From Spirochaetia bacterium (lineage in GTDB: Bacteria > Spirochaetota > Spirochaetia > Treponematales > Rectinemataceae), in NCBI GenBank assembly GCA_029975555.1, contig JARKOY010000105.1:1-64000 (forward strand): a stretch of DNA of 64,000 nucleotides. The letters are read 5' to 3'. Positions within the stretch are counted from its first letter, which is position 1. Every line of letters begins with the position of its first letter. The notes under the pieces were generated by a model that saw only the letters and a list, made by a program, of their open reading frames with translations, did no database searches and had not been told where the DNA came from. Positions 1 through 64,000 of this stretch are shown here, piece after piece. A program made the position numbers and the translations under genes.

Positions 1-32
1 GTATATGGTTATCGACTGCGAGGAAGTCTGTC

Positions 33-59
33 TTGACATTTTCTCGATTTTTGTATAAT
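33..59 (+). promoter_or_regulatory. Promoter upstream of rpmF-acpP-rnc
   Basis: A TTGACA hexamer at 33-38 and a TATAAT hexamer at 54-59 form near-consensus sigma-70 elements, with a short 15-bp spacer. Transcription would start near 66, leaving a leader of about 44 nt before the rpmF start. The 32 bases before it contain no gene that I can recognise. Confidence 0.65.
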
Positions 60-109
60 TTGGGCATGCGACTGTCATGCCGATACTGAAAGAATGATGA
101 GGTTCTACC

Positions 110-295
110 ATGGCTGTACCTAAATTCAGGACGTCCAAAGCAAGGACGAAAAGGCGCCGCTCGATCAACATGAAGCTTGCCGCCCCTGCTATCGTGCATT
201 GCAGCAACTGCGGCAACCCGGTCGTGCTGCACAGGGTGTGCCCAAAATGCGGTTTCTACAGGGGTCGCCAAGTCATCACCCCTGAATCTAAATAA
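110..295 (+). CDS. rpmF: 50S ribosomal protein L32
   Basis: This 61-residue basic protein is the large-subunit ribosomal protein L32, at the usual bacterial length. The N-terminus MAVPKFRTSKARTKRR is characteristic of the family, and a zinc ribbon follows (CSNC near residues 31-34 and CPKC near 44-47). The start has a GATGAGG Shine-Dalgarno sequence about 7 nt upstream. The gene lies 12 nt before acpP, the classic rpmF/fatty-acid gene arrangement, here without the plsX and fab genes between. A near-consensus promoter lies directly upstream. Confidence 0.97.
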   Translation: MAVPKFRTSKARTKRRRSINMKLAAPAIVHCSNCGNPVVLHRVCPKCGFYRGRQVITPESK

Positions 296-307
296 GGAGT
301 CTTCAGG

Positions 308-544
308 ATGGACGAACTCTTTGAGAAAATCAAGAAAATTATCGCCGAGAAGCTCGAAGTAGATGAAAGCAAGATCACCATGGACGCCAGTTTCCGCCAG
401 GACCTCGGCGCCGATTCTCTCGACACCTACGAACTCGTGTATGGCATCGAAGAGGAACTCGGCATTCAGATTCCCGACGAGAAGGCGAATGAATTTGAAA
501 CCGTAAAGGATGCGTACGAGTTCATCAAAACTCAGGTAAAATAA
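308..544 (+). CDS. acpP: Acyl carrier protein
   Basis: This 78-residue acidic protein carries growing acyl chains on a 4'-phosphopantetheine arm during fatty-acid and lipid synthesis. The attachment site is Ser37 in the motif GADSLD, followed by the recognition helix residues TYELV. Length and charge are typical. The Shine-Dalgarno sequence is AAGGAG at 293-298. The gene sits between rpmF and rnc in one transcription unit, as in many bacteria where acpP and rnc are adjacent. Confidence 0.97.
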   Translation: MDELFEKIKKIIAEKLEVDESKITMDASFRQDLGADSLDTYELVYGIEEELGIQIPDEKANEFETVKDAYEFIKTQVK

Positions 545-555
545 ACGGTGGGGGC

Positions 556-1341
556 GTGAAGCATTCAAGGTTGTCCCACGTGTGCGGGCCGGACGTTTCA
601 CGCCGCACATCCCTGCAGCAGTTCCAAACCATCTCCTTTATCCAATTCCACGACATTGCGTTGCTTGACCTCGCATTGACCCACAGTTCCTATGTCAATG
701 AGGCCTATCCGGTACACAACGACAACGAGCGCCTCGAGTTTCTCGGTGACAGCGTGTTGGGGCTTTGCATTTCACATATTCTCTACGAACAATTCCCCAC
801 TCGACACGAGGGAGAGCTCGCTCGGATGAAGAGCATCTTGGTCTCGGAGAGCTCTCTTGCCCGTATTGCCGCAACACTTTCTCTCGCCGATTATGTATTG
901 CTCGGCAAGGGGGAAGAGAATAGCGGGGGCCGGCAGAAACCGGCAATTCTGGCAGATGCGACCGAAGCACTCCTTGGCGCCTATTACCTGGACAGCGGTT
1001 TTGAGGCCACCAAGGCCCTCGTTGTACGGCTCTTTTCCGACGACATCGCAGCACTGGCATTTAGCTCTGGAAAAGATTTCAAATCGATAATCCAAGAATA
1101 TGCGCAGAAGCGAGGAATCGGGCTTCCTCAGTATGAGATGGTAAAGGCCGAGGGGCCTGAACATGCCCGTCACTTCTACATCTCGTGCATTCTCGATGGA
1201 GAGACCTTCGGCCCTCTTGAGGGGCGCACAAAGAAAGAGGCCGAACAGCGGGCCGCCAGGCAGGCATTCGAAGCCTTACACGCTCGCGGTGGAGACACAA
1301 CAAGGATCCTCGATGCGATTCTCGGAACGGACCATAGCTGA
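556..1341 (+). CDS. rnc: Ribonuclease III
   Basis: This 261-residue double-strand-specific endoribonuclease processes rRNA precursors and structured mRNAs. The catalytic signature NERLEFLGDSVL is at residues 57-68, with the Mg2+-binding acidic residues of the family, and a C-terminal double-stranded RNA-binding domain covers about residues 175-243. The start is GTG at 556, 11 nt after acpP. The N-terminal stretch of about 25 residues is longer than usual, so a later start is possible. The 3' end abuts the convergent cca gene with 2 bp between the stops. Confidence 0.95.
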   Translation: MKHSRLSHVCGPDVSRRTSLQQFQTISFIQFHDIALLDLALTHSSYVNEAYPVHNDNERLEFLGDSVLGLCISHILYEQFPTRHEGELARMKSILVSESSLARIAATLSLADYVLLGKGEENSGGRQKPAILADATEALLGAYYLDSGFEATKALVVRLFSDDIAALAFSSGKDFKSIIQEYAQKRGIGLPQYEMVKAEGPEHARHFYISCILDGETFGPLEGRTKKEAEQRAARQAFEALHARGGDTTRILDAILGTDHS

Positions 1342-1343
1342 CC

Positions 1344-2747
1344 CTAACGTTGTAGACTGAAGTATTTCGCCCTTGCGATTTCAAGCATCTTTTCTTTCGT
1401 ATTGAGCGAGGGGTCCTCAAGCGCCGCATCGAGGAGAGCCGAAAGCAGCGCCCCCATCTCTTTGGTGCGAGGAATTCCTAAGGCCGCAAGGTCATCCCCA
1501 TTGACCGCCAGATCTTTGAGGGTGAAGGCTTCGCCTGCCTCCACGACATGGTCGATTCTGGACTTGAACTCGGAGAGCAGGGGCCACGAACATGGGCCGC
1601 CTGTCGTGGCTGTCGTATCGGCGAGGCGCAGCGCGAATAAATCCGTGACAGAAGAAAGTCCTACGCGGGCGATGAACCTGCGGATCGCCGCGTCGCTCCA
1701 TCCAGGCTCATAGTTGAACATGTGGTGACGGATCAAATGACAGACTTTCTCGATCACCGCGTTCGGATATTTCAGCTGCAGAAGTCGTCGTCTTGCGATT
1801 TTTTCCGATTCCAGCTCATGCCCGTAGAAGGAGACCTCGTCTTTGTCGTTGCTGCGGCACAATGGTTTACCGATATCGTGGAATAGTGCCGCAAGCCTCA
1901 AGATGAGGAGGTGCTCCTCCGAGAGGTTGTCGGGGATGATCGCATCCGTAGTCGCGAAGAGATGTGCGAGCACGTCCTGCGCCCCGTGCCTTGGCTGATG
2001 TACCCCCTTGCACGCCACTAACTCGGGCACGACCGCTTCGACTGTACCGGTGTCGACGAGGAGCCGCAAGCCCACCGAAGGTTTCCGAGACCCAAGGATT
2101 TTGGAAAACTCATCCCGGATGCGCTCCGCTGAGATGCGGAGAAGACCTCCCCGGCACTCGGCAATTGCGCCGAGCGTCGCTGGCTCTATGACGAAGCCGA
2201 GCTGCGAGGCGAAACGGATGGCTCGGATCGTTCGGAGACCGTCTTCACGGAATCGATCGAGAGGATTGCCCACAGCCCGGATTATTCTGTCTTCCAGGTC
2301 CTTTCTTCCCCCGAAAGGATCGACAAAGACATTGGTCGCCAGATCAAACGCCATTGCATTGATCGTAAAATCTCTCCGCGAGAGGTCCAAGGAGATATCA
2401 TCGATAAAAGCGACGTTGTCCGGATGACGCCCGTCGGTATAGGCACCTTCGGTGCGGAACGTGGTTATTTCAACCTTGTATCTGCGGGAGCGTGGGATGA
2501 CCGTTATGGTCCCGTGCTGTATGCCGGTTGGCACCGCCCAGGGGAAAAGACGCATACTCTCCTGCGGCGTCGCGTCGGTTGCGATATCGAAATCGGTGAC
2601 GGGTCTCTTCAGAAATGCATCGCGGACCGCCCCACCCACGAGGTAGGCTTTCTTGCCATTTCGGATGAGGGTGTCTGCAATTTTTCTCAATTCTGGGTCG
2701 ATGTTGGGTATTCTCATTCCTGGTGCTGAAGTGTATCTTAGGCTCAT
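1344..2747 (-). CDS. cca: CCA tRNA nucleotidyltransferase with HD domain
   Basis: This enzyme adds or repairs the 3' CCA of tRNAs. The N-terminal head holds the nucleotidyltransferase motif GGAVRD followed by DFDIAT (the DxD metal site) and the RRDFTINAMAFD motif. An HD domain with LFHDIGKP follows in the C-terminal half, as in bacterial HD-type enzymes with possible phosphohydrolase activity. The two tRNA genes in this window lack an encoded CCA, so the enzyme is needed. The frame stays open to 3362, but that extension is antisense to the thiamine pyrophosphokinase gene. I place the start at 2747 (MSLRY); 2717 (MRIPN) is an alternative. Confidence 0.92.
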   Translation of the reverse strand: MSLRYTSAPGMRIPNIDPELRKIADTLIRNGKKAYLVGGAVRDAFLKRPVTDFDIATDATPQESMRLFPWAVPTGIQHGTITVIPRSRRYKVEITTFRTEGAYTDGRHPDNVAFIDDISLDLSRRDFTINAMAFDLATNVFVDPFGGRKDLEDRIIRAVGNPLDRFREDGLRTIRAIRFASQLGFVIEPATLGAIAECRGGLLRISAERIRDEFSKILGSRKPSVGLRLLVDTGTVEAVVPELVACKGVHQPRHGAQDVLAHLFATTDAIIPDNLSEEHLLILRLAALFHDIGKPLCRSNDKDEVSFYGHELESEKIARRRLLQLKYPNAVIEKVCHLIRHHMFNYEPGWSDAAIRRFIARVGLSSVTDLFALRLADTTATTGGPCSWPLLSEFKSRIDHVVEAGEAFTLKDLAVNGDDLAALGIPRTKEMGALLSALLDAALEDPSLNTKEKMLEIARAKYFSLQR

Positions 2748-2771
2748 TGTTGTGTCTACGAGGAAGTAGAT

Positions 2772-3419
2772 ATGGTAGCCCTCATCGTCACCGGAGGCGA
2801 TTGTCCGCCCCACGAAATTATCCGCACGCTCGCGAAAGCCGCCGATTGCGTGATTGCGGCGGACTCGGGCCTCGATGTCTGCATCTCGGCACACCTTGAG
2901 CCTGATCTTGTCGTGGGCGATTTCGACAGTGTCAGGCATGACTCGCTCGTCAGCGTGCCCGAAGACAAAATTTTGCAGTACCCCGAGGAAAAGGACTACA
3001 CCGACACGGAACTTGCGATAGAGTTCGCCCTGCATCGCGGGGCGCAGAAGATTGTGCTCGCCGGCGGGGGGGCAGGGCGCCTCGATCATCTTCTGGCCGT
3101 CAGAGCCCTCTTCGAGCGAGAAAACCCAATCCACGAGTGGCATACGGCGAATGAGAGTGTTTTTCTTGTTCCGGCGGGGCACAGCCTGCATTTTTCTGCG
3201 CCTACGCATGTGATCGTCTCGGTCTTTCCGCTCTCCGGAGGCGCCAGGGGCATGCGCTCTCGTGGACTCAAGTGGCCGCTCGACGGCCTTGTGTGGGACT
3301 GTGGACACTTTGGGGTGAGCAATAGAACCGTGATGCCGCACGTCGAGATCGCTTCGGGCCAAGAGCCGATCCTCGTCATTCTTCCTCTAGGGACCGAGGT
3401 GACTGTCCTCAACGACTGA
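2772..3419 (+). CDS. Thiamine pyrophosphokinase
   Basis: This 215-residue enzyme transfers pyrophosphate from ATP to thiamine, giving thiamine diphosphate. The family motifs appear in order: ADSGL near residue 30, GDFDS at 49-53, EEKDYTD at 72-78, GRLDH near 102-106 and SNRTV near the C-terminus. A GAGGAAG Shine-Dalgarno sequence lies 7 nt before the ATG. The gene is divergent from cca with only 24 bp between the starts, and its last 33 bp overlap the convergent HIT gene. Confidence 0.93.
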   Translation: MVALIVTGGDCPPHEIIRTLAKAADCVIAADSGLDVCISAHLEPDLVVGDFDSVRHDSLVSVPEDKILQYPEEKDYTDTELAIEFALHRGAQKIVLAGGGAGRLDHLLAVRALFERENPIHEWHTANESVFLVPAGHSLHFSAPTHVIVSVFPLSGGARGMRSRGLKWPLDGLVWDCGHFGVSNRTVMPHVEIASGQEPILVILPLGTEVTVLND

Positions 3420-3893
3420 GCTGCGAAAAATTTCTTTCAAGTGGACAAGTGTATCCTTAGGATCCTCGACGAGGACCCGCGAGCCTCCTATAAGCTCTGC
3501 GATGCCTATTTCTCTAGGGTAGCGGGGAATAATGTGCAGATGAAGGTGTTCAATGCTCGCCCCCGCCGAGAGGCCCATATTGTATCCGATATTGTAAGCG
3601 GAAGGGTTAGCGTACCGCTCGAGAACATTGATGCACATCGGAAGCAGTTCGTCGAGCTCTTGTCGCTCTGCTTTTGTATACTCGCGGATGTCTGCGATGT
3701 GGCGCTTTGGAAATACTATCAGGTGTCCGGGGTTGTAAGGATAAAGGTTGAGCGACACTATAAAGTGTTCTGTTTCATGGACGATCAGTTTCTCCACATC
3801 CTCAGATCCGTCCCGCACGAGGCAGAGTATGCAGCCTTTGGGCCTTTTCCCCTTGAGATAGGCGATTTTGTTGAAATTGAACAGATATTCCAT
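3387..3893 (-). CDS. HIT family nucleotide hydrolase/transferase
   Basis: This 168-residue histidine-triad protein probably acts on a nucleotide phosphoramidate or Ap4A-type substrate; the exact substrate cannot be told from sequence. The triad HLHLH is at residues 116-120, followed by IIPRY. Cysteines at 21 and 24, with His57 in YNPGHLIV, resemble the zinc-binding subset of the family. The 3' end overlaps the thiamine pyrophosphokinase gene by 33 bp. No Shine-Dalgarno sequence precedes the ATG. A TATAAT box at 3907-3912 (minus strand) ends 13 nt upstream, so the leader would be about 6 nt. Confidence 0.9.
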   Translation of the reverse strand: MEYLFNFNKIAYLKGKRPKGCILCLVRDGSEDVEKLIVHETEHFIVSLNLYPYNPGHLIVFPKRHIADIREYTKAERQELDELLPMCINVLERYANPSAYNIGYNMGLSAGASIEHLHLHIIPRYPREIGIAELIGGSRVLVEDPKDTLVHLKEIFRSSVVEDSHLGP

Positions 3894-3914
3894 ATGCGAT
3901 TATGATATTATACT
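3877..3914 (+). promoter_or_regulatory. Divergent promoter pair between the HIT gene and the 3921 gene
   Basis: On the + strand TTGAAC at 3877-3882 and TATGAT at 3901-3906 are 18 bp apart, with a second possible -10 (TATACT) at 3909-3914. On the - strand a TATAAT hexamer occupies 3907-3912. Both start codons lie within about 15 nt of these boxes, at 3893 and 3921, and neither is preceded by a Shine-Dalgarno sequence. Confidence 0.55.
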
Positions 3915-3920
3915 GATACT

Positions 3921-4256
3921 ATGAAAAACGAAAGCGGTTTCCGGGAGGAATCGGGCTTTTTACGCGCTTTTGAGCCCTGCCAGAGGATTGCTCAAGCAGG
4001 TGTGGTTGTGCTGTGGCTCGCTTTCGCTGTGGTCGTCCTGAGTGGAGGCTCTGGCTGGTGGCGTTCCGCATTCGATGTTTGCTCTGTGGGCTTGCTCGGC
4101 ATCAGCATCTTCAACGCCATTTCGATGGTGAGTTTTAGTCTCCTCAGACGGGCGCGTTTCTATCCTGGACGTTTCTTGACGCTCCTCTTGCTCATTGTCA
4201 TCGCCGTCCTTGCGCTGGCCCTGCGTTCGTTTGTGACGAGCATACGCCTACACTGA
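3921..4256 (+). CDS. Small three-helix membrane protein of unknown function
   Basis: I do not recognise this 111-residue protein. After a charged N-terminus of about 20 residues it has three hydrophobic segments (about 25-43, 50-70 and 83-105) and a short basic C-terminus, so it is probably an inner-membrane protein. There is no Shine-Dalgarno sequence, and a -10 box ends 6-14 nt before the ATG, so the mRNA may be leaderless. It lies alone between the HIT gene and the gltX promoter. Confidence 0.65.
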   Translation: MKNESGFREESGFLRAFEPCQRIAQAGVVVLWLAFAVVVLSGGSGWWRSAFDVCSVGLLGISIFNAISMVSFSLLRRARFYPGRFLTLLLLIVIAVLALALRSFVTSIRLH

Positions 4257-4290
4257 TCGGCGAGGCCGCAATCCATGATTTTTGCAATTA

Positions 4291-4319
4291 TTGCATAGAA
4301 ATCTACAGAAATGTATAGT
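4291..4319 (+). promoter_or_regulatory. gltX promoter
   Basis: TTGCAT at 4291-4296 and TATAGT at 4314-4319 are separated by 17 bp, a good sigma-70-type promoter. Transcription would begin near 4326, giving a leader of about 16 nt that contains the GAGGAGG ribosome-binding site of gltX. Confidence 0.7.
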
Positions 4320-4341
4320 AACGCAACACTGAGGAGGAATA

Positions 4342-5811
4342 ATGTCTGTTCGAGTACGATATGCTCCGTCGCCGACAGGGTATCAGCACATAGGAGGCGT
4401 GAGGACTGCTCTCATCAACTATCTGTTCGCAAAATCCAAGGGTGGAAGCTTTATCCTGCGCCTTGAGGATACCGACCGCACGCGATATTCGCCGGAATTT
4501 GTCCAGAACATCTACGACACCTTCAAATGGCTGGGCTTCTACTGGGATGAAGGGCCAGATGTCGGCGGCCCTCATGGACCCTATGTGCAGTCAGAAAGAT
4601 TCGAAATCTATCGGAAATACGCCGAAGAACTCGTAAGGACGGACAAAGCCTACTACTGTTTCTGTGATGCCGAGCGCCTTGAAAAGCTCCGCCAGGAACA
4701 GATTTCCGCAAAGAAAGATGAAATCGGCTATGATCGCCACTGCCGCGCGCTCTCACCAGAGGAGAGAGCACGCAACATCGCCGAAGGAAAGCCTTACGTG
4801 ATCCGCCTGAAGATCCCTCTCGACGGGGTCACGGTATTCGAAGACGAACTTTTGGGCCGCATCGAGTGGAAAAATGAAGATATCAGCCCCGACCCCGTCC
4901 TCCTGAAATCGGATGGCTTCCCCACCTATCACTTGGCCAACATCATCGACGATCATCTGATGGGAATAACGCACGTGATGCGCGCCCAGGAGTGGCTTCC
5001 TTCCGCACCCCTCCATAAGATCATGTATGACGCCTTCGGATGGGATATGCCGAAGCTCTGCCACCTTCCCATGGTGTTGGGACAGGATGGGCACAAACTG
5101 TCGAAGCGCCACGGTGCCACCGCGGTCAATGAATTCAGGAGGGCAGGGTATCTGCCTGAGGCGCTGATCAATTACATTGCCCTCCTTGGATGCTCATACG
5201 AGGATGGACGGGACATCTACAGCCTGGATGAACTGGTGAAGCTCTTTAAGATCGAGCGGCTGAACAAGGCTCCGGCGGTCTTCGACTATCAGAAGCTCGA
5301 GTGGTTCAATGGCCAGTATATTCGCCAAAAAAACGATCAGGATCTGGCCGCCTTGGTCCGCCCATATCTGATCGAGGCAGGCCTCCGTTCGAAGGAAGAT
5401 CCAGAGAAAGACCAGATAGAGCTGACGGCGATGCCCCTCGTCAGAGAGAGGCTCAAGTTCCTCGCGGATGCGCCGGCGATCATGGCGTATCTCTACAGGC
5501 GGCTTGAACTGCCCCCCATAGAGACCTATTTACCCAAGAAGACAGATGCACACGACACCGCCCTTATCCTCGAAGAGGACAAGAGGCTTCTTCAGACGTT
5601 TGGCCTCGATGATATCCCTTCCTTGGAGGAGAGATTCCGGGAGCGGGCCCAACAGATCGGCAAGAAGCTCGGAGATATGCTCATGCCCCTCAGGGTCGCG
5701 ATCACGTATACCCGCGTCAGTCCGCCGCTCTTCGAATCCATGAGGATCATCGGCATGGACGAAAGCCTTGAGAGAATCGAAAAGGCTATTCAGCATCTGA
5801 AGGGCGCTTGA
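4342..5811 (+). CDS. gltX: Glutamate-tRNA ligase
   Basis: This 489-residue class I synthetase charges tRNA-Glu. The N-terminal motif [13 protein letters not shown] holds the HIGH-type signature at residues 16-19, and the KMSKS-type loop appears as KLSKR near residue 252. Length is usual for bacterial GluRS. A strong GAGGAGG Shine-Dalgarno sequence precedes the ATG. A separate glnS follows, so this enzyme need not also charge tRNA-Gln. It heads a synthetase block gltX-glnS-glyS. Confidence 0.97.
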
Positions 5812-5879
5812 CCACCCTATTTATTACAGGCCATATTGCTCATACTGCGCCCCTGAAGCGCAGGAAGGAGAGTAAGGAA

Positions 5880-7607
5880 ATGTCAGAACCAAACGAAAAG
5901 ACCGAGTATCTCGACTTCATTCGGGAGGCTGTCGCCGAAGATCTGCGCACCGGCCGCTTTAAGGAAGTGCGCACTCGCTTCCCGCCCGAGCCAAACGGTT
6001 GGCTCCACATCGGTCACGCCAAGGCCCTCTTTGTCGACTTCGGCGTAGCGCAGGATTTTGGAGGAAAATGCAACCTGCGCATGGACGACACGAACCCAGA
6101 AAAGGAAGACATGGAGTATGTCGAGGCAATAAAAAGAGACGTCAAATGGCTCGGTTTTGACTGGGAAGATAGGCTCTTCTTCGCGTCGGATTACTACGAG
6201 ATACTTTACGAACTTGCCTGCAAACTTATCCGGAAAGGCCTCGCGTACGTCGACGATCTCGATGAAGAGCAGATAAAGGAATACCGCGGCACTAATGTGC
6301 CGGACAAGAACAACATCACCTTTACACCTCCAGGACGCAACAGCCCGTGGAGGGACCGATCGGTGGAAGAGAACCTCGATCTCTTTGCGCGCATGCGCGC
6401 CGGCGAATTCCCCGATGGGGCGAAGACGCTGCGCGCCAAGATCGATATGGCGCACCCCAATCTCCTCATGCGGGACCCGGTCATGTACCGCATACGGAGA
6501 GAACCCCACTACCGGACGGGCATCACATGGTGCATCTACCCTATGTACGACTTTGCACACCCCCTGTCCGACGCGATAGAGGGTGTCACGCACTCGCTGT
6601 GCTCACTGGAGTACGAAATTCACCGCCCGCTCTACGAATGGTTCATAAAGAACACCGAAGTGTTTCCCAGCCGACAGATCGAATTTGCACGCCTCAACCT
6701 GTCGCACACGGTGCTTTCCAAGCGCTGGCTTCTCCAGCTTGTCAGAGAAAAGAAAGTGTCGGGCTGGGATGATCCACGGATGCCGACCATCGCAGGAATG
6801 CGGCGGCGAGGATATTCCCCAGAGGGAATTCGAGATTTCCTCGGCCGCATTGGAATCGCCAAGACCGATTCCATGGTCGACATCCAGTTGCTTGAACATT
6901 GCATCCGAGAAGACCTCAACGCGCGGGCCCGCCGATACATGGCGGTCCTCGATCCTGTCAAACTTGTGATCGAAAACTGGCCAAAAGGTCAGGAGGAATG
7001 GCTCGATGCGGTCAACAACCCGGAAGACCCCGAGGCCGGCACGAGAAAAATTCCTTTCAGCGGCACGCTCTACGTGGACCGCGACGACTTTAGGGAGACG
7101 CCTCCACCGAAGTACTATCGCCTCTATCCGGGAAACCAGGTCCGCCTCCGCTATGGCTATGTCGTCACCTGTACGGGCTACGAGAAAGACCCCGAGAGTG
7201 GAGAAATCACCCTCATAAGGTGCACCTATGATCCGACAACCCGCGGCGGGGATGCCCCCGACAACCGAAAAGTCAAAGGGACGATCCACTGGGTCTGTGC
7301 CGATCATGCAATTCCTTTCGAGGCTAGGCTCTATGATTATCTGTTCGAGGCCGAGCGTCCCATGGAAGTGCCCGAAGGCAAGACTTTCCTGGACAATCTC
7401 TCCGACCATTCCCTCACAATTCAATACAATGCAAAGGCCGAACCTGCTGTGGCGGAGATTGATGTGGGTACTACGGTGCAATTCGAGCGGCTTGGCTATT
7501 TCTGCAAGGACCCTGACTCCACACCGCAGCGCGCGGTTTTCAATCGGACGGTGACCTTGAAAGACACGTGGGCCAAAATCGAGAAGCGGTTTCAGGGACA
7601 GGCATAA
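5880..7607 (+). CDS. glnS: Glutamine-tRNA ligase
   Basis: This 575-residue class I synthetase attaches glutamine directly to tRNA-Gln. HIGH is at residues 43-46 ([10 protein letters not shown]) and the KMSKS-type loop reads VLSKR near residue 278; the C-terminal part is the two-barrel anticodon-binding domain of GlnRS. The frame is open from 5808, but the ATG at 5880 has an AAGGAG Shine-Dalgarno sequence and the expected N-terminus. The gene implies direct glutaminylation rather than sole reliance on the transamidation route. It follows gltX by 68 nt. Confidence 0.95.
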
Positions 7608-7621
7608 AGGAGAGGATGAGT

Positions 7622-8986
7622 ATGGCAGACACAGCAGTCACAATGGATAAAATTGTTTCTCTCGCAAAAAGGAGAGGGTTCGTCTTTCAGTCGTCGGAGA
7701 TTTACGGCGGGCTTTCCGGCGCATGGGACTATGGCCCACAGGGGATCGAGCTTAAAAATCGCATCGCTCGCTTCTGGTGGAAGGAAATGACCCAGCTTCA
7801 CGACAACATCGTCGGCATCGATGCCGCGATTCTCATGCACCCGAAGGTCTGGCATGCTTCAGGACATGTCGAAAACTTCACCGACCCGCTCGTGGACTGT
7901 AAGAAATGCAAGGCGAGGTTCAGGGCCGACCAGATTCCGCCCGAGGATCTCGCCGCGAAGAAATGTCCGGAGTGCGGCGGCGAACTCACCGAAGTGCGCA
8001 AATTCAATCTCATGTTCAAGACGACGCTTGGACCTGTCGAAGATGAATCCGGCCTCGTCTATTTGCGCCCCGAAACCGCGCAGGGGATCTACGTCAATTT
8101 CAAGAACGTGCAACAGTCGAACCGCATGAAGATTCCCTTCGGCATCGCACAGATAGGCAAGGCGTTCCGCAACGAAATCGTGACCAAGAACTTCATCTTC
8201 AGGACCTGCGAATTTGAGCAGATGGAGATGCAGTTCTTCGTAAAGCCTGGCACTGACGCCGAGTGGTTCGAATACTGGCGGGAGCAGCGCTGGAACTACT
8301 ACAAGAAGCTTGGCATAGACATGAAGAAGTTGCGCTGGCACCGCCACGGGCCCGACGAGCTTGCGCACTACGCGAAGGACGCCTACGACATAGAGTTCGA
8401 ATTCCCTATGGGCTTTAAGGAACTCGAAGGTGTACACAATCGTTCGGACTACGACCTGAGTCGCCACCAGCAGTTCTCTGGCAAAGACATGCAGTACATC
8501 GACCAGGACAACGGGAACGAACGCTACATTCCGAACATCATCGAGACGAGCGCAGGCCTCACGCGTCAGCTCCTCATGCTCCTGTGCGATGCGTACGAAG
8601 AACAGAAAGTCGCCGACAAAGGCAATGAGGACGATTGGCGCACGGTGATGCACTTCCACCCCGAACTTGCACCGATCACGGTCGCGGTGCTCCCCCTTAT
8701 GAAAAAAGACGGACTCGCCGAGCTCGCGCAGGACATCAGAGCCGAACTGAAGGAAGATTTTGTCACCGACTACGATCAGTCCGGCGCAATCGGCCGTCGA
8801 TATCGCCGTCAGGATGAAGTCGGAACACCCTTCTGCGTGACCATCGATTACCAGACGAAAGAGGACGGCACCGTCACAGTCCGCGACAGAGACAGTATGC
8901 TGCAGGAGCGCCTGCCCCGCGCGCGCATCGCTGAATACATCCGACAGAAGATAAAGGAGTACAAAAGACCAAGCGCTGGCCTCTGA
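7622..8986 (+). CDS. glyS: Glycine-tRNA ligase (single-chain, homodimeric type)
   Basis: This 454-residue class II synthetase charges tRNA-Gly and is the single-polypeptide form, not the alpha2-beta2 GlyQS form. The N-terminal sequence RGFVFQSSEIYGG is diagnostic, and CKKC and CPEC pairs around residues 97-122 suggest a zinc knuckle. Class II motifs are visible, including FRNEI in motif 2. The ATG at 7622 is placed 6-9 nt after an AGGAGAGG Shine-Dalgarno sequence; an in-frame ATG at 7616 is too close to it. The gene follows glnS by 14 nt. Confidence 0.94.
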   Translation: MADTAVTMDKIVSLAKRRGFVFQSSEIYGGLSGAWDYGPQGIELKNRIARFWWKEMTQLHDNIVGIDAAILMHPKVWHASGHVENFTDPLVDCKKCKARFRADQIPPEDLAAKKCPECGGELTEVRKFNLMFKTTLGPVEDESGLVYLRPETAQGIYVNFKNVQQSNRMKIPFGIAQIGKAFRNEIVTKNFIFRTCEFEQMEMQFFVKPGTDAEWFEYWREQRWNYYKKLGIDMKKLRWHRHGPDELAHYAKDAYDIEFEFPMGFKELEGVHNRSDYDLSRHQQFSGKDMQYIDQDNGNERYIPNIIETSAGLTRQLLMLLCDAYEEQKVADKGNEDDWRTVMHFHPELAPITVAVLPLMKKDGLAELAQDIRAELKEDFVTDYDQSGAIGRRYRRQDEVGTPFCVTIDYQTKEDGTVTVRDRDSMLQERLPRARIAEYIRQKIKEYKRPSAGL

Positions 8987-9015
8987 TCTTGTACTCTTGA
9001 GCACAGATAACTAAA

Positions 9016-9042
9016 AGGGCGGCTCCTTTTTGGGGCCGCCCT
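9016..9042 (-). terminator. Terminator between glyS and hup
   Basis: AGGGCGGCTCC at 9016-9026 pairs with GGGGCCGCCCT at 9032-9042 (11 bp with one G-U pair) around a five-base T loop. On the minus strand the hairpin is followed by TTTTAGTT, so it fits best as the hup terminator. It may also stop glyS transcripts from the other side, although there is no clear U-run on the + strand. Confidence 0.7.
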
Positions 9043-9079
9043 CTGTGGTGCACCTACGAATCTGTGAACAAAGACAGCA

Positions 9080-9379
9080 TCATTTGCCAAGGACTGCATC
9101 CTTGCAGGGTTTGGCGACATTGATCTTGATGACGTTGCGGGCAGGGATGGTGATCTGCTGCCCTGTCGCGGGGTTGCGGCCGACCTTGGCCTTCCTATGA
9201 ACGATCTTCATGATTGCGATTCCTGGCAGGGTGAATTTTTTGTTCTTCTTTACTTCGACATAAGCGAGTTTTGCGAGTTCATCCAACACCAGGCCGACAT
9301 CTTTTTTGGTGAAACCGGTCGTTTTTGCAAGCGCATTGATAATCTCAACCTTGGTGAGTGGTTTTCCTGTCGATGGCAT
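9080..9379 (-). CDS. hup: HU/IHF family DNA-binding protein
   Basis: This 99-residue histone-like protein bends and compacts DNA as a dimer. The beta-arm signature GRNPATGQ is present, followed by IPARNVIKI. The N-terminus (MPSTGKPLTKVEIINALA) is about 8 residues longer than E. coli HU. An AGGAGA Shine-Dalgarno sequence lies 5 nt upstream. The gene has its own promoter, an 80-nt leader with a strong palindrome at its very start, and a terminator. It is transcribed towards glyS and divergently from tyrS. Confidence 0.94.
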   Translation of the reverse strand: MPSTGKPLTKVEIINALAKTTGFTKKDVGLVLDELAKLAYVEVKKNKKFTLPGIAIMKIVHRKAKVGRNPATGQQITIPARNVIKINVAKPCKDAVLGK

Positions 9380-9429
9380 GTTTTTCTCCTATTCTTTGAG
9401 ATTGCAGTTTTGAAAAGTCTTGGACTGCA

Positions 9430-9453
9430 GTCGATCCACATGCGTGAATCGAC
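9430..9453 (-). promoter_or_regulatory. Palindrome at the start of the hup transcript
   Basis: A 24-bp imperfect palindrome has 6-bp perfect ends (GTCGAT and ATCGAC) and inner CAC/GTG pairs. With the -10 box at 9460-9465 on the minus strand, transcription should start near 9453, so the palindrome covers about +1 to +24. It could be a repressor operator, an autoregulatory HU site or a 5' mRNA hairpin; sequence alone cannot decide. Confidence 0.5.
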
Positions 9454-9459
9454 AGCCTT

Positions 9460-9487
9460 ATTGTACCACACTTGCGCTGCTTGTCCA
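9460..9487 (-). promoter_or_regulatory. hup promoter
   Basis: Read on the minus strand, TGGACA (9482-9487) and TACAAT (9460-9465) are 16 bp apart, and the -10 box is extended (TGG before TACAAT). The leader to the hup ATG at 9379 is about 75 nt. Confidence 0.65.
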
Positions 9488-9579
9488 TATTTGGTGCTGA
9501 AAACTTGGTGTATTTCTTTGATTTTGCAGGGCAACAGGCTTCCATCCTCATCAGGAACAGTCTTCAAAATGAATAAGGC

Positions 9580-9608
9580 TTGAGCAAGGCATAATTTCAT
9601 TTTATACT
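9580..9608 (+). promoter_or_regulatory. tyrS promoter
   Basis: TTGAGC at 9580-9585 and TATACT at 9603-9608 are 17 bp apart, giving a leader of about 18 nt with an AAGAGGAA ribosome-binding site. The gap 9380-9632 between hup and tyrS otherwise holds the hup promoter and its leader palindrome. No T-box-like leader is present. Confidence 0.65.
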
Positions 9609-9632
9609 GGCCGAACATAAGAGGAATGAACC

Positions 9633-10877
9633 ATGAACGATGCGCTTACCATTTTGCAGGAACGAGGATTTGTTCAACAGTGTACAGATTTTGAGGGGCT
9701 TTCGAAGTTGATGGACGAGGGGCCGGTCACGTTCTACATCGGCGTCGACCCCACCGGCCCTTCACTCCACATAGGGCACATGGTGCCCTTTTTTGCCCTT
9801 CGGCACCTGAGGGATGCAGGGCACAGGGGTATTGCGCTCCTCGGAGGTGGTACGGCGCGAATCGGAGATCCCTCAGGTAAGACAGAGATGAGAAAGCTCA
9901 TCTCCTATGAGGCCATAGACGAAAACACCGAGCGAGTGGTCAAACAGCTCGACCGCTTTGTGGGCTTCGACGGTGTCCACGCGTTGACCGCCAACAATAA
10001 GGACTGGCTTGCCAATCTCAATTACATTGAATTTCTGCGTGATATAGGCCGACATTTCTCGGTCAACAGAATGCTCTCTTTCGAGGCGTACCGTATCCGC
10101 ATGGAGACTGGCCTTTCATTTATTGAGTTCAACTATCAGCTTCTGCAGAGCTACGATTTTTTGCAGCTCTACAAGCGCTACAACTGTCGCCTCCAGATCG
10201 GCGGCGATGATCAGTGGGGCAATATTGTCTCTGGGATCGAGCTTATAAGGCGCATTGAAGGGGCAGAGTGCTATGGCCTCACCTTCCCCCTCGTCACTAC
10301 CAGCGATGGCAAAAAAATGGGCAAGACCGAAAAAGGGGCGCTTTTTCTCGACCCGGAAATGACAAGCCCGTATGAATTTTTCCAGTATTTCAGGAATGTG
10401 TCCGACGCCGACGTTCTCAGATTCTTACTCATGTTCACCTTCCTGCCCGTAGAGGAGTGCAGACGCCTCGGTTCCTTGAAAGATGCCGCATTAAACGAGG
10501 CGAAGGAGCGCCTGGCATGGGAGGTCACATCCCTTATCCACGGTAAGGAAGAGGCCGACAAGGCCCTCGCGGCGGCGCGCGCCGCGTTCAGGGGAGAAGG
10601 AGACGCCACGCAGCTTCCTACGACCGAAATCGACCGTGCGCGCCTGGAGGCAGGCATTGGTGCGCTCGACCTCTTCGTGGCATCGGGGCTGGCGCCTTCG
10701 AAAAACGAGGCCAGGCGGCTCATCCAGCAGGGCGGGGCATCGGTCAACGGCAGAAAGATAGAGGACGAGAGGCAAGTCTTCAGCGCCAAGGACATGGTGG
10801 AAGGTGCCATGATGCTGCGCGCCGGCAAGAAGCGCGTCGCCCGCGTCGTTGTAAAAAAAGAAAGGCAGAACACCTAG
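9633..10877 (+). CDS. tyrS: Tyrosine-tRNA ligase
   Basis: This 414-residue class I synthetase charges tRNA-Tyr, and a tRNA-Tyr gene is in this window at 54.6 kb. HIGH is at residues 46-49 (HIGHMVP), the KMSKS-type loop reads KKMGKT near residue 229, and a C-terminal S4 RNA-binding domain covers about residues 345-405. Length is typical. The stop codon overlaps the 3' end of the convergent deoD gene by 4 bp. Confidence 0.96.
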   Translation: MNDALTILQERGFVQQCTDFEGLSKLMDEGPVTFYIGVDPTGPSLHIGHMVPFFALRHLRDAGHRGIALLGGGTARIGDPSGKTEMRKLISYEAIDENTERVVKQLDRFVGFDGVHALTANNKDWLANLNYIEFLRDIGRHFSVNRMLSFEAYRIRMETGLSFIEFNYQLLQSYDFLQLYKRYNCRLQIGGDDQWGNIVSGIELIRRIEGAECYGLTFPLVTTSDGKKMGKTEKGALFLDPEMTSPYEFFQYFRNVSDADVLRFLLMFTFLPVEECRRLGSLKDAALNEAKERLAWEVTSLIHGKEEADKALAAARAAFRGEGDATQLPTTEIDRARLEAGIGALDLFVASGLAPSKNEARRLIQQGGASVNGRKIEDERQVFSAKDMVEGAMMLRAGKKRVARVVVKKERQNT

Positions 10878-11632
10878 ACGATATCGAGTGCTATGCCGAT
10901 CATCGAATTTAGCGAGTTCTGACGGGCTTCCGGGCTCATTTCCTTGTGCGATATGTTGGAGTCGGAACACGTGAGGATCGTCAGCGCCTTTCTCTGCGCC
11001 CACGCCGCATTGCAGTACAGGGCATAGCACTCCATGTCGGTTGCCAGACATCCCATGCGTCCCCATCGCTGCCAGCCTTCTTCTGGAGGCAACGCCGAAT
11101 ACAGAGAGAACAGGTCAGAGGAAAATATGGTCCCCACATGGAATCGAATGTTCTTTTTTCGGGCGTCCAGGACCGCTCGCTCGAGCAAACCAAAGTCCGC
11201 GGCAGGGGAAAGAGAACCGTTCAACTTGTATTGGTGGGCGTAATTCGAATCCGTGGAAGCAGTCATGGCGATCACGATATCCCCAACATCGACTTTGGGG
11301 ACCAATCCTCCGCAGGTTCCAATCCTTATAATCGCCTCGACACCGTAAAATGAGTAGAGTTCGTAGGAATATATCCCCATCGACGGGGCACCCATGCCCG
11401 AACCCATGACGCTGATCTTCTTTCCCTGATATTCTCCCGTATAACCGAACATGTTCCTCACTGCATTGAATTGACGAACATTGGAGAGCCAGGTCTCCGC
11501 GATGTACTTCGCGCGAAGAGGGTCCCCCGGCATGAGGACGGTGGCCGCGATATCTCCCTGCTTGGCCGAATTGTGCGGTGTCCCGTTTCCGTAGCCCGAA
11601 AGGTCTTTCTTGCGAATATCGTCGCCGCTCAT
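10874..11632 (-). CDS. deoD: Purine nucleoside phosphorylase (DeoD type)
   Basis: This 252-residue enzyme cleaves purine nucleosides with phosphate to free base and (deoxy)ribose 1-phosphate, a salvage step. The DeoD-type pattern is clear: MPGDPLRAKYIAE near the N-terminus, GxGxGxPS as SGMGAPSMGIY, GTCGGL, ATDMECYALY and the catalytic SD in CSDSNIS. The start has GGAGGAT 8 nt upstream. The gene stands alone on the minus strand, overlapping the tyrS stop by 4 bp. Confidence 0.95.
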   Translation of the reverse strand: MSGDDIRKKDLSGYGNGTPHNSAKQGDIAATVLMPGDPLRAKYIAETWLSNVRQFNAVRNMFGYTGEYQGKKISVMGSGMGAPSMGIYSYELYSFYGVEAIIRIGTCGGLVPKVDVGDIVIAMTASTDSNYAHQYKLNGSLSPAADFGLLERAVLDARKKNIRFHVGTIFSSDLFSLYSALPPEEGWQRWGRMGCLATDMECYALYCNAAWAQRKALTILTCSDSNISHKEMSPEARQNSLNSMIGIALDIV

Positions 11633-11660
11633 GATCGAATCCTCCGTGTCTAAGAGTAGT

Positions 11661-11690
11661 ATCTAGCCCACATTCCAAAAGAATGTCAAC
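11661..11690 (-). promoter_or_regulatory. deoD promoter
   Basis: On the minus strand a consensus TTGACA lies at 11685-11690, with a -10 candidate CTAGAT (17-bp spacer) or TAGATA (18-bp spacer) at 11661-11667. The leader to the deoD ATG is about 25 nt and carries its Shine-Dalgarno sequence. Confidence 0.55.
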
Positions 11691-11760
11691 GGACATGCAT
11701 TGCCTGAGGCTACATTTGTGCATAAGATAGGCGCACGGAGCAGAGGAGGATGCATACGCG

Positions 11761-12510
11761 ATGACGAACATGTTCCTTGCCCTCGCCGACATCCACGGGA
11801 AAACGGAAATGCTTGGGCGCATCTTGAAAGAGAACCCTCAGGTAGGAGGGGTTTTCGTCGCAGGCGATGTGACAAACTTCGGAAAAGAAAAGGATGCTGA
11901 AAAGGTGCTCTCTGTCTTTGCGGAATGCCTGCCCGATGCTGCGCTCTTTTTTATTGGGGGAAATTGCGACACGGTAGCGGCAAGGCACTCCTTTGAGAAG
12001 CACCCAGGGTACATCGAACAGAAATGTGCCACACTTACCATCGGTGGTCACCCGGCTGGTGATGCGGCCACAACAATTCGCATCGTCGGGTGTGGAGGAG
12101 GGCTTCTGCACATGGGGCTTACGCCCTTTGAACTCACGGATGAGGAGCTGGAATTAGGACTTAAAAAGGCCTATGCGCGCTGTCCGGAGAAAGAGGACGA
12201 GCGGCCCGTGGCTTCACCTCCGCACGCCCTCATTGTCCTTACCCACACTCCCCCTAAAGACACGCTCGCAGACCTCCGCTCCACAAGGCATCTCGGAAGC
12301 CATGCCTTTGCTTGCCTGCTCTATGAGTATGAGCCGCTCATCTGGATATGCGGCCATATCCATGAAGGACGCAGTGTCCAGTGGGAAGGCAGGACCCTCG
12401 TCATAAATCCTGGCCCTGCGGCGCTCGGCTCATACGCCATTCTCCATGTCGGACAAAACCTCCGTGGGCTGAGCGGAATGAGCGCCGCCGCAGAGCTTCG
12501 GGCACTGTGA
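11761..12510 (+). CDS. Metallophosphoesterase of the Icc/YfcE-like group
   Basis: This 249-residue protein has the binuclear-metal phosphoesterase motifs in order: D10-x-H12, GD near residue 35, GNCD at 67-70, TH in VLTHTPP near 157, and GHIH near 200. The Cys in GNCD, where many relatives have GNHD/E, fits the Icc-related predicted phosphoesterase group (COG2129-like). The substrate is unknown; small phosphodiesters are plausible. An AGGAGG sequence lies about 12 nt before the ATG. The gene is divergent from deoD and convergent with hflC. Confidence 0.85.
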   Translation: MTNMFLALADIHGKTEMLGRILKENPQVGGVFVAGDVTNFGKEKDAEKVLSVFAECLPDAALFFIGGNCDTVAARHSFEKHPGYIEQKCATLTIGGHPAGDAATTIRIVGCGGGLLHMGLTPFELTDEELELGLKKAYARCPEKEDERPVASPPHALIVLTHTPPKDTLADLRSTRHLGSHAFACLLYEYEPLIWICGHIHEGRSVQWEGRTLVINPGPAALGSYAILHVGQNLRGLSGMSAAAELRAL

Positions 12511-12515
12511 TTATC

Positions 12516-13499
12516 CTATTTTCCGCTTGGGCTGTATAGATACTTGAAGTAGTCCATTCCAGTAGACAGTGTCTTGCGAAATGCCGGCATCGTCCTGCGG
12601 TACGATTCGATGGCCTTCCAGAATTCAAAAAAGGCCGGGTCCCGCCCAAACGAATCCGCATATATTTTTGAAGCCTCGGCGTCGGCTTTGCCCTTTATTG
12701 TTTCTGCCTTCGCGTATGCAGAAGAGAGGATGGAGCGTTTTTCGTTCTCCAGCTTGCCGAGCCACTCCGCCTTCTTGCCCTCGCCGTATGCGCGGAATGC
12801 CTGGGCGATCTGGTTGCGCTCTTTTATCATCCGCTGATAGACGCTCTCTGTCAATTCATCCGAATATCGTATCTGGCGCGGCAGGATATCGACGACTTCT
12901 ATGCCGAAAGTCGGCACGATATTCGAGACGAGGACCTTCATCTCCTCCGCGAGTACGCGGCGTCCCTTCTCTATCTTTTCATATTGGGTGGGCGTAATCG
13001 CAAGCTGTTGCAGCGTGGCGCTGTTTTCCACTTCGCCGGTCTGGAACGTCTCGATTTTATTCGCGTTCAATATTTCGTCAGTGCTGCGCACTGCCTCTCT
13101 CAGATAGTTCGAAGAGATCACGGTGCGGACTGCCGAGTCGATGACATCGTCGAGCTTGCCGAAGGCTCCTTCGAGTGTATTGACGGACTCATAGAACTTG
13201 ATCGGATCGACTATCCTCCAGCGAGCCGTAGTGTCGACATAGATAAACTGGTTTTCCTTGGTGGGTATCCGCTGAGGTTCTCCATCCCATGACATCAACT
13301 TTTTAGGATATTTGATCACAGTATCGACAAAAGGGCTTCGCCACTTCAGTCCGGCATCCGTGTGCATGGCGACGATTTTTCCAAAGCGCACCACGAGTGC
13401 CTGCTCTCCCTCCTGCACGACGAAGAGAGGTCCAAAGGCGACGACGAACACGACCGCCAACGCGGCGAGGACCAGTATGAGTATCGTGACTTTTTTCAT
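12516..13499 (-). CDS. hflC: HflC protease-modulator protein
   Basis: This 327-residue SPFH/prohibitin-family membrane protein partners HflK in a large ring that surrounds and modulates the membrane protease FtsH in gamma-proteobacteria. It has one N-terminal membrane helix (about residues 5-27), then the SPFH domain beginning VVQEGEQALVVRFGK and a long charged helix (about 235-285). The start codon overlaps the hflK stop (ATGA at 13496-13499), showing translational coupling. FtsH itself is not in the window. Confidence 0.93.
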   Translation of the reverse strand: MKKVTILILVLAALAVVFVVAFGPLFVVQEGEQALVVRFGKIVAMHTDAGLKWRSPFVDTVIKYPKKLMSWDGEPQRIPTKENQFIYVDTTARWRIVDPIKFYESVNTLEGAFGKLDDVIDSAVRTVISSNYLREAVRSTDEILNANKIETFQTGEVENSATLQQLAITPTQYEKIEKGRRVLAEEMKVLVSNIVPTFGIEVVDILPRQIRYSDELTESVYQRMIKERNQIAQAFRAYGEGKKAEWLGKLENEKRSILSSAYAKAETIKGKADAEASKIYADSFGRDPAFFEFWKAIESYRRTMPAFRKTLSTGMDYFKYLYSPSGK

Positions 13500-14485
13500 C
13501 TGGAGGCCTCCTGAGTCGAGGATGTCTGGGTAATATTCTTTATGGGCAAGATGTTCTGAATGGATCGATCGATGAGATCTATGTTGTTCTCGCCTTTGAA
13601 TATTTCCTCCATCATTTCATAGTAGAGGCGCTTTTTGGTCACCTCAGGCGCCTTGCGGTATTCTGCGTACACGGCGTCGAAGCGCGCGACATCGCCCTTG
13701 GCCACATTGATCCGTTCTGCGGCATAGCCCTGCGCCACCTCTATAGTCTGCTCAGCCTGTCCCTGGACCTTAGGAATTTCGGCGTTGTAGGCCTCACGTC
13801 CCTCGTTGATGAGACGGTTCATATCCTGGATTGCCTTGTTGACGTCCTCAAACGCAGCCTGGACTCCCTCGGGGGGTACGATGTTCTGAAGCTGCACCTG
13901 TGTCACCACAATGCCGAGGCCATACTTCGTGAAGAGCTCATTCATCAGCGTGACGGCTGCATCCTGAATGGTCTGTCGGTCCGGACCGATGACCCCAAGA
14001 ATAGTCCGATCGCCTATCAGCATGTTGAGGACGGACTGCGACGTGTCTCGTATGGTCTTCTCTTTGTCGGTCACGTTGAAGAGCCATGCTTCAGGGTTGG
14101 CGATCCGATACTGAATGATCCATTCGACATCCACGATGTTGAGATCCCCCGTCAGCATCGTGGCCTCATTCGGGTATTTCTGACTCGAATACTGGGTAAC
14201 GATCCCCGGCTTTATGGTGCGGAAACCAAAGGTTTCGGTCTGGATTACCTGTGTTTTGACAATATACGCCCTCTGGATACCAAAGGGCAGTTTGTAATGG
14301 AGGCCAGCCCCTAGCGTCTTTGTGTACTTGCCGAATGTCGTGATGACGGCCTTCTCCGTTTGATCCACGACAATAAAGCTTGTCGACAGGAAAACGATGA
14401 CTCCTATCGCAAGCAGAATTATCAGCACAAGAGGCCACTTAACGTTGATCTTTGGCGGCTTTTTGAAAATAGTCGTGTTGGCCAT
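13496..14485 (-). CDS. hflK: HflK protease-modulator protein
   Basis: This 329-residue SPFH-domain protein has one N-terminal membrane helix (about residues 17-37) and the HflK-like sequence VVDQTEKAVITTFGKY. It lacks the glycine-rich N-terminal tail of the E. coli protein. It has a strong AAGGAGGG Shine-Dalgarno sequence. The order is pseudouridine synthase, hflK, hflC on the minus strand, with 21 bp before hflK and a 4-bp overlap after it, so the three are probably one operon. Confidence 0.93.
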   Translation of the reverse strand: MANTTIFKKPPKINVKWPLVLIILLAIGVIVFLSTSFIVVDQTEKAVITTFGKYTKTLGAGLHYKLPFGIQRAYIVKTQVIQTETFGFRTIKPGIVTQYSSQKYPNEATMLTGDLNIVDVEWIIQYRIANPEAWLFNVTDKEKTIRDTSQSVLNMLIGDRTILGVIGPDRQTIQDAAVTLMNELFTKYGLGIVVTQVQLQNIVPPEGVQAAFEDVNKAIQDMNRLINEGREAYNAEIPKVQGQAEQTIEVAQGYAAERINVAKGDVARFDAVYAEYRKAPEVTKKRLYYEMMEEIFKGENNIDLIDRSIQNILPIKNITQTSSTQEASR

Positions 14486-14506
14486 GTCTTTTTCCCTCCT
14501 TACATT

Positions 14507-15529
14507 CTAATGCGTAAGCAGTCGCTCTATTCCTTGAAACATTATCCTCTCTAATTCTTCAGCGCCTACCCCGAAGAGGCGCATGGCCGCAGCGGAGAAA
14601 TCCGCAGGCAGAGGATCGGTGATGGTCGATGGCAAGTCGTCGAATAAGGGAGTTTTAAAATATAGACAACAAGAGTGTAAGAAGTAATGAGAAATTATCG
14701 GTGTCCTTTGGCCGCCATATTTTGTGTCGCCCGCAAGGGGCATCCCATGAGCTGCGAACTGCGCTCGAATCTGGTGAGTGATGCCCGTGTGCAGCTCTAC
14801 GAGCAAAAGACTGAGGCCGTCGTGGCGCTCCAAGGGGAATGCACAGAGGCTTGCAGTCCGCCCGCTTTTGTCGACAGTGCTCACACGGCGCCTCGGATCG
14901 CGCGATAGTGTGTCGCGGAAGAACACCGCTTGGCTGATTTCTCCATGCACAATGGCAACATAGAACTTTTTGATGTCTCGATTTCGAATCGCGGCCGTAA
15001 ATTTCTCTGCGCCTGTCCGCGTCTTCGAGAACACGACGATTCCCGATGTATTTCTGTCGAGTCTGTGCAGGGGGCCTGGCGAAAAAGAGACCGAAGGAGA
15101 AAGTTCTCCGCGGAGGAGCCTGAGCGCATGTGCAGTGAGGCTTTCCTCTCCGTCATGCACGAGCATGCCCCGAGGTTTATGAAAGGCAAGCAGGTGTCTG
15201 TTCTGCCAGAGGACCTTCGGAGCTTCTTCGACCACAGGAGGGGTAAGACCTCCTCGGGAGGCAGAAGAGGACGAAGCCGCGGAGAGGCTTTCGGGCATTT
15301 TGTGATCACAAGAGGCCAACAAGGATTCGGGTAGGAATACCTGTACAATCTGACCTTTTCTCAGCCGGTCTTCAGGTCGTATCGGATGGTAGTCAACCTG
15401 AATACCACCTTGACGAAAAAGCCGATAAATCGTAGAGAGCGGCACATGGCGCAGGGCCTTCCTCATTATTCTGTCCGCCCGGCGGCCATCATCGTCCTCC
15501 CCCAGAAGCAATTCCCTTGTCGTATCCAC
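14507..15529 (-). CDS. RluA/RluD-family pseudouridine synthase
   Basis: This 340-residue protein has an N-terminal S4 domain (about residues 8-65) and the catalytic domain with HRLDRNTSG, whose Asp is the family nucleophile; ELHTGITHQIRAQF and AGDTKYGG follow. It modifies uridines in rRNA or tRNA; the exact site is not predictable. The frame is open to 15733, but that would run into the divergent 15627 gene. I place the start at GTG 15529, because TTGACC (15559-15564) and TATGTT (15536-15541) with a 17-bp spacer put the transcription start at or beside this codon, with no Shine-Dalgarno sequence: a leaderless mRNA. Confidence 0.85.
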   Translation of the reverse strand: MDTTRELLLGEDDDGRRADRIMRKALRHVPLSTIYRLFRQGGIQVDYHPIRPEDRLRKGQIVQVFLPESLLASCDHKMPESLSAASSSSASRGGLTPPVVEEAPKVLWQNRHLLAFHKPRGMLVHDGEESLTAHALRLLRGELSPSVSFSPGPLHRLDRNTSGIVVFSKTRTGAEKFTAAIRNRDIKKFYVAIVHGEISQAVFFRDTLSRDPRRRVSTVDKSGRTASLCAFPLERHDGLSLLLVELHTGITHQIRAQFAAHGMPLAGDTKYGGQRTPIISHYFLHSCCLYFKTPLFDDLPSTITDPLPADFSAAAMRLFGVGAEELERIMFQGIERLLTH

Positions 15530-15535
15530 ACATTC

Positions 15536-15564
15536 AACATAATGTCTAAAGAAGACAGGGTCAA
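15536..15564 (-). promoter_or_regulatory. Promoter of the pseudouridine synthase-hflKC unit
   Basis: On the minus strand TTGACC at 15559-15564 and TATGTT at 15536-15541 are 17 bp apart. The -10 box ends 6 nt before the GTG at 15529, so the mRNA should be leaderless or nearly so. Confidence 0.55.
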
Positions 15565-15626
15565 CAAAAGCTTTTAATTTATTTTTAGGCTTGACAGACC
15601 GTGAGAGTTTTCGCACACTTTGACAT

Positions 15627-16130
15627 GTGGAAACACCATCGCGTAGCCTTATATCGCTTCTCACCAACCCCATCTTTTTCTCCGCTGCACTGAGCATTTT
15701 CTCGGCCCAGATAATAAAAGCGATCCTGACCATATTGAAGCGCAGAAAACTTCAGGCAAAGGAAATTGCGTTCATCATGCTTTGGAAAACTGGTGGCATG
15801 CCCTCAAGTCACTCAGCGCTGGTCGTCTCGCTGTCGGCATCGATTGCCTTCGTCGAAGGTTTCAGCTCCCTGTTCATCCTGTCGTTTTTTTTGGGGCTCA
15901 TTGTCATTCGGGACGCCCTCGGCGTGCGCAGGTCGGCAGGGCTTCAGTCCAAAGCGCTGAACCTTCTGGGCAGGCGCGTGGCAGAGCGCCTGGATATCCC
16001 ATTTGTGCCCGTGAAGGAAATCCATGGGCACCGCTGGCAGGAAGTACTGGTGGGCTGCCTGCTCGGATTGGCTGTTTCCACGCTTGTATGTTGGCGCTTC
16101 ATTTTCCATGCGGCGTCCTCTTCAATGTAA
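15627..16130 (+). CDS. Divergent PAP2 family membrane protein (DUF212)
   Basis: This 167-residue integral membrane protein resembles the YuiD/DUF212 group, distant relatives of PAP2 phosphatases. It begins with a hydrophobic stretch (LTNPIFFSAALSIFSAQIIKAI), then GGMPSSHSALVVSLS, the PAP2-like SSHS motif, IRDALGVRRSAG and a final GHRWQEVLVGCLLG segment. The substrate is unknown, perhaps a lipid phosphate. The GTG start at 15627 has no good Shine-Dalgarno sequence. It is divergent from the pseudouridine synthase, with 97 bp between the starts chosen here. Confidence 0.82.
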   Translation: METPSRSLISLLTNPIFFSAALSIFSAQIIKAILTILKRRKLQAKEIAFIMLWKTGGMPSSHSALVVSLSASIAFVEGFSSLFILSFFLGLIVIRDALGVRRSAGLQSKALNLLGRRVAERLDIPFVPVKEIHGHRWQEVLVGCLLGLAVSTLVCWRFIFHAASSSM

Positions 16131-16149
16131 GAACATAATCGAGTAATAT
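16121..16149 (+). promoter_or_regulatory. Probable promoter of the GH57 gene
   Basis: TTCAAT at 16121-16126 and TAATAT at 16144-16149 are 17 bp apart. Transcription would start near 16156, inside the palindrome described at 16155-16170. The -35 element lies within the end of the preceding gene. Confidence 0.45.
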
Positions 16150-16154
16150 TGTCT

Positions 16155-16170
16155 GTCTGATCGATCGGAC
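16155..16170. promoter_or_regulatory. Operator-like palindrome before the GH57 gene
   Basis: GTCTGATCGATCGGAC is a 16-bp palindrome with a single non-complementary pair. It lies just after the -10 box of the GH57 promoter, where a bound repressor would block transcription. No regulator gene is adjacent, so the ligand is unknown. Confidence 0.45.
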
Positions 16171-16191
16171 ACCAGAGGAGCGGTTTCTTCC

Positions 16192-18117
16192 ATGCAGAGC
16201 TTCAGAGTAGTAATAGGGATGTACAACAATCTCCCCTACAGCGCCTCCAATGCACTCTATGAACAAGAGTACCAGGGCGCATGGCGCCCCTTCCTCTCCG
16301 GGTTGTATAAGTTTCCTTCCATTAAGTCGATCATTCACTTCTCAGGTACAATTTTTTCGTGGCTGGAAGAAAACCACCCTGAATACATGTATCTTCTCAC
16401 CGAAATGGTCCGCAGAGGCCAAATTGAACTGTTGGGCGGCGGATTTTATAATCCTCTTGCACCACTCATTAGTACGCAGGACATGACCGGCCAGGTGGAA
16501 GCTCTGAGCGCCTTCATCCGAAAGACGTTCGGAAAAAGACCTTCGGGCGCCTGGCTCTACGAGTATGCGTGGACGCCGTCCTTGCCCGCAATTCTGCAGA
16601 ATTCAAAGATACAATACAGCTTTCTGCCGGCGCAGTGCTATATGGAGATGTATGCGGCCACCCCTTTTTCCCCTTCTTTTTTCGCCTCTGAAGATCATCG
16701 AAAGACCGTCTGTTTGTTCCCCGTCTTTGAGTCCCGAACCGGAGAGGGGGGCTTTGAGCCGTATGAGAAGACACTGATCAGGCTGCAGCAGGCTTATCCT
16801 CAGTACAACACCTATCTCATTATGGCCGACGGCTATGAAATTGCAGACACATGGGAGGACAGCGGGCTCGAATCCCCCGACGTGCTCTTCGAGCGGACAT
16901 TCGCATGGTTTCAAAAGAACTGTCTGGAATACGATACCATCACGGCGGCCCAGCTCAACAAAACCGTTAAATCCACGAAAACGCTCTATGTCTCTCAATG
17001 TTATTCTGAGCGATACAGAAGCTATTGTCAGAACACCATCAGCAGGGTGTCGACGACCAGGCCGGAGTACATCCAACTTTCGAAACAATCTGTCCTCGAT
17101 CATCCTCTTGTGTTCGCGCTCTATCAAAAACTCAATTTCGTATCCTCGATGACGGGGCTTTTCAGAGGCGACAAGTCAAGGAAAAAGGCTTCCATCGATG
17201 ATATATGGAGAGCCCAATCCGGCGATTTGTACTGGGTTGGCCCTTCGGGAGGCATTTTGCTTCCTGAGGCGCGCCTCGCCGCCTATGCATCCCTCATCGA
17301 CGCAGAGAAAATGATACGGCAGAACCGTTTCCATCATTATCTATCTTTTGACGACATCAATTTCGACGGCGTAAAAGAGGCCCTCTTTCAATCGTCCTCG
17401 TATACATGCTACCTTCAATCCGATACCGCGTCCGTGAGCGAGCTGGATTCATTAAAGACGGGCATAAACTATGCGTGCGGCTGGAACATGGCTCGACGTT
17501 CAACAGGATGTTTCAGGGACTCCATCGGCGAAGAGGGGAGTTTCGAGAAGGAACTGTTCCCGGAATCCGAGCCTTGGAATTTGATCGAAAACGCGAAAGA
17601 GGCCTTGACCGTTGGATTCAGTCGCGACTTCAGCGGAAAAATCTGCAATCAGTCGATATCTCTGAGTTGCAGGAAGAGCTACCACTTTGAACACGATTTT
17701 TTCAGCATCGACTATGAGCTTGTCAATAAAGGTACTCATGGGCTATCTTTTCGGTTCTGTACAGGATCTGAGATCATGGCGGCAGCTTCTGTCGATGATC
17801 ATGAGGTGCGGGTCATCAGGCACAGAGAGCCCCAAATGCTGGATGTGCACGCCGCCTTTTCGGCCGATTCCATCGACTGCGTTGAGCTGTCAAAATCTCG
17901 AGGCACAGAAAAGTTGCTCATCCGCGCCGATAAGCCCTTCTCCTTGGAAGGGCACCCCAATATGGTGCAACGACAGCCTCATGCACACGCTGGTTCTGTC
18001 AGCGAGCTCAACGAATCGCTGATGTTTGAAGGTTTTTCGTTGAAATTGGGCTGGGATATTGAGCTTCCGCCAGAGGGAACGGCCTTTTTTTCTCTCTCGG
18101 TACACCTGGAACAGTAG
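16192..18117 (+). CDS. Glycoside hydrolase family 57 enzyme (alpha-amylase/4-alpha-glucanotransferase type)
   Basis: This 641-residue protein matches the GH57 alpha-glucan enzymes. The catalytic nucleophile is probably Glu124 in GAWLYEYAWTP and the general acid Asp213 in LIMADGYE; both fall very near the positions known for the Thermococcus litoralis glucanotransferase (Glu123 and Asp214). LLGGGFYNPLAPL near residues 80-91 is another GH57 motif. The C-terminal half is beta-rich, as in the DUF1925/1926 modules of the family. There is no signal peptide, so it probably acts on internal glycogen or maltodextrin. The gene stands alone behind its own promoter and palindrome. Confidence 0.88.
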   Translation: MQSFRVVIGMYNNLPYSASNALYEQEYQGAWRPFLSGLYKFPSIKSIIHFSGTIFSWLEENHPEYMYLLTEMVRRGQIELLGGGFYNPLAPLISTQDMTGQVEALSAFIRKTFGKRPSGAWLYEYAWTPSLPAILQNSKIQYSFLPAQCYMEMYAATPFSPSFFASEDHRKTVCLFPVFESRTGEGGFEPYEKTLIRLQQAYPQYNTYLIMADGYEIADTWEDSGLESPDVLFERTFAWFQKNCLEYDTITAAQLNKTVKSTKTLYVSQCYSERYRSYCQNTISRVSTTRPEYIQLSKQSVLDHPLVFALYQKLNFVSSMTGLFRGDKSRKKASIDDIWRAQSGDLYWVGPSGGILLPEARLAAYASLIDAEKMIRQNRFHHYLSFDDINFDGVKEALFQSSSYTCYLQSDTASVSELDSLKTGINYACGWNMARRSTGCFRDSIGEEGSFEKELFPESEPWNLIENAKEALTVGFSRDFSGKICNQSISLSCRKSYHFEHDFFSIDYELVNKGTHGLSFRFCTGSEIMAAASVDDHEVRVIRHREPQMLDVHAAFSADSIDCVELSKSRGTEKLLIRADKPFSLEGHPNMVQRQPHAHAGSVSELNESLMFEGFSLKLGWDIELPPEGTAFFSLSVHLEQ

Positions 18118-18153
18118 CCTCTGCCGACGTGAGGGCAAATCCGTGAAAAGGGC

Positions 18154-18183
18154 TTGTGGATTGTATATGATTTTATTTAGAAT
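18154..18183 (+). promoter_or_regulatory. Possible murC promoter
   Basis: TTGTGG at 18154-18159 and TAGAAT at 18178-18183 are 18 bp apart. The -10 box ends 13 nt before the murC ATG and no Shine-Dalgarno sequence is visible, which would give a leader of only about 6 nt. The assignment is weaker than for the other short-leader genes. Confidence 0.35.
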
Positions 18184-18196
18184 TGGGTAAATACAT

Positions 18197-19741
18197 ATGG
18201 AAACGATAGAATTCCCCGAGACGCTCACAGGGCTTCACATTCATCTTGTGGGTGCGAAAGGTACCGGCATGACGGCCCTGGCAGAAATTCTGCACAGCAG
18301 GGGGGCACTGCTTACAGGCAGCGATGTGGCCGACGTATTCTACACCGACAGCATCCTTCATTCCCTTGATGTCAGACTTTTTGAGAATTTCGACGCTCAG
18401 CATGTGCCTGCAAACGCCGACCTGGTCATTTACTCAGCCGCATATTCACAGGATGCGAACCCAGAGCTTAAGACGGCCATACAGCGCCATATTCCCATTT
18501 TCAGTTATCCACAGGCCCTCGGCGCGCTTTCGCGCCACAGCAGATCCGCCGGCGTAGCAGGGGTGCACGGCAAAACGACGACGACCGCACTGGCTGGCAT
18601 TCTTATGGAAGCGCTCTCGATGCCCGCCACCGTCCTTGCAGGATCGGCGATCTCAAATTTCAACAGCCGCTGTACGCTCATTCGGGGAGACGATTATTTC
18701 ATCGCCGAAACGTGTGAATACCGCAAGCATTTTCTCAACTTCAAACCATCGTGGATCGTGCTCACCTCGGTGGAGAGCGACCATCAGGACTATTTTCCGA
18801 CTTATGAGAGCATCAGAGATGCCTTTGTAGAGTATGTCCTCACGTTGCCCGAGGATGGCGTCCTCATCTTCTGCGCAGACCAGCCGGGTGCCGTCGAAGT
18901 GGCAGACATTGCCCTACAAAAGAGAAAAAATATAAGATTTGTAGAGTACGGCTTTTCGGCAAAAGGGAAATATAAAATCAGGGATTTTCAGCCAGAGGCG
19001 GGCACCAACACCTTTGCAGTGAGCGATGCGCCTGCCATCCTCCAGCTCCACGTGCCGGGTCGACACCTGGTGCTGGATGCCGTCGCCGCGATTGCGCTGG
19101 CCGATTCGATTTTCGAGGCACAGACATCGCGGGGCTTCGGCAGAGAGGAGTGGAACCGTATCGCCACGGCGCTCGCATCCTTCCGTGGTTCAAAACGTCG
19201 CAGCGAAATAATCGGCGAGTTCGAAGGTGTTCTGATTCTGGACGATTATGGCCACCATCCCACGGCAATACGGGCCACCATCGAGGGAATCAAAAAGTTT
19301 TGGCCGCACAGGCGCCTCGTGGTGGACTTCATGTCGCACACCTACACGAGGACAATCGCCCTGCAGGACGATTTTGTCGCCTCTCTGGATGGGGCAGACG
19401 CCGTTGTCATGCACAAGATATATTCCTCCGCGCGCGAGCAGCCCATTCCAGGATTCGACGGCAAAACGCTCTTCTGTAAGCTCTGCGAACGGAGAGTCGA
19501 CCTTGTGCCGATAGGCCTTGAACCTATCACCGAAAATCTGGCGACACCAGGCCAAACCTCACATGGCAGAGCCTTAGACAGGGGTTTTGCCTTATACAGC
19601 GAAGAACCGCTGGATGCATGCGACATGCTGCTGGATATCCTTCGTCCGGGCGACATCTTCCTCACCATGGGGGCAGGAGATAACTGGAAATTAGGTAAGG
19701 CCATTGCAGACCAACTGAGGGCCCAGGAGCACCATCTATGA
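18197..19741 (+). CDS. murC: UDP-N-acetylmuramate-L-alanine ligase (MurC-like)
   Basis: This 514-residue Mur ligase adds the first amino acid of the peptidoglycan stem peptide. It has the N-terminal UDP-binding glycine motif (GAKGTGM near residue 20), the ATP loop GVHGKTTTT near residues 121-129, the central AETCEYRKHFL segment, and DDYGHHPTAI in the C-terminal domain. The last motif is shared with Mpl, but the C-terminal ligase domain and first-in-operon position favour MurC. It overlaps yicC by 4 bp. Confidence 0.88.
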   Translation: METIEFPETLTGLHIHLVGAKGTGMTALAEILHSRGALLTGSDVADVFYTDSILHSLDVRLFENFDAQHVPANADLVIYSAAYSQDANPELKTAIQRHIPIFSYPQALGALSRHSRSAGVAGVHGKTTTTALAGILMEALSMPATVLAGSAISNFNSRCTLIRGDDYFIAETCEYRKHFLNFKPSWIVLTSVESDHQDYFPTYESIRDAFVEYVLTLPEDGVLIFCADQPGAVEVADIALQKRKNIRFVEYGFSAKGKYKIRDFQPEAGTNTFAVSDAPAILQLHVPGRHLVLDAVAAIALADSIFEAQTSRGFGREEWNRIATALASFRGSKRRSEIIGEFEGVLILDDYGHHPTAIRATIEGIKKFWPHRRLVVDFMSHTYTRTIALQDDFVASLDGADAVVMHKIYSSAREQPIPGFDGKTLFCKLCERRVDLVPIGLEPITENLATPGQTSHGRALDRGFALYSEEPLDACDMLLDILRPGDIFLTMGAGDNWKLGKAIADQLRAQEHHL

Positions 19742-20604
19742 AGAGCATGACAGGCTTCGCACACCACACGATTTCAGAACATGGCATTCAGGGCATGATA
19801 ACGCTGAAATCCTACAACAACCGCTTTTTGGACATTGCGGTGTCTCTTCCGCCCGCCGCGTCCGCCATTGAGCCATATGTGCGCGATTTTTTAGGATCTC
19901 GCATCGCGCGCGGCAAGATAGAATGCACGTTCAAACTCAAAAAAGTGGAAGTCTCTCTCGAAGATATTGCGCTTCACTTTCAATCTGCGAAGATGCTTTC
20001 GGAACAGCTGAGAAGCCTCGCCGAAGCATGTCAGATAGAAGATAGCCCCACACTCGACATTCTCACCCGTTTCCCAGGCATTGTCGAGATGAATATGGAT
20101 ATCGACGAAGCCGGTCTGTGGCAGATACTGTCGCCCGCACTGGAAGAGACGTGGCGCGAATTCGAGGAGAGCAGGGTGCGCGAAGGTGTTGCGACCGAGG
20201 CGAATATCATGCGCCAGTTGGAGAGGTTCCAGACGAAACTGGCAGAGATAGAGGCAAAAGCCGATACTCTCGAGCAATTGGTGCACGACCAGATCGTGGC
20301 CCGTTTTAAGGAACTGCTTGCAGAAGAGTACGACGAAAGCCGCGTGCTCCAAGAGGTCGCCGTGCAGCTCGTGAGGCTCACCATCAATGAAGAGATCGAG
20401 CGCCTCAAGGCCCACCTTGAGGCGTTTCGGTCCATGTCGGCCCAGCCCTGCTGCGGCAAAAAACTTGATTTTCTTTGTCAGGAGATGAACAGGGAAGTGA
20501 ACACCATCGGCTCCAAAAACATGCTCGTGACAATTTCGCACGCAGTGGTCGAGATGAAGGACGCGCTCGAGAATATTCGAGAGCAGCTCAGAAATGTGGA
20601 GTAA
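19738..20604 (+). CDS. yicC: YicC family endoribonuclease-like protein
   Basis: This 288-residue protein belongs to the YicC family, members of which have endoribonuclease activity. It shows the family's beginning MKSMTGFAH and the end motif EMNREVNTIGSKN near residues 248-260, with the DUF1732 C-terminal region. The middle is helical and charged. The start overlaps the murC stop (ATGA) and has AGGAGC 8 nt upstream. It sits in a murC-yicC-kinase-SDR string. Confidence 0.93.
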   Translation: MKSMTGFAHHTISEHGIQGMITLKSYNNRFLDIAVSLPPAASAIEPYVRDFLGSRIARGKIECTFKLKKVEVSLEDIALHFQSAKMLSEQLRSLAEACQIEDSPTLDILTRFPGIVEMNMDIDEAGLWQILSPALEETWREFEESRVREGVATEANIMRQLERFQTKLAEIEAKADTLEQLVHDQIVARFKELLAEEYDESRVLQEVAVQLVRLTINEEIERLKAHLEAFRSMSAQPCCGKKLDFLCQEMNREVNTIGSKNMLVTISHAVVEMKDALENIREQLRNVE

Positions 20605-20611
20605 CCTGACG

Positions 20612-21130
20612 ATGGGTATCATCGCTATATCGGGCAAGGCAGGCTGTGGCAACACCACGGTGCTCCATCTTGTTGCGGAGAAGCTTGGCTTTGAGCCTAT
20701 AAATTACACTTTTCGCTCAATGGCCGCAGACATGGGCATACCGTTTGAAGAGCTTTTGAAAAGGGCACAGGAGAACCTTGAGTACGACCGCATGCTCGAC
20801 GCACACCAGGCCATGCTCGCACGGAAGGGAAACACGGTCATCGGCTCAAGGCTCGCAATCTGGATGGTGCCGGAAGCAGACCTCAAGGTGTACCTCAAGG
20901 CGAGTCACGAGGTCCGCGTGCGGCGGATCCATGCGCGCGAAGGAGGAGACCTTGCGAGTATAGAACAGTTCACTCGAGAGAGGGACGCGAGGGACCGCAG
21001 CAGATATCTTACGCTTTACAACATCGATATCGATGACTTTTCCTGCGCCCATCTCGTAATCGATACCGAGCGCTGGTCGGCAGTGCAGATCGCACAGATC
21101 ATTGCGGAAGCCTATACTGTGGCGAAGTGA
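20612..21130 (+). CDS. Cytidylate kinase-like protein with altered P-loop
   Basis: This 172-residue protein resembles the short archaeal-type cytidylate kinase-like family. The P-loop reads GKAGCGNTT at residues 8-16: the usual Walker A lysine is Asn14, and a Lys occurs at position 9 instead. Downstream are IGSRLAIWM and the lid-like RIHAREGGD and RDRSRYLTLYNID segments. A canonical cmk is present at 33.4 kb, so this is not the sole CMP kinase; its substrate is uncertain. The start at 20612 has GGAG 9 nt upstream, 7 nt after yicC. Confidence 0.78.
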   Translation: MGIIAISGKAGCGNTTVLHLVAEKLGFEPINYTFRSMAADMGIPFEELLKRAQENLEYDRMLDAHQAMLARKGNTVIGSRLAIWMVPEADLKVYLKASHEVRVRRIHAREGGDLASIEQFTRERDARDRSRYLTLYNIDIDDFSCAHLVIDTERWSAVQIAQIIAEAYTVAK

Positions 21131-21151
21131 GAGATCGGCAAGGGGACTCGG

Positions 21152-21970
21152 ATGGAACAAAAGCATCACACGAAGGTGGCCTTTGTCACCGGCGCGACGA
21201 GCGGCCTCGGGCTCGCAATCGCGCGGTCTTTGGCTGGTGCGGGATACGCAGTCTATGGGGGAGGTAGGCGTCCTGCGCCCGCAGAGATGCCGTCGGACGT
21301 TACATACGTGCAGACCGACGTCACTTCCGACGTGTCGGTCAGAAAAAGTATAGACTATGTGCTTTCCGTCGCAGGCCGCGTAGACCTCCTCGTGTGCGCT
21401 GCGGGCTCCGGAATAAGCGGAGCAATAGAGGATGTCCCGATAGAGGAGGCGACATCGCAGCTCGACGTGAATTTTTTCGGGGTGGTGAGGGTGGTGCAGG
21501 CCCTCCTGCCATCCATGCGCCGACAAAGAGGCGGCAGAATCATCGTCATCGGTTCGATAGCGGGCAAGACAGGAATGCCGTTTCAGGCCTACTATTCTGC
21601 GAGCAAGTTTGCGCTCGAAGGATTTGTCGAGTCGCTGCGCTACGAGGTGAGCGCCTTCAATATAGAAGCGTGCATCGTGGAGCCTGGGGATTTCAGGACA
21701 GGCTTTACGGGAGCGAGAAAGAAAATCATACCTGAAGCCAGCGCGTATCGTGAGAAGTTCGAAAGCGTCATCGCGGTGCAGGAGCACGATGAAACGCATG
21801 GTGCAGATCCTGTGATCGCGGCCAGAAGAATCGTACAGCTCGCCGACGCTCGCCATCTTCCTGCCCGGATCACCGTGGGGCCACTCTTTGAGCGTTTTGC
21901 AGTCTGGGTGCGCCGCGTTATACCCGACAAATGGTTCGAAGCTTTTTACAGAATCTACTACAGGCTCTAG
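21152..21970 (+). CDS. Short-chain dehydrogenase/reductase
   Basis: This 272-residue oxidoreductase has the classical SDR features: the dinucleotide-binding motif TGATSGLG near residues 13-20, the NNAG equivalent CAAGSG, the catalytic Ser in IGSIAG and the YxxxK pair in YYSASK near residue 155. The PGDFRTGF segment that follows is also family-typical. The substrate cannot be inferred. An AAGGGGA sequence precedes the ATG, 21 nt after the kinase-like gene, so the two are probably co-transcribed. Confidence 0.88.
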   Translation: MEQKHHTKVAFVTGATSGLGLAIARSLAGAGYAVYGGGRRPAPAEMPSDVTYVQTDVTSDVSVRKSIDYVLSVAGRVDLLVCAAGSGISGAIEDVPIEEATSQLDVNFFGVVRVVQALLPSMRRQRGGRIIVIGSIAGKTGMPFQAYYSASKFALEGFVESLRYEVSAFNIEACIVEPGDFRTGFTGARKKIIPEASAYREKFESVIAVQEHDETHGADPVIAARRIVQLADARHLPARITVGPLFERFAVWVRRVIPDKWFEAFYRIYYRL

Positions 21971-21982
21971 GCCTCGAGCTTT

Positions 21983-22012
21983 TTCACCGTCTGCGCTATG
22001 ATAGTGTATAGT
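21983..22012 (+). promoter_or_regulatory. Possible galM promoter
   Basis: TTCACC at 21983-21988 and TATAGT at 22007-22012 are 18 bp apart. The leader would be about 27 nt and contains the AGAGGAG ribosome-binding site of galM. Confidence 0.45.
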
Positions 22013-22044
22013 TTCAGAAACGAACAATGCGAGAGGAGTGGCGT

Positions 22045-23094
22045 ATGCATGCTGAACCAAAGATAGAGATAAAGCCTTTTGGGATCCTTTCGGAGGGAGA
22101 CGAGGTCCTGCTGTTCGTGCTGAAGGCGGGTGACTTTCGTGCGGCATTCTCCAACTGGGGGGCGACATGGACAAGCTTTCTCATGCCCGATACAAAGGGG
22201 CAGCGTCATGACATCATCCTCGGCTTTTCGACACTCTCAGGCTACCTGGGCAAGCATCCGTACTTTGGCTCAACCGTGGGACGCTTTGCGAACAGAATCC
22301 GAGGAGCGAAATTCAGCGTGGACGGCAGGGAATACCGCCTCTTCGCCAACAACGGTCCCAATCATCTGCATGGCGGCCGCCGTGGCTTTGACAAATATCT
22401 CTGGAATTATGAAGTATCTACGCTCAACGGGGAGCCTGCCGTCAAATTTTTCAGGACGAGCCAAGACGGCGAAGAGGGCTATCCGGGGACAGTGTCTGCA
22501 GAGGTGACCGTCAGCCTGTCCGAATCGGGGTCCTTGAGGCTGAAGTACCTGGCCACCACAGATGCGAAGACTCCCGTCAACCTCACGAACCACGCGTACT
22601 TCAACCTCGCCGGGGAAGGGAATGGCCTGATTCTCGATCACGAACTGCAGATGCGCGCGAACTTCTATCTGCCTGTGGATCAGGAGCTCATTCCTACGGG
22701 GAGTAAAGCGCCGGTCGACGGAACGGCCATGGACTTCAGGCGTGCAAAGGCCATAGGAAGGGACATTGCCCAGGCGGGGGGCGGCTACGATTTTTGCTAC
22801 GTCATCGATCCTGAGTGCTTGCCCCTGAAGCCTTTTGCCACAGTGCGCGAACATAGTTCGGGACGGAGTATGACGGTCGCCACAACCTTGCCAGCCGTCC
22901 AGTTCTATACGGGGAACAACCTCGCGGGCATTGTGGGGAAACGTGGCTCAATATACGACAGATATGCAGGATTCTGTCTTGAGACTGAGATGTACCCCGA
23001 TTCTCCGAATCGTCAAGAATTCCCTTCTCCCTTTCTTATGCCCGGAGAAAAGTGGGAGCATGAAACAGTATATTCATTTAGTGTAAATAAATAA
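22045..23094 (+). CDS. galM: Aldose 1-epimerase (galactose mutarotase)
   Basis: This 349-residue enzyme interconverts alpha and beta anomers of galactose and related aldoses. Family signatures are GSTVGRFANRI near residues 75-85, NHLHGG near 106-111, NLTNHAYFNLAG near 183-194 with the catalytic His, and a late catalytic Glu in CLETEMYPDS. I chose the ATG at 22045, 6 nt after AGAGGAG; the frame also opens at 22027. A galactokinase lies 33 kb away, so the galactose genes are not clustered. prfB follows after 14 nt. Confidence 0.92.
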   Translation: MHAEPKIEIKPFGILSEGDEVLLFVLKAGDFRAAFSNWGATWTSFLMPDTKGQRHDIILGFSTLSGYLGKHPYFGSTVGRFANRIRGAKFSVDGREYRLFANNGPNHLHGGRRGFDKYLWNYEVSTLNGEPAVKFFRTSQDGEEGYPGTVSAEVTVSLSESGSLRLKYLATTDAKTPVNLTNHAYFNLAGEGNGLILDHELQMRANFYLPVDQELIPTGSKAPVDGTAMDFRRAKAIGRDIAQAGGGYDFCYVIDPECLPLKPFATVREHSSGRSMTVATTLPAVQFYTGNNLAGIVGKRGSIYDRYAGFCLETEMYPDSPNRQEFPSPFLMPGEKWEHETVYSFSVNK

Positions 23095-23108
23095 CCAGGA
23101 GAAGAATT

Positions 23109-24240
23109 ATGCTTGAAGACCTGTCAAAACCCATTCACGACCTGAAAGAGGAAATCCTTGAAATCTGGGGGCGTCTTTGACGCCTCTGCAATTGAAGAGA
23201 GGATACGCGCAAAGGAAGCGCTGACCGGCGATGCCGATTTTTGGTCGGACCAGAAAAAAGCCCGAAAGATTCTCAGTGAAATAAAAACCCTCCAGGAACG
23301 CCTTGAAACCTGGAGAAAATTGCACGACGACATTCTCTCGTTGGAAGAGATGTACGAGCTTGTCCGTGAAGAAGACCATCAGGATATGGAGGGCGACTTG
23401 CGCGCGAGCCTTGAGGATATTCAAGGTCGCTTCGACAAAGCGTTGGTCATCGAGCTCTTGTCCGGCGAAGCAGACAGAAACGACGCCTTTTTGACCATCC
23501 ACGCGGGTTCTGGCGGCACCGAGGCCTGCGACTGGGCCAGCATGCTGTACAGGATGTATCTCCGCTGGGCCGAACGCCATGATTTCAGCGTCGAAACCAT
23601 CGATTTTCTTGAGGCGGAGGGTGGAATCAAGTCGGTGACTCTTCAGATATCCGGGGAATATGCGTATGGCTATCTGAAGGGAGAGACTGGCGTCCACAGG
23701 CTCGTGAGGATATCTCCCTTCGATGCGAACGCAAGGCGCCACACGTCCTTCGCCTCAGTATCCGTGATGCCGGTCTTGGACGAATCGATAGAAATCGATA
23801 TCCGGCCTGAGGATATCCGTATTGACACCTACCGCGCAGGTGGTGCCGGCGGGCAGAAGGTCAACAAGACCGACTCGGCGGTGAGGATAACCCACCTCGC
23901 CACGGGCATCGTCGTCACCTGTCAGAACGAGCGCAGCCAATATAAAAACAAAGATGTGGCGATGAGTGTTCTCAAATCGAGGCTGTATGAATATTATAAG
24001 GCTGAGCGTGACAAGGAGACGGCAAAGTTCGCAGGGGAAAAGAAAGAGATTGCCTGGGGCTCCCAGATTCGATCCTATGTGTTTCAACCCTACACGATGG
24101 TCAAAGACCATCGGAATAAATTCTCGGTCGGAAATGTGCAGGCTGTGATGGACGGCGACATCGATCCGTTTATCGAGGCGTATCTGCACTGGCAATGGAA
24201 GGGCGGAACCGCCGCCGAAGAGGAAGATGAAGATATCTGA
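23109..24240 (+). CDS. prfB: Peptide chain release factor 2, with programmed +1 frameshift
   Basis: RF2 ends translation at UGA and UAA. The first 23 codons run from ATG 23109 to CTT 23175-23177, followed by an in-frame TGA at 23178-23180. A +1 slip at CTTTGAC moves reading to GAC 23179-23181 and continues to 24240, giving about 376 residues. A GGGGG run lies just before the slip codon, as in the known autoregulatory site. The stop-recognition tripeptide SPF is at residues 202-204 and the catalytic GGQ at 247-249, near the E. coli positions. The ATG has AGGAGAAG upstream. The gene itself ends in TGA. Confidence 0.96.
23164..23181 (+). promoter_or_regulatory. RF2 programmed frameshift site
   Basis: The TGG GGG CGT CTT TGA C context has the G-rich internal Shine-Dalgarno-like stretch (23167-23171), the slippery CTT and the UGA stop followed by C. 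This is the known RF2 autoregulation: low RF2 makes the ribosome pause at UGA and slip +1. Confidence 0.93.
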
Positions 24241-25165
24241 CCAGTGGGCCATGGGGCTGCTCATTTTCGTTCTGATTTCATTGTCGATAGGGCATGCCGT
24301 GGCTCAGAGCGCCTCGACCGTCTCGAGCGGCGTCAGCAGCGTCGCGGTCTGCGTGCCTCTGAAAACCGATGAAATGGTGCTTTCTCGGCTGTCATCTTCA
24401 GCGTCTGGCTCTGGTGCCGACCCAAAGCTGTGGTGGAGCCTCATCGGAGAGATGCTTGCGCGACCGCAGACGCTCTCCAACGGGGGCCCGTACCCTGAGG
24501 CGGTCAGCCTCGCACGACTGATGGAAGCATCGCTTTCTTCGGCTACAAACCTCGCCACAATACGCTCCATCGACATCGATGCTCTGAAAGCGATGCAGAC
24601 AGAAAACGTCGAAACATCCATATTGCAGGCAAAGGCGCTCCAGAATGTCGATGCAGCAGTGCTTATGCTGTATACGGTCCATGACTCCACCGTCCAGTTT
24701 GGAGCGCTTTTTTTGACAAAAACAGGGGAGGGGGCTTCCTACTTCTCAGGTGCCTTGTCGATCTTCGGGCTTGCGGAGGGGACACGAGAAGCGGTCAATG
24801 CCTTTGTCGCGAAGAATATCTTGGTGCCAAAGGCGCAAGCCTCCCAGGGCTCGCTGGCATCGGGAGAAGCTTCGTCTGTGCCTTCAACGTTGCCCGTCAT
24901 CGAGCCATGGAAAGATAGGTCAAAGTACGAGCAGGCAAACGCAAGGTTTCAGTTTTCAATCGGAGGCGTCGCGATCGGCCTGTCGGCCTCCATGGTGTCG
25001 TTTGGCCTCTGGCAGGCCTATCAGGAGGCCGCTTACAGAAACACTGCCTTCGAAGGCGCGGTAACTGCTTCAGCTATAGCGACGGGAGCCTGCGTGGCAG
25101 TGACCGCCGCTTTTCTCACGTCTGCCATATGGAACGTGGTCCTGATGTTGCAGGCGTCCCACTGA
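24227..25165 (+). CDS. Unknown envelope protein between prfB and ftsY
   Basis: I do not recognise this 312-residue protein. It has an N-terminal signal-like hydrophobic stretch (about residues 9-26, ending HAVAQS), a Ser/Ala-rich middle of about 200 residues, and two hydrophobic segments near the C-terminus (about 245-263 and 278-308). It overlaps the end of prfB by 14 nt and lies 25 nt before ftsY, so it is co-transcribed with translation and secretion genes. A GAGGAAG sequence abuts the ATG. Confidence 0.68.
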   Translation: MKISDQWAMGLLIFVLISLSIGHAVAQSASTVSSGVSSVAVCVPLKTDEMVLSRLSSSASGSGADPKLWWSLIGEMLARPQTLSNGGPYPEAVSLARLMEASLSSATNLATIRSIDIDALKAMQTENVETSILQAKALQNVDAAVLMLYTVHDSTVQFGALFLTKTGEGASYFSGALSIFGLAEGTREAVNAFVAKNILVPKAQASQGSLASGEASSVPSTLPVIEPWKDRSKYEQANARFQFSIGGVAIGLSASMVSFGLWQAYQEAAYRNTAFEGAVTASAIATGACVAVTAAFLTSAIWNVVLMLQASH

Positions 25166-25190
25166 TGCCGCAGATGAAAATGGAGAGACT

Positions 25191-26057
25191 ATGAAGTTTT
25201 CCGAAAGAATCAAAATGCTGTTCCGTCGCAACCTGTTGACCGATGAAGTATTCGAAGATCTCGCCGATTTGCTGATTGAGGGTGATATCGGAGCATCGCT
25301 CGCGTTTGAGCTCGTGGAGGCGCTCAAGTCTTCCTGCAGGAAGGAAGGCATTTCGACCACTGAAGATGCAAAGAAAAAACTGAAAGAACTTTTGCGCCAC
25401 CACATTAAGACGGCGAAGTTCGAGCTTGCTCCCGACAGGCTGAATGTCGTCCTCATGCTGGGAGTGAATGGTGTGGGCAAAACGACGAGCTGCGCCAAAC
25501 TGGCCTCGTGGGTCCAGAAGACTAGGCCTGGACGCCCCGTCGTCCTCGCGGCGGGCGACACTTTCCGCGCTGCGGCGATCGAGCAACTCAAGATTCACGG
25601 CGAGAGACTCGGCGTGCGCGTCGTGGCACAGCAGCACGGCGCCGACCCAGGGGCAGTGCTGTGGGATGCCATCGACGCCGCCAGGACCGGGAACGCCCAA
25701 CTTGTCATCGCGGACACTGCCGGCCGCATGCACACTCGTGCTGACCTCCTCAAAGAGCTTGAAAAGCTCGACCGGGTGGTGAAGCAGAAGGCCGGCGAGG
25801 TCGACTACCGCAAACTCCTGGTCCTCGACGCCACGACAGGTCAGAACGCCATGCGACAGGCGGAGATCTTTCACGGAGCCGTGAACGTCGACGGCGTCGT
25901 CATGACGAAATACGATTCTACCTCGAAAGGAGGTATGATTATTGCCGTGAGCCGGCAATTCGGCCTTCCGACGCTATTCTTGGGCACAGGCGAAAAGTAT
26001 GAAAATTTCGTTCCCTTCGATCCTGAGGCCTACCTCGACGATTTTGTCGGTGAATAG
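25191..26057 (+). CDS. ftsY: Signal recognition particle receptor FtsY
   Basis: This 288-residue SRP GTPase docks ribosome-SRP complexes at the membrane. It contains only the NG domain: G1 GVNGVGKTT at residues 91-99, DTFRAAA, DTAGR, TKYDSTSKGG and the terminal GTGEKYENFVPFD. The acidic A domain found in E. coli is absent, as in many bacteria. A GGAGAG sequence precedes the ATG. It is followed after 12 nt by the lolC-like gene. Confidence 0.95.
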   Translation: MKFSERIKMLFRRNLLTDEVFEDLADLLIEGDIGASLAFELVEALKSSCRKEGISTTEDAKKKLKELLRHHIKTAKFELAPDRLNVVLMLGVNGVGKTTSCAKLASWVQKTRPGRPVVLAAGDTFRAAAIEQLKIHGERLGVRVVAQQHGADPGAVLWDAIDAARTGNAQLVIADTAGRMHTRADLLKELEKLDRVVKQKAGEVDYRKLLVLDATTGQNAMRQAEIFHGAVNVDGVVMTKYDSTSKGGMIIAVSRQFGLPTLFLGTGEKYENFVPFDPEAYLDDFVGE

Positions 26058-26069
26058 GACAAGACCATC

Positions 26070-27392
26070 ATGGCCGCAAACGAACAGTCCCACAATCATC
26101 AAAGGGACACAAAATTGCTACCCCTCCTCCACATTGCATTCCGATGGTCGATGACGAGAAAAAAAACCGCACATCAGACGGGCTTACGCTTCGCCACCCT
26201 CGGCATCGCCGCAGGCATTGTGGCCCTCATTGTGGTCATGAGCGTCATGAATGGATTTCAGAGACAGTACATCGACTCACTTTTGGAGACGACGAGCTTT
26301 CATGTCAGGGTAAAAGCCGAGGATTCGCATATTTCGGCACTGTCCCAGTCGCTGCGACAGAATCCCCTCGTCCGGTCGGTGACCCCCTTCGTGGAGACAA
26401 ACCTCCTCGCCGAAGGTCCGGAAAACCACCAGAGCATCCTGCGCGTCATGTGGGTAGGGCCGCAGGACCTCGCCGCGGATGCAGGCTTCTGCAAGGCGCT
26501 GCACCTTTCTCCCACCATGGCAGAGGAGAGCCTTGCAGGCGGAATTCTGCTCGGGTCCGAGGCAGCGCGTCTCTTGGGGGCATATAAGGGGGTGGGGCTT
26601 ACCATGCGAGGAGCGCTCGTGAGCCTCGACGAGGGCATACAACAGTATGCGATCGATGCGCCGGTGTCCAGGCTGTTTCGCTCAGGATACTACGACCTTG
26701 ATGCGGGGCTTGCGATTGTCTCGCGCGAAAAAATCGCGAGCATTCCGTGCGCCCCAGGCCCCACTGTACTAGGAGTAAAGCTGAAAAGGCCGGAACAGGT
26801 GGATGCGCTTGTCGAGACGCTTTCCCACGAAGAAGGGGTAGAGAACGTCGAGTCGTGGCGCGATTACAACCGCAGCTTTTTCAGCGCGCTCCGCACCGAA
26901 AAAATAGTGATGTTCCTGCTCGTCAGCATCATCTTTGCGGTTGTGGGCATCAATATTCATTATTCAATGCGCCGCACTATCGCTAGAAAAGCGAGAGATC
27001 TCGCCATATTATCGGCGTTCGGCACAAGCCAGCGGTCTATCTCCACGATCTTCGTGCTCGAAGGGCTTGTCGTCGGCATCGTAGGGGCCCTGCTTGGAAT
27101 CGCGGTCGGCATCCCCGTCGCTCAGAATGCCGACCGCATCATAAACGGCGCCATCGCGCTGCTTGAAGTTTTCGCCTCGCTCTTGTACCACATTGGCATT
27201 GTGAAGAGCGTTCCCGACCTTAGACTTTTTTCTCCGACTGTCTTCTACACCGAAGGGATCCCTTCGAGAGTTCTCGCTTCGGACATAAGTCTGATCGCGG
27301 CATTTGCGGTCATTTTCCCTGCCGTGGCGATCTATCTTGCATACCGGCGTTTCAGAGACGCTTCTCCTCTGGAGGTTCTGCGCAGTGAATGA
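26070..27392 (+). CDS. lolC: LolC/LolE-type lipoprotein exporter permease (first)
   Basis: This 440-residue inner-membrane protein has the MacB/FtsX layout: one N-terminal helix (about residues 43-62), a periplasmic domain of about 220 residues and three C-terminal helices (about 285-305, 330-352 and 405-425). It should pair with the LolD ATPase and the second permease to release lipoproteins from the inner membrane. The C-terminal SPLEVLRSE ending is typical of the family. It overlaps lolD by 8 nt. Confidence 0.88.
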   Translation: MAANEQSHNHQRDTKLLPLLHIAFRWSMTRKKTAHQTGLRFATLGIAAGIVALIVVMSVMNGFQRQYIDSLLETTSFHVRVKAEDSHISALSQSLRQNPLVRSVTPFVETNLLAEGPENHQSILRVMWVGPQDLAADAGFCKALHLSPTMAEESLAGGILLGSEAARLLGAYKGVGLTMRGALVSLDEGIQQYAIDAPVSRLFRSGYYDLDAGLAIVSREKIASIPCAPGPTVLGVKLKRPEQVDALVETLSHEEGVENVESWRDYNRSFFSALRTEKIVMFLLVSIIFAVVGINIHYSMRRTIARKARDLAILSAFGTSQRSISTIFVLEGLVVGIVGALLGIAVGIPVAQNADRIINGAIALLEVFASLLYHIGIVKSVPDLRLFSPTVFYTEGIPSRVLASDISLIAAFAVIFPAVAIYLAYRRFRDASPLEVLRSE

Positions 27393-28068
27393 CCTCATAA
27401 TCGAGTGCAGGGCACTCACGAAAACCTTCTCTTCCGGCGCCGAAGTATTGCATATTCTGGAACGTGCGGACTTTTCGCTGGAAAAAGGCAAGATCTGCAC
27501 GATTCTTGGACCGAGCGGCTCTGGCAAGAGCACCTTCTTGGCCATTTTGGGCAGTCTGGAGCGCTTTGACTCGGGCAGCGTGCGCGTCGACGGCTACGAA
27601 CTGCAAACCTTGCCGGAGAAATCCCTTTCTGTCTTCAGGCGCAGCGTCGTCGGTTTTGTGTTTCAGTTTCACTTTCTCCTCAATGATTTCAGTGCGCTCG
27701 AAAATGTAGCCCTGCCAGGCTACATGGCTGGACTACCCCGCAAGGAAGCATGGAAGAGGGCGCAAGAGCTGCTCGACATGGTGGGGCTTATACATCGCTC
27801 ACATCATTATCCCTCTCAGCTCTCCGGAGGAGAGCGACAAAAAGTCGCGATCGCAAGGGCCCTCATCAACGAGCCGTCGGTCGTGCTCGCCGATGAACCA
27901 ACCGGCAATCTCGACGCCGCAAGCTCGAAGGAGCTGCGATTGCTGCTGCAGCGTCTTCCTCAGGTTGCAAAGACGACGCTCGTGCTCGTGACGCACGACT
28001 CTGAGCTTGCAAGAATCGGCGACACCTCTTTCCTCCTCAAGGAAGGGCATTTCGAATGCATACGATAA
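27385..28068 (+). CDS. lolD: LolD-type ABC transporter ATPase
   Basis: This 227-residue ATPase powers the lipoprotein exporter. Walker A is GPSGSGKST at residues 42-50, the signature is LSGGERQKVAIARAL, Walker B is VVLADEPTGNLD, and the switch His lies in VTHD. I chose the GTG at 27385, which has GGAGG 9 nt upstream within lolC and overlaps its stop; the frame is open from 27304. The gene lies between two permease genes, matching a LolC-LolD-LolE complex. Confidence 0.93.
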   Translation: MNDLIIECRALTKTFSSGAEVLHILERADFSLEKGKICTILGPSGSGKSTFLAILGSLERFDSGSVRVDGYELQTLPEKSLSVFRRSVVGFVFQFHFLLNDFSALENVALPGYMAGLPRKEAWKRAQELLDMVGLIHRSHHYPSQLSGGERQKVAIARALINEPSVVLADEPTGNLDAASSKELRLLLQRLPQVAKTTLVLVTHDSELARIGDTSFLLKEGHFECIR

Positions 28069-29405
28069 AGGCGCGTCGTCTACAACCTCTTGTTTTCCTT
28101 GGGGTGCGCTTCCTTTTTGGAAAACCGCTCAGTGATCCGAAAGCCCCTGCGCATCGAGGAAGGCACAGCCCATTTTGGGGGGCGGTGCTTGGAATCAGCG
28201 TGAGTATTGTGCCCCTCTACATCGTGCTCTTTGTGTCAAACGGCATGATTCAGGGAATCACCGACCGCTACCTCGAGACGAAGACGAGCCACCTCCAGTT
28301 GGGCCTGCCTTTTGCCCTGTCTGACCAAACAAGGAATAAACTTCGGCAGGATATCCTGAGGCTGAAAGGCGTCGTGTCCGCATCGTTCGAAGTGGATGGC
28401 ATTGGTCTTGCCGCGTCCCCCGGAGGCTCGGCTTCGGCCCAGGTGAGGGGCCTGGATCGGTCCGTGTTAGCGGATGCGGGCTTTAAAAAATTCATCCGAG
28501 TAGACGACGGTGCTATCTTCCCCGATAAGCACAATGAGGCTGTGCTTGGCCGCTATCTGGCGAAGTCTCTGGGTGTCGGTGTCGGGGATACTGTTACCCT
28601 CATCACGCTCCGCGAAGCCCGTGAAGGGCATATCTTGCCCAAACTCAGTATTTTCCGCGTTGCAGGCATTGTTTCGAGCGGCTATCGTGAACTGGACGCG
28701 AATTGGTTCATCGTTCAGTCGGGAACTGCGCTGCGCCTTCTAGATCCTTCGACGGCCTATGCTTTTATTGGCATAAAGACTGCCGATCCGTATGGCTCTG
28801 CGTTGAACACCCTTGCCTCCAAAATTAAGGACCTGCTTGTGCAGCCTGACTTTTCAGATATACCCGGGTTCGGCCTCCGCACATGGAGGGACATCGAGCG
28901 TGGCCTGTTCGCGTCGTTTTCCAGCACAAAATCGGTCCTCATTCTCATCATGGCGATTGCCATTGTCGTCGCCGCCGTCAATCTCGGCTCGGCCCTCACC
29001 ACCTATGTCATCGAGCATAGGACAGAGATTGCGGTTCTGAGGGCATGTGGGGTTTCCTCACAACAGACCGCATCGATCTTTCTGCTGGGAGGAGCGGCGA
29101 CAGGCGCCCTGGGGTGTATCGCTGGCAGCGCGGTCGGAATTTTTATTTCTTTGTATATAAATCAAATAATCGGCGGAATTCAGGCAGCGATAAACTTCGT
29201 TGCAAGGCTGCTGACCCCGGCTTCACATCCGATAACCCTGCTCAACCCCGATTATTATCTCGAACATATACCTATCTCCATCAATTGGCAGTACAGTATC
29301 CTAATTGTGGGTACAGGAATTATAGTGAGCGTGCTCGTATCTTTTTTTCCAGCAAATAAATCCTCGCACATAGCTCCTGCCGAGCTCATACGCCACGGAC
29401 AGTGA
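28056..29405 (+). CDS. lolE: LolC/LolE-type lipoprotein exporter permease (second)
   Basis: This 449-residue permease has the same MacB/FtsX architecture as the lolC product: an N-terminal helix near residues 42-65, a large periplasmic domain, and three C-terminal helices (about 288-312, 340-365 and 412-432). It diverges clearly from its partner, consistent with a LolC/LolE heterodimer. It overlaps lolD by 13 nt. A small hairpin (GACGC 29404-29408 with GCGTC 29414-29418) follows the stop without a U-run. Confidence 0.85.
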   Translation: MHTIKARRLQPLVFLGVRFLFGKPLSDPKAPAHRGRHSPFWGAVLGISVSIVPLYIVLFVSNGMIQGITDRYLETKTSHLQLGLPFALSDQTRNKLRQDILRLKGVVSASFEVDGIGLAASPGGSASAQVRGLDRSVLADAGFKKFIRVDDGAIFPDKHNEAVLGRYLAKSLGVGVGDTVTLITLREAREGHILPKLSIFRVAGIVSSGYRELDANWFIVQSGTALRLLDPSTAYAFIGIKTADPYGSALNTLASKIKDLLVQPDFSDIPGFGLRTWRDIERGLFASFSSTKSVLILIMAIAIVVAAVNLGSALTTYVIEHRTEIAVLRACGVSSQQTASIFLLGGAATGALGCIAGSAVGIFISLYINQIIGGIQAAINFVARLLTPASHPITLLNPDYYLEHIPISINWQYSILIVGTGIIVSVLVSFFPANKSSHIAPAELIRHGQ

Positions 29406-29445
29406 CGCAAAAAGCGTCCGGAAGGGTGCAGAAATTTCAATCATG

Positions 29446-29454
29446 TGATACAAT
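29446..29454 (+). promoter_or_regulatory. recA extended -10 promoter
   Basis: TGATACAAT at 29446-29454 is an extended -10 element (TG, one base, TACAAT). No good -35 box is present 16-18 bp upstream. I see no convincing SOS box between it and the recA start. Confidence 0.5.
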
Positions 29455-29490
29455 TTGCGCGTCATAATAGAGGATGGAGGAACACATAGC

Positions 29491-30741
29491 ATGGCGAAAC
29501 GACAGTCCCGTACCGAGGAAGAATCCGAACAGACCGAAAGCGGCCTTTCAATTTCAAGGCAGGAGAAGGTCGATCCCCAACTCCAGCGGGAACGCGAAGA
29601 GAAGTTGAAAGCTCTGGAAGCGGCGCGATTACAGATCGAAAAACAGTTCGGTCAGGGCGCCCTCATGAAGCTGGGTGCCCATACGATTGCCCATGGGATC
29701 GATGTCATCTCTTCCGGTTCGATCCTGCTCGATGAAGCCCTCGGTATTGGCGGCTACCCCCGGGGGAGGATCATTGAGATATATGGTCCAGAATCCTCGG
29801 GAAAGACGACCTTGGCCCTGCACGCGATCGCCGAGGCCCAGAAGAGAGGCGGCATCGCCGCATTCATCGATGCCGAACATGCGTTGGATCCCGTCTATGC
29901 CAGAAATCTCGGCGTCGACACCGAGGAACTCTATATCTCGCAGCCCGACAATGGAGAGCAGGCCTTGGACATCGCGGAGTCACTCATTCGCTCCGGCGCC
30001 GTCGACGTCATCGTCATAGACTCCGTGGCCGCGCTCACACCGCAGGCAGAAATCGAGGGCGAGATGGGCGACTCCCACGTTGGGCTGCAGGCCCGACTCA
30101 TGAGCCAAGCGCTGCGCAAGCTCGCAGGGACGCTCTCAAAGAGCAAGACTATCCTGATATTCATCAACCAAATACGGATGAAGATCGGCATTATGTTCGG
30201 CAACCCCGAGACGACCACGGGAGGCAATGCCCTCAAGTTCTACGCATCGGTCAGGCTGGAAGTCCGACGGGTCGAGACGATTGAGGGGGGCCAGGACGAA
30301 GAGGCGATCGGTAACAAGGTGCGTGTGAAAGTCGTCAAGAATAAGGTCGCCCCACCGTTCCGCAAGGCGGAACTTGAAATCATCTTTGGGAAAGGCATCT
30401 CCTGGAGTGCCTCCCTCCTGGATGCGGCCGTCAAGTGCAACGTAATAGAAAAGAAAGGGGCATGGTACACCTGCGGAGGCGAGAAGATAGGGCAGGGCAG
30501 GGAAAACGCCAAAGCATATCTGGAGCAGAATCCGGAGGCGGCAAAGCGAATCGAGGCACAGGTGAGGGATATTCTCTTCAACCCCGACAAATCCAAAGTC
30601 GCAGAGACAACGACAGAACAGGATGAAGGGAGTAAGGATATCGGCGCAGCCTCATTTGCGGAAAAATCTGCCGTGGAGACATCTTCCCAGAACAAATCTG
30701 ATTCTGATGATGCAAAAATCAGGGCGGAAGATTTGTTTTGA
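29491..30741 (+). CDS. recA: Recombinase RecA
   Basis: This 416-residue DNA strand-exchange ATPase is longer than the usual 350 or so, because of an N-terminal extension of about 45 charged residues and an acidic C-terminal tail. Walker A is GPESSGKTT at 99-107, and the L2 region [21 protein letters not shown] is intact apart from normal variation. The ATG at 29491 is about 10 nt after GGATGGAGG; the frame is open from 29455. It has its own extended -10 promoter. Confidence 0.97.
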
Positions 30742-30800
30742 TCTCTCTGCAAGGGACGGGCTTTGCCCTGATGCATCGAACATCGAGGTAGTGTGATTTG

Positions 30801-31313
30801 ATGGAAAAGGTCTGGCTGGGGCTGGGTTCAAACAGAGGGGAGTCCCCCGCCATTCTGAGAGCGGCAGTGGACAATCTTGGGGCTTTTTTGTCGGAATGTC
30901 GGTATTCTGGCCTCTGGCGCTCCCGCGCACGCTACTATGAAGATCAGGAAGATTTTTTTAACATGGCAGTGAGCGGGATGACCGACCTCAGCCCGAGAGA
31001 GCTCCTCGACAAAATCCATGAAGTCGAAGCCCGGTTTGGCAGAAACAGAAGCGCAGAAATCCCGAAAGGCCCCCGCACGCTTGACATAGATATTCTTTTG
31101 TATGGAAACAAGATAATTACAGAGCCAGACCTGATCATTCCTCATCCAGGACTCGCTGAAAGGAAATTTGCCCTCCTGCCTCTTCTTGAACTCGATTACG
31201 ATCTGCGCCATCCAGGATTGGACATTGCAATCCGGCACCTTGCGGCCGCTCTCCCACCTCAAGGTATTTACCCGGTCAACGACAGTCGATATGATGGGCC
31301 ATACTCAGAATGA
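30801..31313 (+). CDS. folK: 2-amino-4-hydroxy-6-hydroxymethyldihydropteridine pyrophosphokinase
   Basis: This 170-residue enzyme of folate synthesis transfers pyrophosphate from ATP to the pterin alcohol. The family motifs are the start LGLGSNRGE, FFNMAVSG and GPRTLDIDILLYG with the metal-binding DxD near residues 94-96, then IPHPGLAERKFALLPL. The gene follows recA and overlaps scpA by 4 bp. No other folate gene is nearby. Confidence 0.94.
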   Translation: MEKVWLGLGSNRGESPAILRAAVDNLGAFLSECRYSGLWRSRARYYEDQEDFFNMAVSGMTDLSPRELLDKIHEVEARFGRNRSAEIPKGPRTLDIDILLYGNKIITEPDLIIPHPGLAERKFALLPLLELDYDLRHPGLDIAIRHLAAALPPQGIYPVNDSRYDGPYSE

Positions 31314-32098
31314 TGCAAGAATTCGACGCGGATTCCACCAATGAGCAGGTCGTCGACTTCCCGAACGGACGAACCTTTCGCCTGCGCGATTTCGAAGGCC
31401 CCCTGGACCTTTTGCTCTATTTGATAAAAAAGAATGAGATGAACATCTACGACATTCATCTCTCGAGCATCACGGAGCAGTTTCTTGAATGCCTAAATAG
31501 CGACCCTTCAGCCAGCCTCGACGAAGTATCTGAATTCTATCAGATGGCGGCGACGCTCCTCTACATCAAATCGAGGAGCCTACTGCCTCATTCAGACAAT
31601 GATCTTGAAGAGATCGACGATCCAAGGAGAACATTGATCGACCAACTTATCGAATATCACCGCTTTAAGAAACTTTCAGAACTTATGGAACAGCGCGAAA
31701 TGGAGATCGAGTGGTTCGTCGAGAGATCGGCGTCGCAGCGCCCCTTGCCCTTTGGCGAGGACCCTGAGGATGATTCCTGGATACCTGCAGATTCGTGGGA
31801 CCTCCTCAGGACCTTCGCTTCGATGATCCGCCACTTCAATTCGGAGCGGATCATCGACCTTTACGAAGAAGTGAGCATCAACGAGAAAATCGTGCTCATC
31901 AACGAGCTCTTGACCAAGAAGGGCCGTTTTCGCTTTGATGATCTGATCGGCAAGCACGCCTCGGCGCTGGACCTGGCATGCGCCTTCCTGGCCGTCCTTG
32001 ACTCGACAAAGAACAGGATAATCCGGATTCGCCAGCACAGGCTTTTTGGCGATATTCTCATAATTCCATACGCCACGGGTGGAGCCCCTCATGAATGA
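31310..32098 (+). CDS. scpA: Segregation and condensation protein A
   Basis: ScpA is the kleisin that bridges SMC heads in bacterial condensin. The 262-residue protein has the N-terminal kleisin motif FEGPLDLLLYLI near residues 27-38, YQMAATLLYIKSRSLLP near 77-93, and a C-terminal winged-helix region (FLAVLDSTKNRIIRIRQ). It starts in the folK stop codon (ATGA) and overlaps scpB by 8 nt. The SMC protein itself is not in the window. Confidence 0.94.
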   Translation: MMQEFDADSTNEQVVDFPNGRTFRLRDFEGPLDLLLYLIKKNEMNIYDIHLSSITEQFLECLNSDPSASLDEVSEFYQMAATLLYIKSRSLLPHSDNDLEEIDDPRRTLIDQLIEYHRFKKLSELMEQREMEIEWFVERSASQRPLPFGEDPEDDSWIPADSWDLLRTFASMIRHFNSERIIDLYEEVSINEKIVLINELLTKKGRFRFDDLIGKHASALDLACAFLAVLDSTKNRIIRIRQHRLFGDILIIPYATGGAPHE

Positions 32099-32648
32099 AG
32101 AGCTAGATCGCGACGCAGCGCTCATTGGTGCGATCCTTTTTCTTGAGAATGAGCCTATATCTGAAGAGAAGCTCGCAACATTGTCGGGTTTTCCCAAAGA
32201 GCAGGTGTCGCTCCTTCTGCAGCGGCTCTGCACGGAGTTCGACCAGCCGGTGCACGGCTTCGCGCCGGTGCGGAGCGCCGGCGGCTGGGTTCTCGCCCCG
32301 AAACTGTTGTTGTGGGACAAGCTCAAGGACCATTACGGCAAGAAAAACGAGATGAGATTGTCGCGTGCCGCGATGGAGACGCTCGCCATCATTGCATATT
32401 CCCAACCCATCACGCGCGCGGAGATCGAGGCCATACGAGGCGTCAACGTCGATGCCATGATTCGCCTCCTCGTGGCCAAAAATCTCATCACAGAGGTCGG
32501 CAAACGCGACGCCCCCGGCAGACCAATGCAGTACGGCACCACCAAAGAGTTTTTAAAGTACTTTAAATTAGAATCGATCGAAGACCTCCCCAAGTTGGAT
32601 GAAATAGAAAACGCACGATTTTCAAAACCGGAGACGCCCGAAGGATGA
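32091..32648 (+). CDS. scpB: Segregation and condensation protein B
   Basis: ScpB is the winged-helix partner that binds ScpA in the SMC complex. The 185-residue protein shows the family core LSRAAMETLAIIAYSQPITRAEIE near residues 83-105, followed by IRGVN and GRPMQYGTT. I chose the ATG at 32091, 6 nt after GGAG; GTG 32079 is possible. It overlaps scpA and rluB, in the common order scpA-scpB-rluB. Confidence 0.94.
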   Translation: MNEELDRDAALIGAILFLENEPISEEKLATLSGFPKEQVSLLLQRLCTEFDQPVHGFAPVRSAGGWVLAPKLLLWDKLKDHYGKKNEMRLSRAAMETLAIIAYSQPITRAEIEAIRGVNVDAMIRLLVAKNLITEVGKRDAPGRPMQYGTTKEFLKYFKLESIEDLPKLDEIENARFSKPETPEG

Positions 32649-33409
32649 AGACGTCCGAAGACAAGCCAATTCGTCTGCACGTGTTTCTCGCCTCAGCCGG
32701 CATTGCATCTCGACGGGCCTGCGAAGAGATGATCCGGCAGGGGAGAGTACTCGTCGACGGCAAAACTGCCACCATTGGGCAAAAAATATATGGCATTGAA
32801 ACAATAGAGGTGGATGGACGTCCTGTCGAAATCTCCGCTCAACGATCTTTTCGCTACATCCTCCTCAATAAGCCCAAAGGATACCTCTCTTCCGTGAGAG
32901 ATCCAGAGGGCCGCCCCTGTGCGATCGATCTCATCGCAAAGGGCGTAAAAGAGCGACTCTACAATGTCGGAAGGCTCGATCAGTGGTCGAGCGGTCTTTT
33001 GCTCTTTACCAACGACGGAGAACTGGCCTCGAGGCTCATGCACCCTTCGAGCGAGGTGGAAAAAGAGTATCTGGTGCAAACCGATGCACCTCTCCCAGAG
33101 AGCTTTGCCCAGAACTTCGTCCGGGGCATTCTCTGTGAGGGCATTCGGTATCGTGCCCGCGCCGTGCGCCTTCTGGCGCCAGATAAGGCACTGATAGTGC
33201 TCATCGAGGGGAAAAACCGGGAGATACGCCGAGTGTTGGAACACTTTGGCCTGCGCGCGATGTCCCTGGAACGCATCAGGATAGGGCCTGTTAAGGATGC
33301 CAGCCTGGCGCCAGGACAGTGGAGAGACTTAACTGAGGAAGAAGTGCGTGCACTCAAGCGCATCGCCAATCCTGAAAACGACCACAGGAATAAAGGAAAA
33401 CAAAGATGA
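32645..33409 (+). CDS. rluB: RluB-type 23S rRNA pseudouridine synthase
   Basis: This 254-residue RsuA/RluB-family enzyme converts a uridine in 23S rRNA (position 2605 in E. coli for RluB). It has an N-terminal S4 domain (about residues 9-55), LLNKPKGYLSS, and the catalytic GRLDQWSSGLLLFTNDG with its Asp near residue 111. GKNREIRRVLEHFG near the end is a family motif. It overlaps scpB and cmk by 4 bp each, so translation is coupled. Confidence 0.92.
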   Translation: MKTSEDKPIRLHVFLASAGIASRRACEEMIRQGRVLVDGKTATIGQKIYGIETIEVDGRPVEISAQRSFRYILLNKPKGYLSSVRDPEGRPCAIDLIAKGVKERLYNVGRLDQWSSGLLLFTNDGELASRLMHPSSEVEKEYLVQTDAPLPESFAQNFVRGILCEGIRYRARAVRLLAPDKALIVLIEGKNREIRRVLEHFGLRAMSLERIRIGPVKDASLAPGQWRDLTEEEVRALKRIANPENDHRNKGKQR

Positions 33410-34080
33410 AGGTAGCGATCGATGGACCGGCCGGGGGAGGCAAATCGACGATTGCGCGGATGATTGCAGAGAATTTTGGATTTTTGTATATCAACTCCGG
33501 CAACCTCTACCGTGCGGTGACATATCTGGCCCTGCAAGAAGATGTCTGTTGGCAAGACAGCCAGGCTATGATTGCGCTTGTACAGCGGCACCACTTCGAT
33601 TACCGACCCGACGGCGCGGTTGAGGTCGATGGCAAGCTCTTAGCAGGAGAGCTGCGCAGTCCACAGGTCGATGCAATCGTCTCACAGGTTTCGGCAATCC
33701 CAGAAATCCGCGCTCAAGTCAACTCGATTATCCGGTCTATCTCCGAAGGAAAAGATGTTGTAAGCGAAGGCCGCGACATCACCACGGTCGTCTTCCCCGA
33801 TGCGGAGATAAAACTCTATCTTGATGCCTCTGCAGAGATCAGGGCGGAGCGGCGCTTCAGAGAACGACTTGCCCAGAAGGTCTCGGATATCCCTCCTCGC
33901 ATTGAGGATATACGGAAGAACATAGAAATGCGAGACGCCCTCGATGCACAGAAAACCGTCGGAGCGCTTAAAATTGCACAAGATGCCATATATTTGGACA
34001 CTTCAGACTTGACCATACAGCAAGTTTATGAGAAAGTATACAAAATTTTAAGGGCAAGGATTGCACATGGCAGAAAATAA
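33406..34080 (+). CDS. cmk: Cytidylate kinase
   Basis: This 224-residue kinase phosphorylates CMP and dCMP. It has the canonical P-loop GPAGGGKST at residues 7-15, the substrate motif INSGNLYRAVT, and SEGRDITTVVFPDAEIKLYLDAS. Length matches bacterial Cmk. It is the orthodox counterpart of the P-loop-altered protein at 20.6 kb. It overlaps rpsA by 14 nt, the widespread cmk-rpsA pairing. Confidence 0.95.
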   Translation: MKVAIDGPAGGGKSTIARMIAENFGFLYINSGNLYRAVTYLALQEDVCWQDSQAMIALVQRHHFDYRPDGAVEVDGKLLAGELRSPQVDAIVSQVSAIPEIRAQVNSIIRSISEGKDVVSEGRDITTVVFPDAEIKLYLDASAEIRAERRFRERLAQKVSDIPPRIEDIRKNIEMRDALDAQKTVGALKIAQDAIYLDTSDLTIQQVYEKVYKILRARIAHGRK

Positions 34081-35794
34081 GGAAGTGGAAATGGACGTTC
34101 ATGAGCCCTCCCGGGACGATATCCAGACACAATTGCAGGAGCAGTACCTCAAGTCGCTTGAGGGGCTGGAGGAGGGAGACTTAATCGATGGCAAGGTCGT
34201 GCAGGTTGCGGGAGACACGGTCTTCATCGATGTCGGATACAAGTCCGAAGGCAAGTTGAATCTGCTTGAGTTCGGCGACACACCGCCAAAGGCAGGCGAT
34301 ATTGTCAAGGTAATCTTGATCCGCAAAGAGACTCATTCCGGCGACATCGTGATATCCAAGAAAAAAGCCGACGAAAAGCTTTTTTGGAAATCAATAGCAA
34401 ACGCATTCAAGGATCACCTTCCGGTTCCAGGCACCATCACAAAGGAAGTGAAGGGTGGCTTTGAGGTGGATCTCGGCCATGGACTTTCGGGATTTTTGCC
34501 GCTGAGCAAGGCCGACGTCCAGCGGGTGGAAAAGAGTGCGACGCTGATTGGTCTCCACGCCGATTTCTACCTTGAACGGCTGTATTCCGATAAAAAGATC
34601 AACATCATCCTCAACAGGCGCAAGCTCATGGAGGAAGAAATCGAGCGGCGCCGCGAGGCCTTCTTTCAGAACACGCAGATTGGCGACACGGTAAAAGGTA
34701 CCGTCAAGAGCTTCACCAGTTTTGGTGCCTTTATCGACCTGGGCGGCTTCGATGGGCTTCTGCACATCAACGACATGAGCTGGGGCCACGTGACCCGTCC
34801 TAAAGACTTCGTCCGCAAGGGCCAGGAGATCGAGCTCAAGGTCATTCGGCTCGACCCCGAAGAAAAACGGATCAACCTATCGCTCAAGCACTTTACGCCG
34901 GACCCGTGGAACAGCTTTGAAGAGAAATATCATGTCGGCGATGTTGTAAAAGGTAAAGTGACCAAGCTGACGGATTACGGCGCCTTCATCGAAGTGGAAG
35001 AGGGTATCGAAGGCCTTGCCCACATCTCCGAATTTTCGTGGGTGAAAAAAATCCGTAAACCTGAGGATATGCTGAAGGCCGGCGATGTCGTCGACTGCAT
35101 GATCCTCGGATACGATATCCCTGCAGGGAAGGTCTCGCTCGGCCTCAAGCAAGTACAGCCGAATCCATGGGACACCATCGACGAGCGGTACCCCGTCGGC
35201 ACAAGGCTCAAGAGAAAGATCGTCAAGGTCACCAACGCCGGTGCCTTCATCGAAATGGAAGAAGGTATCGACGGTTTTCTGCACATCGACGACTATTCCT
35301 GGACTCAGAAAATCAAGAACCCCTCCTCCGTGCTCCATGAAGGTGATGAGATCGACGTCATCGTGCTCGAGAGCAACCCAGAGGAGCGCAACATCCGTCT
35401 CGGCGTGAAACAGCTGAGCGAAGACCCTTGGCGCTCCTTCGCCAAGACTTACAGGCCAGGCTCGATCGTCGAAGGGACTGTCTCATCGGTGACCGATTTC
35501 GGCGTATTCGTCAAGGTGCCTGGAGATATTGAGGGCCTTATTAAAAAACAAGACCTCGTTTCCGACCGAAGCGAGTCCTACGACGATGCCCTCAAGAAAT
35601 ATCAGCCAGGCATGCAGGTCAAGGCGGTCATCACCGACCTCAATGCCGATCGGCAGAAGCTTGGTCTCTCCATCAGGGATCTCGTCCAGAGAGAGGAGCG
35701 AGAAGAGATTTCCCGATTCATTCAAGAAGATGAAGGCGAAGCTGGCTATACGCTTGGCGACCTTCTCAAGGCAAAGGATGAAGAGAGCGACTGA
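34067..35794 (+). CDS. rpsA: 30S ribosomal protein S1
   Basis: S1 helps capture and unfold mRNA on the 30S subunit. The 575-residue protein holds six S1/OB repeats starting near residues 36, 120, 205, 290, 377 and 464; repeats 3-6 have the RNA-binding GAFI/GVFV core and repeats 1-2 are the divergent ribosome-anchoring type. The ATG at 34067 is 6 nt after AAGGA and lies inside cmk. A six-repeat S1 usually serves Shine-Dalgarno-dependent and weakly led mRNAs, so it is notable beside the leaderless starts here. Confidence 0.95.
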   Translation: MAENKEVEMDVHEPSRDDIQTQLQEQYLKSLEGLEEGDLIDGKVVQVAGDTVFIDVGYKSEGKLNLLEFGDTPPKAGDIVKVILIRKETHSGDIVISKKKADEKLFWKSIANAFKDHLPVPGTITKEVKGGFEVDLGHGLSGFLPLSKADVQRVEKSATLIGLHADFYLERLYSDKKINIILNRRKLMEEEIERRREAFFQNTQIGDTVKGTVKSFTSFGAFIDLGGFDGLLHINDMSWGHVTRPKDFVRKGQEIELKVIRLDPEEKRINLSLKHFTPDPWNSFEEKYHVGDVVKGKVTKLTDYGAFIEVEEGIEGLAHISEFSWVKKIRKPEDMLKAGDVVDCMILGYDIPAGKVSLGLKQVQPNPWDTIDERYPVGTRLKRKIVKVTNAGAFIEMEEGIDGFLHIDDYSWTQKIKNPSSVLHEGDEIDVIVLESNPEERNIRLGVKQLSEDPWRSFAKTYRPGSIVEGTVSSVTDFGVFVKVPGDIEGLIKKQDLVSDRSESYDDALKKYQPGMQVKAVITDLNADRQKLGLSIRDLVQREEREEISRFIQEDEGEAGYTLGDLLKAKDEESD

Positions 35795-35815
35795 GCTGCA
35801 GGCCCGGTCCTCAGT

Positions 35816-37339
35816 GTGAAAGTGATGGTTTCAGCGATTGATTCGGAGAAGTTCCGAACGTTGATCGATATCAACGCGCGGCTCAACTCCAGTTACACGG
35901 ATTTCCGTTCGTTGCTGAAGACGATCGTGGAGTCGGCGGCGAGGCTTGTCGGTGCGGAAGCGGCAAGCCTCGCGCTCTTTGATGCGCCGACCAACACGCT
36001 CAGATTTGAAATTGCACTCGGCCCCCGGGGTCCGGAGCTCCAAGGGAAAATGATTCCTGCGTCGGAAGGCATTGCCGGGTGGGTATTTCAGAACAGCCGT
36101 TCCATCATCGTCAACGACGCCATCCACGATCCCAGGTTCTCGCCGGCAGTGTCAAAGGAAATCTCCTACACCACGACTTCAATTCTTGCGGTCCCGTTGA
36201 AAGTCAGGGACAAGACCGAGGGCGTCATCGAGCTCATCAACAAGACCTCCCGCGGCCTGTTCGTCAGCGACGACCTCGAGTGGGCGGAACTGTTTGCCGT
36301 GCAGGCTGGCATCGCCTTCGATAACGCGAGACAGTACGAGCGGACCGAGCACGAGCTCGCCTACCTTCAGCATAAAGTACAGGAAGACCAGGGTTGGCAC
36401 CCTCTCATCTTCTCCTCGAAGGTGATGCAGGAGCGCCTCGAGCTCGTCAAACGGGTCGCCCCAAGCGATGCCTCTGTGCTTATTCTGGGCGAGAGCGGTG
36501 TGGGAAAAGAACTGATTGCCGAACAGCTGCACCTCAACTCGCGAAGAAGCCAAAAGCCCTTTATTCGCGTCAACTGCGCCGCGCTGCCGGAAAGCCTGCT
36601 CGAGAGCGAACTCTTCGGTCACGTCAAGGGGGCCTTCACCGACGCCATACGCGATAGGGAAGGGCGTTTCGAGGCCGCCGACGGCGGGACGATATTCCTC
36701 GACGAGATCGCAGAACTTCCTTTGAAGCTGCAGGCTAAGCTTCTTCGAGTCATTCAGCAGAAGAGCTTTGAGAGGATAGGCTCAAACGAGACCATCAGGG
36801 TAGATGTCAGAATCGTCGCGGCGACCAACAGAGATATCGAGAAGCTCGTACAGAATCAGGAGTTCAGGAGTGACCTCTATTACCGTCTGAATGTCCTACC
36901 GATTCAGATACCTCCTCTACGGGAGCGTCTAGAGGACATCCCTACCCTGGCCGAGCACTTTCTGACGAAATATGCGAGGGAGACGAACCGAGGGCTCCTC
37001 CGTTTCTCGGATTCCGCGCTGGAACTCATGCTGGGCTACAGCTGGCCTGGAAACGTCAGAGAGCTGGAGAATGCCGTGGAGAGGGCGGTCCTCATCTCCA
37101 AGGGGACGATCATCACTGCGGAAGACCTCATGATAGGGAAAAAACTAGCCTCCGGGAACGAGCGGTTTGAGGGCAAAGAGCTGAAAGAAGCAATTACTTT
37201 ATTCAAAAGCAATTATATACGAGCAGCCCTCGAGCAAAACCGATGGAATCAGACCGAGACTGCCCGATGTCTGAAGATACAGAGGACCTACTTGTCACGA
37301 TTGATAAAAGAGCTCAATATTCTGCAGAGTAAGGAGTAA
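35816..37339 (+). CDS. GAF-AAA+-Fis sigma-54-type transcriptional activator
   Basis: This 507-residue regulator has a GAF sensor domain (about residues 12-170), an AAA+ domain with Walker A GESGVGKE at 225-232, and a Fis-type helix-turn-helix at the C-terminus (WNQTETARCLKIQRTYLSRLIKEL). The sigma-54 contact loop reads GAFTDA at 272-277 where the consensus is GAFTGA; Walker B is GGTIFLDEI. The GAF ligand and target genes are unknown. It starts at GTG 35816, 21 nt after rpsA, and the next gene begins 3 nt after its stop. Confidence 0.9.
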   Translation: MKVMVSAIDSEKFRTLIDINARLNSSYTDFRSLLKTIVESAARLVGAEAASLALFDAPTNTLRFEIALGPRGPELQGKMIPASEGIAGWVFQNSRSIIVNDAIHDPRFSPAVSKEISYTTTSILAVPLKVRDKTEGVIELINKTSRGLFVSDDLEWAELFAVQAGIAFDNARQYERTEHELAYLQHKVQEDQGWHPLIFSSKVMQERLELVKRVAPSDASVLILGESGVGKELIAEQLHLNSRRSQKPFIRVNCAALPESLLESELFGHVKGAFTDAIRDREGRFEAADGGTIFLDEIAELPLKLQAKLLRVIQQKSFERIGSNETIRVDVRIVAATNRDIEKLVQNQEFRSDLYYRLNVLPIQIPPLRERLEDIPTLAEHFLTKYARETNRGLLRFSDSALELMLGYSWPGNVRELENAVERAVLISKGTIITAEDLMIGKKLASGNERFEGKELKEAITLFKSNYIRAALEQNRWNQTETARCLKIQRTYLSRLIKELNILQSKE

Positions 37340-37342
37340 CGT

Positions 37343-38071
37343 GTGAATCAACAGGAAAAGCAGCCGCAGAAGGATAGGGATGCCCCTACAACGACCGAAA
37401 AGAAGACTTTTTCTGAAAAATTGGCCGATTTCATCAGCATGCACCGGATGCTGATCATCGGCATCGGTGTTGCTGTCGTCGTGGCGATTGCGGCGGTCGG
37501 CGTCTACACCGTGGTCTCGGGGAACATCGCTTCGGCATCTGGCAGGGCCATGGACCTCGCAGATCAGAAGTTCCAAACCTGGTCTCAGGAAACGGACGAA
37601 CAGAAGAAGGCGGACGCGGAGAAATCCCTCATCGCCGATCTGGACTCAATCGCGAAGAAGTGGCCGAGGACCCTTGCCGCCCAGCGCGCGCTCCTCAAAA
37701 AAAGTACCATTCTGAGCCAAAAGAAGGACTATGCGGAGGCCGAGAAAACGGCACTCGACGCCTTTGCGAGAAACAAGAAATCCTATGTGGCGCCCGTGGC
37801 GCTCCAGCTCGCAGCGGTTGCGGCGGAGGAGGCCGGGAACACCGACACCGCCATCGCGCACTATACCGCCCTCACCAAGGATTATCTCAAGACCAGCCCT
37901 GTAGTTCCTTCGGCGCTCTTCAATCTCGGCCGCCTGCAGGAGGACAAAAAAGACTATAAGGCCGCCCTGGCAAGTTACAATCAGCTCGTGTCGTCCTTCG
38001 GCGGTTCGGAGTGGGCGCTCCTCGCCAAGAATAGAGTGATCTACCTGAAGGCGCAGGGCCTGGCTGAGTGA
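37343..38071 (+). CDS. Membrane-anchored TPR protein (YfgM-like)
   Basis: This 242-residue protein has a charged N-terminus, one membrane helix (about residues 36-58), and an outer region of helical repeats (about 85-235) with TPR features such as KDYAEAEKTALDAF and KDYKAALASYNQLV. It resembles the YfgM/DUF2133-like ancillary secretion factors in layout; the function is not certain. The GTG start has AAGGAG upstream within the end of the activator gene. Confidence 0.75.
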   Translation: MNQQEKQPQKDRDAPTTTEKKTFSEKLADFISMHRMLIIGIGVAVVVAIAAVGVYTVVSGNIASASGRAMDLADQKFQTWSQETDEQKKADAEKSLIADLDSIAKKWPRTLAAQRALLKKSTILSQKKDYAEAEKTALDAFARNKKSYVAPVALQLAAVAAEEAGNTDTAIAHYTALTKDYLKTSPVVPSALFNLGRLQEDKKDYKAALASYNQLVSSFGGSEWALLAKNRVIYLKAQGLAE

Positions 38072-38092
38072 GCCGAGAGAAAAGAAGAAGAG

Positions 38093-38824
38093 GTGTACCT
38101 GAAGATTGAGATGAGAGCGCAGAGGGCTTCGGATACTTTCTCTCACGGGGTGTTGCCAGCCTTGTTTGTCGTCGCGCTTGCCGCATCATTCCTTATGTCT
38201 TCGTGCGGCTGGCCGACGTCGGATTATCTGTATCCGCCGTCTTATTTTTCGACGTCCGGCTCCAATCTCGTGCGGCTCGTCCATGAGACTGAGAACATCG
38301 ACGACAGCGTCGTCGCGGCTCTGTTCAAGGGGTACGACATATATTATAGGATATTCGACACCTATGATGACGCATACATCAGCTACAACTATCTGTCCAA
38401 CAATTTGACCAGCAGCAACATCGCCACGGTGGCGTCTTCGAAAGGCTATTATGTGCTGGTAAAATATGATAAGACCAGCACCCCCGACACCACCGTGCCG
38501 CTTATTCCGGTCTCAGACAATACGTACAGCTCCTTCGACCTACATTTGAACGCAGACAGCAGATGGACGATCATCCCAGATGACACAACAGCGCTTTACT
38601 ACATACTTCGAGACAAGAGCGATTCAAGCACCGAGGATTTCTATCGCAGCAGTAAGTACGAGAGCAGCGACCACGACTACGCGGGCGATGGGATTTCAAG
38701 CGGCTCCAGCGTGTACATCGTATTCTTCGCAGTCTCGTATGGAATTTCTTCTTCCCTGAGCGAGCTCTACAGCAACCCGATAGTAATAGGGCCGGTGCAA
38801 TACACACCGGGCGGCGGCTCCTGA
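38093..38824 (+). CDS. Putative lipoprotein
   Basis: This 243-residue protein has a signal peptide ending in a lipobox (FLMSSC, Cys near residue 38), so it is probably lipid-anchored. The mature part is Ser/Tyr/Asp-rich and beta-like, and I recognise no domain. The start is uncertain: GTG 38093 follows a purine-rich AGAAGAAGAGG, and ATG 38111 is an in-frame alternative. It is the last gene of the left arm before the dif-like site. Confidence 0.7.
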   Translation: MYLKIEMRAQRASDTFSHGVLPALFVVALAASFLMSSCGWPTSDYLYPPSYFSTSGSNLVRLVHETENIDDSVVAALFKGYDIYYRIFDTYDDAYISYNYLSNNLTSSNIATVASSKGYYVLVKYDKTSTPDTTVPLIPVSDNTYSSFDLHLNADSRWTIIPDDTTALYYILRDKSDSSTEDFYRSSKYESSDHDYAGDGISSGSSVYIVFFAVSYGISSSLSELYSNPIVIGPVQYTPGGGS

Positions 38825-38832
38825 TTTTTCCT

Positions 38833-38845
38833 GAGGCGCGGCCTC
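38833..38845 (+). terminator. Possible weak terminator after the lipoprotein gene
   Basis: GAGGC at 38833-38837 pairs with GCCTC at 38841-38845 around a 3-nt loop, followed by GCTTTCC. The stem is short and the U-run poor, so this may not be functional. Confidence 0.25.
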
Positions 38846-38908
38846 GCTTTCCTCAAGAAGGAGGGCGGTGCCTGCAGAACGGGGTGACCATGGGGGCGCA
38901 CCGTGGGT

Positions 38909-39008
38909 GGGGTTGGGGTTGCCCGAACGCGGCCCATTATTTTAATATTAAGCGTCTTTAGGTTCGCATAATGTATATTCTGTCTACCATATGGCGCACC
39001 CCAACCCC
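38909..39008. repeat. G-rich inverted repeats flanking the dif-like site
   Basis: GGGGTTGGGGT at 38909-38919 is repeated in inverted form (ACCCCAACCCC) at 38998-39008, so both G-strands read 5'-3' towards the site at 38961-38988. An 8-bp direct repeat GGCGCACC also occurs on each side (38895-38902 and 38993-39000). The left block has four or five G-tracts between 38881 and 38918 and could form a G-quadruplex. The rest of the gap 38825-39058 holds no gene that I can see. Confidence 0.75.
38961..38988 (+). other. dif: Probable dif site (XerC/XerD chromosome dimer resolution site)
   Basis: The XerC arm reads GGTTCGCATAA, the centre TGTATA and the XerD arm TTCTGTCTACC. Against the E. coli 28-bp dif (from memory) 22 positions match: all but one in the XerC arm, all six central bases, and six of eleven in the XerD arm. 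It lies in a 234-bp convergent gap, exactly where gene orientation switches from mainly + to mainly -, as expected at a replication terminus. It is flanked by inverted G-rich repeats. XerC, XerD and FtsK genes are not in this window. Confidence 0.85.
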
Positions 39009-39058
39009 AGAAGTCCCCGCCTCAGCTGCCCAGAGCGCTGCCCGCTACAGAAGCGTCG

Positions 39059-41617
39059 CTACAGAATGTCCTGCAACCTGACGTACCCTTCATTATCAAG
39101 CCTCCCATAGCATTCAAGGCGCTCCGCCACGAAATGGTCTTCTGCCGACAAGTGATCTTTTAAGATTTTATAGAAGCTTTGCGTCTTTTTTGACGCTCCG
39201 GAAAAAATCTCTATGAGGCCAATCTCACGCACATGGGCATCGGTCTTTGTCAACACAAAATCGTCAGAATGATGGTCGGCAAGGATATTCACCGCCTTGG
39301 TGTACGACTCTTCCGATGCGAACACATACCTCCACGCCGCAGCCCTGAATAAGGCACCGATCGTCCTTTTTTTATCATCGCTGTGCGCGCTCATGCGCAA
39401 ATTTTCTATGCGAAGCCCGTCAGGCAGATTCTCGTTCAACGAAGAGAGAATCCGCCCCTGATTTTTCAGCATCAGCTCCTCAAGTTCTTCGAGCCTGTCC
39501 TTCGGCATATCGACCCACAGCAGCAGAATCTCATTCTTTCCCTCGACACCAAGGGCCAAGGGAGGAGACAGCTCCATTCTGGGCTGAGGATTAAATCCGC
39601 GAGTAAATGCTACATGAAAGCCGCACACCTGAAAGGCCCTCGAAAAAGATCTCGCCACATCGTGCAAGGGATACAGCACCGCAGCATTCCGCTTTGACCA
39701 GACCGCAATCAATTTTACCTGCTCAAGCTCGGATACAGCCTCACAGCGCCCCAGAACCGAGCCACCCTCGCAGACTGTGTTTTTATATAGTATACTATTA
39801 GATACAACAGCGGCCTGACTACCGCATACTCCGCACCTTTCAGTACAATTTTCATTACAAGTTGAAGTTAAGGCATTTTTCTGTGCCTTCTGTTTCTCCT
39901 TTTTGAGCCACCCGGTGCTCACGTTCAGTGATATCTCGCGCCATGGAAGGAGGGCGTCCTCTTCTCTTTGCGCCAAAAATGACTGCCACGCCCCCTCCCC
40001 TCTCCTTTTATTGTAATCGTCCAGCACTCGCCGCCACAGGTCGCGGTCTATGTGTTCATCCCAAGCATCAAGCCTTGCGCCTTTCAGGTATGCCTCAGAG
40101 ATAATTTCTCCGACGGATTCATCTCCGCGAGAAATTATTCCTTCCAACACCGACAAAAAGGGAGGATGGTAGCTCACCTCAACGTTCTTTCGATATTTTA
40201 GGCTTCGCCGTATGTGCTGAATGCAGGCCAGCCCCTCTTCCTCCGACAGCTGCGCCTCGCGCTCAAAGGGCGTGTGCGGCTTTGGAATGAAGGTGCCCAC
40301 ATTCACATGAATTGAAATCCGTTCCACCTGCGCTATCCGCTCGATGTACTCAACTATTGCATCTGCTTCTTGCATTCCACGTTCAGGGAGCGGAAGGCCC
40401 ACCATAAAATAAAATTTTGCGGACTTAAATCCTCTCTCTCTGGCTTCGTGCAGAATCGTCGCGATTTTTTCGAAAGGCACCCGCTTATTGATCGCACACT
40501 GCCACGATTCAAGCGGTGTCTCAACGGCAAAGGTCAAGCCAGACTTTCGTACCTCAGAAATTTCTTCCAAGAGAGGCATGGTAAAACTGTCGACTTTGAG
40601 GCTTGGCAGCTGAAAAGAGACCTTGTACTTTGCCCATGCAGCATTCAGTTCCTCGAAGAGCTCGACAATTCCCGGATAGTCACCGGAAGACAAGGATGAG
40701 AGCGTGATCTCCCTGTATCCTTTTCTTACAACGAGATCCTCCACCTCTTTTCTTATTATCTCGGGCAACTTCGACCTCTGAGGACGATAAAAATACCCTG
40801 CATGGCAGAAGCGGCACCCGTTAGGGCAGCCGCGCATAATTTCGACGGACCCGTGCGAGTGGACAGGATTCAAGACTGGATATGGAAATGTATTCCCATA
40901 CTCAGTCTTATAAAAATCCTGAAAAATTGCCCTCACAATGCGCTTTTTATGGGGAAGCTTAAGACGCTCTTCCACCGATGGAGATATCCAGACCGAAGGA
41001 TGCCCGGCAAGCAGGGTCAGCTTTTCCCGCCTGTCCGCCCCACGGCTTTTGAGCTCCGCCATCTGTACCATGAGGTCCATGAAGCCTGCCTCCGCCTCGC
41101 CGATCCAGACGGCATCGAGAAAATGGGCAAAAGGCAGCGGATTCGTGACAGCTGGCCCCCCGGCCATGACGATTGGGTCCCGGTCGCCTCGCCGCATCGT
41201 TTCAAACGGTATGCCGCCACGCTCCATGACGGCGAGCATGTTCGTGGCAAGGAGCTCATAGCCCACAGTAAACGCAAGTATATCCGTATCAGACAATGGG
41301 ATGCCGCTCTCCAGCGTATACAGCGGTATCTTTTTTCGAATTAAAAGCTGCTCGAAATCCGGAGCCGGCGCGAAGACCCTCTCACAGACAATCTGGTCCT
41401 TCTTTTCATTCAGCCAGGAATAGATGATTCTGAGCGCATTATTGGACATGCCTATCTCGTAGAGATCGGGAAAACACAGGGCTATTCTGAGACGCGCATC
41501 CTCTTCTTCTATCGGAGAGGCGGCGCCGCACTCTCCTCCCACATAGCGGGCCGGCTTCTGCACTTCAAAGAGGGCCGAACCGATGTCGCGCATCGGTTTG
41601 ATGAATCTTCCGTTCAT
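39059..41617 (-). CDS. Radical SAM protein fused to a DUF2344 domain (TIGR03960/TIGR03936 type)
   Basis: This 852-residue protein has an N-terminal B12-binding-like region, a radical SAM core with the cluster motif RGCPNGCRFC (CxxxCxxC) near residue 262, a cysteine-rich linker (TCNENCTERCGVCG) near 640, and a C-terminal domain of about 200 residues (YPLHDVARSFSRAF onwards) like the separate TIGR03936 protein. The reaction is unknown. The start ATG overlaps the rodA stop (ATGA at 41614-41617); the frame is open to 41677. It is the last gene of the mre-mrd string and ends at the dif-containing gap. Confidence 0.88.
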   Translation of the reverse strand: MNGRFIKPMRDIGSALFEVQKPARYVGGECGAASPIEEEDARLRIALCFPDLYEIGMSNNALRIIYSWLNEKKDQIVCERVFAPAPDFEQLLIRKKIPLYTLESGIPLSDTDILAFTVGYELLATNMLAVMERGGIPFETMRRGDRDPIVMAGGPAVTNPLPFAHFLDAVWIGEAEAGFMDLMVQMAELKSRGADRREKLTLLAGHPSVWISPSVEERLKLPHKKRIVRAIFQDFYKTEYGNTFPYPVLNPVHSHGSVEIMRGCPNGCRFCHAGYFYRPQRSKLPEIIRKEVEDLVVRKGYREITLSSLSSGDYPGIVELFEELNAAWAKYKVSFQLPSLKVDSFTMPLLEEISEVRKSGLTFAVETPLESWQCAINKRVPFEKIATILHEARERGFKSAKFYFMVGLPLPERGMQEADAIVEYIERIAQVERISIHVNVGTFIPKPHTPFEREAQLSEEEGLACIQHIRRSLKYRKNVEVSYHPPFLSVLEGIISRGDESVGEIISEAYLKGARLDAWDEHIDRDLWRRVLDDYNKRRGEGAWQSFLAQREEDALLPWREISLNVSTGWLKKEKQKAQKNALTSTCNENCTERCGVCGSQAAVVSNSILYKNTVCEGGSVLGRCEAVSELEQVKLIAVWSKRNAAVLYPLHDVARSFSRAFQVCGFHVAFTRGFNPQPRMELSPPLALGVEGKNEILLLWVDMPKDRLEELEELMLKNQGRILSSLNENLPDGLRIENLRMSAHSDDKKRTIGALFRAAAWRYVFASEESYTKAVNILADHHSDDFVLTKTDAHVREIGLIEIFSGASKKTQSFYKILKDHLSAEDHFVAERLECYGRLDNEGYVRLQDIL

Positions 41618-42933
41618 GCCGAATACCTGCGGGCTGAAATTCCTGTGAGTATGCCGATCGAAATGAGACCGGACCACAGCGCAGAGCCGCCATACGAGAC
41701 GAAGTACAGAGGTATCCCCGTCACCGGCATGATGCCCATCGCCATCCCGATATTGATCATGAAATGAAATGCAAATATGCCCAGGATGCCCCCCACCACA
41801 AATTGACTAAAACGATCTTTCGACGTCTCTATGAGAATGAAGCACCTCACAAATATGATTGTATAAAGGACAAAAAGCACCATACAGCCAAAAAAGCCAA
41901 ATTCCTCCGCAATGATGGAAAATATGAAATCGGTGCTCTGTTGGGGGATATACCGGGCGTGGCTGTGGGTACCTTTGAGGAATCCTTTTCCCCAAAATCC
42001 TCCTGATCCTATAGCCGTGATGCTCTGAAGGATGTTCCAGCCGGAACCCTTTGGGTCGATGTTGGGATCGATGAAGACGAGGAGTCTCTCGATCTGGTAA
42101 GGCTTCAATAGTTTGTGGGCGGCAGTGGCGCCAGCGATGGAGAAAGCCAAAATCGCCAGGCTATATGAGAGCCAGTAATAATACGGCTTTTTGAACTTGA
42201 ACCATCCAATACTCGAAATTATCGAAACAATGAGGATGAGAATAAAAACCACATAGAGGATTCTGTCCTGAGTCACGAGCATATAAAGAAGATTTTCAGG
42301 ATTTGGATGATTTTGAGCATAGAGCGGAAGACTCAAAAAAAGAAAAATGCCGACGATGGACAAGACGCCAAACAGAATGTATCGAAAATCGACATCGGCG
42401 AGCGTCAGTATGGCGAGGGCAGCAGGGAAAAAGACAAGGGCTGAGCCAAAATCAGGTTGAGACAGGATGAGCATGAGGGGAATAGCCAAAATGCCTCCGG
42501 TCTTCAATAGCTTTTTGAAACTCGAGTCGAACTCTGCGGAATCCAGATAGCGGGCGAGCATAAGCACTGTCGCAATCTTCGCGAACTCTGCCGGCTGAAT
42601 GCCAAAACCGGCTAATCCAAGCCACGACCTGGAGCCGTTCACGACCTTCCCCACGAGCCGAGTCAAAATGAGCAGGATGATACTGAGTGCGAAAAATATC
42701 CATGCAGTATCCTTAAACCTTGAAAAATCGATGAGCGCCGCGCCGATCAAAAGGAAAATGCCGATTACAAACCAAATCAGCTGTTTTATGTACTCGTTCG
42801 AGACGACCACGCCGTTCGCGTCCACTCCGGCAGAATAAATTGCCGCAATGCCGATGCCGCACAGTGAAAACGTCGCGAACAGCAGGTAGTAATCGACATT
42901 GCCGAAAAGTCGCTTGATGCTCTGAAGAGTCAT
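41614..42933 (-). CDS. rodA: Rod shape-determining SEDS glycosyltransferase RodA
   Basis: This 439-residue polytopic membrane protein polymerises lipid II for cell elongation together with PBP2. It has about ten hydrophobic segments and SEDS motifs such as NGSRSWLGLAGFGIQPAEFAKIA and SQPDFGSALVF, with the long loop segment near QQSTDFIFSIIAEEFGF. The ATG at 42933 overlaps the mrdA stop (ATGA); the open frame to 43062 lies inside mrdA. The protein is longer than E. coli RodA because of extra loops. Confidence 0.94.
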   Translation of the reverse strand: MTLQSIKRLFGNVDYYLLFATFSLCGIGIAAIYSAGVDANGVVVSNEYIKQLIWFVIGIFLLIGAALIDFSRFKDTAWIFFALSIILLILTRLVGKVVNGSRSWLGLAGFGIQPAEFAKIATVLMLARYLDSAEFDSSFKKLLKTGGILAIPLMLILSQPDFGSALVFFPAALAILTLADVDFRYILFGVLSIVGIFLFLSLPLYAQNHPNPENLLYMLVTQDRILYVVFILILIVSIISSIGWFKFKKPYYYWLSYSLAILAFSIAGATAAHKLLKPYQIERLLVFIDPNIDPKGSGWNILQSITAIGSGGFWGKGFLKGTHSHARYIPQQSTDFIFSIIAEEFGFFGCMVLFVLYTIIFVRCFILIETSKDRFSQFVVGGILGIFAFHFMINIGMAMGIMPVTGIPLYFVSYGGSALWSGLISIGILTGISARRYSA

Positions 42934-44789
42934 TCCCTTCTCCCGTGCACGGAGGAACCTTCGAGGCGGACCCCCACAGCTTTGGCCGCTTCTTGAGCAC
43001 TCTGTCCGGCATACATCGCCTGATAAATGACGTTGGCGGCATAGGGTGCCCACCACTCCCATGGATTCGATGCTTCAACCATCGTCACGACGACGACTTG
43101 ATCTTTTGCAGGGGCATCGTAGGGGCCAAAAGACGCGAACCATGAATGCCATCTGTCCTTCAGGCCGATTTCCGCCGTCCCAGTTTTTCCTGCGATTTGT
43201 ACGACTTTCGTCGACATGGCCACTTTGGGAGTGCCGTTGACGATGACATTCCTCAGATACGATCTGAGCATATCGAAGGTCTTTGCCGATATGGAGGATT
43301 TATGCACAACCTCTGGTTGAATTTCGTGTATGAGGGCGCCGGTGGCCGGATCGCGCACCTCTTTTAGCACGTGCGGCTTGTAAATCACGCCGTCGTTGAC
43401 GACCATCGCCATCATATCGGCAACCTGGAGAGGGGATGCGAGCATATACCCCTGACCTATGGAGAGGTTCATCGTATCGCCAGGAGTCCACGGTTCGTTG
43501 TACTTTTCTTCTTTCCAAGAGGGCGTAGGGAGAAGCCCTTCATTTTCGCCCGGCAAGTCGATGCCGGTATCTTTTCCATACCCGAAATCTTGCGCATAGC
43601 TCACGATATTTTCCACTCCGATATAGTCTCGGCCGACGGTCCAATAATAAATGTCGCAGGACTGCGCAAGCGCATCTTCAAGGGCAAGAGGACCATGCCC
43701 CGGCTTCTTCACGTGACAGCTCCATGAACGGCCGCCGTAGAAAATTTCGCCGGAACAGTACACGGTCTTATCAGGAGAGATGAATCCTTCTTCCAGGATC
43801 GCCGCCGTAAGGATCGTTTTGAATGTGGATGCGGGCGGATACGAAGCCTGATATGCGCGGTTGAGCATGGGCTTCTGAGGGTTGTTCAAAAGTTCGAGAT
43901 ATGCTCTGCCGGCGCTGTCTGACATAAAGACCCTCGAATCATAATAGGGGTACGTCACCATAGCCAGGACTTCACCGGTCGAAGGTTTGAGCACGACCAC
44001 AGAGCCCTGACGCTTTCCAAGCGCATCTTCGGCAATTTTCTGAATGGAGCTGTCGATAGTCAGTATCAAACGCTTGCCGGCGACAGGCGCCTGGATCCTT
44101 GCGACGTCGCTGGCTATGTCCTTACCGTGGACATCGACCGCCTTGGAAATCCAGCCGTCCTGTCCCTTGAGCAAGTCTTCATACGTCAATTCGATGCCAG
44201 CCTTCCCCGTCAGGTCCTCCAGCGTGTATCCTTTGTTGTACAACAGCTTGTATTCGTCGCGAGTGATGGTGCCGACATAGCCGACAATGTTGGAGAGCGA
44301 TCCCAGGTCTGCATAATCCCTGAGAGGCTTGGACGTCCACGAGACGCCCGGAAAATCGTCAATCCTGGCGGCAATTTCTGTTATGGCCGCCAAACTCGCA
44401 TTTTTTGCCACCACCACTCTGCCATAAGAATACGCATTAGGATCGGGCAATTTGCTCTCTATATCATCGGTCGACATGTTCAAGAGCCTTGCCAAGTTGT
44501 TCACCACTGTGTTTCTTTGGGCCCGGGGGAGTTCCGAAGGCGTTATGTAGACAGAATAGGCCTCGATGTTGCCAGCGAGGAGCCTCTCTCCCGATCTGTC
44601 GTAGATTTCTCCTCGTGGGGCGGGTATCCTCGTGGATTGGATAGAAATACGTTCCGCCTCGCTCTCAAATAGCTTTTTTCGCAGTACCTGCATAGAAAAG
44701 AGATTGACCGAATATATGGCTAAAAGAGAGAGTATCAGTGTTCTCAACACGCGGATGCGGCGAGTTATCTTCTTTTGCAAGACCGCCAT
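42930..44789 (-). CDS. mrdA: Penicillin-binding protein 2
   Basis: This 619-residue transpeptidase cross-links peptidoglycan during elongation. It has one N-terminal membrane helix (about residues 14-34), the PBP dimerisation domain starting APRGEIYDRSG, and the catalytic motifs YPPASTFK (active Ser near 319), the SxN-type SCD in AQSCDIYYW, and KTGTAEIG near 533. The ATG at 44789 has GAGAGGA about 9 nt upstream; a longer frame to 44906 runs into mreD. It overlaps rodA by 4 bp. Confidence 0.95.
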   Translation of the reverse strand: MAVLQKKITRRIRVLRTLILSLLAIYSVNLFSMQVLRKKLFESEAERISIQSTRIPAPRGEIYDRSGERLLAGNIEAYSVYITPSELPRAQRNTVVNNLARLLNMSTDDIESKLPDPNAYSYGRVVVAKNASLAAITEIAARIDDFPGVSWTSKPLRDYADLGSLSNIVGYVGTITRDEYKLLYNKGYTLEDLTGKAGIELTYEDLLKGQDGWISKAVDVHGKDIASDVARIQAPVAGKRLILTIDSSIQKIAEDALGKRQGSVVVLKPSTGEVLAMVTYPYYDSRVFMSDSAGRAYLELLNNPQKPMLNRAYQASYPPASTFKTILTAAILEEGFISPDKTVYCSGEIFYGGRSWSCHVKKPGHGPLALEDALAQSCDIYYWTVGRDYIGVENIVSYAQDFGYGKDTGIDLPGENEGLLPTPSWKEEKYNEPWTPGDTMNLSIGQGYMLASPLQVADMMAMVVNDGVIYKPHVLKEVRDPATGALIHEIQPEVVHKSSISAKTFDMLRSYLRNVIVNGTPKVAMSTKVVQIAGKTGTAEIGLKDRWHSWFASFGPYDAPAKDQVVVVTMVEASNPWEWWAPYAANVIYQAMYAGQSAQEAAKAVGVRLEGSSVHGRRE

Positions 44790-44820
44790 TGTATTGCCAT
44801 CCTCTCTCAATACCGCGCAA

Positions 44821-45330
44821 TCATGGAAGGGCCTTTTTCGGGCTGTGTTCAAAAAATCGTTGGACAAAAGACAGAAGAAAGAAAATAAGGGTTGTGACAA
44901 GCCCATTCATAATGAGCTCAACACCAAACTCCGCACTGAATATCTGGTATGCGTGGATATTGGCCGAAAAAAGCCCGAGAAGAATCCTTGAGAGGAATCC
45001 CATCACGATCGTCGCCGCAGCTCCAAGGAGGAAGGGGATGACCACCGCATCTTTCTCCGCCACATAGCTTACAAGTGTCGTCAGATATGCGCAGCTTGAA
45101 AATAGAAACGCAAAATAGCCAAGCGGGGAAGCGCTCAGCATGTCGGCGACAACGCCGGTAATGAATGCAGCGATTATCCCATGCCCATTTTTATTGATGA
45201 ATGAAGAAAAAAGAAGCACCGACATCGCCAGATCTGGAATGACCCCCAACACTATGCCGTGAGAGAGCCACGTGGATTGCATGAAGAGCATGAGAACCGC
45301 ACAGGCAGATGTTATCAGTATGCTTTTCAT
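44821..45330 (-). CDS. mreD: Rod shape-determining protein MreD
   Basis: This 169-residue protein has five to six hydrophobic segments, the usual MreD layout, and a helical C-terminus. It anchors the elongation complex with MreC. It begins inside the mreC stop (overlap 45327-45330) and precedes mrdA by 31 nt. The sequence is poorly conserved between species, so context carries much of the call. Confidence 0.88.
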   Translation of the reverse strand: MKSILITSACAVLMLFMQSTWLSHGIVLGVIPDLAMSVLLFSSFINKNGHGIIAAFITGVVADMLSASPLGYFAFLFSSCAYLTTLVSYVAEKDAVVIPFLLGAAATIVMGFLSRILLGLFSANIHAYQIFSAEFGVELIMNGLVTTLIFFLLSFVQRFFEHSPKKALP

Positions 45331-46178
45331 TCGTTGGGACCTTTATCGATGGCGAACACGTATTCAATCCTGCTCAGATCGATGCTGGGCCACACATCGA
45401 TGACGAGAGAACTCGAAAATTCGTTCAGTCTGAAGCGTTCAACCCTTCCGATCATGATCTCGGGCGGAAACACCTGATCCAATCCGCTGGTCACGACGAT
45501 ATCACCTTGCTTGAGCTGATCCACCTCCCCTTTAGGAATATACAGCAAATTCAGGGGCGAATCCCGAAAACCCTGACCTTTGATCATGCCTTCCGCGCGC
45601 GTCTTTGCGAGTCTGGCAGCAGCAAAAAAGCGCTGATCATAGATCGGCTGCAGTACACTTGTGGAAGCCTTGACCTCTATGATCTTGCCAACCAAACCTT
45701 CCACGCCATCTTGGTATGCTACGACGGGCATATACTTCTTTATGCCTTCGAGATACCCTTTATCGATGACAAGCGACGAGTAGATGTTGCTCGGGTCCTT
45801 TGCGATGACGTGGGCAGCTATTTTTTTCGTGTCCGGCAGGCTGCGCAAGTCCAAGAGCTCCTTCAACCGCTGATTCTCTTCTTTCAGCACTGCAAAATCC
45901 CGTTCTCTCAATTCATAATCCCGCATTTTGTCCAGAAGGGCCTCGTAATCTTGTTGAAGGGAGCGAAGCTGAGAAACGGCGCCGATTGAGCGTGAGAAGA
46001 AAGAACTCACCGCTGCAAATCCTCTCTGTATCCCTCCTATGACATAGCCTTTAAAGATATCAGGAATCCTGGCCATGGTTTTTGTCGAGACGAATAGCAT
46101 CGCCAGGGAAAAAATCAGGCAAATGGCAGCCTTTCGATGTACGGCTCGAGTAGGACCATGAACACCACTGTTTTTCAT
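45327..46178 (-). CDS. mreC: Rod shape-determining protein MreC
   Basis: This 283-residue bitopic protein has one N-terminal helix (about residues 17-34), a coiled coil (about 68-110, LRSLQQDYEALLDKMRDYELRE onward in heptads), and the beta-rich MreC domain ending VVTSGLDQVFPPEIMIGRV. It links cytoplasmic MreB to the periplasmic wall enzymes. It follows mreB by 16 nt and overlaps mreD by 4 bp. Confidence 0.93.
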   Translation of the reverse strand: MKNSGVHGPTRAVHRKAAICLIFSLAMLFVSTKTMARIPDIFKGYVIGGIQRGFAAVSSFFSRSIGAVSQLRSLQQDYEALLDKMRDYELRERDFAVLKEENQRLKELLDLRSLPDTKKIAAHVIAKDPSNIYSSLVIDKGYLEGIKKYMPVVAYQDGVEGLVGKIIEVKASTSVLQPIYDQRFFAAARLAKTRAEGMIKGQGFRDSPLNLLYIPKGEVDQLKQGDIVVTSGLDQVFPPEIMIGRVERFRLNEFSSSLVIDVWPSIDLSRIEYVFAIDKGPNE

Positions 46179-46194
46179 GCCTATCCTGCCGGCT

Positions 46195-47229
46195 TCATAG
46201 GTTCAGGCTTTCGTAAACGCTGCTACTTCCCACATTTTTCTGCATAATCTCAAAGTATTTGCCTGCTCCAACCGCTACGCATTCAAGGGGCCGCTCTGCA
46301 AGTATCACGGGCACCCCTGTCTCTTTAGCGATGAGCTTCGGCAGGCCCTTCAAGAGCGCACCGCCGCCCGAGAGGACGATGCCTCGCTCGACGATGTCTG
46401 CCGCCAATTCTGGCGGTGTCTTCCCGAGGGTTTTTTTCACTTCTTCGACGATGAGATTCACCGAATCCATAAGGGCTTCGCGAATTTCAACAGAATCGAC
46501 CTCAAAGCGTCGCGGCAACCCCGTAATCGCATCGGTGCCCTTTATCTCCATCTTCTCTATGGTTCTCTCCGGGCTTGCGTTTCCGATCTCGATCTTCAAT
46601 CTTTCTGCGGTCTGCTCACCTATGATGAGGTTGTGAATGTTCCGAATGTGCTTGACGATGGCATCGTCGAATTCGTCCCCACCGACGCGGATCGCGCTCG
46701 TTACTACCATGCCCTTCAAGGAAATTACGGAGATCTCGGTGGTGCCGCCCCCGATGTCGCAGATCATGTGGCCTGCGGGCTCCGTAATGGGGATGCCGGC
46801 GCCGATGGCTGCCGCGAGCGACTCTGCGATCACCTTCACCATCCGGGCCCCAGCCTTATATGTGGAGTCTATGACGGCATTTTCCTCCACCTTCGTGATG
46901 CATGTCGGTACGCCGACCACAACCCTTGGTTTAAAGAAGAGGGCCTTAGGGAACACCTTTTGAATGAAATATTTGATCATCTTCTCCGTCATGTCGGGAT
47001 CGGCTATCACGCCATCCCTCAGGGGGCGCTTGGCGATGATGTCAGTGGGTGTCCTCGAGAGCATTCCCTTGGCCTCGGTGCCGACGGCAACGAGGCGGTT
47101 CGTTCCCCTTTCGATGGCCACGACCGACGGCTCATTGAGTACTATGCCTTTTCCTTTCACATAGATGAGCGTATTGCATGTCCCGAGATCGATTCCGATG
47201 TCAGGACTGAACATGTCCAAAATACCCAC
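46195..47229 (-). CDS. mreB: Rod shape-determining actin homologue MreB
   Basis: This 344-residue bacterial actin forms membrane-bound filaments that guide wall synthesis. The phosphate loops are visible ([19 protein letters not shown] near residue 12 and [14 protein letters not shown] near 164), as is [12 protein letters not shown] near 288. The start is GTG 47229 with AAGGAGAA upstream. It leads the mreB-mreC-mreD-mrdA-rodA string, with a TPR gene 17 nt before it. Confidence 0.97.
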
Positions 47230-47246
47230 TGTTCTTCTCCTTCCCC

Positions 47247-48185
47247 CTATAATTTCTCGGCCAAACGTCGCCGTGCCTCCACATGATGCGGATCAATCTG
47301 TACGACCTTCCTAAAAGCTGCCCGTGCACCCAACTGATCGTTCTGCTTGGAGTATACCAGACCGAGGCCGTACCAGGCATCCACGTTGAGGGGGTCGTCC
47401 TTCAAGACTTCTTGATATCGCTGGAGTGCGGCGTGCGTATCCCCCGCATCCAAGGTGTCCTGCGCGAGCAACAGCTTTGCCTTCAATCTGATCTTGGCAT
47501 CGGAGGCAGATGACTCGAGACGTGCAAGCAGGGCTCGCGCCTTCTCTCTCTGGCCAACGTTAGCATAGGTTATCGCGGCGGACAGCAGAAGGGTGTCCGC
47601 CGAATCATTTTTCAGGGCCAGCTCAAACCACTCTGCAGCACGGGCATAATCTTTTTTACCTGCATAGACTATGGCGAGATACTGCGGGATATCCTGCTGT
47701 TTGCTGCCTTTGTCCTTCGCCATGAGAAAATAGCGTTCCGCCATGTCGAACCAGGGATCCCCTTTCTGATAATAAGCCTTGGCGAGCACATAATATATCT
47801 GTGCTCTCATCTTTGCGGGAACGCCCACTGCAAGGGCTTTTCTGAGCGACACAACCGACTGTTCGAAGAACTGCTGTCGAGTCTCTTCGTCTTGAGCGTT
47901 GAGCCCCATGTAATATGAAGAAATACCCTCTACACTGAGATAGTATTCGTCAAAAGGGAAAACTTCTGTGGCCTTTCGAGATTCGCTCAGGGCCTTTTCG
48001 ACATCCCCCGAATTCCAGAGCGCCGCGAGCGCTGCGTGCGACAGAATGTTTTTTGAGTTTTGGGTATGAATGAGCCAATAAACGCCAAACGACGACACAG
48101 AGACAACGACGATCGCTATGCCAATGAACCACAAGGATTTCCTGGGCGAGCCTGGCCTCTTCCTTCGAAAAAATCTCCTGGACAT
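47247..48185 (-). CDS. Membrane-anchored TPR protein upstream of mreB
   Basis: This 312-residue protein has a basic N-terminus ([12 protein letters not shown]), one membrane helix (about residues 17-38), and seven or so TPR-like repeats to the C-terminus, ending [14 protein letters not shown]. Its position 17 nt before mreB suggests a part in cell-shape or envelope assembly, which is inference. The frame is open to 48293 but that part overlaps rnpB. An extended -10 box ends 10 nt before the ATG and there is no Shine-Dalgarno sequence, so the mRNA is almost leaderless. Confidence 0.8.
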
Positions 48186-48195
48186 TATGTACGAC

Positions 48196-48224
48196 AGTAT
48201 ATCAAAAAAAGGCGGGCCTGTAAG
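48196..48224 (-). promoter_or_regulatory. Promoter of the TPR-mre string, overlapping the rnpB end
   Basis: On the minus strand TGATATACT is an extended -10 element (TATACT at 48196-48201, TG at 48203-48204), with CTTACA at 48219-48224 as a -35 candidate 17 bp upstream. The -35 lies in the rnpB 3' stem and the spacer holds its T-run. Transcription should start near 48189, 4 nt before the ATG at 48185. Confidence 0.5.
48204..48220 (-). terminator. rnpB 3' end and terminator
   Basis: The 3' half of the P1 stem (CAGGCCCGCC) is followed directly by seven T on the minus strand. The closed P1 helix may serve as the terminator stem. The TPR gene promoter begins in the same bases. Confidence 0.6.
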
Positions 48225-48599
48225 CCGGGTTCTGTATGCGTCGGGTGCCGTTCCGCACCCTCTGCACGGCTGCCATCTCTCTGGATGTATCATTACTGAT
48301 ACATTCTAGCGGTCTACCCGCGATTTTTTGCCGCGCTGTGCGGCATGGACGGGCAGTCCATCGCTGTTTGACCTTGCTCGCGATGAGGCTTGCCATGCCA
48401 TTCCCATTACTGGAAATGCGGTGAGCTCTTACCTCGCCTTTTCACCCTTACCGCCTTGCGGCGGCGGTATGTTTTCTGTGGCGCTGTCTGTACAGAAGAG
48501 GAGTTGTGCTCCCCCCTGCCCCGGATGTTATCCGGCATCGTGCCCTGCCGAGCCCGGACTTTCCTCAAGCACACCTGCTTGCGGCAGCCCAGCCCGCCT
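48211..48599 (-). ncRNA. rnpB: RNase P RNA (bacterial class A)
   Basis: This is the catalytic RNA that trims tRNA 5' leaders, about 389 nt. On the minus strand it has the conserved 5' core GAGGAAAGTCCGGGCTC, the AAGGTCAAACAG-type internal segment, and the 3' core GAACCCGGCTTACAG. The P1 ends pair (GGCGGGCTG at the 5' end with CAGGCCCGCC at the 3' end). A run of seven T follows at 48204-48210. It begins only 9 bp after the zinc-ribbon gene, whose last codons contain its promoter. Confidence 0.94.
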
Positions 48600-48608
48600 A
48601 ATATTCAC

Positions 48609-49532
48609 TCATTCATCCATTGTATCGATGAAAAAGTCATTGTCAATCAATGGCTCGCTCTGTGCTCTCTTTTTACGCGCAGAGCTCCGCTTGGGCTTCC
48701 CCAGTGTCTCGTCTGTGTCGTCGTTCGATTCAGAGTCCTCGCCTTCCTCATTCTCATCTTCGTTCAGATCAACGAGCGAACCTGCGAGGATTTCCTCCAT
48801 GGACTCGTCGGTTTCAATCTCTTCGTAATACAGAATGCGGGAGCAGTATGGGCAGAACACGATTTTGTCGGCCTGACGCACTTCATTCACGAAGTTTGTC
48901 GGCAAAATCATATGGCACCCCGTGCACACCACACCATGAATCGGCACAATGCCCATGCCCGACTTACTCCGGATGATGCGCTCAAATTTAAACTTTAGGT
49001 CTTCATCCAGCTCGTGGGTGAGATCGTTCTCCTTGGCCCGCAACGTCTCTATCTCTTGGGATATCTCTTTGCTGTGCTCCTCGATTTCGGCGCGCTTCTG
49101 GGCGATTTCAGACTCGAGGGTCGACACCGATATTTCTATGCGGTGCAGCCTGTCGTCGATGTCGGCGAAGCGGCGCTCTTCCTCTTGGATTCTGCGGCGG
49201 AAGTCCTGCTCTTTTTCAGATGCCTCTCTGATCTCTTTATTGACGGCGTCGTATTCACGCTGCGTCGTTATGCCGTCCATCTGCTTTTCGGCGTTCTCAC
49301 GCTTCATCTCTGCCTCTTGGAGCGCCTGTCTAAGCTCTTTGAGGCTCGCCTCGGACTTCTCATATTGCTCCTTCACCTCGGAAAACGACTTTTTTTCTCG
49401 CGAGAGCATCTGGTTCTGGATTTCGATGGTCTTGGGCATCGCCTCAAGCTGCTTCTCCAGTTCCACCCGTTTGCTGAGCATCTCTTGATACTGCCTCAGC
49501 GTCTCGAACACCTCATCCATTCTCATGGGCAT
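48609..49532 (-). CDS. Coiled-coil protein with C4 zinc ribbon (DUF164/CdsZ-like)
   Basis: This 307-residue protein has a long coiled coil (about residues 15-180), then a C4 zinc ribbon with CTGC near 203-206 and CPYC near 227-230, and an acidic, low-complexity tail of about 70 residues. The coiled coil plus zinc ribbon matches the DUF164 family, whose cellular role is poorly defined. It starts 14 nt after the rpoD stop, with a GAGGT sequence upstream. Its 3' end carries the rnpB promoter. Confidence 0.85.
   Translation of the reverse strand: MPMRMDEVFETLRQYQEMLSKRVELEKQLEAMPKTIEIQNQMLSREKKSFSEVKEQYEKSEASLKELRQALQEAEMKRENAEKQMDGITTQREYDAVNKEIREASEKEQDFRRRIQEEERRFADIDDRLHRIEISVSTLESEIAQKRAEIEEHSKEISQEIETLRAKENDLTHELDEDLKFKFERIIRSKSGMGIVPIHGVVCTGCHMILPTNFVNEVRQADKIVFCPYCSRILYYEEIETDESMEEILAGSLVDLNEDENEEGEDSESNDDTDETLGKPKRSSARKKRAQSEPLIDNDFFIDTMDE
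48619..48646 (-). promoter_or_regulatory. rnpB promoter inside the zinc-ribbon gene
   Basis: On the minus strand a consensus TTGACA (48641-48646) and TACAAT (48619-48624) are 16 bp apart, within the last 13 codons of the upstream gene. Transcription should start near 48612, about 13 nt before the mature 5' end. Confidence 0.65.
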
Positions 49533-49545
49533 AATGGTACCTCGA

Positions 49546-51273
49546 TTAATGATCTATATAATCCCGAAGCTTCTGGCTCCGCTTGAATTGTCGCAACTTC
49601 TTGAGCGCCTTCGCCTCGATCTGCCGAATTCGCTCGCGAGTGACATTAAAATACAGGCCAACCTCTTCCAATGTCAATGAATATCCTTCGTCCAGGCCGA
49701 AGCGCATGCGCAGCACTTCCTGTTCGCGCTTGGGAAGCGTCGCAAGCACCATGCGGAGCTGCTCCTGCAACAGGTTGTAATCGGTCTTGACGGCCGGATT
49801 TTCCACCTCCTTGTCCTCGATGAAATCCTGAAGAAGGGAGTCTTCATCTTCACCGATGGGCGTATCGAGGGATACAGGCTCTCGTGCAACATTTTTAACG
49901 GCCTTGACTCTGTCGATCTCCCACCCAAGCTGGGCTGCGACCTCCTCGTCCGTGGGCTCTCGGCCAAGTTTCTGCATGAGTTGCCGCGATTCCCGCACGA
50001 CCTTGTTTATCTGCTCAATCATGTGCACGGGCACGCGGATGGTCCTCGCCTGGTCCGAGATCGAGCGAGTTATGGCCTGGCGTATCCACCAGGTCGCATA
50101 GGTGGAAAATTTGTACCCTTTGCGGTACTCGAATTTTTCCACGGCCTTGATGAGGCCGATGTTGCCTTCCTGAACGAGATCGAAGAATTGCATGCCCCGG
50201 TTCGTGTACTTCTTCGCGATCGAGACCACGAGCCTCAGGTTGGCTTTGATGAGCTTGTCTTTTGCGCTCTTCATCATTTTGCGGCCCCGATTTACCTCGC
50301 GGGCCATGGAAATAATCTTGTCGATCGGAGTCTCAAAAGTATTCTCGATGTCCTTGAGTTTTTTTTCGTTCACCTGGAGTTGGCGAATCCGATCTTTGAT
50401 CTCTTCTGCGCTGAGGCCAAGCCGTTGCTCGATTGCTTCCCGTTTTTCCTTGATCGTGAGGTTCCGTCCGAGCGCCCTCAAATCCTTGGATGATGCGATT
50501 TGAAGTATACCCTCGACCCTATCCTGCTCCTTGCGATAGCGGATGATTTTCTTCGCAGCGGCGATGAACTTCTCCGAAAAGGCCGTGATCTCTTCGGGAT
50601 GAATGTCCATGGCGTTCACAACCGGCAGCAGGCGTTCTCGGATCTCCTTGAGCTGCTCATCCTCGAAGATATCCCCACCCTTGGCGATGACCTGTTTTTT
50701 AAGCTCGATATAGCCCTTCAGGTCCGCGGCGCAGCAGTCGATCAGTTCCTTATAGAACTGATTGAGCCTCCTGCGCTCGGCGATTTTCTCCGTATTTTCT
50801 TTCTTTTGAAGCGAAAGGTCCTTGGGTTCCTTCCGTGTCGCTTTTACGACGATCTGATAAAATTCCGGAATCAACATTCCCGACTTGCGGAGCGTATTCT
50901 TGATGATGTCTTCACCTTGCTCCATTGTCCTCGAGAGCTCGACTTCCTGTTCGGCCGTCAGGAGGTTTTCTCGCCCGATATCCCTCAGATAGAGACGGAC
51001 GGGGTCATCGCTCGCCATCTCCTTGTCGTTGGCGACCATCTTGCTCTTCGATGGAATCGCGATCAGCTTGGGAAGAGGCTCCTCTTCAATCTGTACATCC
51101 TCTTCTATTTTGACGTTGCTGCTGACGAGGAGGTTGATGATCGCCTCCATTTTGTCGGAATTGAGAATCTGTTCCGGGAGCATGTCTGAAAGCTCGTCGA
51201 AACTTATCGTCTTTTTTTCTTTTGCGTATTCAAGCACTTTTACGATGGCGGGATCGAGCTCTATATCACTCAT
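49546..51273 (-). CDS. rpoD: RNA polymerase primary sigma factor (sigma-70)
   Basis: This 575-residue housekeeping sigma factor has region 1.2 ([13 protein letters not shown] near residue 88), a nonconserved insertion of about 200 residues, region 2 ([20 protein letters not shown] and [12 protein letters not shown]) and region 4 with the helix-turn-helix [24 protein letters not shown]. The conserved -10-recognition residues agree with the TATAAT-like boxes found through the window. It overlaps dnaG by 8 bp, the classical dnaG-rpoD pair. Confidence 0.97.
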
Positions 51274-53062
51274 CGATATCTCCTCCCGTGGCTTGGGCCT
51301 TGAGTTCTCCGTCTATTTTCATAATTTCTTCTAATATCATTTTCTCCTGCGCGATATCCCCATCTCCTGCCTTCACGGACTGGAGCTGTGCCACCAGCTT
51401 TTTTCTTTCTTTTTCCAAGGCAGCCTTTCGTTTCTGGGCCAGACCATCCTGGAGTATCTTCTCGATTCCAGCCTTCAGCTCGCCTGAGGCATCAACCTCG
51501 CGGACGAATCGCACCGCCGCATCGTCGGCACACAGGGAAAGAATGCCGTCGACATCTTGGACACCCTCTTTTTGAGCCTCTTGAAGCGCTGAAAAAAGGT
51601 CTCTCGCCCTTGGATCATCGATGCTGTCGCTGTCCAGATGCTCCGACAAAAGCCGAAAGGGGTCGCTCGACAAAATGGCCGCCGCGACAAATACCAAATC
51701 CGATGTTCGTGCTGAATGTGAAGTGCCTGACGATGATGACGAAGCGGAAGCGTTCATTGAACGATATATCCCCGATACTTTTGCTTTTGCGTAATCCATT
51801 TCAACCGCATGGGCGCCGACCCCCAGCGTTCGCCCTATTTCCTTTATATACTCCTGGCGCCGAACGTCGGAATCGAGAGCATCTAGAAAGGGAAATAAGA
51901 AAGAGACTGCCTTCGCCTTTCCCTCCATTGTCGAGATGTCGAAAAGTTGGCCGGCACGTGTAAGCAAAAAATGTCCAGCGTTTATAGTATTTTTCGCCAT
52001 TCTCGTCAATTCCCCTGCCCCCTTCTTCTCCAAAATCTCCGAAGCATCCTTGCCACCTTCCGGCAAGAGCACCGACGTCTCAAGCCCCACCGCGGCGGCG
52101 ATCGAGCACGCGCGTTCGGCGGCGTGCAAGCCAGCCTCGTCGCTGTCAAAACAGAGCACGACTTTTGAAGCTCGGCGACGGATAGCCATGGCCTGGTGGC
52201 TGGTAAACGCGGTCCCCAGAGGGGCGACGGCATTCGTTATGCCTGCGGCGTGAAAAGAGAGCACGTCCATATATCCTTCGCAGATAAGTGCTTCATCTAA
52301 ACTCTTAATGGAATCGATGGCTTGTGAAAGCGCGAAAAGCGTGTCTTGTTTCTTGAAAATCACCGTCTCGGGGCTATTGATATACTTTGGCCCCTCTTGA
52401 TCCATCGCGCGCCCTCCAAACGCAATGATCCTCCCCCTTGCATCGCTGATCGGAAACATGATGCGGTCGGCGAACAAGGGCCAATATTGATTATTTTTCG
52501 AAAACAGGCCGCTGTGCTTAAGAAAATTATCGGAATATCCCTTCGTTTTGAGAAATGAATACAGCCACTGCCTGTTCGCGGGCGCATAGCCGAGGCTGAA
52601 TTTTTCGATGAGGTCATCGCCCAGCCCTCTCTTGTGGAGCACATCCAACGCCCTCTGCCCTGAAGGATGGTTGATGAGAAACCAATGAAATGTCTTTGAG
52701 AGCCTGTCATACAGTTCAAACAGGGCCTGGCGATCTTTCTCGCCCTCGGCCGCGTATTCGGATTCTTCGAATTGAAGCTGCACACCAGCCTTTCGGGCGA
52801 GTTCTTCCATTGCCTCCGTGTAGGTCAGCTTCTCGACGTCCATGAGAAATTGGATTATCGAACCACCCTTGTGACAGCCGAAACAATAGAAGAGCCCTGT
52901 ATCGCTGCTCACCGAAAACGAGGGTGTCTTCTCTGTATGGAATGGGCAGAGCCCCCAGTATGAGGCTCCTTTTTTCTGAAGGCGAACATGCTCCTGATAC
53001 ACAGAAAGAAAATCCGTCTTGTCGAGTATTTCTTGTCTGATCTGTGGTGATATTCGCGCCAT
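51266..53062 (-). CDS. dnaG: DNA primase
   Basis: This 598-residue enzyme makes RNA primers for replication. The N-terminal zinc-binding domain has Cys39, His42, Cys60 and Cys63; the TOPRIM core contains [17 protein letters not shown] and CFDSDEAG. The C-terminal part is the helicase-binding region. The ATG at 53062 has AGGATAAG upstream and lies 7 bp after the mltG stop; the open frame to 53101 overlaps mltG. Confidence 0.96.
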
Positions 53063-53069
53063 TCTTATC

Positions 53070-54077
53070 CTAGAGCCCCTTCGGAATGATCGCCACTTCA
53101 TTGTGTTCAGCCAACGTACGAGAAAATCGATGTTTTCCGGAAGAGGCGTTCTCTAATCTAAAATACAGAAAATCCGTTTCCGAGGGAAATAATACGGCTC
53201 TAAGGCTTATTTCTCCAGGGTTCGAGATCGGTCCCGGGGGCAAACCTCTGTGAATGTAGGTATTATAAGGATCTTTTACTCTCAAATCATTGTAGTACAC
53301 GACCGAAGGATGTGGTCGCCCCAGATGTTCTGTCAACACATAGACCACTGTGGCACAAGACTGCAAGGGCATCTGTGCCGCAAGCCGATTGAAGAACACC
53401 GAAGCGATGATCGGCGCGTCTTCCGGTAGTCGGTACTCTCTCTCGACTATAGAGGCAAGGATGACATCTCGATGAAGTTCCTCTTCAGGGATCTGTTGTC
53501 CCCCTATCTTCTTGATGACTGCACGGAAGTTGGAAACCATCTGCTCGATGATCTCTTGAGGATCGCTTTTCTCTTCAAAGAAATAGGTGTCGGGGAAGAG
53601 ATAGCCTTCACAGGTTGCGGCAGGAATACCCAATGTTTCGGCGAATTCCGGGTTGTTTACTTCTTTCAAAAAAGCTTCCTTGGACACGATGTTCTGAGAT
53701 TCCAAAATCTGGGCTATTTGACTGGCTGTCCTGCCCTCAGGAATGATCACTTTCTTGGCCATGGTCTCTCCACGGACCAATTTTTGGGCGACTAAAAACG
53801 GCGAAAGCAGAGGGGCAAAGCTGTAGGTCCCTGGCTTTATTGTGCGATCTGCCCCAAAAAGGCGCATGCAGAACCCAAAGACTTTCGACGAAGGGATGAC
53901 GTGCGCATCCTTAAGCTCACGCGCTACAGCGCTGAGGCTTGCGCCTTTTCTGATTTTTATTTCGACGCCGTCCTTCCTAAAAGGCGGAATCACCATCAAA
54001 ATGCTGAAGACAAGCAATACGATGATACCTAAGAGCGCAATGAACTGTCCGAAGGCCTTCATTGTAGAAGATCTCAT
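53070..54077 (-). CDS. mltG: Endolytic transglycosylase MltG
   Basis: This 335-residue inner-membrane enzyme cleaves nascent glycan strands. It has one N-terminal helix (about residues 10-30) and the YceG domain with EGYLFPDTYFF near 160, VILASIVEREYR (catalytic Glu) near 208, the QSCATVVYVL segment and the YNTYIHRGLPPGPISNPG motif near 275. I place the start at 54077, where ATG overlaps the ykgJ stop (ATGA); the frame also opens at 54089. Confidence 0.93.
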   Translation of the reverse strand: MRSSTMKAFGQFIALLGIIVLLVFSILMVIPPFRKDGVEIKIRKGASLSAVARELKDAHVIPSSKVFGFCMRLFGADRTIKPGTYSFAPLLSPFLVAQKLVRGETMAKKVIIPEGRTASQIAQILESQNIVSKEAFLKEVNNPEFAETLGIPAATCEGYLFPDTYFFEEKSDPQEIIEQMVSNFRAVIKKIGGQQIPEEELHRDVILASIVEREYRLPEDAPIIASVFFNRLAAQMPLQSCATVVYVLTEHLGRPHPSVVYYNDLRVKDPYNTYIHRGLPPGPISNPGEISLRAVLFPSETDFLYFRLENASSGKHRFSRTLAEHNEVAIIPKGL

Positions 54078-54559
54078 TGTGCGCCCCATTCGGTCTCCAG
54101 TCCTTTTAGTTCCGCAACGTCTTCAATTGACAGCGGTGGATTTTGGCGACGCTCTACGATCGCATTTAGGATTGTTTCAGAAGGAACGATTGCACCTTGC
54201 CCGATTCCTGGGCATGCGTTACCTTCTTCCGTCCAGCGCTGTTCATCCTCCAACACGCTCTCCCAAAAAGGGTAGGTCCTGCACTGCGCCGGTCTGACCT
54301 CATAGACGACGCACCCCTCTCGCCCCAGAAAAATGCAGTCATGATTCTCCTTTTCCTTGAGGCTCAATGTAAGGGTAATGCCTATGTTGATGGGTCTACA
54401 ATACTCGAAGGCGAACGTGCGCTTGGAGACATGCAGATAGTTGCTTAAGGCCTCCAGGTCTTTTTGAGAGAGCCATACATATCCTGGCTGGCCACCGCAG
54501 CACTGATTGCAGCGCACACATACGAAACGATGTGGTCTGGAGAGCATTCCTTGATCCAT
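54074..54559 (-). CDS. ykgJ: YkgJ-family cysteine cluster protein
   Basis: This 161-residue protein has the family's cysteine pattern: CVRCNQCCGG near residues 15-24, then EYC, DCIFLGREGCVVYEVRPAQCRTYP in the middle. It may bind iron-sulfur or zinc; the function is unknown. The frame is open to 54814, but that extension is the translated tRNA-Tyr and tRNA-Thr genes, so I start at ATG 54559. The start lies only 12 nt after the tRNA terminator's T-run. Confidence 0.82.
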   Translation of the reverse strand: MDQGMLSRPHRFVCVRCNQCCGGQPGYVWLSQKDLEALSNYLHVSKRTFAFEYCRPINIGITLTLSLKEKENHDCIFLGREGCVVYEVRPAQCRTYPFWESVLEDEQRWTEEGNACPGIGQGAIVPSETILNAIVERRQNPPLSIEDVAELKGLETEWGAQ

Positions 54560-54571
54560 ATCATCACCAAC

Positions 54572-54610
54572 AAAAAAGGGCTGCCCAAGAAAAAAATCCT
54601 TGGACAACCC
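54572..54610 (-). terminator. Terminator after tRNA-Tyr
   Basis: On the minus strand GGGTTGTCCAAG (54610-54599) pairs with CTTGGGCAGCCC (54589-54578), a 12-bp stem with two G-U pairs, followed by six T at 54577-54572. This is a clear intrinsic terminator for the two-tRNA transcript. Some read-through may reach ykgJ. Confidence 0.85.
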
Positions 54611-54614
54611 GTTG

Positions 54615-54697
54615 TGGGGAGAGAAGGATTTGAACCTTCGAAGGCGAAAGCCAACAGATTTACAGTCTGCCCCCTTTGACCACTCGGGAATCTCCCC
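54615..54697 (-). tRNA. tRNA-Tyr (GTA)
   Basis: This 83-nt type II tRNA has acceptor GGGGAGA pairing with TCTCCCC, anticodon GTA at 54663-54661 in the loop CTGTAAA, a long variable arm and the T-arm GGTTCAAATCC. No CCA is encoded. It is 26 nt after tRNA-Thr and followed by an intrinsic terminator. Confidence 0.95.
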
Positions 54698-54723
54698 AAT
54701 GAATGATGGACTTCCGTCCCTCG

Positions 54724-54796
54724 AGCCATCTCCCGGAATCGAACCGGGGACCCCGAGATTACAAGTCACGTGCTCTGCCAACTGAGCTAAGATGGC
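54724..54796 (-). tRNA. tRNA-Thr (TGT)
   Basis: This 73-nt tRNA has acceptor GCCATCT pairing with AGATGGC, anticodon TGT at 54763-54761, D-loop TTAGCTCAGTTGGCAGAGC and T-loop GGTTCGATTCC. The discriminator base is T and no CCA is encoded. It leads a two-gene transcript with tRNA-Tyr. Confidence 0.95.
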
Positions 54797-54812
54797 GTGG
54801 GCAACGTTGGGC

Positions 54813-54842
54813 ACTATATACGAAAGATCAGGATTTCGTCAA
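54813..54842 (-). promoter_or_regulatory. Promoter of the tRNA-Thr/tRNA-Tyr unit
   Basis: On the minus strand TTGACG at 54837-54842 is followed by TATATA (54815-54820, 16-bp spacer) or TATAGT (54813-54818, 18-bp spacer). It lies 17 nt before the tRNA-Thr 5' end. Confidence 0.6.
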
Positions 54843-54904
54843 GGCCTCGCGAGGTTTTCCTGTGGATGATCTGTGCCTGATACGCGGAGCCTCTGGCATC
54901 CTTC

Positions 54905-55666
54905 CTAAAATACCGAGGTGCCGTTGAGCGAAGGATCGTGGAACGCCCTGGGGTGAATTTCGACCAGGCTCACGGCAATAAAGCCCTGGGAGACTGCATG
55001 GTGATCCGAAAAAACGTCAGGCGTGCGTTCCTGCCTTCCCTCGGCGAGAAAACAATAGGTATAGCCATCCGCACCATCAAAGCATTTGAGATTGTCGAAG
55101 TATCTGTTCTTGCCCGGCGAGGCCCAAACTGCCTTCAAATCTCTGCATGAGGTCGATGGCCCGTTGATATTGATGAAAGAATCGGGCTTCCACAGGGCCA
55201 CAAGGCGCTCAAGGTTGTCCGTAAGAAATGAAGTCAGCCCCCGATACTCGAGATTCTCGCCGAAGGCTGCGCAAGATACTGCGATCGCGGGTATGCCCAC
55301 AAGCGCAGCCTGTCTTGCCGCACCGCAGGTTCCGGAGTAGATGATGTCGGTGCCGAGATTCGGGCCCCTGTTGATCCCAGAGATCACCACATCGGGCATC
55401 TCGTGGAGCACGGCGAGGCCTGCCACAATGATACAGTCGGCAGGCGTCCCGGAGCAGCTGTAGCGGAAATCCCCCAATTTCTTGATTTTCGTGGGCCTCT
55501 TCAAGGTCATCGCATGGCTGACACCCGATCGCTCATGTTCCGGCGCGACAGTCCACACTTCATGACGTGGCTCCCCCTTTTCGTCTCTCAATCCATGCAA
55601 GGCATCGATGAGTGCACCCAGTCCATCTGATTGTATACCGTCATCATTCGTCAATAGTATCCTCAT
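54905..55666 (-). CDS. surE: 5'/3'-nucleotidase SurE
   Basis: This 253-residue metal-dependent phosphatase acts on nucleoside monophosphates. The N-terminus MRILLTNDDGI contains the catalytic NDD motif, followed by APEHERSGVSHAMT, SGTPADC and ISGINRGPNLGTDIIYSGTCGAAR, all family hallmarks. The start has GGAG upstream. It follows the galactokinase gene on the same strand by 38 nt. Confidence 0.95.
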   Translation of the reverse strand: MRILLTNDDGIQSDGLGALIDALHGLRDEKGEPRHEVWTVAPEHERSGVSHAMTLKRPTKIKKLGDFRYSCSGTPADCIIVAGLAVLHEMPDVVISGINRGPNLGTDIIYSGTCGAARQAALVGIPAIAVSCAAFGENLEYRGLTSFLTDNLERLVALWKPDSFININGPSTSCRDLKAVWASPGKNRYFDNLKCFDGADGYTYCFLAEGRQERTPDVFSDHHAVSQGFIAVSLVEIHPRAFHDPSLNGTSVF

Positions 55667-55704
55667 GTGAGCTCCAATCGTACATATTGTTGCGGAAGTT
55701 TGAT

Positions 55705-56862
55705 TCAGTGTTCGAGAATGCGCAGACCAGCACCTGTCGAAACTTCGTGCACTATGGGCCGAAAGCCGAATATTCGCTCATACTCTTCCAATTTACGAAG
55801 ATATGCTTCCTTTTCCTCATGTTTAAGAATTGTGAGCGTACTTCCTCCGAAACCTTGTCCCACCAGCCTTGAACAGAGCACGCCGTCGAGCTCAAGGGCC
55901 CGTTTTGTAAGCCAATCTATTTCAGGACAAGAAATTTCATAGAGGCTGCGTAAGGAAGCGTGAGATTTATTGACGACTTTGCCGAACCCCACATAATCCT
56001 GGCGAGAAAGGGCATCTTCCGCCTCGCTCACCCTCCGAACTTCTTCGAGCACATGTAGGCATCGTCTCCGCTTTCGCTCAGGCACGATGCCCAGAAGTTC
56101 GTCTAGCTCTCTAGGTGCGATCTCCCGAATCGAGCGATTTTGTCCGGCGGCGAGCACCGACAGACAGGTGTTGCAATCTGCAGTCCGCTGCTCCAACTCC
56201 GCTTCGACTGAAGCGCGCGGCACCTTCGAATCTGTGAGCAACATCTCCCATGGCTCCGGCAAAAATTGAATACCTCGCCGTTTTTTCAGACGCAGGTCGA
56301 TGAGTGATAGACTGCGGCCAGCCGGTGCCGTCATGCCGAGGTAATTGGTGATCGGCAACTCTTTTTCAAAGAATAGGGATTGAGCTTTCCACGCGTGGAA
56401 GGCGAGCTCGTCCTGCTTGAGATCGAGGTTGTAGAGAGTCTTAAAAATATTGGCCGTTGCCATGTTGAGCGCGGCGCTGATGCCCAACCCAAGGCCGAGG
56501 GGCACAGTGCTTTGAATCGTCACATTGAGCCCTCTAGGCTCAATGTCAAATGTGCGCCAAAAATAGTCGCAGATACTCTTTATGTGGTTGGCCCAACGGT
56601 CTTCCCTTTTGTACTTTAAAGTGACGATGTTGGCACGCTTGCGTTCATTGAAATCTGCGGCGTGAAACCGGAGAGAATTATCTTTTCTGAAAGAAATCGC
56701 GACCTTCACTTCAAAAGAGAGGCAGGCCGCCATAACGAGCCCGTCGGTAAAATCTGTATGCTCACCAAGAATCTTCACAATTGCAGGCGCTGCTGAAGCA
56801 CAATCCGGAGATATTTCATATTCTGCTTGATGAATTGCAAAAATATCCTTCATTATGCTCAT
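55705..56862 (-). CDS. galK: Galactokinase
   Basis: This 385-residue GHMP kinase probably makes galactose 1-phosphate. The substrate motif GEHTDFTDG begins at residue 33 (galactokinases have GEHTDYN), the ATP loop reads PLGLGLGISAALN near residue 120, and GQGFGGSTL near 345 is motif 3. Because the second residue block departs from the classic GLSSSA loop, a related sugar is possible. The start at 56862 has AGGA 4 nt upstream. No galT or galE is nearby; galM is 33 kb away. Confidence 0.82.
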   Translation of the reverse strand: MSIMKDIFAIHQAEYEISPDCASAAPAIVKILGEHTDFTDGLVMAACLSFEVKVAISFRKDNSLRFHAADFNERKRANIVTLKYKREDRWANHIKSICDYFWRTFDIEPRGLNVTIQSTVPLGLGLGISAALNMATANIFKTLYNLDLKQDELAFHAWKAQSLFFEKELPITNYLGMTAPAGRSLSLIDLRLKKRRGIQFLPEPWEMLLTDSKVPRASVEAELEQRTADCNTCLSVLAAGQNRSIREIAPRELDELLGIVPERKRRRCLHVLEEVRRVSEAEDALSRQDYVGFGKVVNKSHASLRSLYEISCPEIDWLTKRALELDGVLCSRLVGQGFGGSTLTILKHEEKEAYLRKLEEYERIFGFRPIVHEVSTGAGLRILEH

Positions 56863-56885
56863 TCTATCCTATTTGTCCCGTATCT

Positions 56886-57206
56886 TCAACTAAATTTTGA
56901 CGCTTCATTTAAAAGATGCTTAATTTTCTCCAACTTCCTTTTTGTCTCTTTTGCCTCTGCTTTATATTTCTGTCTCTCGACAATCTTGGCCTGCATGGAC
57001 CTGCACTGCCACGAATCGGCCTTCCCCAGATATCGACTGCAAACCCGACAGCCTTCCCGCCACTGCAGATAGGCGTACATCGTGTTGTACCGAGGTTTTA
57101 TGACGATACTGCCTTTGGGCCTGGACGCGCACTCGTTTTCGAGTCGCTGAAGACGATTCTGAAGCAGTCTTTCCTCATAGAGCAGCGCCTGAACTACCGA
57201 TTCCAT
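56886..57206 (-). CDS. Small coiled-coil protein of unknown function
   Basis: This 106-residue protein has two charged helices (about 1-30 and 68-102) around a middle segment with PKGSIVIKPRYNTMYAYLQW. Proteins with a similar middle segment occur in other bacteria as far as I recall, but have no known function. I start at ATG 57206: TTGCAT (57237-57242) and TAATAT (57214-57219) with a 17-bp spacer end 7 nt before it and there is no Shine-Dalgarno sequence, a leaderless arrangement. The frame is open to 57242. Confidence 0.65.
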   Translation of the reverse strand: MESVVQALLYEERLLQNRLQRLENECASRPKGSIVIKPRYNTMYAYLQWREGCRVCSRYLGKADSWQCRSMQAKIVERQKYKAEAKETKRKLEKIKHLLNEASKFS

Positions 57207-57213
57207 GAATAAA

Positions 57214-57242
57214 ATATTAATATTGCTCGCATGTCCATGCAA
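57214..57242 (-). promoter_or_regulatory. Promoter of the small coiled-coil gene
   Basis: On the minus strand TTGCAT at 57237-57242 and TAATAT at 57214-57219 are 17 bp apart. Seven bases (TTTATTC) separate the -10 box from the ATG, so transcription should start at the start codon. Confidence 0.6.
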
Positions 57243-57281
57243 TCTGAAAATATTAAAAAATTATAAAAATCTGTCTATTTC

Positions 57282-57309
57282 TTGCATTCCTTTACCAAAA
57301 ACATATACT
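57282..57309 (+). promoter_or_regulatory. Promoter of the AmmeMemoRadiSam B-A pair
   Basis: TTGCAT at 57282-57287 and TATACT at 57304-57309 are 16 bp apart. The ATG is 18 nt beyond the -10 box, leaving a leader of about 11 nt with only a weak AGAGAAA ribosome-binding site. Confidence 0.55.
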
Positions 57310-57327
57310 TAAGACATAGAGAAACCA

Positions 57328-58149
57328 ATGTACACAGAACGACTGATCCGCGCCCCTTTGTTAGCAGGAATTTTCTATCCTTCTGACGCTGGCCAGCTTC
57401 AATCGGAATTACGGCGGCTCACGCAAGGTGCAAAAACCATGCCGCGCCCTGCATGCGCCATCATCGCCCCTCATGGAAGTCTTATGTACAGCGGCAAGAT
57501 TGTCGCAGAAGCATGGAGTACGCTCGTCGGGGCGACTCCTTCGCTCATCGTCATCGCCGGCCCCGCCCATCTTCCTTACGAAGAGGGCGTGTTCCTTCCA
57601 GAATCGACACAATTCGAAATACCAGGCACACTGTTTTCTGTGGATAGTGGTCTTGAGGAATATCTTCTTGCACGAATACCGGCATTGAAGAAAAACGATC
57701 TGCCTCACCTGGAAGATCACTCTATAGAGATGCAGCTGCCTTTTGCGGCGTACTTCTTTCCTGGCGTCCCCATTCTCCCCTTCCTTGTTTCGGGCAGAGA
57801 ACAGCGCACGGTCGAGGCTGCCACCGAGTTGTTGCAAGAAATACGTATCTGTGTCGGGAATAAGGGAGTCTTGGTGATTTCGTCGGACTTGGCGGTCAGC
57901 GAGACAGCCGAAACGTGCGATTCGCTCTCGAGAGAATTCATTGCATCGTTATCCGAGCCGAGCAACGAACCTTTTCATGGCTTCGATGCTTCACGCCACT
58001 CTTTCTGTGGAGAAGCTGCAATTCGAGCGTTTAGGACCGCCTGTCCTCACGCGAAACCTATGCTTGTGGATTATGCAAACTCGTCCGCATTCAGAGAGCA
58101 CGGCGATGAACTCGTCGTCGGTTATGGGGCAATAAGCTTCAAGGAGTAG
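57328..58149 (+). CDS. amrB: AmmeMemoRadiSam system protein B (MEMO1 family)
   Basis: This 273-residue protein belongs to the MEMO family, relatives of extradiol dioxygenases. It shows the start RAPLLAGIFYPSDAGQL, IIAPHGSLMYSG (the usual PHAG/GYxYSG-type motif, here PHGSLMYSG), the LEDHSIEMQLPF motif with its His, SSDLAV and the C-terminal VDYANSS...VGYGAI. Its reaction is unknown. It is followed 3 nt later by the AMMECR1 gene, the usual pairing; the radical SAM third member is not adjacent. Confidence 0.9.
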   Translation: MYTERLIRAPLLAGIFYPSDAGQLQSELRRLTQGAKTMPRPACAIIAPHGSLMYSGKIVAEAWSTLVGATPSLIVIAGPAHLPYEEGVFLPESTQFEIPGTLFSVDSGLEEYLLARIPALKKNDLPHLEDHSIEMQLPFAAYFFPGVPILPFLVSGREQRTVEAATELLQEIRICVGNKGVLVISSDLAVSETAETCDSLSREFIASLSEPSNEPFHGFDASRHSFCGEAAIRAFRTACPHAKPMLVDYANSSAFREHGDELVVGYGAISFKE

Positions 58150-58152
58150 GTC

Positions 58153-58695
58153 GTGGATTTTTCCTTATCTCTCGATGATCAAAAGAAGCTTTTGCAGTAT
58201 GCGCGCGACGTCATTCGTGCTTCGCTGTATCATCAAGGGGAGCCAGAAGCGCCGGCGCTCTCGACCACCTTGCGCTGTGGTGCTTTTGTGACACTGATGA
58301 AAGCTGGCTCGTTGAGAGGCTGCATAGGCCGCATGCAGAGCAGCGATCCCCTCGTGACCACAGTGTCCGAAATGGCGTATGCGGCGGCATTTGAGGACCC
58401 CCGCTTTCCTCCTCTGAGAAAGGAGGAATTGGAACTCATTGACATTGAGATTACACTCTTGTCTCCATTGCGGCCGATCGCTCCGGAGGATGTTGTCGTC
58501 GGCAGGCATGGCATCCTCATCTCCGCGTGGGGAAGATCGGGGGTGCTTTTACCGCAGGTGCCTGTGGAATATGGCTGGGATCGAGAAACATTCCTCGACC
58601 AGGTTTGCAGAAAGGCTGGGCTGCCCACCGACGCGTGGAAATCTTCTCAAGCCCAGCTCTATGGATTTGAAGGTTTTGTTTTTTCAGAGTCGTGA
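58153..58695 (+). CDS. amrA: AmmeMemoRadiSam system protein A (AMMECR1 domain)
   Basis: This 180-residue protein has the AMMECR1 fold signature LRGCIGRM at residues 54-61, with AAFEDPRFPPL and a late QVPVEYGWDRETFL motif, all family-typical. The function is unknown; the conserved Cys57 suggests a catalytic or metal role. The GTG start has AGGAG 8 nt upstream, in the end of the B gene. The last 37 bp overlap the convergent FemAB-like gene. Confidence 0.91.
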   Translation: MDFSLSLDDQKKLLQYARDVIRASLYHQGEPEAPALSTTLRCGAFVTLMKAGSLRGCIGRMQSSDPLVTTVSEMAYAAAFEDPRFPPLRKEELELIDIEITLLSPLRPIAPEDVVVGRHGILISAWGRSGVLLPQVPVEYGWDRETFLDQVCRKAGLPTDAWKSSQAQLYGFEGFVFSES

Positions 58696-59822
58696 TTTTT
58701 TGAAGAATCGCCTGGCGTTGGGCCGAGGCCACGGTTTTGGAAAACCGAACGGCCGAGCCTGCCTACATTCTTTTTTACTTTTTTGTGCCAAAAGAGGCGC
58801 AACCGTTCCCCTGTTCTGAACACCCGATAGGCGATCGGACGGAATCCCAGGTCATACGCCCCGCAGCGGTGTACGATGTCGCCTCCAAATCCTGTCTTGA
58901 AAAGAAAAAGTCCCGCCATCGGATGAGAGGCGTCATGCCCCTCAGGTGGTATGCCAAAAAAGTCATAGGTCTTTTCGCCACGTTTTTTTGCCTCTGTAAT
59001 GGCATGCCACTGCAGTGCATAGGTGGGCATGAGATTGCGGCGTTTATCCGAAGAGGCCCCGTAGAGATATGTAGCTTGTCCGTCCATGTGGAGCACGATG
59101 ATGCCTGCGAGCGCATCACCCTCGTGGCGCGCGATATAGAGAGAAAGACATGGCCCTGATTCCGAGGAGACTTCCGATGCCGTCTCAAAGAGGGTTCTGT
59201 AATACGATTCTGGATGAATGGCGATCTTGTCCCGTTTCGCAGTCTCCCTATAGAGGTCCATGAAGGTCGGAAGGCCGAGGATGCCCTCGTCCTTCACAGA
59301 AACCCCTTTTTTCTGAGATAGGCGAATGTTATAGCGCCATTTAGGTTTCATCCCGGTAAGAAGTTCTTCTTCGCTCTTCGTGATATCCAGAATGACCGTA
59401 TCCGGAACCTGAATATCAGCACCCTTATGGAGACTCAATTTTTTTGTGGAATCAGGTGCAGAGGATGCTCTCCATGGCAAATCGAAGCGGATAAAAATAT
59501 CAGCTCCGCCCAATGATCTGCCGATGGCCCTTCCGAGTGCCGCCAGCGCCTCCCACCGTTGGGGCAGCGCTTCCAATTCCGCCGCGCCGAATGGAACATA
59601 GAGAAACGTAAAAATTTTCGCAAACCTTCTCCGCAGCACAAGGATGTGACCGCGTATGTTCTCTTCCTCGAAGGAATAAGAGCATGAAAAGGCCTGCCAC
59701 CCTGTCCGGGCCTTGAACAGGCCCCAGAATTTGGTCTGCAGGAAACTCTCCACCCCATGCTCCGGAACGCAATCATCCGCAGCCTCAATGGGAGAAACAT
59801 GAAGACTCGGCAAACCTTTCAT
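58659..59822 (-). CDS. FemAB-like peptidyltransferase (GNAT fold)
   Basis: This 387-residue protein resembles the FemX/FemAB group, which adds amino acids to the side chain of lipid II. Family-like features are SFLQTKFWGLFKARTGW near the N-terminus, KPKWRYNIRLSQKKGV near 160, IIVLHMDGQATYLYGASS near 245, and the YDFFGIPPEG motif near 290. The substrate amino acid is unknown. The ATG at 59822 has AGGG upstream; a TTG at 59855 overlaps the metG stop. The C-terminal 20 residues overlap AMMECR1 in antisense. Confidence 0.83.
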   Translation of the reverse strand: MKGLPSLHVSPIEAADDCVPEHGVESFLQTKFWGLFKARTGWQAFSCSYSFEEENIRGHILVLRRRFAKIFTFLYVPFGAAELEALPQRWEALAALGRAIGRSLGGADIFIRFDLPWRASSAPDSTKKLSLHKGADIQVPDTVILDITKSEEELLTGMKPKWRYNIRLSQKKGVSVKDEGILGLPTFMDLYRETAKRDKIAIHPESYYRTLFETASEVSSESGPCLSLYIARHEGDALAGIIVLHMDGQATYLYGASSDKRRNLMPTYALQWHAITEAKKRGEKTYDFFGIPPEGHDASHPMAGLFLFKTGFGGDIVHRCGAYDLGFRPIAYRVFRTGERLRLFWHKKVKKNVGRLGRSVFQNRGLGPTPGDSSKNHDSEKTKPSNP

Positions 59823-59851
59823 ACTGCCCTGGCGTGGAGGGAAAACACGGC

Positions 59852-62146
59852 TCAACCAATTTCGCCGTTCAGGACATTCTTGAGTCGAAGAGGCTCGGAA
59901 CCGACGTAGAGCCGCCGCGAGCCGACGAATGCATAGCCGTCCTTTGCGACAATAGGAATCGAGAAGAATGCATCGATGTCGATGGTCTCGACGGGGGCCG
60001 GTTCAGAAGCAGCCTCGTCTTTGAATCCTTCGAGGTATACCCTGTCGCCAGGTTGGGCGTGAGGGGCATCGAGCACTTCGACGAGCTCCTTGCCTTCAGG
60101 CCCTGACGTCGAGGCGGCGAGGAGCATGCCTGCGCTTTCCACACCCCGCAATTTTGCAGGCTTGAGATTGTGTACGAGGATGATCTGCCTCCCAAGCAGC
60201 TCTTCTTCTTTGTAGAAAGGCACAAGGCCAGAGACGATCACCCTCTCTTTACCGCTGCCGTCGTCGAGCGTCTCAATATAGAGCTTGTCGGCCTTTGGGT
60301 GACGCTCGATCTTTACAATGCGCGCGACCCTGAGGTCTATTGTGCGTCGAAACCGCTCTTCCGGCGGCTCCGTGGAAGCCTGAGATGGCTGGAGCTTAGA
60401 AGTGTCTTCCGGTTGAGAAGATGGTTCATCCTGCGGCTTCGGTGCAGATTCTCCCTGCTCCGTCCGCTCCTCCCGCTCTCTCTGAGAGCCTGAATAACGC
60501 TGGCGCAGGGCCGCGATCTTGTCGTCTTCGAGCTTTCGGAACAGCATTTCAGGCTGTCGGACCTCTTTGAGCATCCAGCTCGGACCTAAATCCTTCCAAG
60601 AAAGTCCGCCCTCTCCAAACTTCAGCCCGAAAAAGCCTGCGAGTTGTTCGGCCGCCTTGGGCATATAGGGATGGATCATTATCGCAAGGTCCTTGAGGAC
60701 GTAGCACAGATCGCGCATGAGCGAGGCTGCTTTCTGTGGATTTTCCGTCCGCGCCTTCCATGGCTCTTCGTCCTGAAAGCGTTTGTTGGCGATATCGGAT
60801 ATCCCGAAAATAGCCCTGAAGGCATCTCTGAGCTCGGCGCGCTCCAGATGTTCTTCCACTTCCTTTTCCCGCGCGGTCAGCTCGTTCCAGAAGGCCTCAC
60901 TGGATTCCGCCTCAGGGATGACGCCGTTATAATAGCGCGACACAAAGGTGAGCGTCCTGTTCACAAGGTTGCCGAGGTTGCCGATGAGCTCGCCGTTCAC
61001 CTTCTCCTGGAAATCTGCCCAGGTGAAGGTGTAGTCCGATGTCTCAGGTCTGTTCCAGAAAATATAAAAGCGCCATACATCCGCGGGGATACCGGTTTCC
61101 TGCGCATCGGTTCCGAAGACACCGATGCCCTTCGATTTGGAGAATTTTCCTGCTTCATAATTGAGGTACTCCGTACTCGACATGTGGTGCAGCATTGTCC
61201 AATGCCGACCGCTGCCCAGTTGGCTCGAGGGAAAGATGACAGTGTGGAAGGGAATGTTGTCTTTGCCGATAAACTGGAAGAGTTCCACTTCTTCAGGATT
61301 CTGCCACCATGACTTCCAATCGAAGCCATTTTCTTTTGCGAGCTTCACGGTCATCGAAATGTAGCCGATTGGCGCGTCGAACCAGACGTAGAAGACCTTG
61401 TCTTCGAACCCTTTTTTAGGTACGGGAATACCCCACTTTAAGTCCCGGGTGATGGCGCGCGGATGGAGCCCGTCGCGGATCCATGCCTGGGTCATCTGGA
61501 TGGCGTTGTTCGCCCAAAAACCTTTGACGCTGGCCTCTTTCATCCACGCTTCAAGTTTCGGGAGAATGGCTGGCAAGTCGATGTACAGATGTGTCGTCGA
61601 CCGCGGTCTCGGTGTCCCTCCGCACGTTGAACATTTTGGATCTATGAGCTCCATGGGGTCGAGCAAGGTACCGCACATTTCGCACTGGTCGCCGCGGGCC
61701 CCGGTGTAGCCACAGTGAGGGCAGGTACCCCGCACATATCGATCTGCCAAAAAACGCCCGCAGGCGTCGCAGTACAGCTGATCTATAGATTTGCTTGTGA
61801 TATAGCCATTTCTGTCGAGATCGAGAAAAATGGATTGCGTGACCTCGGTGTGTTCTGGCGTCGACGTGCGACCGAAGGTGTCGAAGGCGATTTCAAACCA
61901 ACGGTAGATATCCCGATGTATCGCATGAAATTTATCGCAGAGCTCGCGCGGACTGATTTTTTCTTCAAGCGCCTTGGTCTCCGTGGCAGTGCCGTACTCA
62001 TCCGTGCCGCACACATAGAGAGTCTCATAGCCTCGGAGTCGACAAAAACGGGCAAAGACATCCGCCGAAAGCACCTGAATGAGATTGCCAAGGTGAGGAA
62101 CATTGTTCACATATGGAAGGGCTGAAGTGATAAGTCTTCGTTTCAT
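59852..62146 (-). CDS. metG: Methionine-tRNA ligase
   Basis: This 764-residue class I synthetase charges initiator and elongator tRNA-Met. The HIGH-type motif HLGN is at residues 18-21; four CxxC/CxC zinc knuckles lie near 135-185; the KMSKS motif reads KFSKSKG near 333; and a C-terminal EMAP-like tRNA-binding domain (about 655-745) follows a low-complexity linker. The ATG at 62146 has no Shine-Dalgarno sequence. TTGACA-17-TATTGT ends 7 nt upstream, so the transcript is predicted to be leaderless. Confidence 0.94.
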   Translation of the reverse strand: MKRRLITSALPYVNNVPHLGNLIQVLSADVFARFCRLRGYETLYVCGTDEYGTATETKALEEKISPRELCDKFHAIHRDIYRWFEIAFDTFGRTSTPEHTEVTQSIFLDLDRNGYITSKSIDQLYCDACGRFLADRYVRGTCPHCGYTGARGDQCEMCGTLLDPMELIDPKCSTCGGTPRPRSTTHLYIDLPAILPKLEAWMKEASVKGFWANNAIQMTQAWIRDGLHPRAITRDLKWGIPVPKKGFEDKVFYVWFDAPIGYISMTVKLAKENGFDWKSWWQNPEEVELFQFIGKDNIPFHTVIFPSSQLGSGRHWTMLHHMSSTEYLNYEAGKFSKSKGIGVFGTDAQETGIPADVWRFYIFWNRPETSDYTFTWADFQEKVNGELIGNLGNLVNRTLTFVSRYYNGVIPEAESSEAFWNELTAREKEVEEHLERAELRDAFRAIFGISDIANKRFQDEEPWKARTENPQKAASLMRDLCYVLKDLAIMIHPYMPKAAEQLAGFFGLKFGEGGLSWKDLGPSWMLKEVRQPEMLFRKLEDDKIAALRQRYSGSQREREERTEQGESAPKPQDEPSSQPEDTSKLQPSQASTEPPEERFRRTIDLRVARIVKIERHPKADKLYIETLDDGSGKERVIVSGLVPFYKEEELLGRQIILVHNLKPAKLRGVESAGMLLAASTSGPEGKELVEVLDAPHAQPGDRVYLEGFKDEAASEPAPVETIDIDAFFSIPIVAKDGYAFVGSRRLYVGSEPLRLKNVLNGEIG

Positions 62147-62153
62147 GGTTTGG

Positions 62154-62182
62154 ACAATATCCCTGCAGGCGGGGGATGTCAA
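62154..62182 (-). promoter_or_regulatory. metG promoter
   Basis: On the minus strand a consensus TTGACA (62177-62182) and TATTGT (62154-62159) are 17 bp apart, and the -10 box ends 7 nt before the metG ATG. Confidence 0.7.
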
Positions 62183-62195
62183 GAACAGGTCCGCG

Positions 62196-62207
62196 TGATA
62201 GTATTAT
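62196..62207 (+). promoter_or_regulatory. Extended -10 promoter of the DUF503 gene
   Basis: TGATAGTAT at 62196-62204 is an extended -10, overlapping a TATTAT at 62202-62207. There is no convincing -35, and the ATG at 62213 is 5-8 nt downstream without a Shine-Dalgarno sequence. It is back to back with the metG promoter. Confidence 0.5.
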
Positions 62208-62212
62208 CTGCG

Positions 62213-62500
62213 ATGGTCGTATCAATGCTGCGCATGGTGCTCAAACTTGGCGAAACATCGACGATCAAGGACAAAAGAAAGGTTGTCCTTGCAATAAAGG
62301 AGAAGCTTCACCACCGATACAAGCTTTCGTGCGCCGAAGTCGACCTGCTCGATTCGATCACATTTGCAGAGCTCGGCGCTGCCCTGGTATCGAACTCGCC
62401 GCAGTTCGGAGAAAAAGTGCTCAGGGATGCGGTGACATTCGTCGAAGACCATTACCCAGTTGAACTCTATGAAGTTCAAACGCATTATGAGATATATTGA
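62213..62500 (+). CDS. DUF503 (YlxP-like) protein
   Basis: This 95-residue protein matches the DUF503 family (YlxP in Gram-positives, next to ribosome-assembly genes), with the motif TSTIKDKRKVVLAIKEKL near residues 14-31 and VDLLDSITFAELGAALVSN. The role is not established, perhaps RNA-related. The ATG at 62213 lies 5-8 nt after the -10 element and lacks a Shine-Dalgarno sequence. It is divergent from metG. Confidence 0.85.
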   Translation: MVVSMLRMVLKLGETSTIKDKRKVVLAIKEKLHHRYKLSCAEVDLLDSITFAELGAALVSNSPQFGEKVLRDAVTFVEDHYPVELYEVQTHYEIY

Positions 62501-62527
62501 TCTACATTGACGAAAAGGAATACACGA

Positions 62528-63169
62528 ATGAGCAAGTTTTGGCACAGCCTTTCCCCTTTCCTTATTGCCGCCCTCTGTGCGTTCTGCCTCACTTCATGCA
62601 TAGGCATAAATGCATCGGGCAAAATCGATACAAAAGGGGCCGGGACACTCTCCATTGAATACCAAATATCCAAAGACTTTGCACAGCTCGGCGCGCTCGA
62701 GTCCACTCCCCAGTTGCCGCTTCCTCTTTCGCGCGAGGACATCGAGCGCGGGCTGCGGGGAATGCACGGCGTGACTTTGAAGTCGTATTCACAGGGGGCA
62801 CGAGGTGACAATTTTCTTGTCTCGCTGACGCTTGCATTCGAGTCGCCGTCGGATCTGGTGAAATATTTAGATCCAAGCGGAAAACTTGCACAGTACCGGC
62901 AGGAAAATGGCCGTTCGCATCTGAGGCTTTCTTTTGGCGATGTGGTTCAGCCGCTTGACCCTCAGATGCAGGCGGAAATCGCCGAAAAATTGAAGCCGTA
63001 CCGCTTCACGTTTAGTCTTGAGGCGCCGCAGGCCGCTCCAGAAATATCGGTCAACCAAGGAGATTTCTTTCATGTGTCTTCTTCAGGCAGAAAAACCTCA
63101 CTTGAATGCTCCATGACAGATATTATTACGAGTGCCCAAGCAGCTGAAATCGATATCTCATGGCAATAG
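62528..63169 (+). CDS. Putative lipoprotein
   Basis: This 213-residue protein has a signal peptide ending in a lipobox (FCLTSC, Cys near residue 24), followed by a mature part beginning IGINASGKIDTKGAGTLSIEY. I recognise no domain; similar proteins with an 'N-terminal lipobox then beta-rich' plan occur in treponemes, as I recall. An AAAGGAA sequence lies 7 nt before the ATG; the frame opens at 62507. It follows the DUF503 gene by 27 nt. Confidence 0.72.
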   Translation: MSKFWHSLSPFLIAALCAFCLTSCIGINASGKIDTKGAGTLSIEYQISKDFAQLGALESTPQLPLPLSREDIERGLRGMHGVTLKSYSQGARGDNFLVSLTLAFESPSDLVKYLDPSGKLAQYRQENGRSHLRLSFGDVVQPLDPQMQAEIAEKLKPYRFTFSLEAPQAAPEISVNQGDFFHVSSSGRKTSLECSMTDIITSAQAAEIDISWQ

Positions 63170-63228
63170 CAATTTTATTATTTCATTATTTAAAATAGAG
63201 ATACAGAAGTGATGTATAAAATAAAATA

Positions 63229-63246
63229 ATAAATAACGTTATTTAT
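63229..63246. promoter_or_regulatory. Perfect 18-bp palindrome upstream of ppdK
   Basis: ATAAATAACGTTATTTAT is a perfect palindrome lying 7 bp before the -35 box of the ppdK promoter. It could be a regulator site, an architectural protein site, or a transcript end for the lipoprotein gene (the hairpin is AT-rich and weak). The gap 63170-63351 is otherwise AT-rich with no gene seen. Confidence 0.5.
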
Positions 63247-63253
63247 ATATAGC

Positions 63254-63282
63254 TTGACTAATTCAATGGTTTCGATTAATTT
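63254..63282 (+). promoter_or_regulatory. ppdK promoter
   Basis: TTGACT at 63254-63259 is followed 17 bp later by TAATTT at 63277-63282. The leader would be about 63 nt and contains GGAGGAAG before the ppdK ATG. Confidence 0.5.
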
Positions 63283-63351
63283 TGCGCAAGCGGCGAATAA
63301 TTTGTTCGTCAGTCCCTTGGTATCCATACTGGAGATTGGAGGAAGAACCTC

Positions 63352-64000
63352 ATGCCCAAGAAGAAATTTGTGTATTCGTTCGGAGCAGGCGTCGCCGAAG
63401 GCGACGGCACCATGAAAGAGCTTCTCGGCGGAAAAGGCGCCGGACTTCATGAGATGACAAAAATTGGATTGCCGGTTCCGGCTGGATTTACCATCACGAC
63501 GGAAGTCTGCGATCTTTATTTCAAGAATGGGAAAAAATGGCCCGAAGGACTTGAAAAAGAAGTCAAAAAGCACCTCGCCCTCCTCGAAAAGACGACGAAG
63601 AAGACGCTTGGAGACCCTCGAGATCCACTGCTTGTGTCCGTTCGCTCCGGCGCGCCTGTTTCGATGCCTGGCATGATGGAGACAATTCTGAATCTTGGCC
63701 TCACCGATGCATCCGTGGAAGGGCTTGCCGCAAAGACGGGGAACCGCCGCTTTGCCCTCGATGCATACCGCCGTTTCATCATGATGTACGGTTCCACAGC
63801 CATGGGTATCGATCGTGAAGAGTTCGACAAGGCCTTCGACGAAATCAAGGAAAAACGGACGCGGGCTCGACTGCACGTGGATGCAGGCCAAAAAATCAAC
63901 GACACCGACGTCAACGAGGACGAGCTCGATGAGCTCATCAAGGATTTCAAAAAGATCTATCGGCAACACATAAAGGCGGATTTTCCGCAGGATCCTTGGG
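63352..64000 (+). CDS. ppdK: Pyruvate, phosphate dikinase, N-terminal part (runs off the window)
   Basis: The frame from ATG 63352 is open to the window end (about 216 codons). It begins MPKKKFVYSFG and contains LLGGKGAGLHEM, GLPVPAGFTITTEVC, the ATP-grasp segment VRSGAPVSMPGMMETILNLG with its Arg, and YRRFIMMYGSTAMGI, all typical of PPDK. The enzyme interconverts pyruvate, ATP and phosphate with PEP, AMP and pyrophosphate, a step often used for pyrophosphate-based glycolysis. A strong GGAGGAAG lies upstream. Confidence 0.95.
   Translation, partial: MPKKKFVYSFGAGVAEGDGTMKELLGGKGAGLHEMTKIGLPVPAGFTITTEVCDLYFKNGKKWPEGLEKEVKKHLALLEKTTKKTLGDPRDPLLVSVRSGAPVSMPGMMETILNLGLTDASVEGLAAKTGNRRFALDAYRRFIMMYGSTAMGIDREEFDKAFDEIKEKRTRARLHVDAGQKINDTDVNEDELDELIKDFKKIYRQHIKADFPQDPW

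Follow-up and report, generated by a model that had tools for sequence, protein, structure and literature searches.

Gene context and family placement of cmk2

The window (the whole stretch of DNA analysed, 64,000 nucleotides of contig JARKOY010000105.1 from a Spirochaetia bacterium) contains, at 20612–21130 on the plus strand, an ORF of 172 aa that we confirmed as real and refer to as cmk2; from its TIGR02173 score, class distribution and predicted CMK fold, it is a TIGR02173-type NMP kinase paralogue, which we propose to be a guanylate kinase. An alternative in-frame ATG lies upstream at 20594, and the start at 20612 is supported by relative L002, whose open frame begins at the equivalent codon. 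The gene run is opened by murC (Mur ligase by Pfam; 18197–19741, plus strand), which has a 4-base overlap with yicC (Pfam PF03755/PF08340; 19738–20604, plus strand), whose stop lies 7 bases before the cmk2 start, confirming the placement after murC and yicC given in the first-pass annotation of this DNA. On the 3′ side lie genes for an SDR, an aldose epimerase and a release factor, with neither rpoZ nor miaA following, and a scan for promoters and terminators gave signals near chance. The normal cmk that had been placed at 33.4 kb is indeed present (33406–34080, plus strand; 205 bits against TIGR00017, cut-off 135.6), with its Walker A Lys and cytosine-reading Arg102 and Asp124 intact, upstream of an ORF that by eye resembles ribosomal protein S1.

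Against TIGR02173, the NCBIfam model for archaeal-type (d)CMP kinases, cmk2 scored 137.1 bits (cut-off 102.1), and against Pfam PF13189 (Cytidylate_kin2) 70.6 bits (gathering cut-off 28). Its score against the bacterial cmk model TIGR00017 was below cut-off (41.8 bits; cut-off 135.55), and the guanylate kinase models PF00625/TIGR03263 gave no match up to E 1. An AlphaFold (AF2) model from a 13-row alignment predicts a CMK fold (pLDDT 94), with fold comparison (VIA) yielding Z 18.0–18.3 to 2h92 and 7l4a and Z 18.0 to 3hdt; this CMK-like fold also resembles those of shikimate and APS kinases. Likeness to PF13189 thus extends to both Pfam score and a close predicted fold; structures 3hdt and 3fdi, which we take to belong to this family, are titled putative kinase or uncharacterized protein, and we know of no link between PF13189 and the gmk slot described below.

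A conserved P-loop without the Walker A lysine

The cmk2 P-loop (G8-K-A-G-C-G-N14-T-T, preceded by Ser7; 20633–20659, plus strand) has Asn14 (codon 20651–20653) at the position of the Walker A Lys, with Lys9 five residues earlier, as had been noted from the sequence. We examined both positions in 84 non-redundant relatives, obtained from 115 phmmer-matched ORFs (E 1e-5) by retaining those with E below 1e-30 and dropping duplicates, all of them from the class of the window (Treponema, Rectinema and Borrelia-like genomes) or from named spirochete records. Residue 14 is Asn in 83/84 and Ser in the other, and Cys12 is invariant (84/84), so that Asn14 is neither a sequencing error nor a chance change. 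Thus, relatives do keep the Asn, whereas the early Lys is not conserved, being present in 72/84 and replaced elsewhere by S, L, R, A, P or M. Since the 12 relatives without Lys9 keep the Asn, the case envisaged in the first-pass annotation as refuting, in which Lys9 takes over from the missing residue as a trivial variant, is weakened, and Lys9 as a general stand-in for the Walker A Lys is ruled out. Deviant Walker A proteins of the MinD/ParA type have a signature Lys early in the motif, at a position corresponding to that of Lys9, and keep a second Lys; cmk2 differs from them in that its early Lys is not conserved.

Beyond what had been noted earlier, cmk2 has also lost the acidic residue of its E/D-[G/S]-R motif. 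In cmk2 this motif reads G78-S-R80-L81 (20843–20854, plus strand), and residue 78 is Glu/Asp in none of the 84 spirochete rows (Gly in 65, as in the window, Ala in 18 and Ser in one) versus all 31 of an archaeal comparison set (the 30 best archaeal loci, L120–L149, plus L011; one pair identical). Shared with the archaeal-type proteins are D59, D63, R80, R102, R105, R109, R124 and R131, these six arginines being invariant in 84/84 spirochete rows, and Arg35 is present in 58/84. Apart from Cys12, Asn14 in place of Lys/Thr and Gly/Ala/Ser in place of Glu/Asp at residue 78, cmk2 differs from the archaeal-type proteins in having a loop (31–34, before Phe34) shorter by one residue and in coexisting with a canonical cmk. 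Bacterial cmk has the fold and phosphate arginines in common with cmk2, which lacks, however, the Walker A Lys, the cytosine-reading Arg and Asp (N14, D59 and L81 being found instead) and the NMP insert. Among archaeal copies the Walker A Lys is kept in 20/31 and is Thr in 11/31, and all of the latter retain the motif acid (Glu), so that loss of the Lys recurs in the TIGR02173 family.

Across ten close pairs, dN/dS was 0.07–0.11 in the four with dS up to 1.04 and about 0.05 in two with dS above 2, the other four being saturated. These low values indicate that cmk2 is under purifying selection and, together with the conservation described above, rule out a decayed pseudogene.

Complementary distribution of cmk2 and gmk

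Among 392 genomes of the phylum searched, cmk2 matches were found in 212/214 of the class, whereas outside it only 7/178 matched the cmk2 protein, the best with E 6.7e-7. We then compared the distribution of gmk (TIGR03263) in 385 genomes, 207 of the class and 178 outside, with the class split counted from individual rows: no class genome (0/207) scored over the cut-off, versus 164/178 outside the class. Of the outside genomes, 167 match gmk with an E-value of 3e-17 or lower, and the remaining 11 are all at most 85% complete. Inside the class, 25 rows appeared in the gmk search, the best at 2.9e-24 (G304) and the other 24 at E 7.6e-5 or weaker. PF00625 was not found in the genome of the window itself, and in 16 chosen genomes its one match was that in G304, which we rejected as a normal gmk because it corresponds to a fusion of NT5C (5′-nucleotidase) and a partial guanylate-kinase-like segment at the end of a draft contig (L170, 898–1875). 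Two drafts without cmk2 (G341 and G348; 92% and 94% complete) are also without PF00625.

Canonical cmk is present in 206/207 class genomes, G351 being the one without a match, so CMP phosphorylation is covered in the class; this bears out the earlier view of cmk2 as a CMK-related paralogue that need not make CDP. In several small Borrelia-like genomes, the canonical cmk match contains one TAA, which is probably just the native stop codon, close to where the match ends.

Outside the class, both genomes of a small group, f40 (G024 and G035; L168–L172), lack gmk and have canonical cmk as well as a TIGR02173-like gene, the latter with Lys (2/2) and Asp intact and a C-terminal extension, whereas two classmates of f40 have gmk and no TIGR02173 match. 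In a 75-row tree, the 35 class rows form one group (99/94) and f40 is set apart from them; a single clade was not rejected by the AU test (p 0.265), which therefore does not support f40 as an independent gmk replacement.

cmk2 lies in the genomic slot of gmk

We read 16 gmk regions from genomes outside the class, of which 15 carry yicC before gmk and/or rpoZ or miaA after it, the exception being L153, with none of the three nearby. In seven of the 16, the start of yicC is no more than 1.2 kb before gmk, RpoZ and/or MiaA follow in 12, and the full order yicC-gmk-rpoZ-miaA occurs in two (L152 and L165). Inside the class, the order is instead yicC-cmk2-rpoZ-miaA: at the 47 loci analysed, yicC directly precedes cmk2 in 43, rpoZ follows in 16 and miaA (IPP transferase) in 18, and no gmk was found at any of them. 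The small downstream ORF at these loci fell just under the cut-off of the RNA polymerase omega model (73.5 bits; cut-off 76) and scored 22.9 bits against Pfam Rpb6 (cut-off 26). Comparison of gene order inside and outside the class thus shows cmk2 in the position of gmk. The envelope or RNA role to which proximity to murC and yicC had been taken to hint is not borne out, since this context is the gmk slot of a yicC-gmk-rpoZ-miaA cluster, and as such points to GMP phosphorylation. In the T. pallidum-like genome G056 (L096), no yicC was found between murC and cmk2, and the next gene encodes an HhH-GPD (MutY-like) glycosylase. The position of cmk2 at 366 kb of this 1.1-Mb genome, ahead of a DNA-glycosylase gene, agrees with the gene table in PMC6953169 and underlies the T. 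pallidum-like label; the Borrelia-like label comes likewise from gene positions, cmk lying near 124 kb and cmk2 near 865–876 kb of about 0.9 Mb, as compared with BB_0128 and BB_0819 of strain B31.

Residues predicted to face the base and the phosphates

In Thermus CMP kinase, according to PMC7259600, cytosine is contacted by Ser33, Arg107, Asp127 and Gln178, with Tyr37 stacking, and the phosphate is handled by Lys15, Arg126, Arg153 and Arg171. By motif counting rather than by a solved alignment, Arg107 and Asp127 correspond to Arg102 and Asp124 of the canonical cmk in the window. In hhalign, Asp59 of cmk2 (20786–20788, plus strand) lies opposite Arg102, which would read cytosine N3/O2, and Leu81 opposite Asp124, which would read cytosine N4, while Arg80 and Arg124 are kept. 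Residue 59 is Asp in all spirochete (84/84), archaeal (31/31) and f40 (2/2) rows. An acid facing the base would be a better partner for guanine, with its N1-H and N2 amino group, than for cytosine, and a reference title in PMC4177761, describing mouse guanylate kinase E72Q/D103N as a functional adenylate kinase, fits a reading of guanine by acids in Gmk. Nonetheless, D59 and L81 may not signify guanine, as they are common to archaeal relatives believed to be CMP kinases.

A probable replacement guanylate kinase

We consider it probable that the class uses cmk2 as its GMP kinase, and that this non-orthologous gene displaced gmk in gmk's own slot and works without the Walker A Lys. The observations behind this reading are conservation, distribution, gene order, the residues lost and kept, and the fold prediction. 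In particular, it accords with the complementary occurrence of cmk2 (212/214) and gmk (0/207 versus 164/178), the shared slot, the equally gmk-less f40 with its cmk and TIGR02173-like gene, the coexistence of canonical cmk, the replacement of cytosine-reading residues, the purifying selection on cmk2, and the dispensability of the Lys suggested by the archaeal Thr variants. Also in line with it is a Borrelia metabolic model, which gives adk (BB_0417) for dGMP kinase and places BB_0819 under CMP kinase (PMC10734484). cmk2 would then resemble Gmk in genome slot (yicC to rpoZ/miaA) and reaction, unlike its sequence, which the Gmk family models do not match. An archaeal-type NMP kinase may have replaced canonical gmk in its operon slot in the class ancestor, with loss of gmk. 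The enzyme, on its CMK-like fold, would transfer phosphate from ATP to (d)GMP, and we infer that it could do so without Lys and motif acid, with the P-loop amides, Asn14, Thr15, R80, R102, R105, R109, R124 and R131 holding the phosphates. Guanine would be read by acids of the NMP-binding helix, for which the invariant D59 and D63, in place of the cytosine-reading Arg and Asp, are the best candidates.

Several points weigh against a GMP kinase: a kinase that has lost its Walker A Lys together with the motif acid is often dead, NCBIfam names the family (d)CMP kinase, f40 and most archaeal rows retain the Lys, the AU test gives no support for a separate replacement in f40, rpoZ and miaA are not 3′ of the gene in the window itself, and Adk or another kinase could make GDP. 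The last of these enters the unlikely alternative that cmk2 is a second (d)CMP/UMP kinase, with a promiscuous adenylate kinase acting on GMP. TIGR02173 being an equivalog with a (d)CMP kinase name, the CMK fold of the model and the same Borrelia gene assignments would all suit such an enzyme, but a canonical cmk is already present in nearly every class genome, the cytosine-reading Arg and Asp have been replaced, and a redundant enzyme need neither occupy the gmk slot nor track the loss of gmk.

Slightly less probable still is a pseudokinase that binds nucleotide but is catalytically dead, acting next to YicC and RpoZ in regulation or in an RNA-linked role. Loss of both catalytic hallmarks under strong conservation would suit it, and yicC, encoding an RNase, is the most constant neighbour of cmk2; yet all the phosphate-handling arginines are retained in every spirochete row, the archaeal copies that also lack the Lys keep the acid, and the gmk gap would stay unexplained. 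Least probable of all, a kinase for some other nucleotide or small metabolite, lying in this slot by coincidence while another GMP kinase is encoded elsewhere, finds some backing in the likeness of the fold to shikimate and APS kinases but sits poorly with a slot and a distribution that both match gmk loss.

GMP kinase is required for all GTP and dGTP synthesis, and the class without a recognizable gmk is taken to include the Lyme and syphilis spirochetes. For the missing activity cmk2, which family databases and a metabolic model annotate as a CMP kinase, is one candidate, and our searches of open-licence papers turned up none that assigns a guanylate kinase to these spirochetes. If cmk2 does phosphorylate GMP, a metabolic gap in these pathogens would be filled, and an NMP kinase would work despite having lost its motif acid as well as its Walker A Lys.

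Archaeal relatives

In control genomes, gmk and bacterial cmk each matched 10/10 bacterial and 0/4 archaeal ones, and TIGR02173 scored over its cut-off in exactly the four archaeal controls. None of 60 archaeal genomes scored over the cut-off for gmk or cmk, so that these genomes do not separate GMP from CMP roles. Six of them (G402, G405, G420, G421, G440 and G444) have no TIGR02173 match better than E 2.8e-8 and no match to gmk or cmk, and are either incomplete or have another enzyme. According to PMC4177761, the gene encoding the archaeal guanylate kinase was still unidentified in 2014, and the TIGR02173 family is the obvious candidate; confirmation of a GMP kinase function for cmk2 would provide a lead to it. 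A broader and more tentative possibility, to which we give roughly a third of our confidence, is that all of TIGR02173 consists of guanylate kinases, or of kinases for both GMP and CMP, and represents the archaeal guanylate kinase. After transfer to spirochetes, the gene would have taken over the site of gmk, and its product would later have adapted to function with Asn in place of the Walker A Lys and with the motif acid gone. The division among controls, with gmk and cmk in bacteria and TIGR02173 in archaea, is in line with this possibility, as is the occurrence of Asp59 in place of the cytosine-reading Arg throughout the archaeal rows.

Follow-up and report, generated by a model that had tools for sequence, protein, structure and literature searches.

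A predicted chromosomal dif site in a probable Rectinema-type spirochaete, its conserved setting in Treponematales and the probable use of such sites by temperate microviruses

Introduction

The contig JARKOY010000105.1 of a Spirochaetia bacterium (family Rectinemataceae, order Treponematales; assembly GCA_029975555.1) contains a 28-bp sequence resembling the dif site of E. coli, and raises the question of whether this is the chromosome's own dimer-resolution site or a similar sequence with another role. We analysed positions 1 to 64,000 of the forward strand of this contig (the window) together with the whole assembly and related genomes. A dif site marks the terminus region of a chromosome, and the replication forks need not meet exactly at it (PMC3025954).

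Results

A single dif-like site between two convergent gene groups

The 28-mer GGTTCGCATAATGTATATTCTGTCTACC occupies positions 38961-38988 on the plus strand of the window. Comparison with E. coli K-12 dif (reference letters confirmed on the minus strand of NC_000913.3:1590750-1590777) revealed 22 identities over 28 positions, with the counts for both arms and the centre (Table 1) exactly as originally predicted. With equal base use assumed and both strands counted, chance would produce so good a match about 0.0005 times in the window and about 0.03 times in the genome, and the second-best match in the window reaches 19/28. The 3.27-Mb, 179-contig assembly has no other site within three mismatches of the 28-mer. 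A search of literature text found AATGTATATTCTGTC in no paper.

The site sits in a 234-bp convergent gap, as the original prediction had it, between an ORF ending at 38824 (+) and another ending at 39059 (-). In a greedy ORF set, 28 of the 35 genes on the left (28 on plus, 7 on minus) and 17 of the 20 on the right (17 on minus, 3 on plus) point to dif, which is consistent with the orientation switch counted earlier (about 33 of 40 genes on plus to the left, about 20 of 25 on minus to the right).

The 28-mer is flanked by a G-rich inverted repeat with perfect 12-bp arms (TGGGGTTGGGGT at 38908-38919 and ACCCCAACCCCA at 38998-39009), the folding of which is better than that of most shuffled versions (z -2.2). 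It is absent from the relatives in the alignment around dif and, not being conserved, was rejected as part of the mechanism.

Table 1. Predicted dif elements, neighbouring genes, proviruses at dif and dif positions in relatives. The first twelve rows refer to the window, and the L handles to separate loci.
Feature	Location	Strand	Remarks
XerC-binding arm of dif	38961..38971	+	GGTTCGCATAA; 10/11 vs E. coli; predicted binding
Central region of dif	38972..38977	+	TGTATA; 6/6 vs E. coli; predicted strand-exchange place
XerD-binding arm of dif	38978..38988	+	TTCTGTCTACC; 6/11 vs E. coli; near-invariant TTCTGTCTACY in Treponematales; predicted binding
rpsA	34061-35794	+	left convergent group (34061..38824)
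sigma-54 activator	35816-37339	+	left convergent group
TPR protein	37343-38071	+	left convergent group
243-aa protein	38093-38824	+	left convergent group; family not recognised
TIGR03960 radical SAM	39059-41677	-	right convergent group (39059..47229)
rodA	41614-43062	-	right convergent group
pbp2/mrdA	42930-44906	-	right convergent group
mreC	45327-46178	-	right convergent group
mreB	46195-47229	-	right convergent group
Provirus, L340	6089-10745
Provirus, L341	5241-10052
Provirus, L342	3912-8475
Provirus, L343	6195-10696
dif, Treponema parvum NZ_CP054257.1	52.6% of sequence
dif, G038	48.5% of sequence
dif, G041	46.7% of sequence
dif, G039	48.0% of sequence
dif, G031	42.2% of sequence
dif, G034	60.3% of sequence

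The site coincides with the GC-skew switch

Within the window, the GC skew is positive up to 38-39 kb and negative beyond, and the cumulative skew over the whole 96.7-kb contig has its maximum at 38155. On contig C151 of this genome the minimum falls at 169776, adjoining dnaA at 168571. The skew check suggested with the original prediction thus places the maximum near dif and the minimum beside dnaA as far as the draft allows, since in a genome of 179 contigs the switch is seen on contigs and not on a closed circle. Among genomes of the same genus, the maximum lies at 64500 against dif at 64382 in G008, and 12 kb off dif in G007. At six dif loci of other genera, the 10-kb flank skew does not run in the expected direction. 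In six relatives with dnaA at the sequence start (single contigs, or a complete genome for Treponema parvum), dif lies 40-49% of the chromosome from dnaA (Table 1).

Conservation across Treponematales is confined to the 28 bp

The consensus ACTNNNNATAATGTATATTCTGTCTACY, allowing up to three mismatches, was found in 51 of the 59 genomes searched, including all 44 of good quality (completeness of 90% or more, contamination of 5% or less; the present genome among them), and a reversed-pattern control gave zero matches in all genomes searched. Each matched genome has one dif except G056, which has two sites (L345 9994-10021 and L346 9988-10015), each three mismatches from the consensus. A skew switch occurs at L345 and none at L346, so the latter is probably not the dif of that genome. 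An extra match on contig C4 of G052 was dropped, as it is without the spirochaete XerD arm. In addition, an exact scan of a 257-Gb genome collection for ATAATGTATATTCTGTCKACY, a pattern that includes TTCTGTCTACY, returned at least 119 stretches. Among the matches listed, two have titles reading only "bacterium", and every other title names a spirochaete (Treponema, Spirochaetaceae, Rectinema and others). The site is also present in Rectinema subterraneum SURF-ANA1 (contig WESA01000024.1).

Alignment of 129 distinct 48-mers showed that conservation starts and stops exactly at the 28 bp; as most of the 48-mers were found with a pattern fixing positions 8-28, the independent evidence is that of positions 1-3 (89-96% ACT). 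Positions 23-28 are independently supported by matches to a pattern ending at position 22. The centre TGTATA is the same in most relatives.

The two arms differ in their conservation. The original prediction held that the XerD arm had drifted, which proved wrong: it is near-invariant in the order, and it is the XerC arm that varies, at positions 4-7, while its outer ACT and inner ATAA are kept. In this genome the XerC arm does resemble that of E. coli closely. The family consensus ACTTCGTATAA has 7/11 identities to the E. coli arm, and 9/11 to what we take to be the B. subtilis arm. The arm starts with AC or GC outside the genus, G stands at position 2 in the whole genus, and GG is found in this genome only; a G or GG start so peculiar to genus and genome makes the closeness to E. 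coli partly a coincidence and a quirk of the lineage.

A sequence conserved for another purpose, such as a bidirectional terminator or a regulator site, or a chance resemblance, would also suit a convergent intergenic gap in which a G-rich inverted repeat flanks the 28-mer. However, it is the 28 bp that are conserved, and not the flanks with their inverted repeat. There is one copy per genome, the 28 bp are kept even where the neighbouring genes differ, and viruses insert exactly at them (see below). We consider this explanation scarcely credible and prefer a dif site.

Gene order around dif is kept across families

The gene order on both sides and the orientation of dif are kept in families f1, f4 and f5, and the gene for the 243-aa protein was not detected left of dif in f4 and f5. 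A radical SAM homologue lies to the right of dif on the minus strand at 81 of the 84 dif loci having one, a count in which some genomes were entered twice, under handle and record name. Family f3 departs from this order: some members have only rodA-mre next to dif, and others have none of these genes there. It is often the terminus region of a chromosome that is rearranged most.

Two Xer recombinases and an FtsK gamma domain are encoded

One contig (C70) of the assembly carries a row of ftsZ-like, XerD-like and dprA-like genes and, about 4 kb away, topA-like, XerC-like and hslV-like genes, the neighbours ftsZ, dprA, topA and hslV being named by inspection. The best model of the XerD candidate is TIGR02225 (XerD), with 316 bits against a cut-off of 330, and that of the XerC candidate is TIGR02224 (XerC), with 310 bits against 335; both proteins are above the general tyrosine-recombinase cut-off and slightly below these NCBIfam equivalog cut-offs. 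The labels XerC and XerD were assigned by best model and are likely rather than certain. In an alignment that runs along E. coli XerD (1a0p), the XerD candidate has the residues R, K, H-x-x-R, H and Y, which we take to be catalytic, in register. FtsK contains a gamma domain (PF09397 match) that aligns with solved FtsK-gamma domains, including the NRAAR stretch of the recognition helix.

The XerC/XerD pair sought in support of the original prediction is thus represented by two distinct full-length Xer recombinases. The equivalog scores might be taken to indicate a single-recombinase site of the XerS or XerH type, at which one of the two Xers acts. By contrast, the two distinct full-length genes lie in classical neighbourhoods, the XerS model scores 91-98 bits compared to 310-316 bits for the XerC and XerD models, and the arms of the site differ, as expected for two proteins. 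XerS/difSL and XerH systems have one Xer only, and two Xer genes are found here. A one-recombinase site is hardly plausible, and we favour a XerC/XerD site.

Three further tyrosine recombinase genes (L004, L006 and L010) stand in tandem on a 3.9-kb contig (G000:C94:205-2637), presumably resembling a recombinase-in-trio element.

An E. coli-like KOPS motif is polarised toward dif

On three same-genus contigs around dif (697 kb), the E. coli KOPS GGGNAGGG points toward dif at a ratio of 142:25 when unmasked, a figure that an odd G-rich stretch of G007 makes too high. After masking, the ratio is 107:25 (81%; GGGG reaches 58%, P about 2e-8). Among 11,492 XXXNXXXX patterns, GGGNAGGG then comes first both by z and by fraction. 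In G038, sampled from another family, the ratio is 86:29, and near the own origin of the window genome the polarity is weak (22:15). The B. subtilis SRS, the letters of which we take to be GAGAAGGG, was rejected as a guiding motif at 24:20. From this polarity we infer that FtsK uses GGGNAGGG in this spirochaete.

The odd stretch (L228 ~9200-15000; G007:C20 ~129200-135000) spans about 6 kb with a GC skew of 0.6-0.8. It lies apparently inside an AsmA/TamB-type gene, has repeated segments and some Ns, and is either an assembly artefact or a real hyper-biased repeat.

Microviruses are inserted at dif in relatives

The sequence AATGTATATTCTGTCKACY matches one IMG/VR contig, the 4.7-kb microvirus IMGVR_UViG_3300002449_000002 (L254), which has a 22-bp terminal direct repeat (1-22 and 4692-4713) corresponding to the dif centre and XerD arm, with a degenerate XerC arm. 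A microvirus capsid family is present in five of the 394 genomes of the order searched. In four of the five, all draft genomes (MAGs), the microvirus genes have an intact dif on one side and, on the other, a partial site that retains one arm only; the two sites are 4474-4784 bp apart, and the contigs are 48-236 kb long (Table 1). The intact and partial sites share identical runs of 12, 20, 23 and 36 bases, the 12-base run, in G052, being the weakest case. The capsid genes match PF02305 and the replication genes PF23343, and no integrase was seen among the listed ORFs of the insertions. Three of the four insertions adjoin a radical SAM gene, and the microvirus-free G036 has this gene directly next to dif.

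Xer-dependent integration has been shown for enterogokushoviruses in E. coli (PMC7062461) and proposed for Bacteroidetes proviruses (PMC3091885), and by analogy the spirochaete arrangement follows theirs. The likeness includes genomes of about 4.5 kb at the host dif, with an intact dif at one end and a degenerate hybrid at the other. The present cases, which lie outside the window, differ in their Treponematales hosts and in att sites of the spirochaete dif form. A Spirochaetes microvirus met in a 2022 survey was discounted there because it was a lone contig of a fragmented MAG (PMC9239249); unlike it, the present proviruses are embedded in long contigs. In the literature found, integrated microviruses have not been convincingly reported for Spirochaetes.

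As microviruses do use such sites in relatives, the 28-mer could itself be the Xer attachment site of a mobile element (a plasmid-type dif or att site) and not the chromosome's own dif. Nevertheless, the assembly has a single site, its flanks are conserved housekeeping genes in the order of the relatives, it lies at the skew maximum, and both of its arms are intact in the clade form. We regard an origin from a mobile element as very improbable. For the chromosomal dif, the insertions at the orthologous site offer natural, if indirect, support for activity.

Discussion

We conclude with high confidence that the 28-mer is the chromosomal dif, that is, the chromosome-dimer-resolution site, of this probably Rectinema-type spirochaete, with its function predicted; the site is real and almost certainly functional. 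The central claim of the original prediction, a dif in the terminus region, has held up against the skew switch, the uniqueness of the site and the Xer pair. Binding, catalysis, FtsK activation and the assignment of the Xer proteins to the arms are inferred. Homologous recombination would fuse two sister chromosomes into a dimer, and septal FtsK would follow GGGNAGGG-type KOPS to the terminus and contact XerD via its gamma domain. With XerC bound to the left arm and XerD to the right, the two recombinases would then exchange strands at the central TGTATA of two dif copies to yield monomers.

The system resembles E. coli dif/XerCD/FtsK-KOPS in the length of 28 bp, the 11-6-11 layout, the centre, the terminus position, the two Xer proteins, FtsK-gamma and the polarity of the KOPS motif. 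It differs in the XerD arm, TTCTGTCTACC here and TTATGTTAAAT in E. coli, and in its place between rpsA and the radical SAM/rodA/mre operons. The kind of site is already known: Kono et al. (2011, PMC3025954) used profiles from Firmicutes, Chlamydiae and Proteobacteria to predict dif in seven spirochaete species, and the present site is of the same phylum and kind. We found in the text of that paper no clade-wide consensus, gene setting, KOPS or virus use. As far as the literature searched shows, four things are new: an XerD arm specific to the clade, the conservation of the gene setting, the polarity of KOPS and the integration of microviruses. We propose that Treponematales quite likely share a distinct form of dif with a near-invariant XerD arm, which keeps its place between the convergent rpsA and radical-SAM/rodA/mre operons from family to family, is accompanied by E. 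coli-like KOPS, and is where temperate microviruses enter by Xer recombination.

The site places the terminus in a largely uncultured group of spirochaetes, and with its consensus a dif was located in all good-quality genomes of the order that were searched. The motif polarity suggests that FtsK may read the same signal in spirochaetes as in E. coli, and the proviruses at dif in spirochaete contigs provide evidence, if indirect, of Xer recombination at this site in nature.
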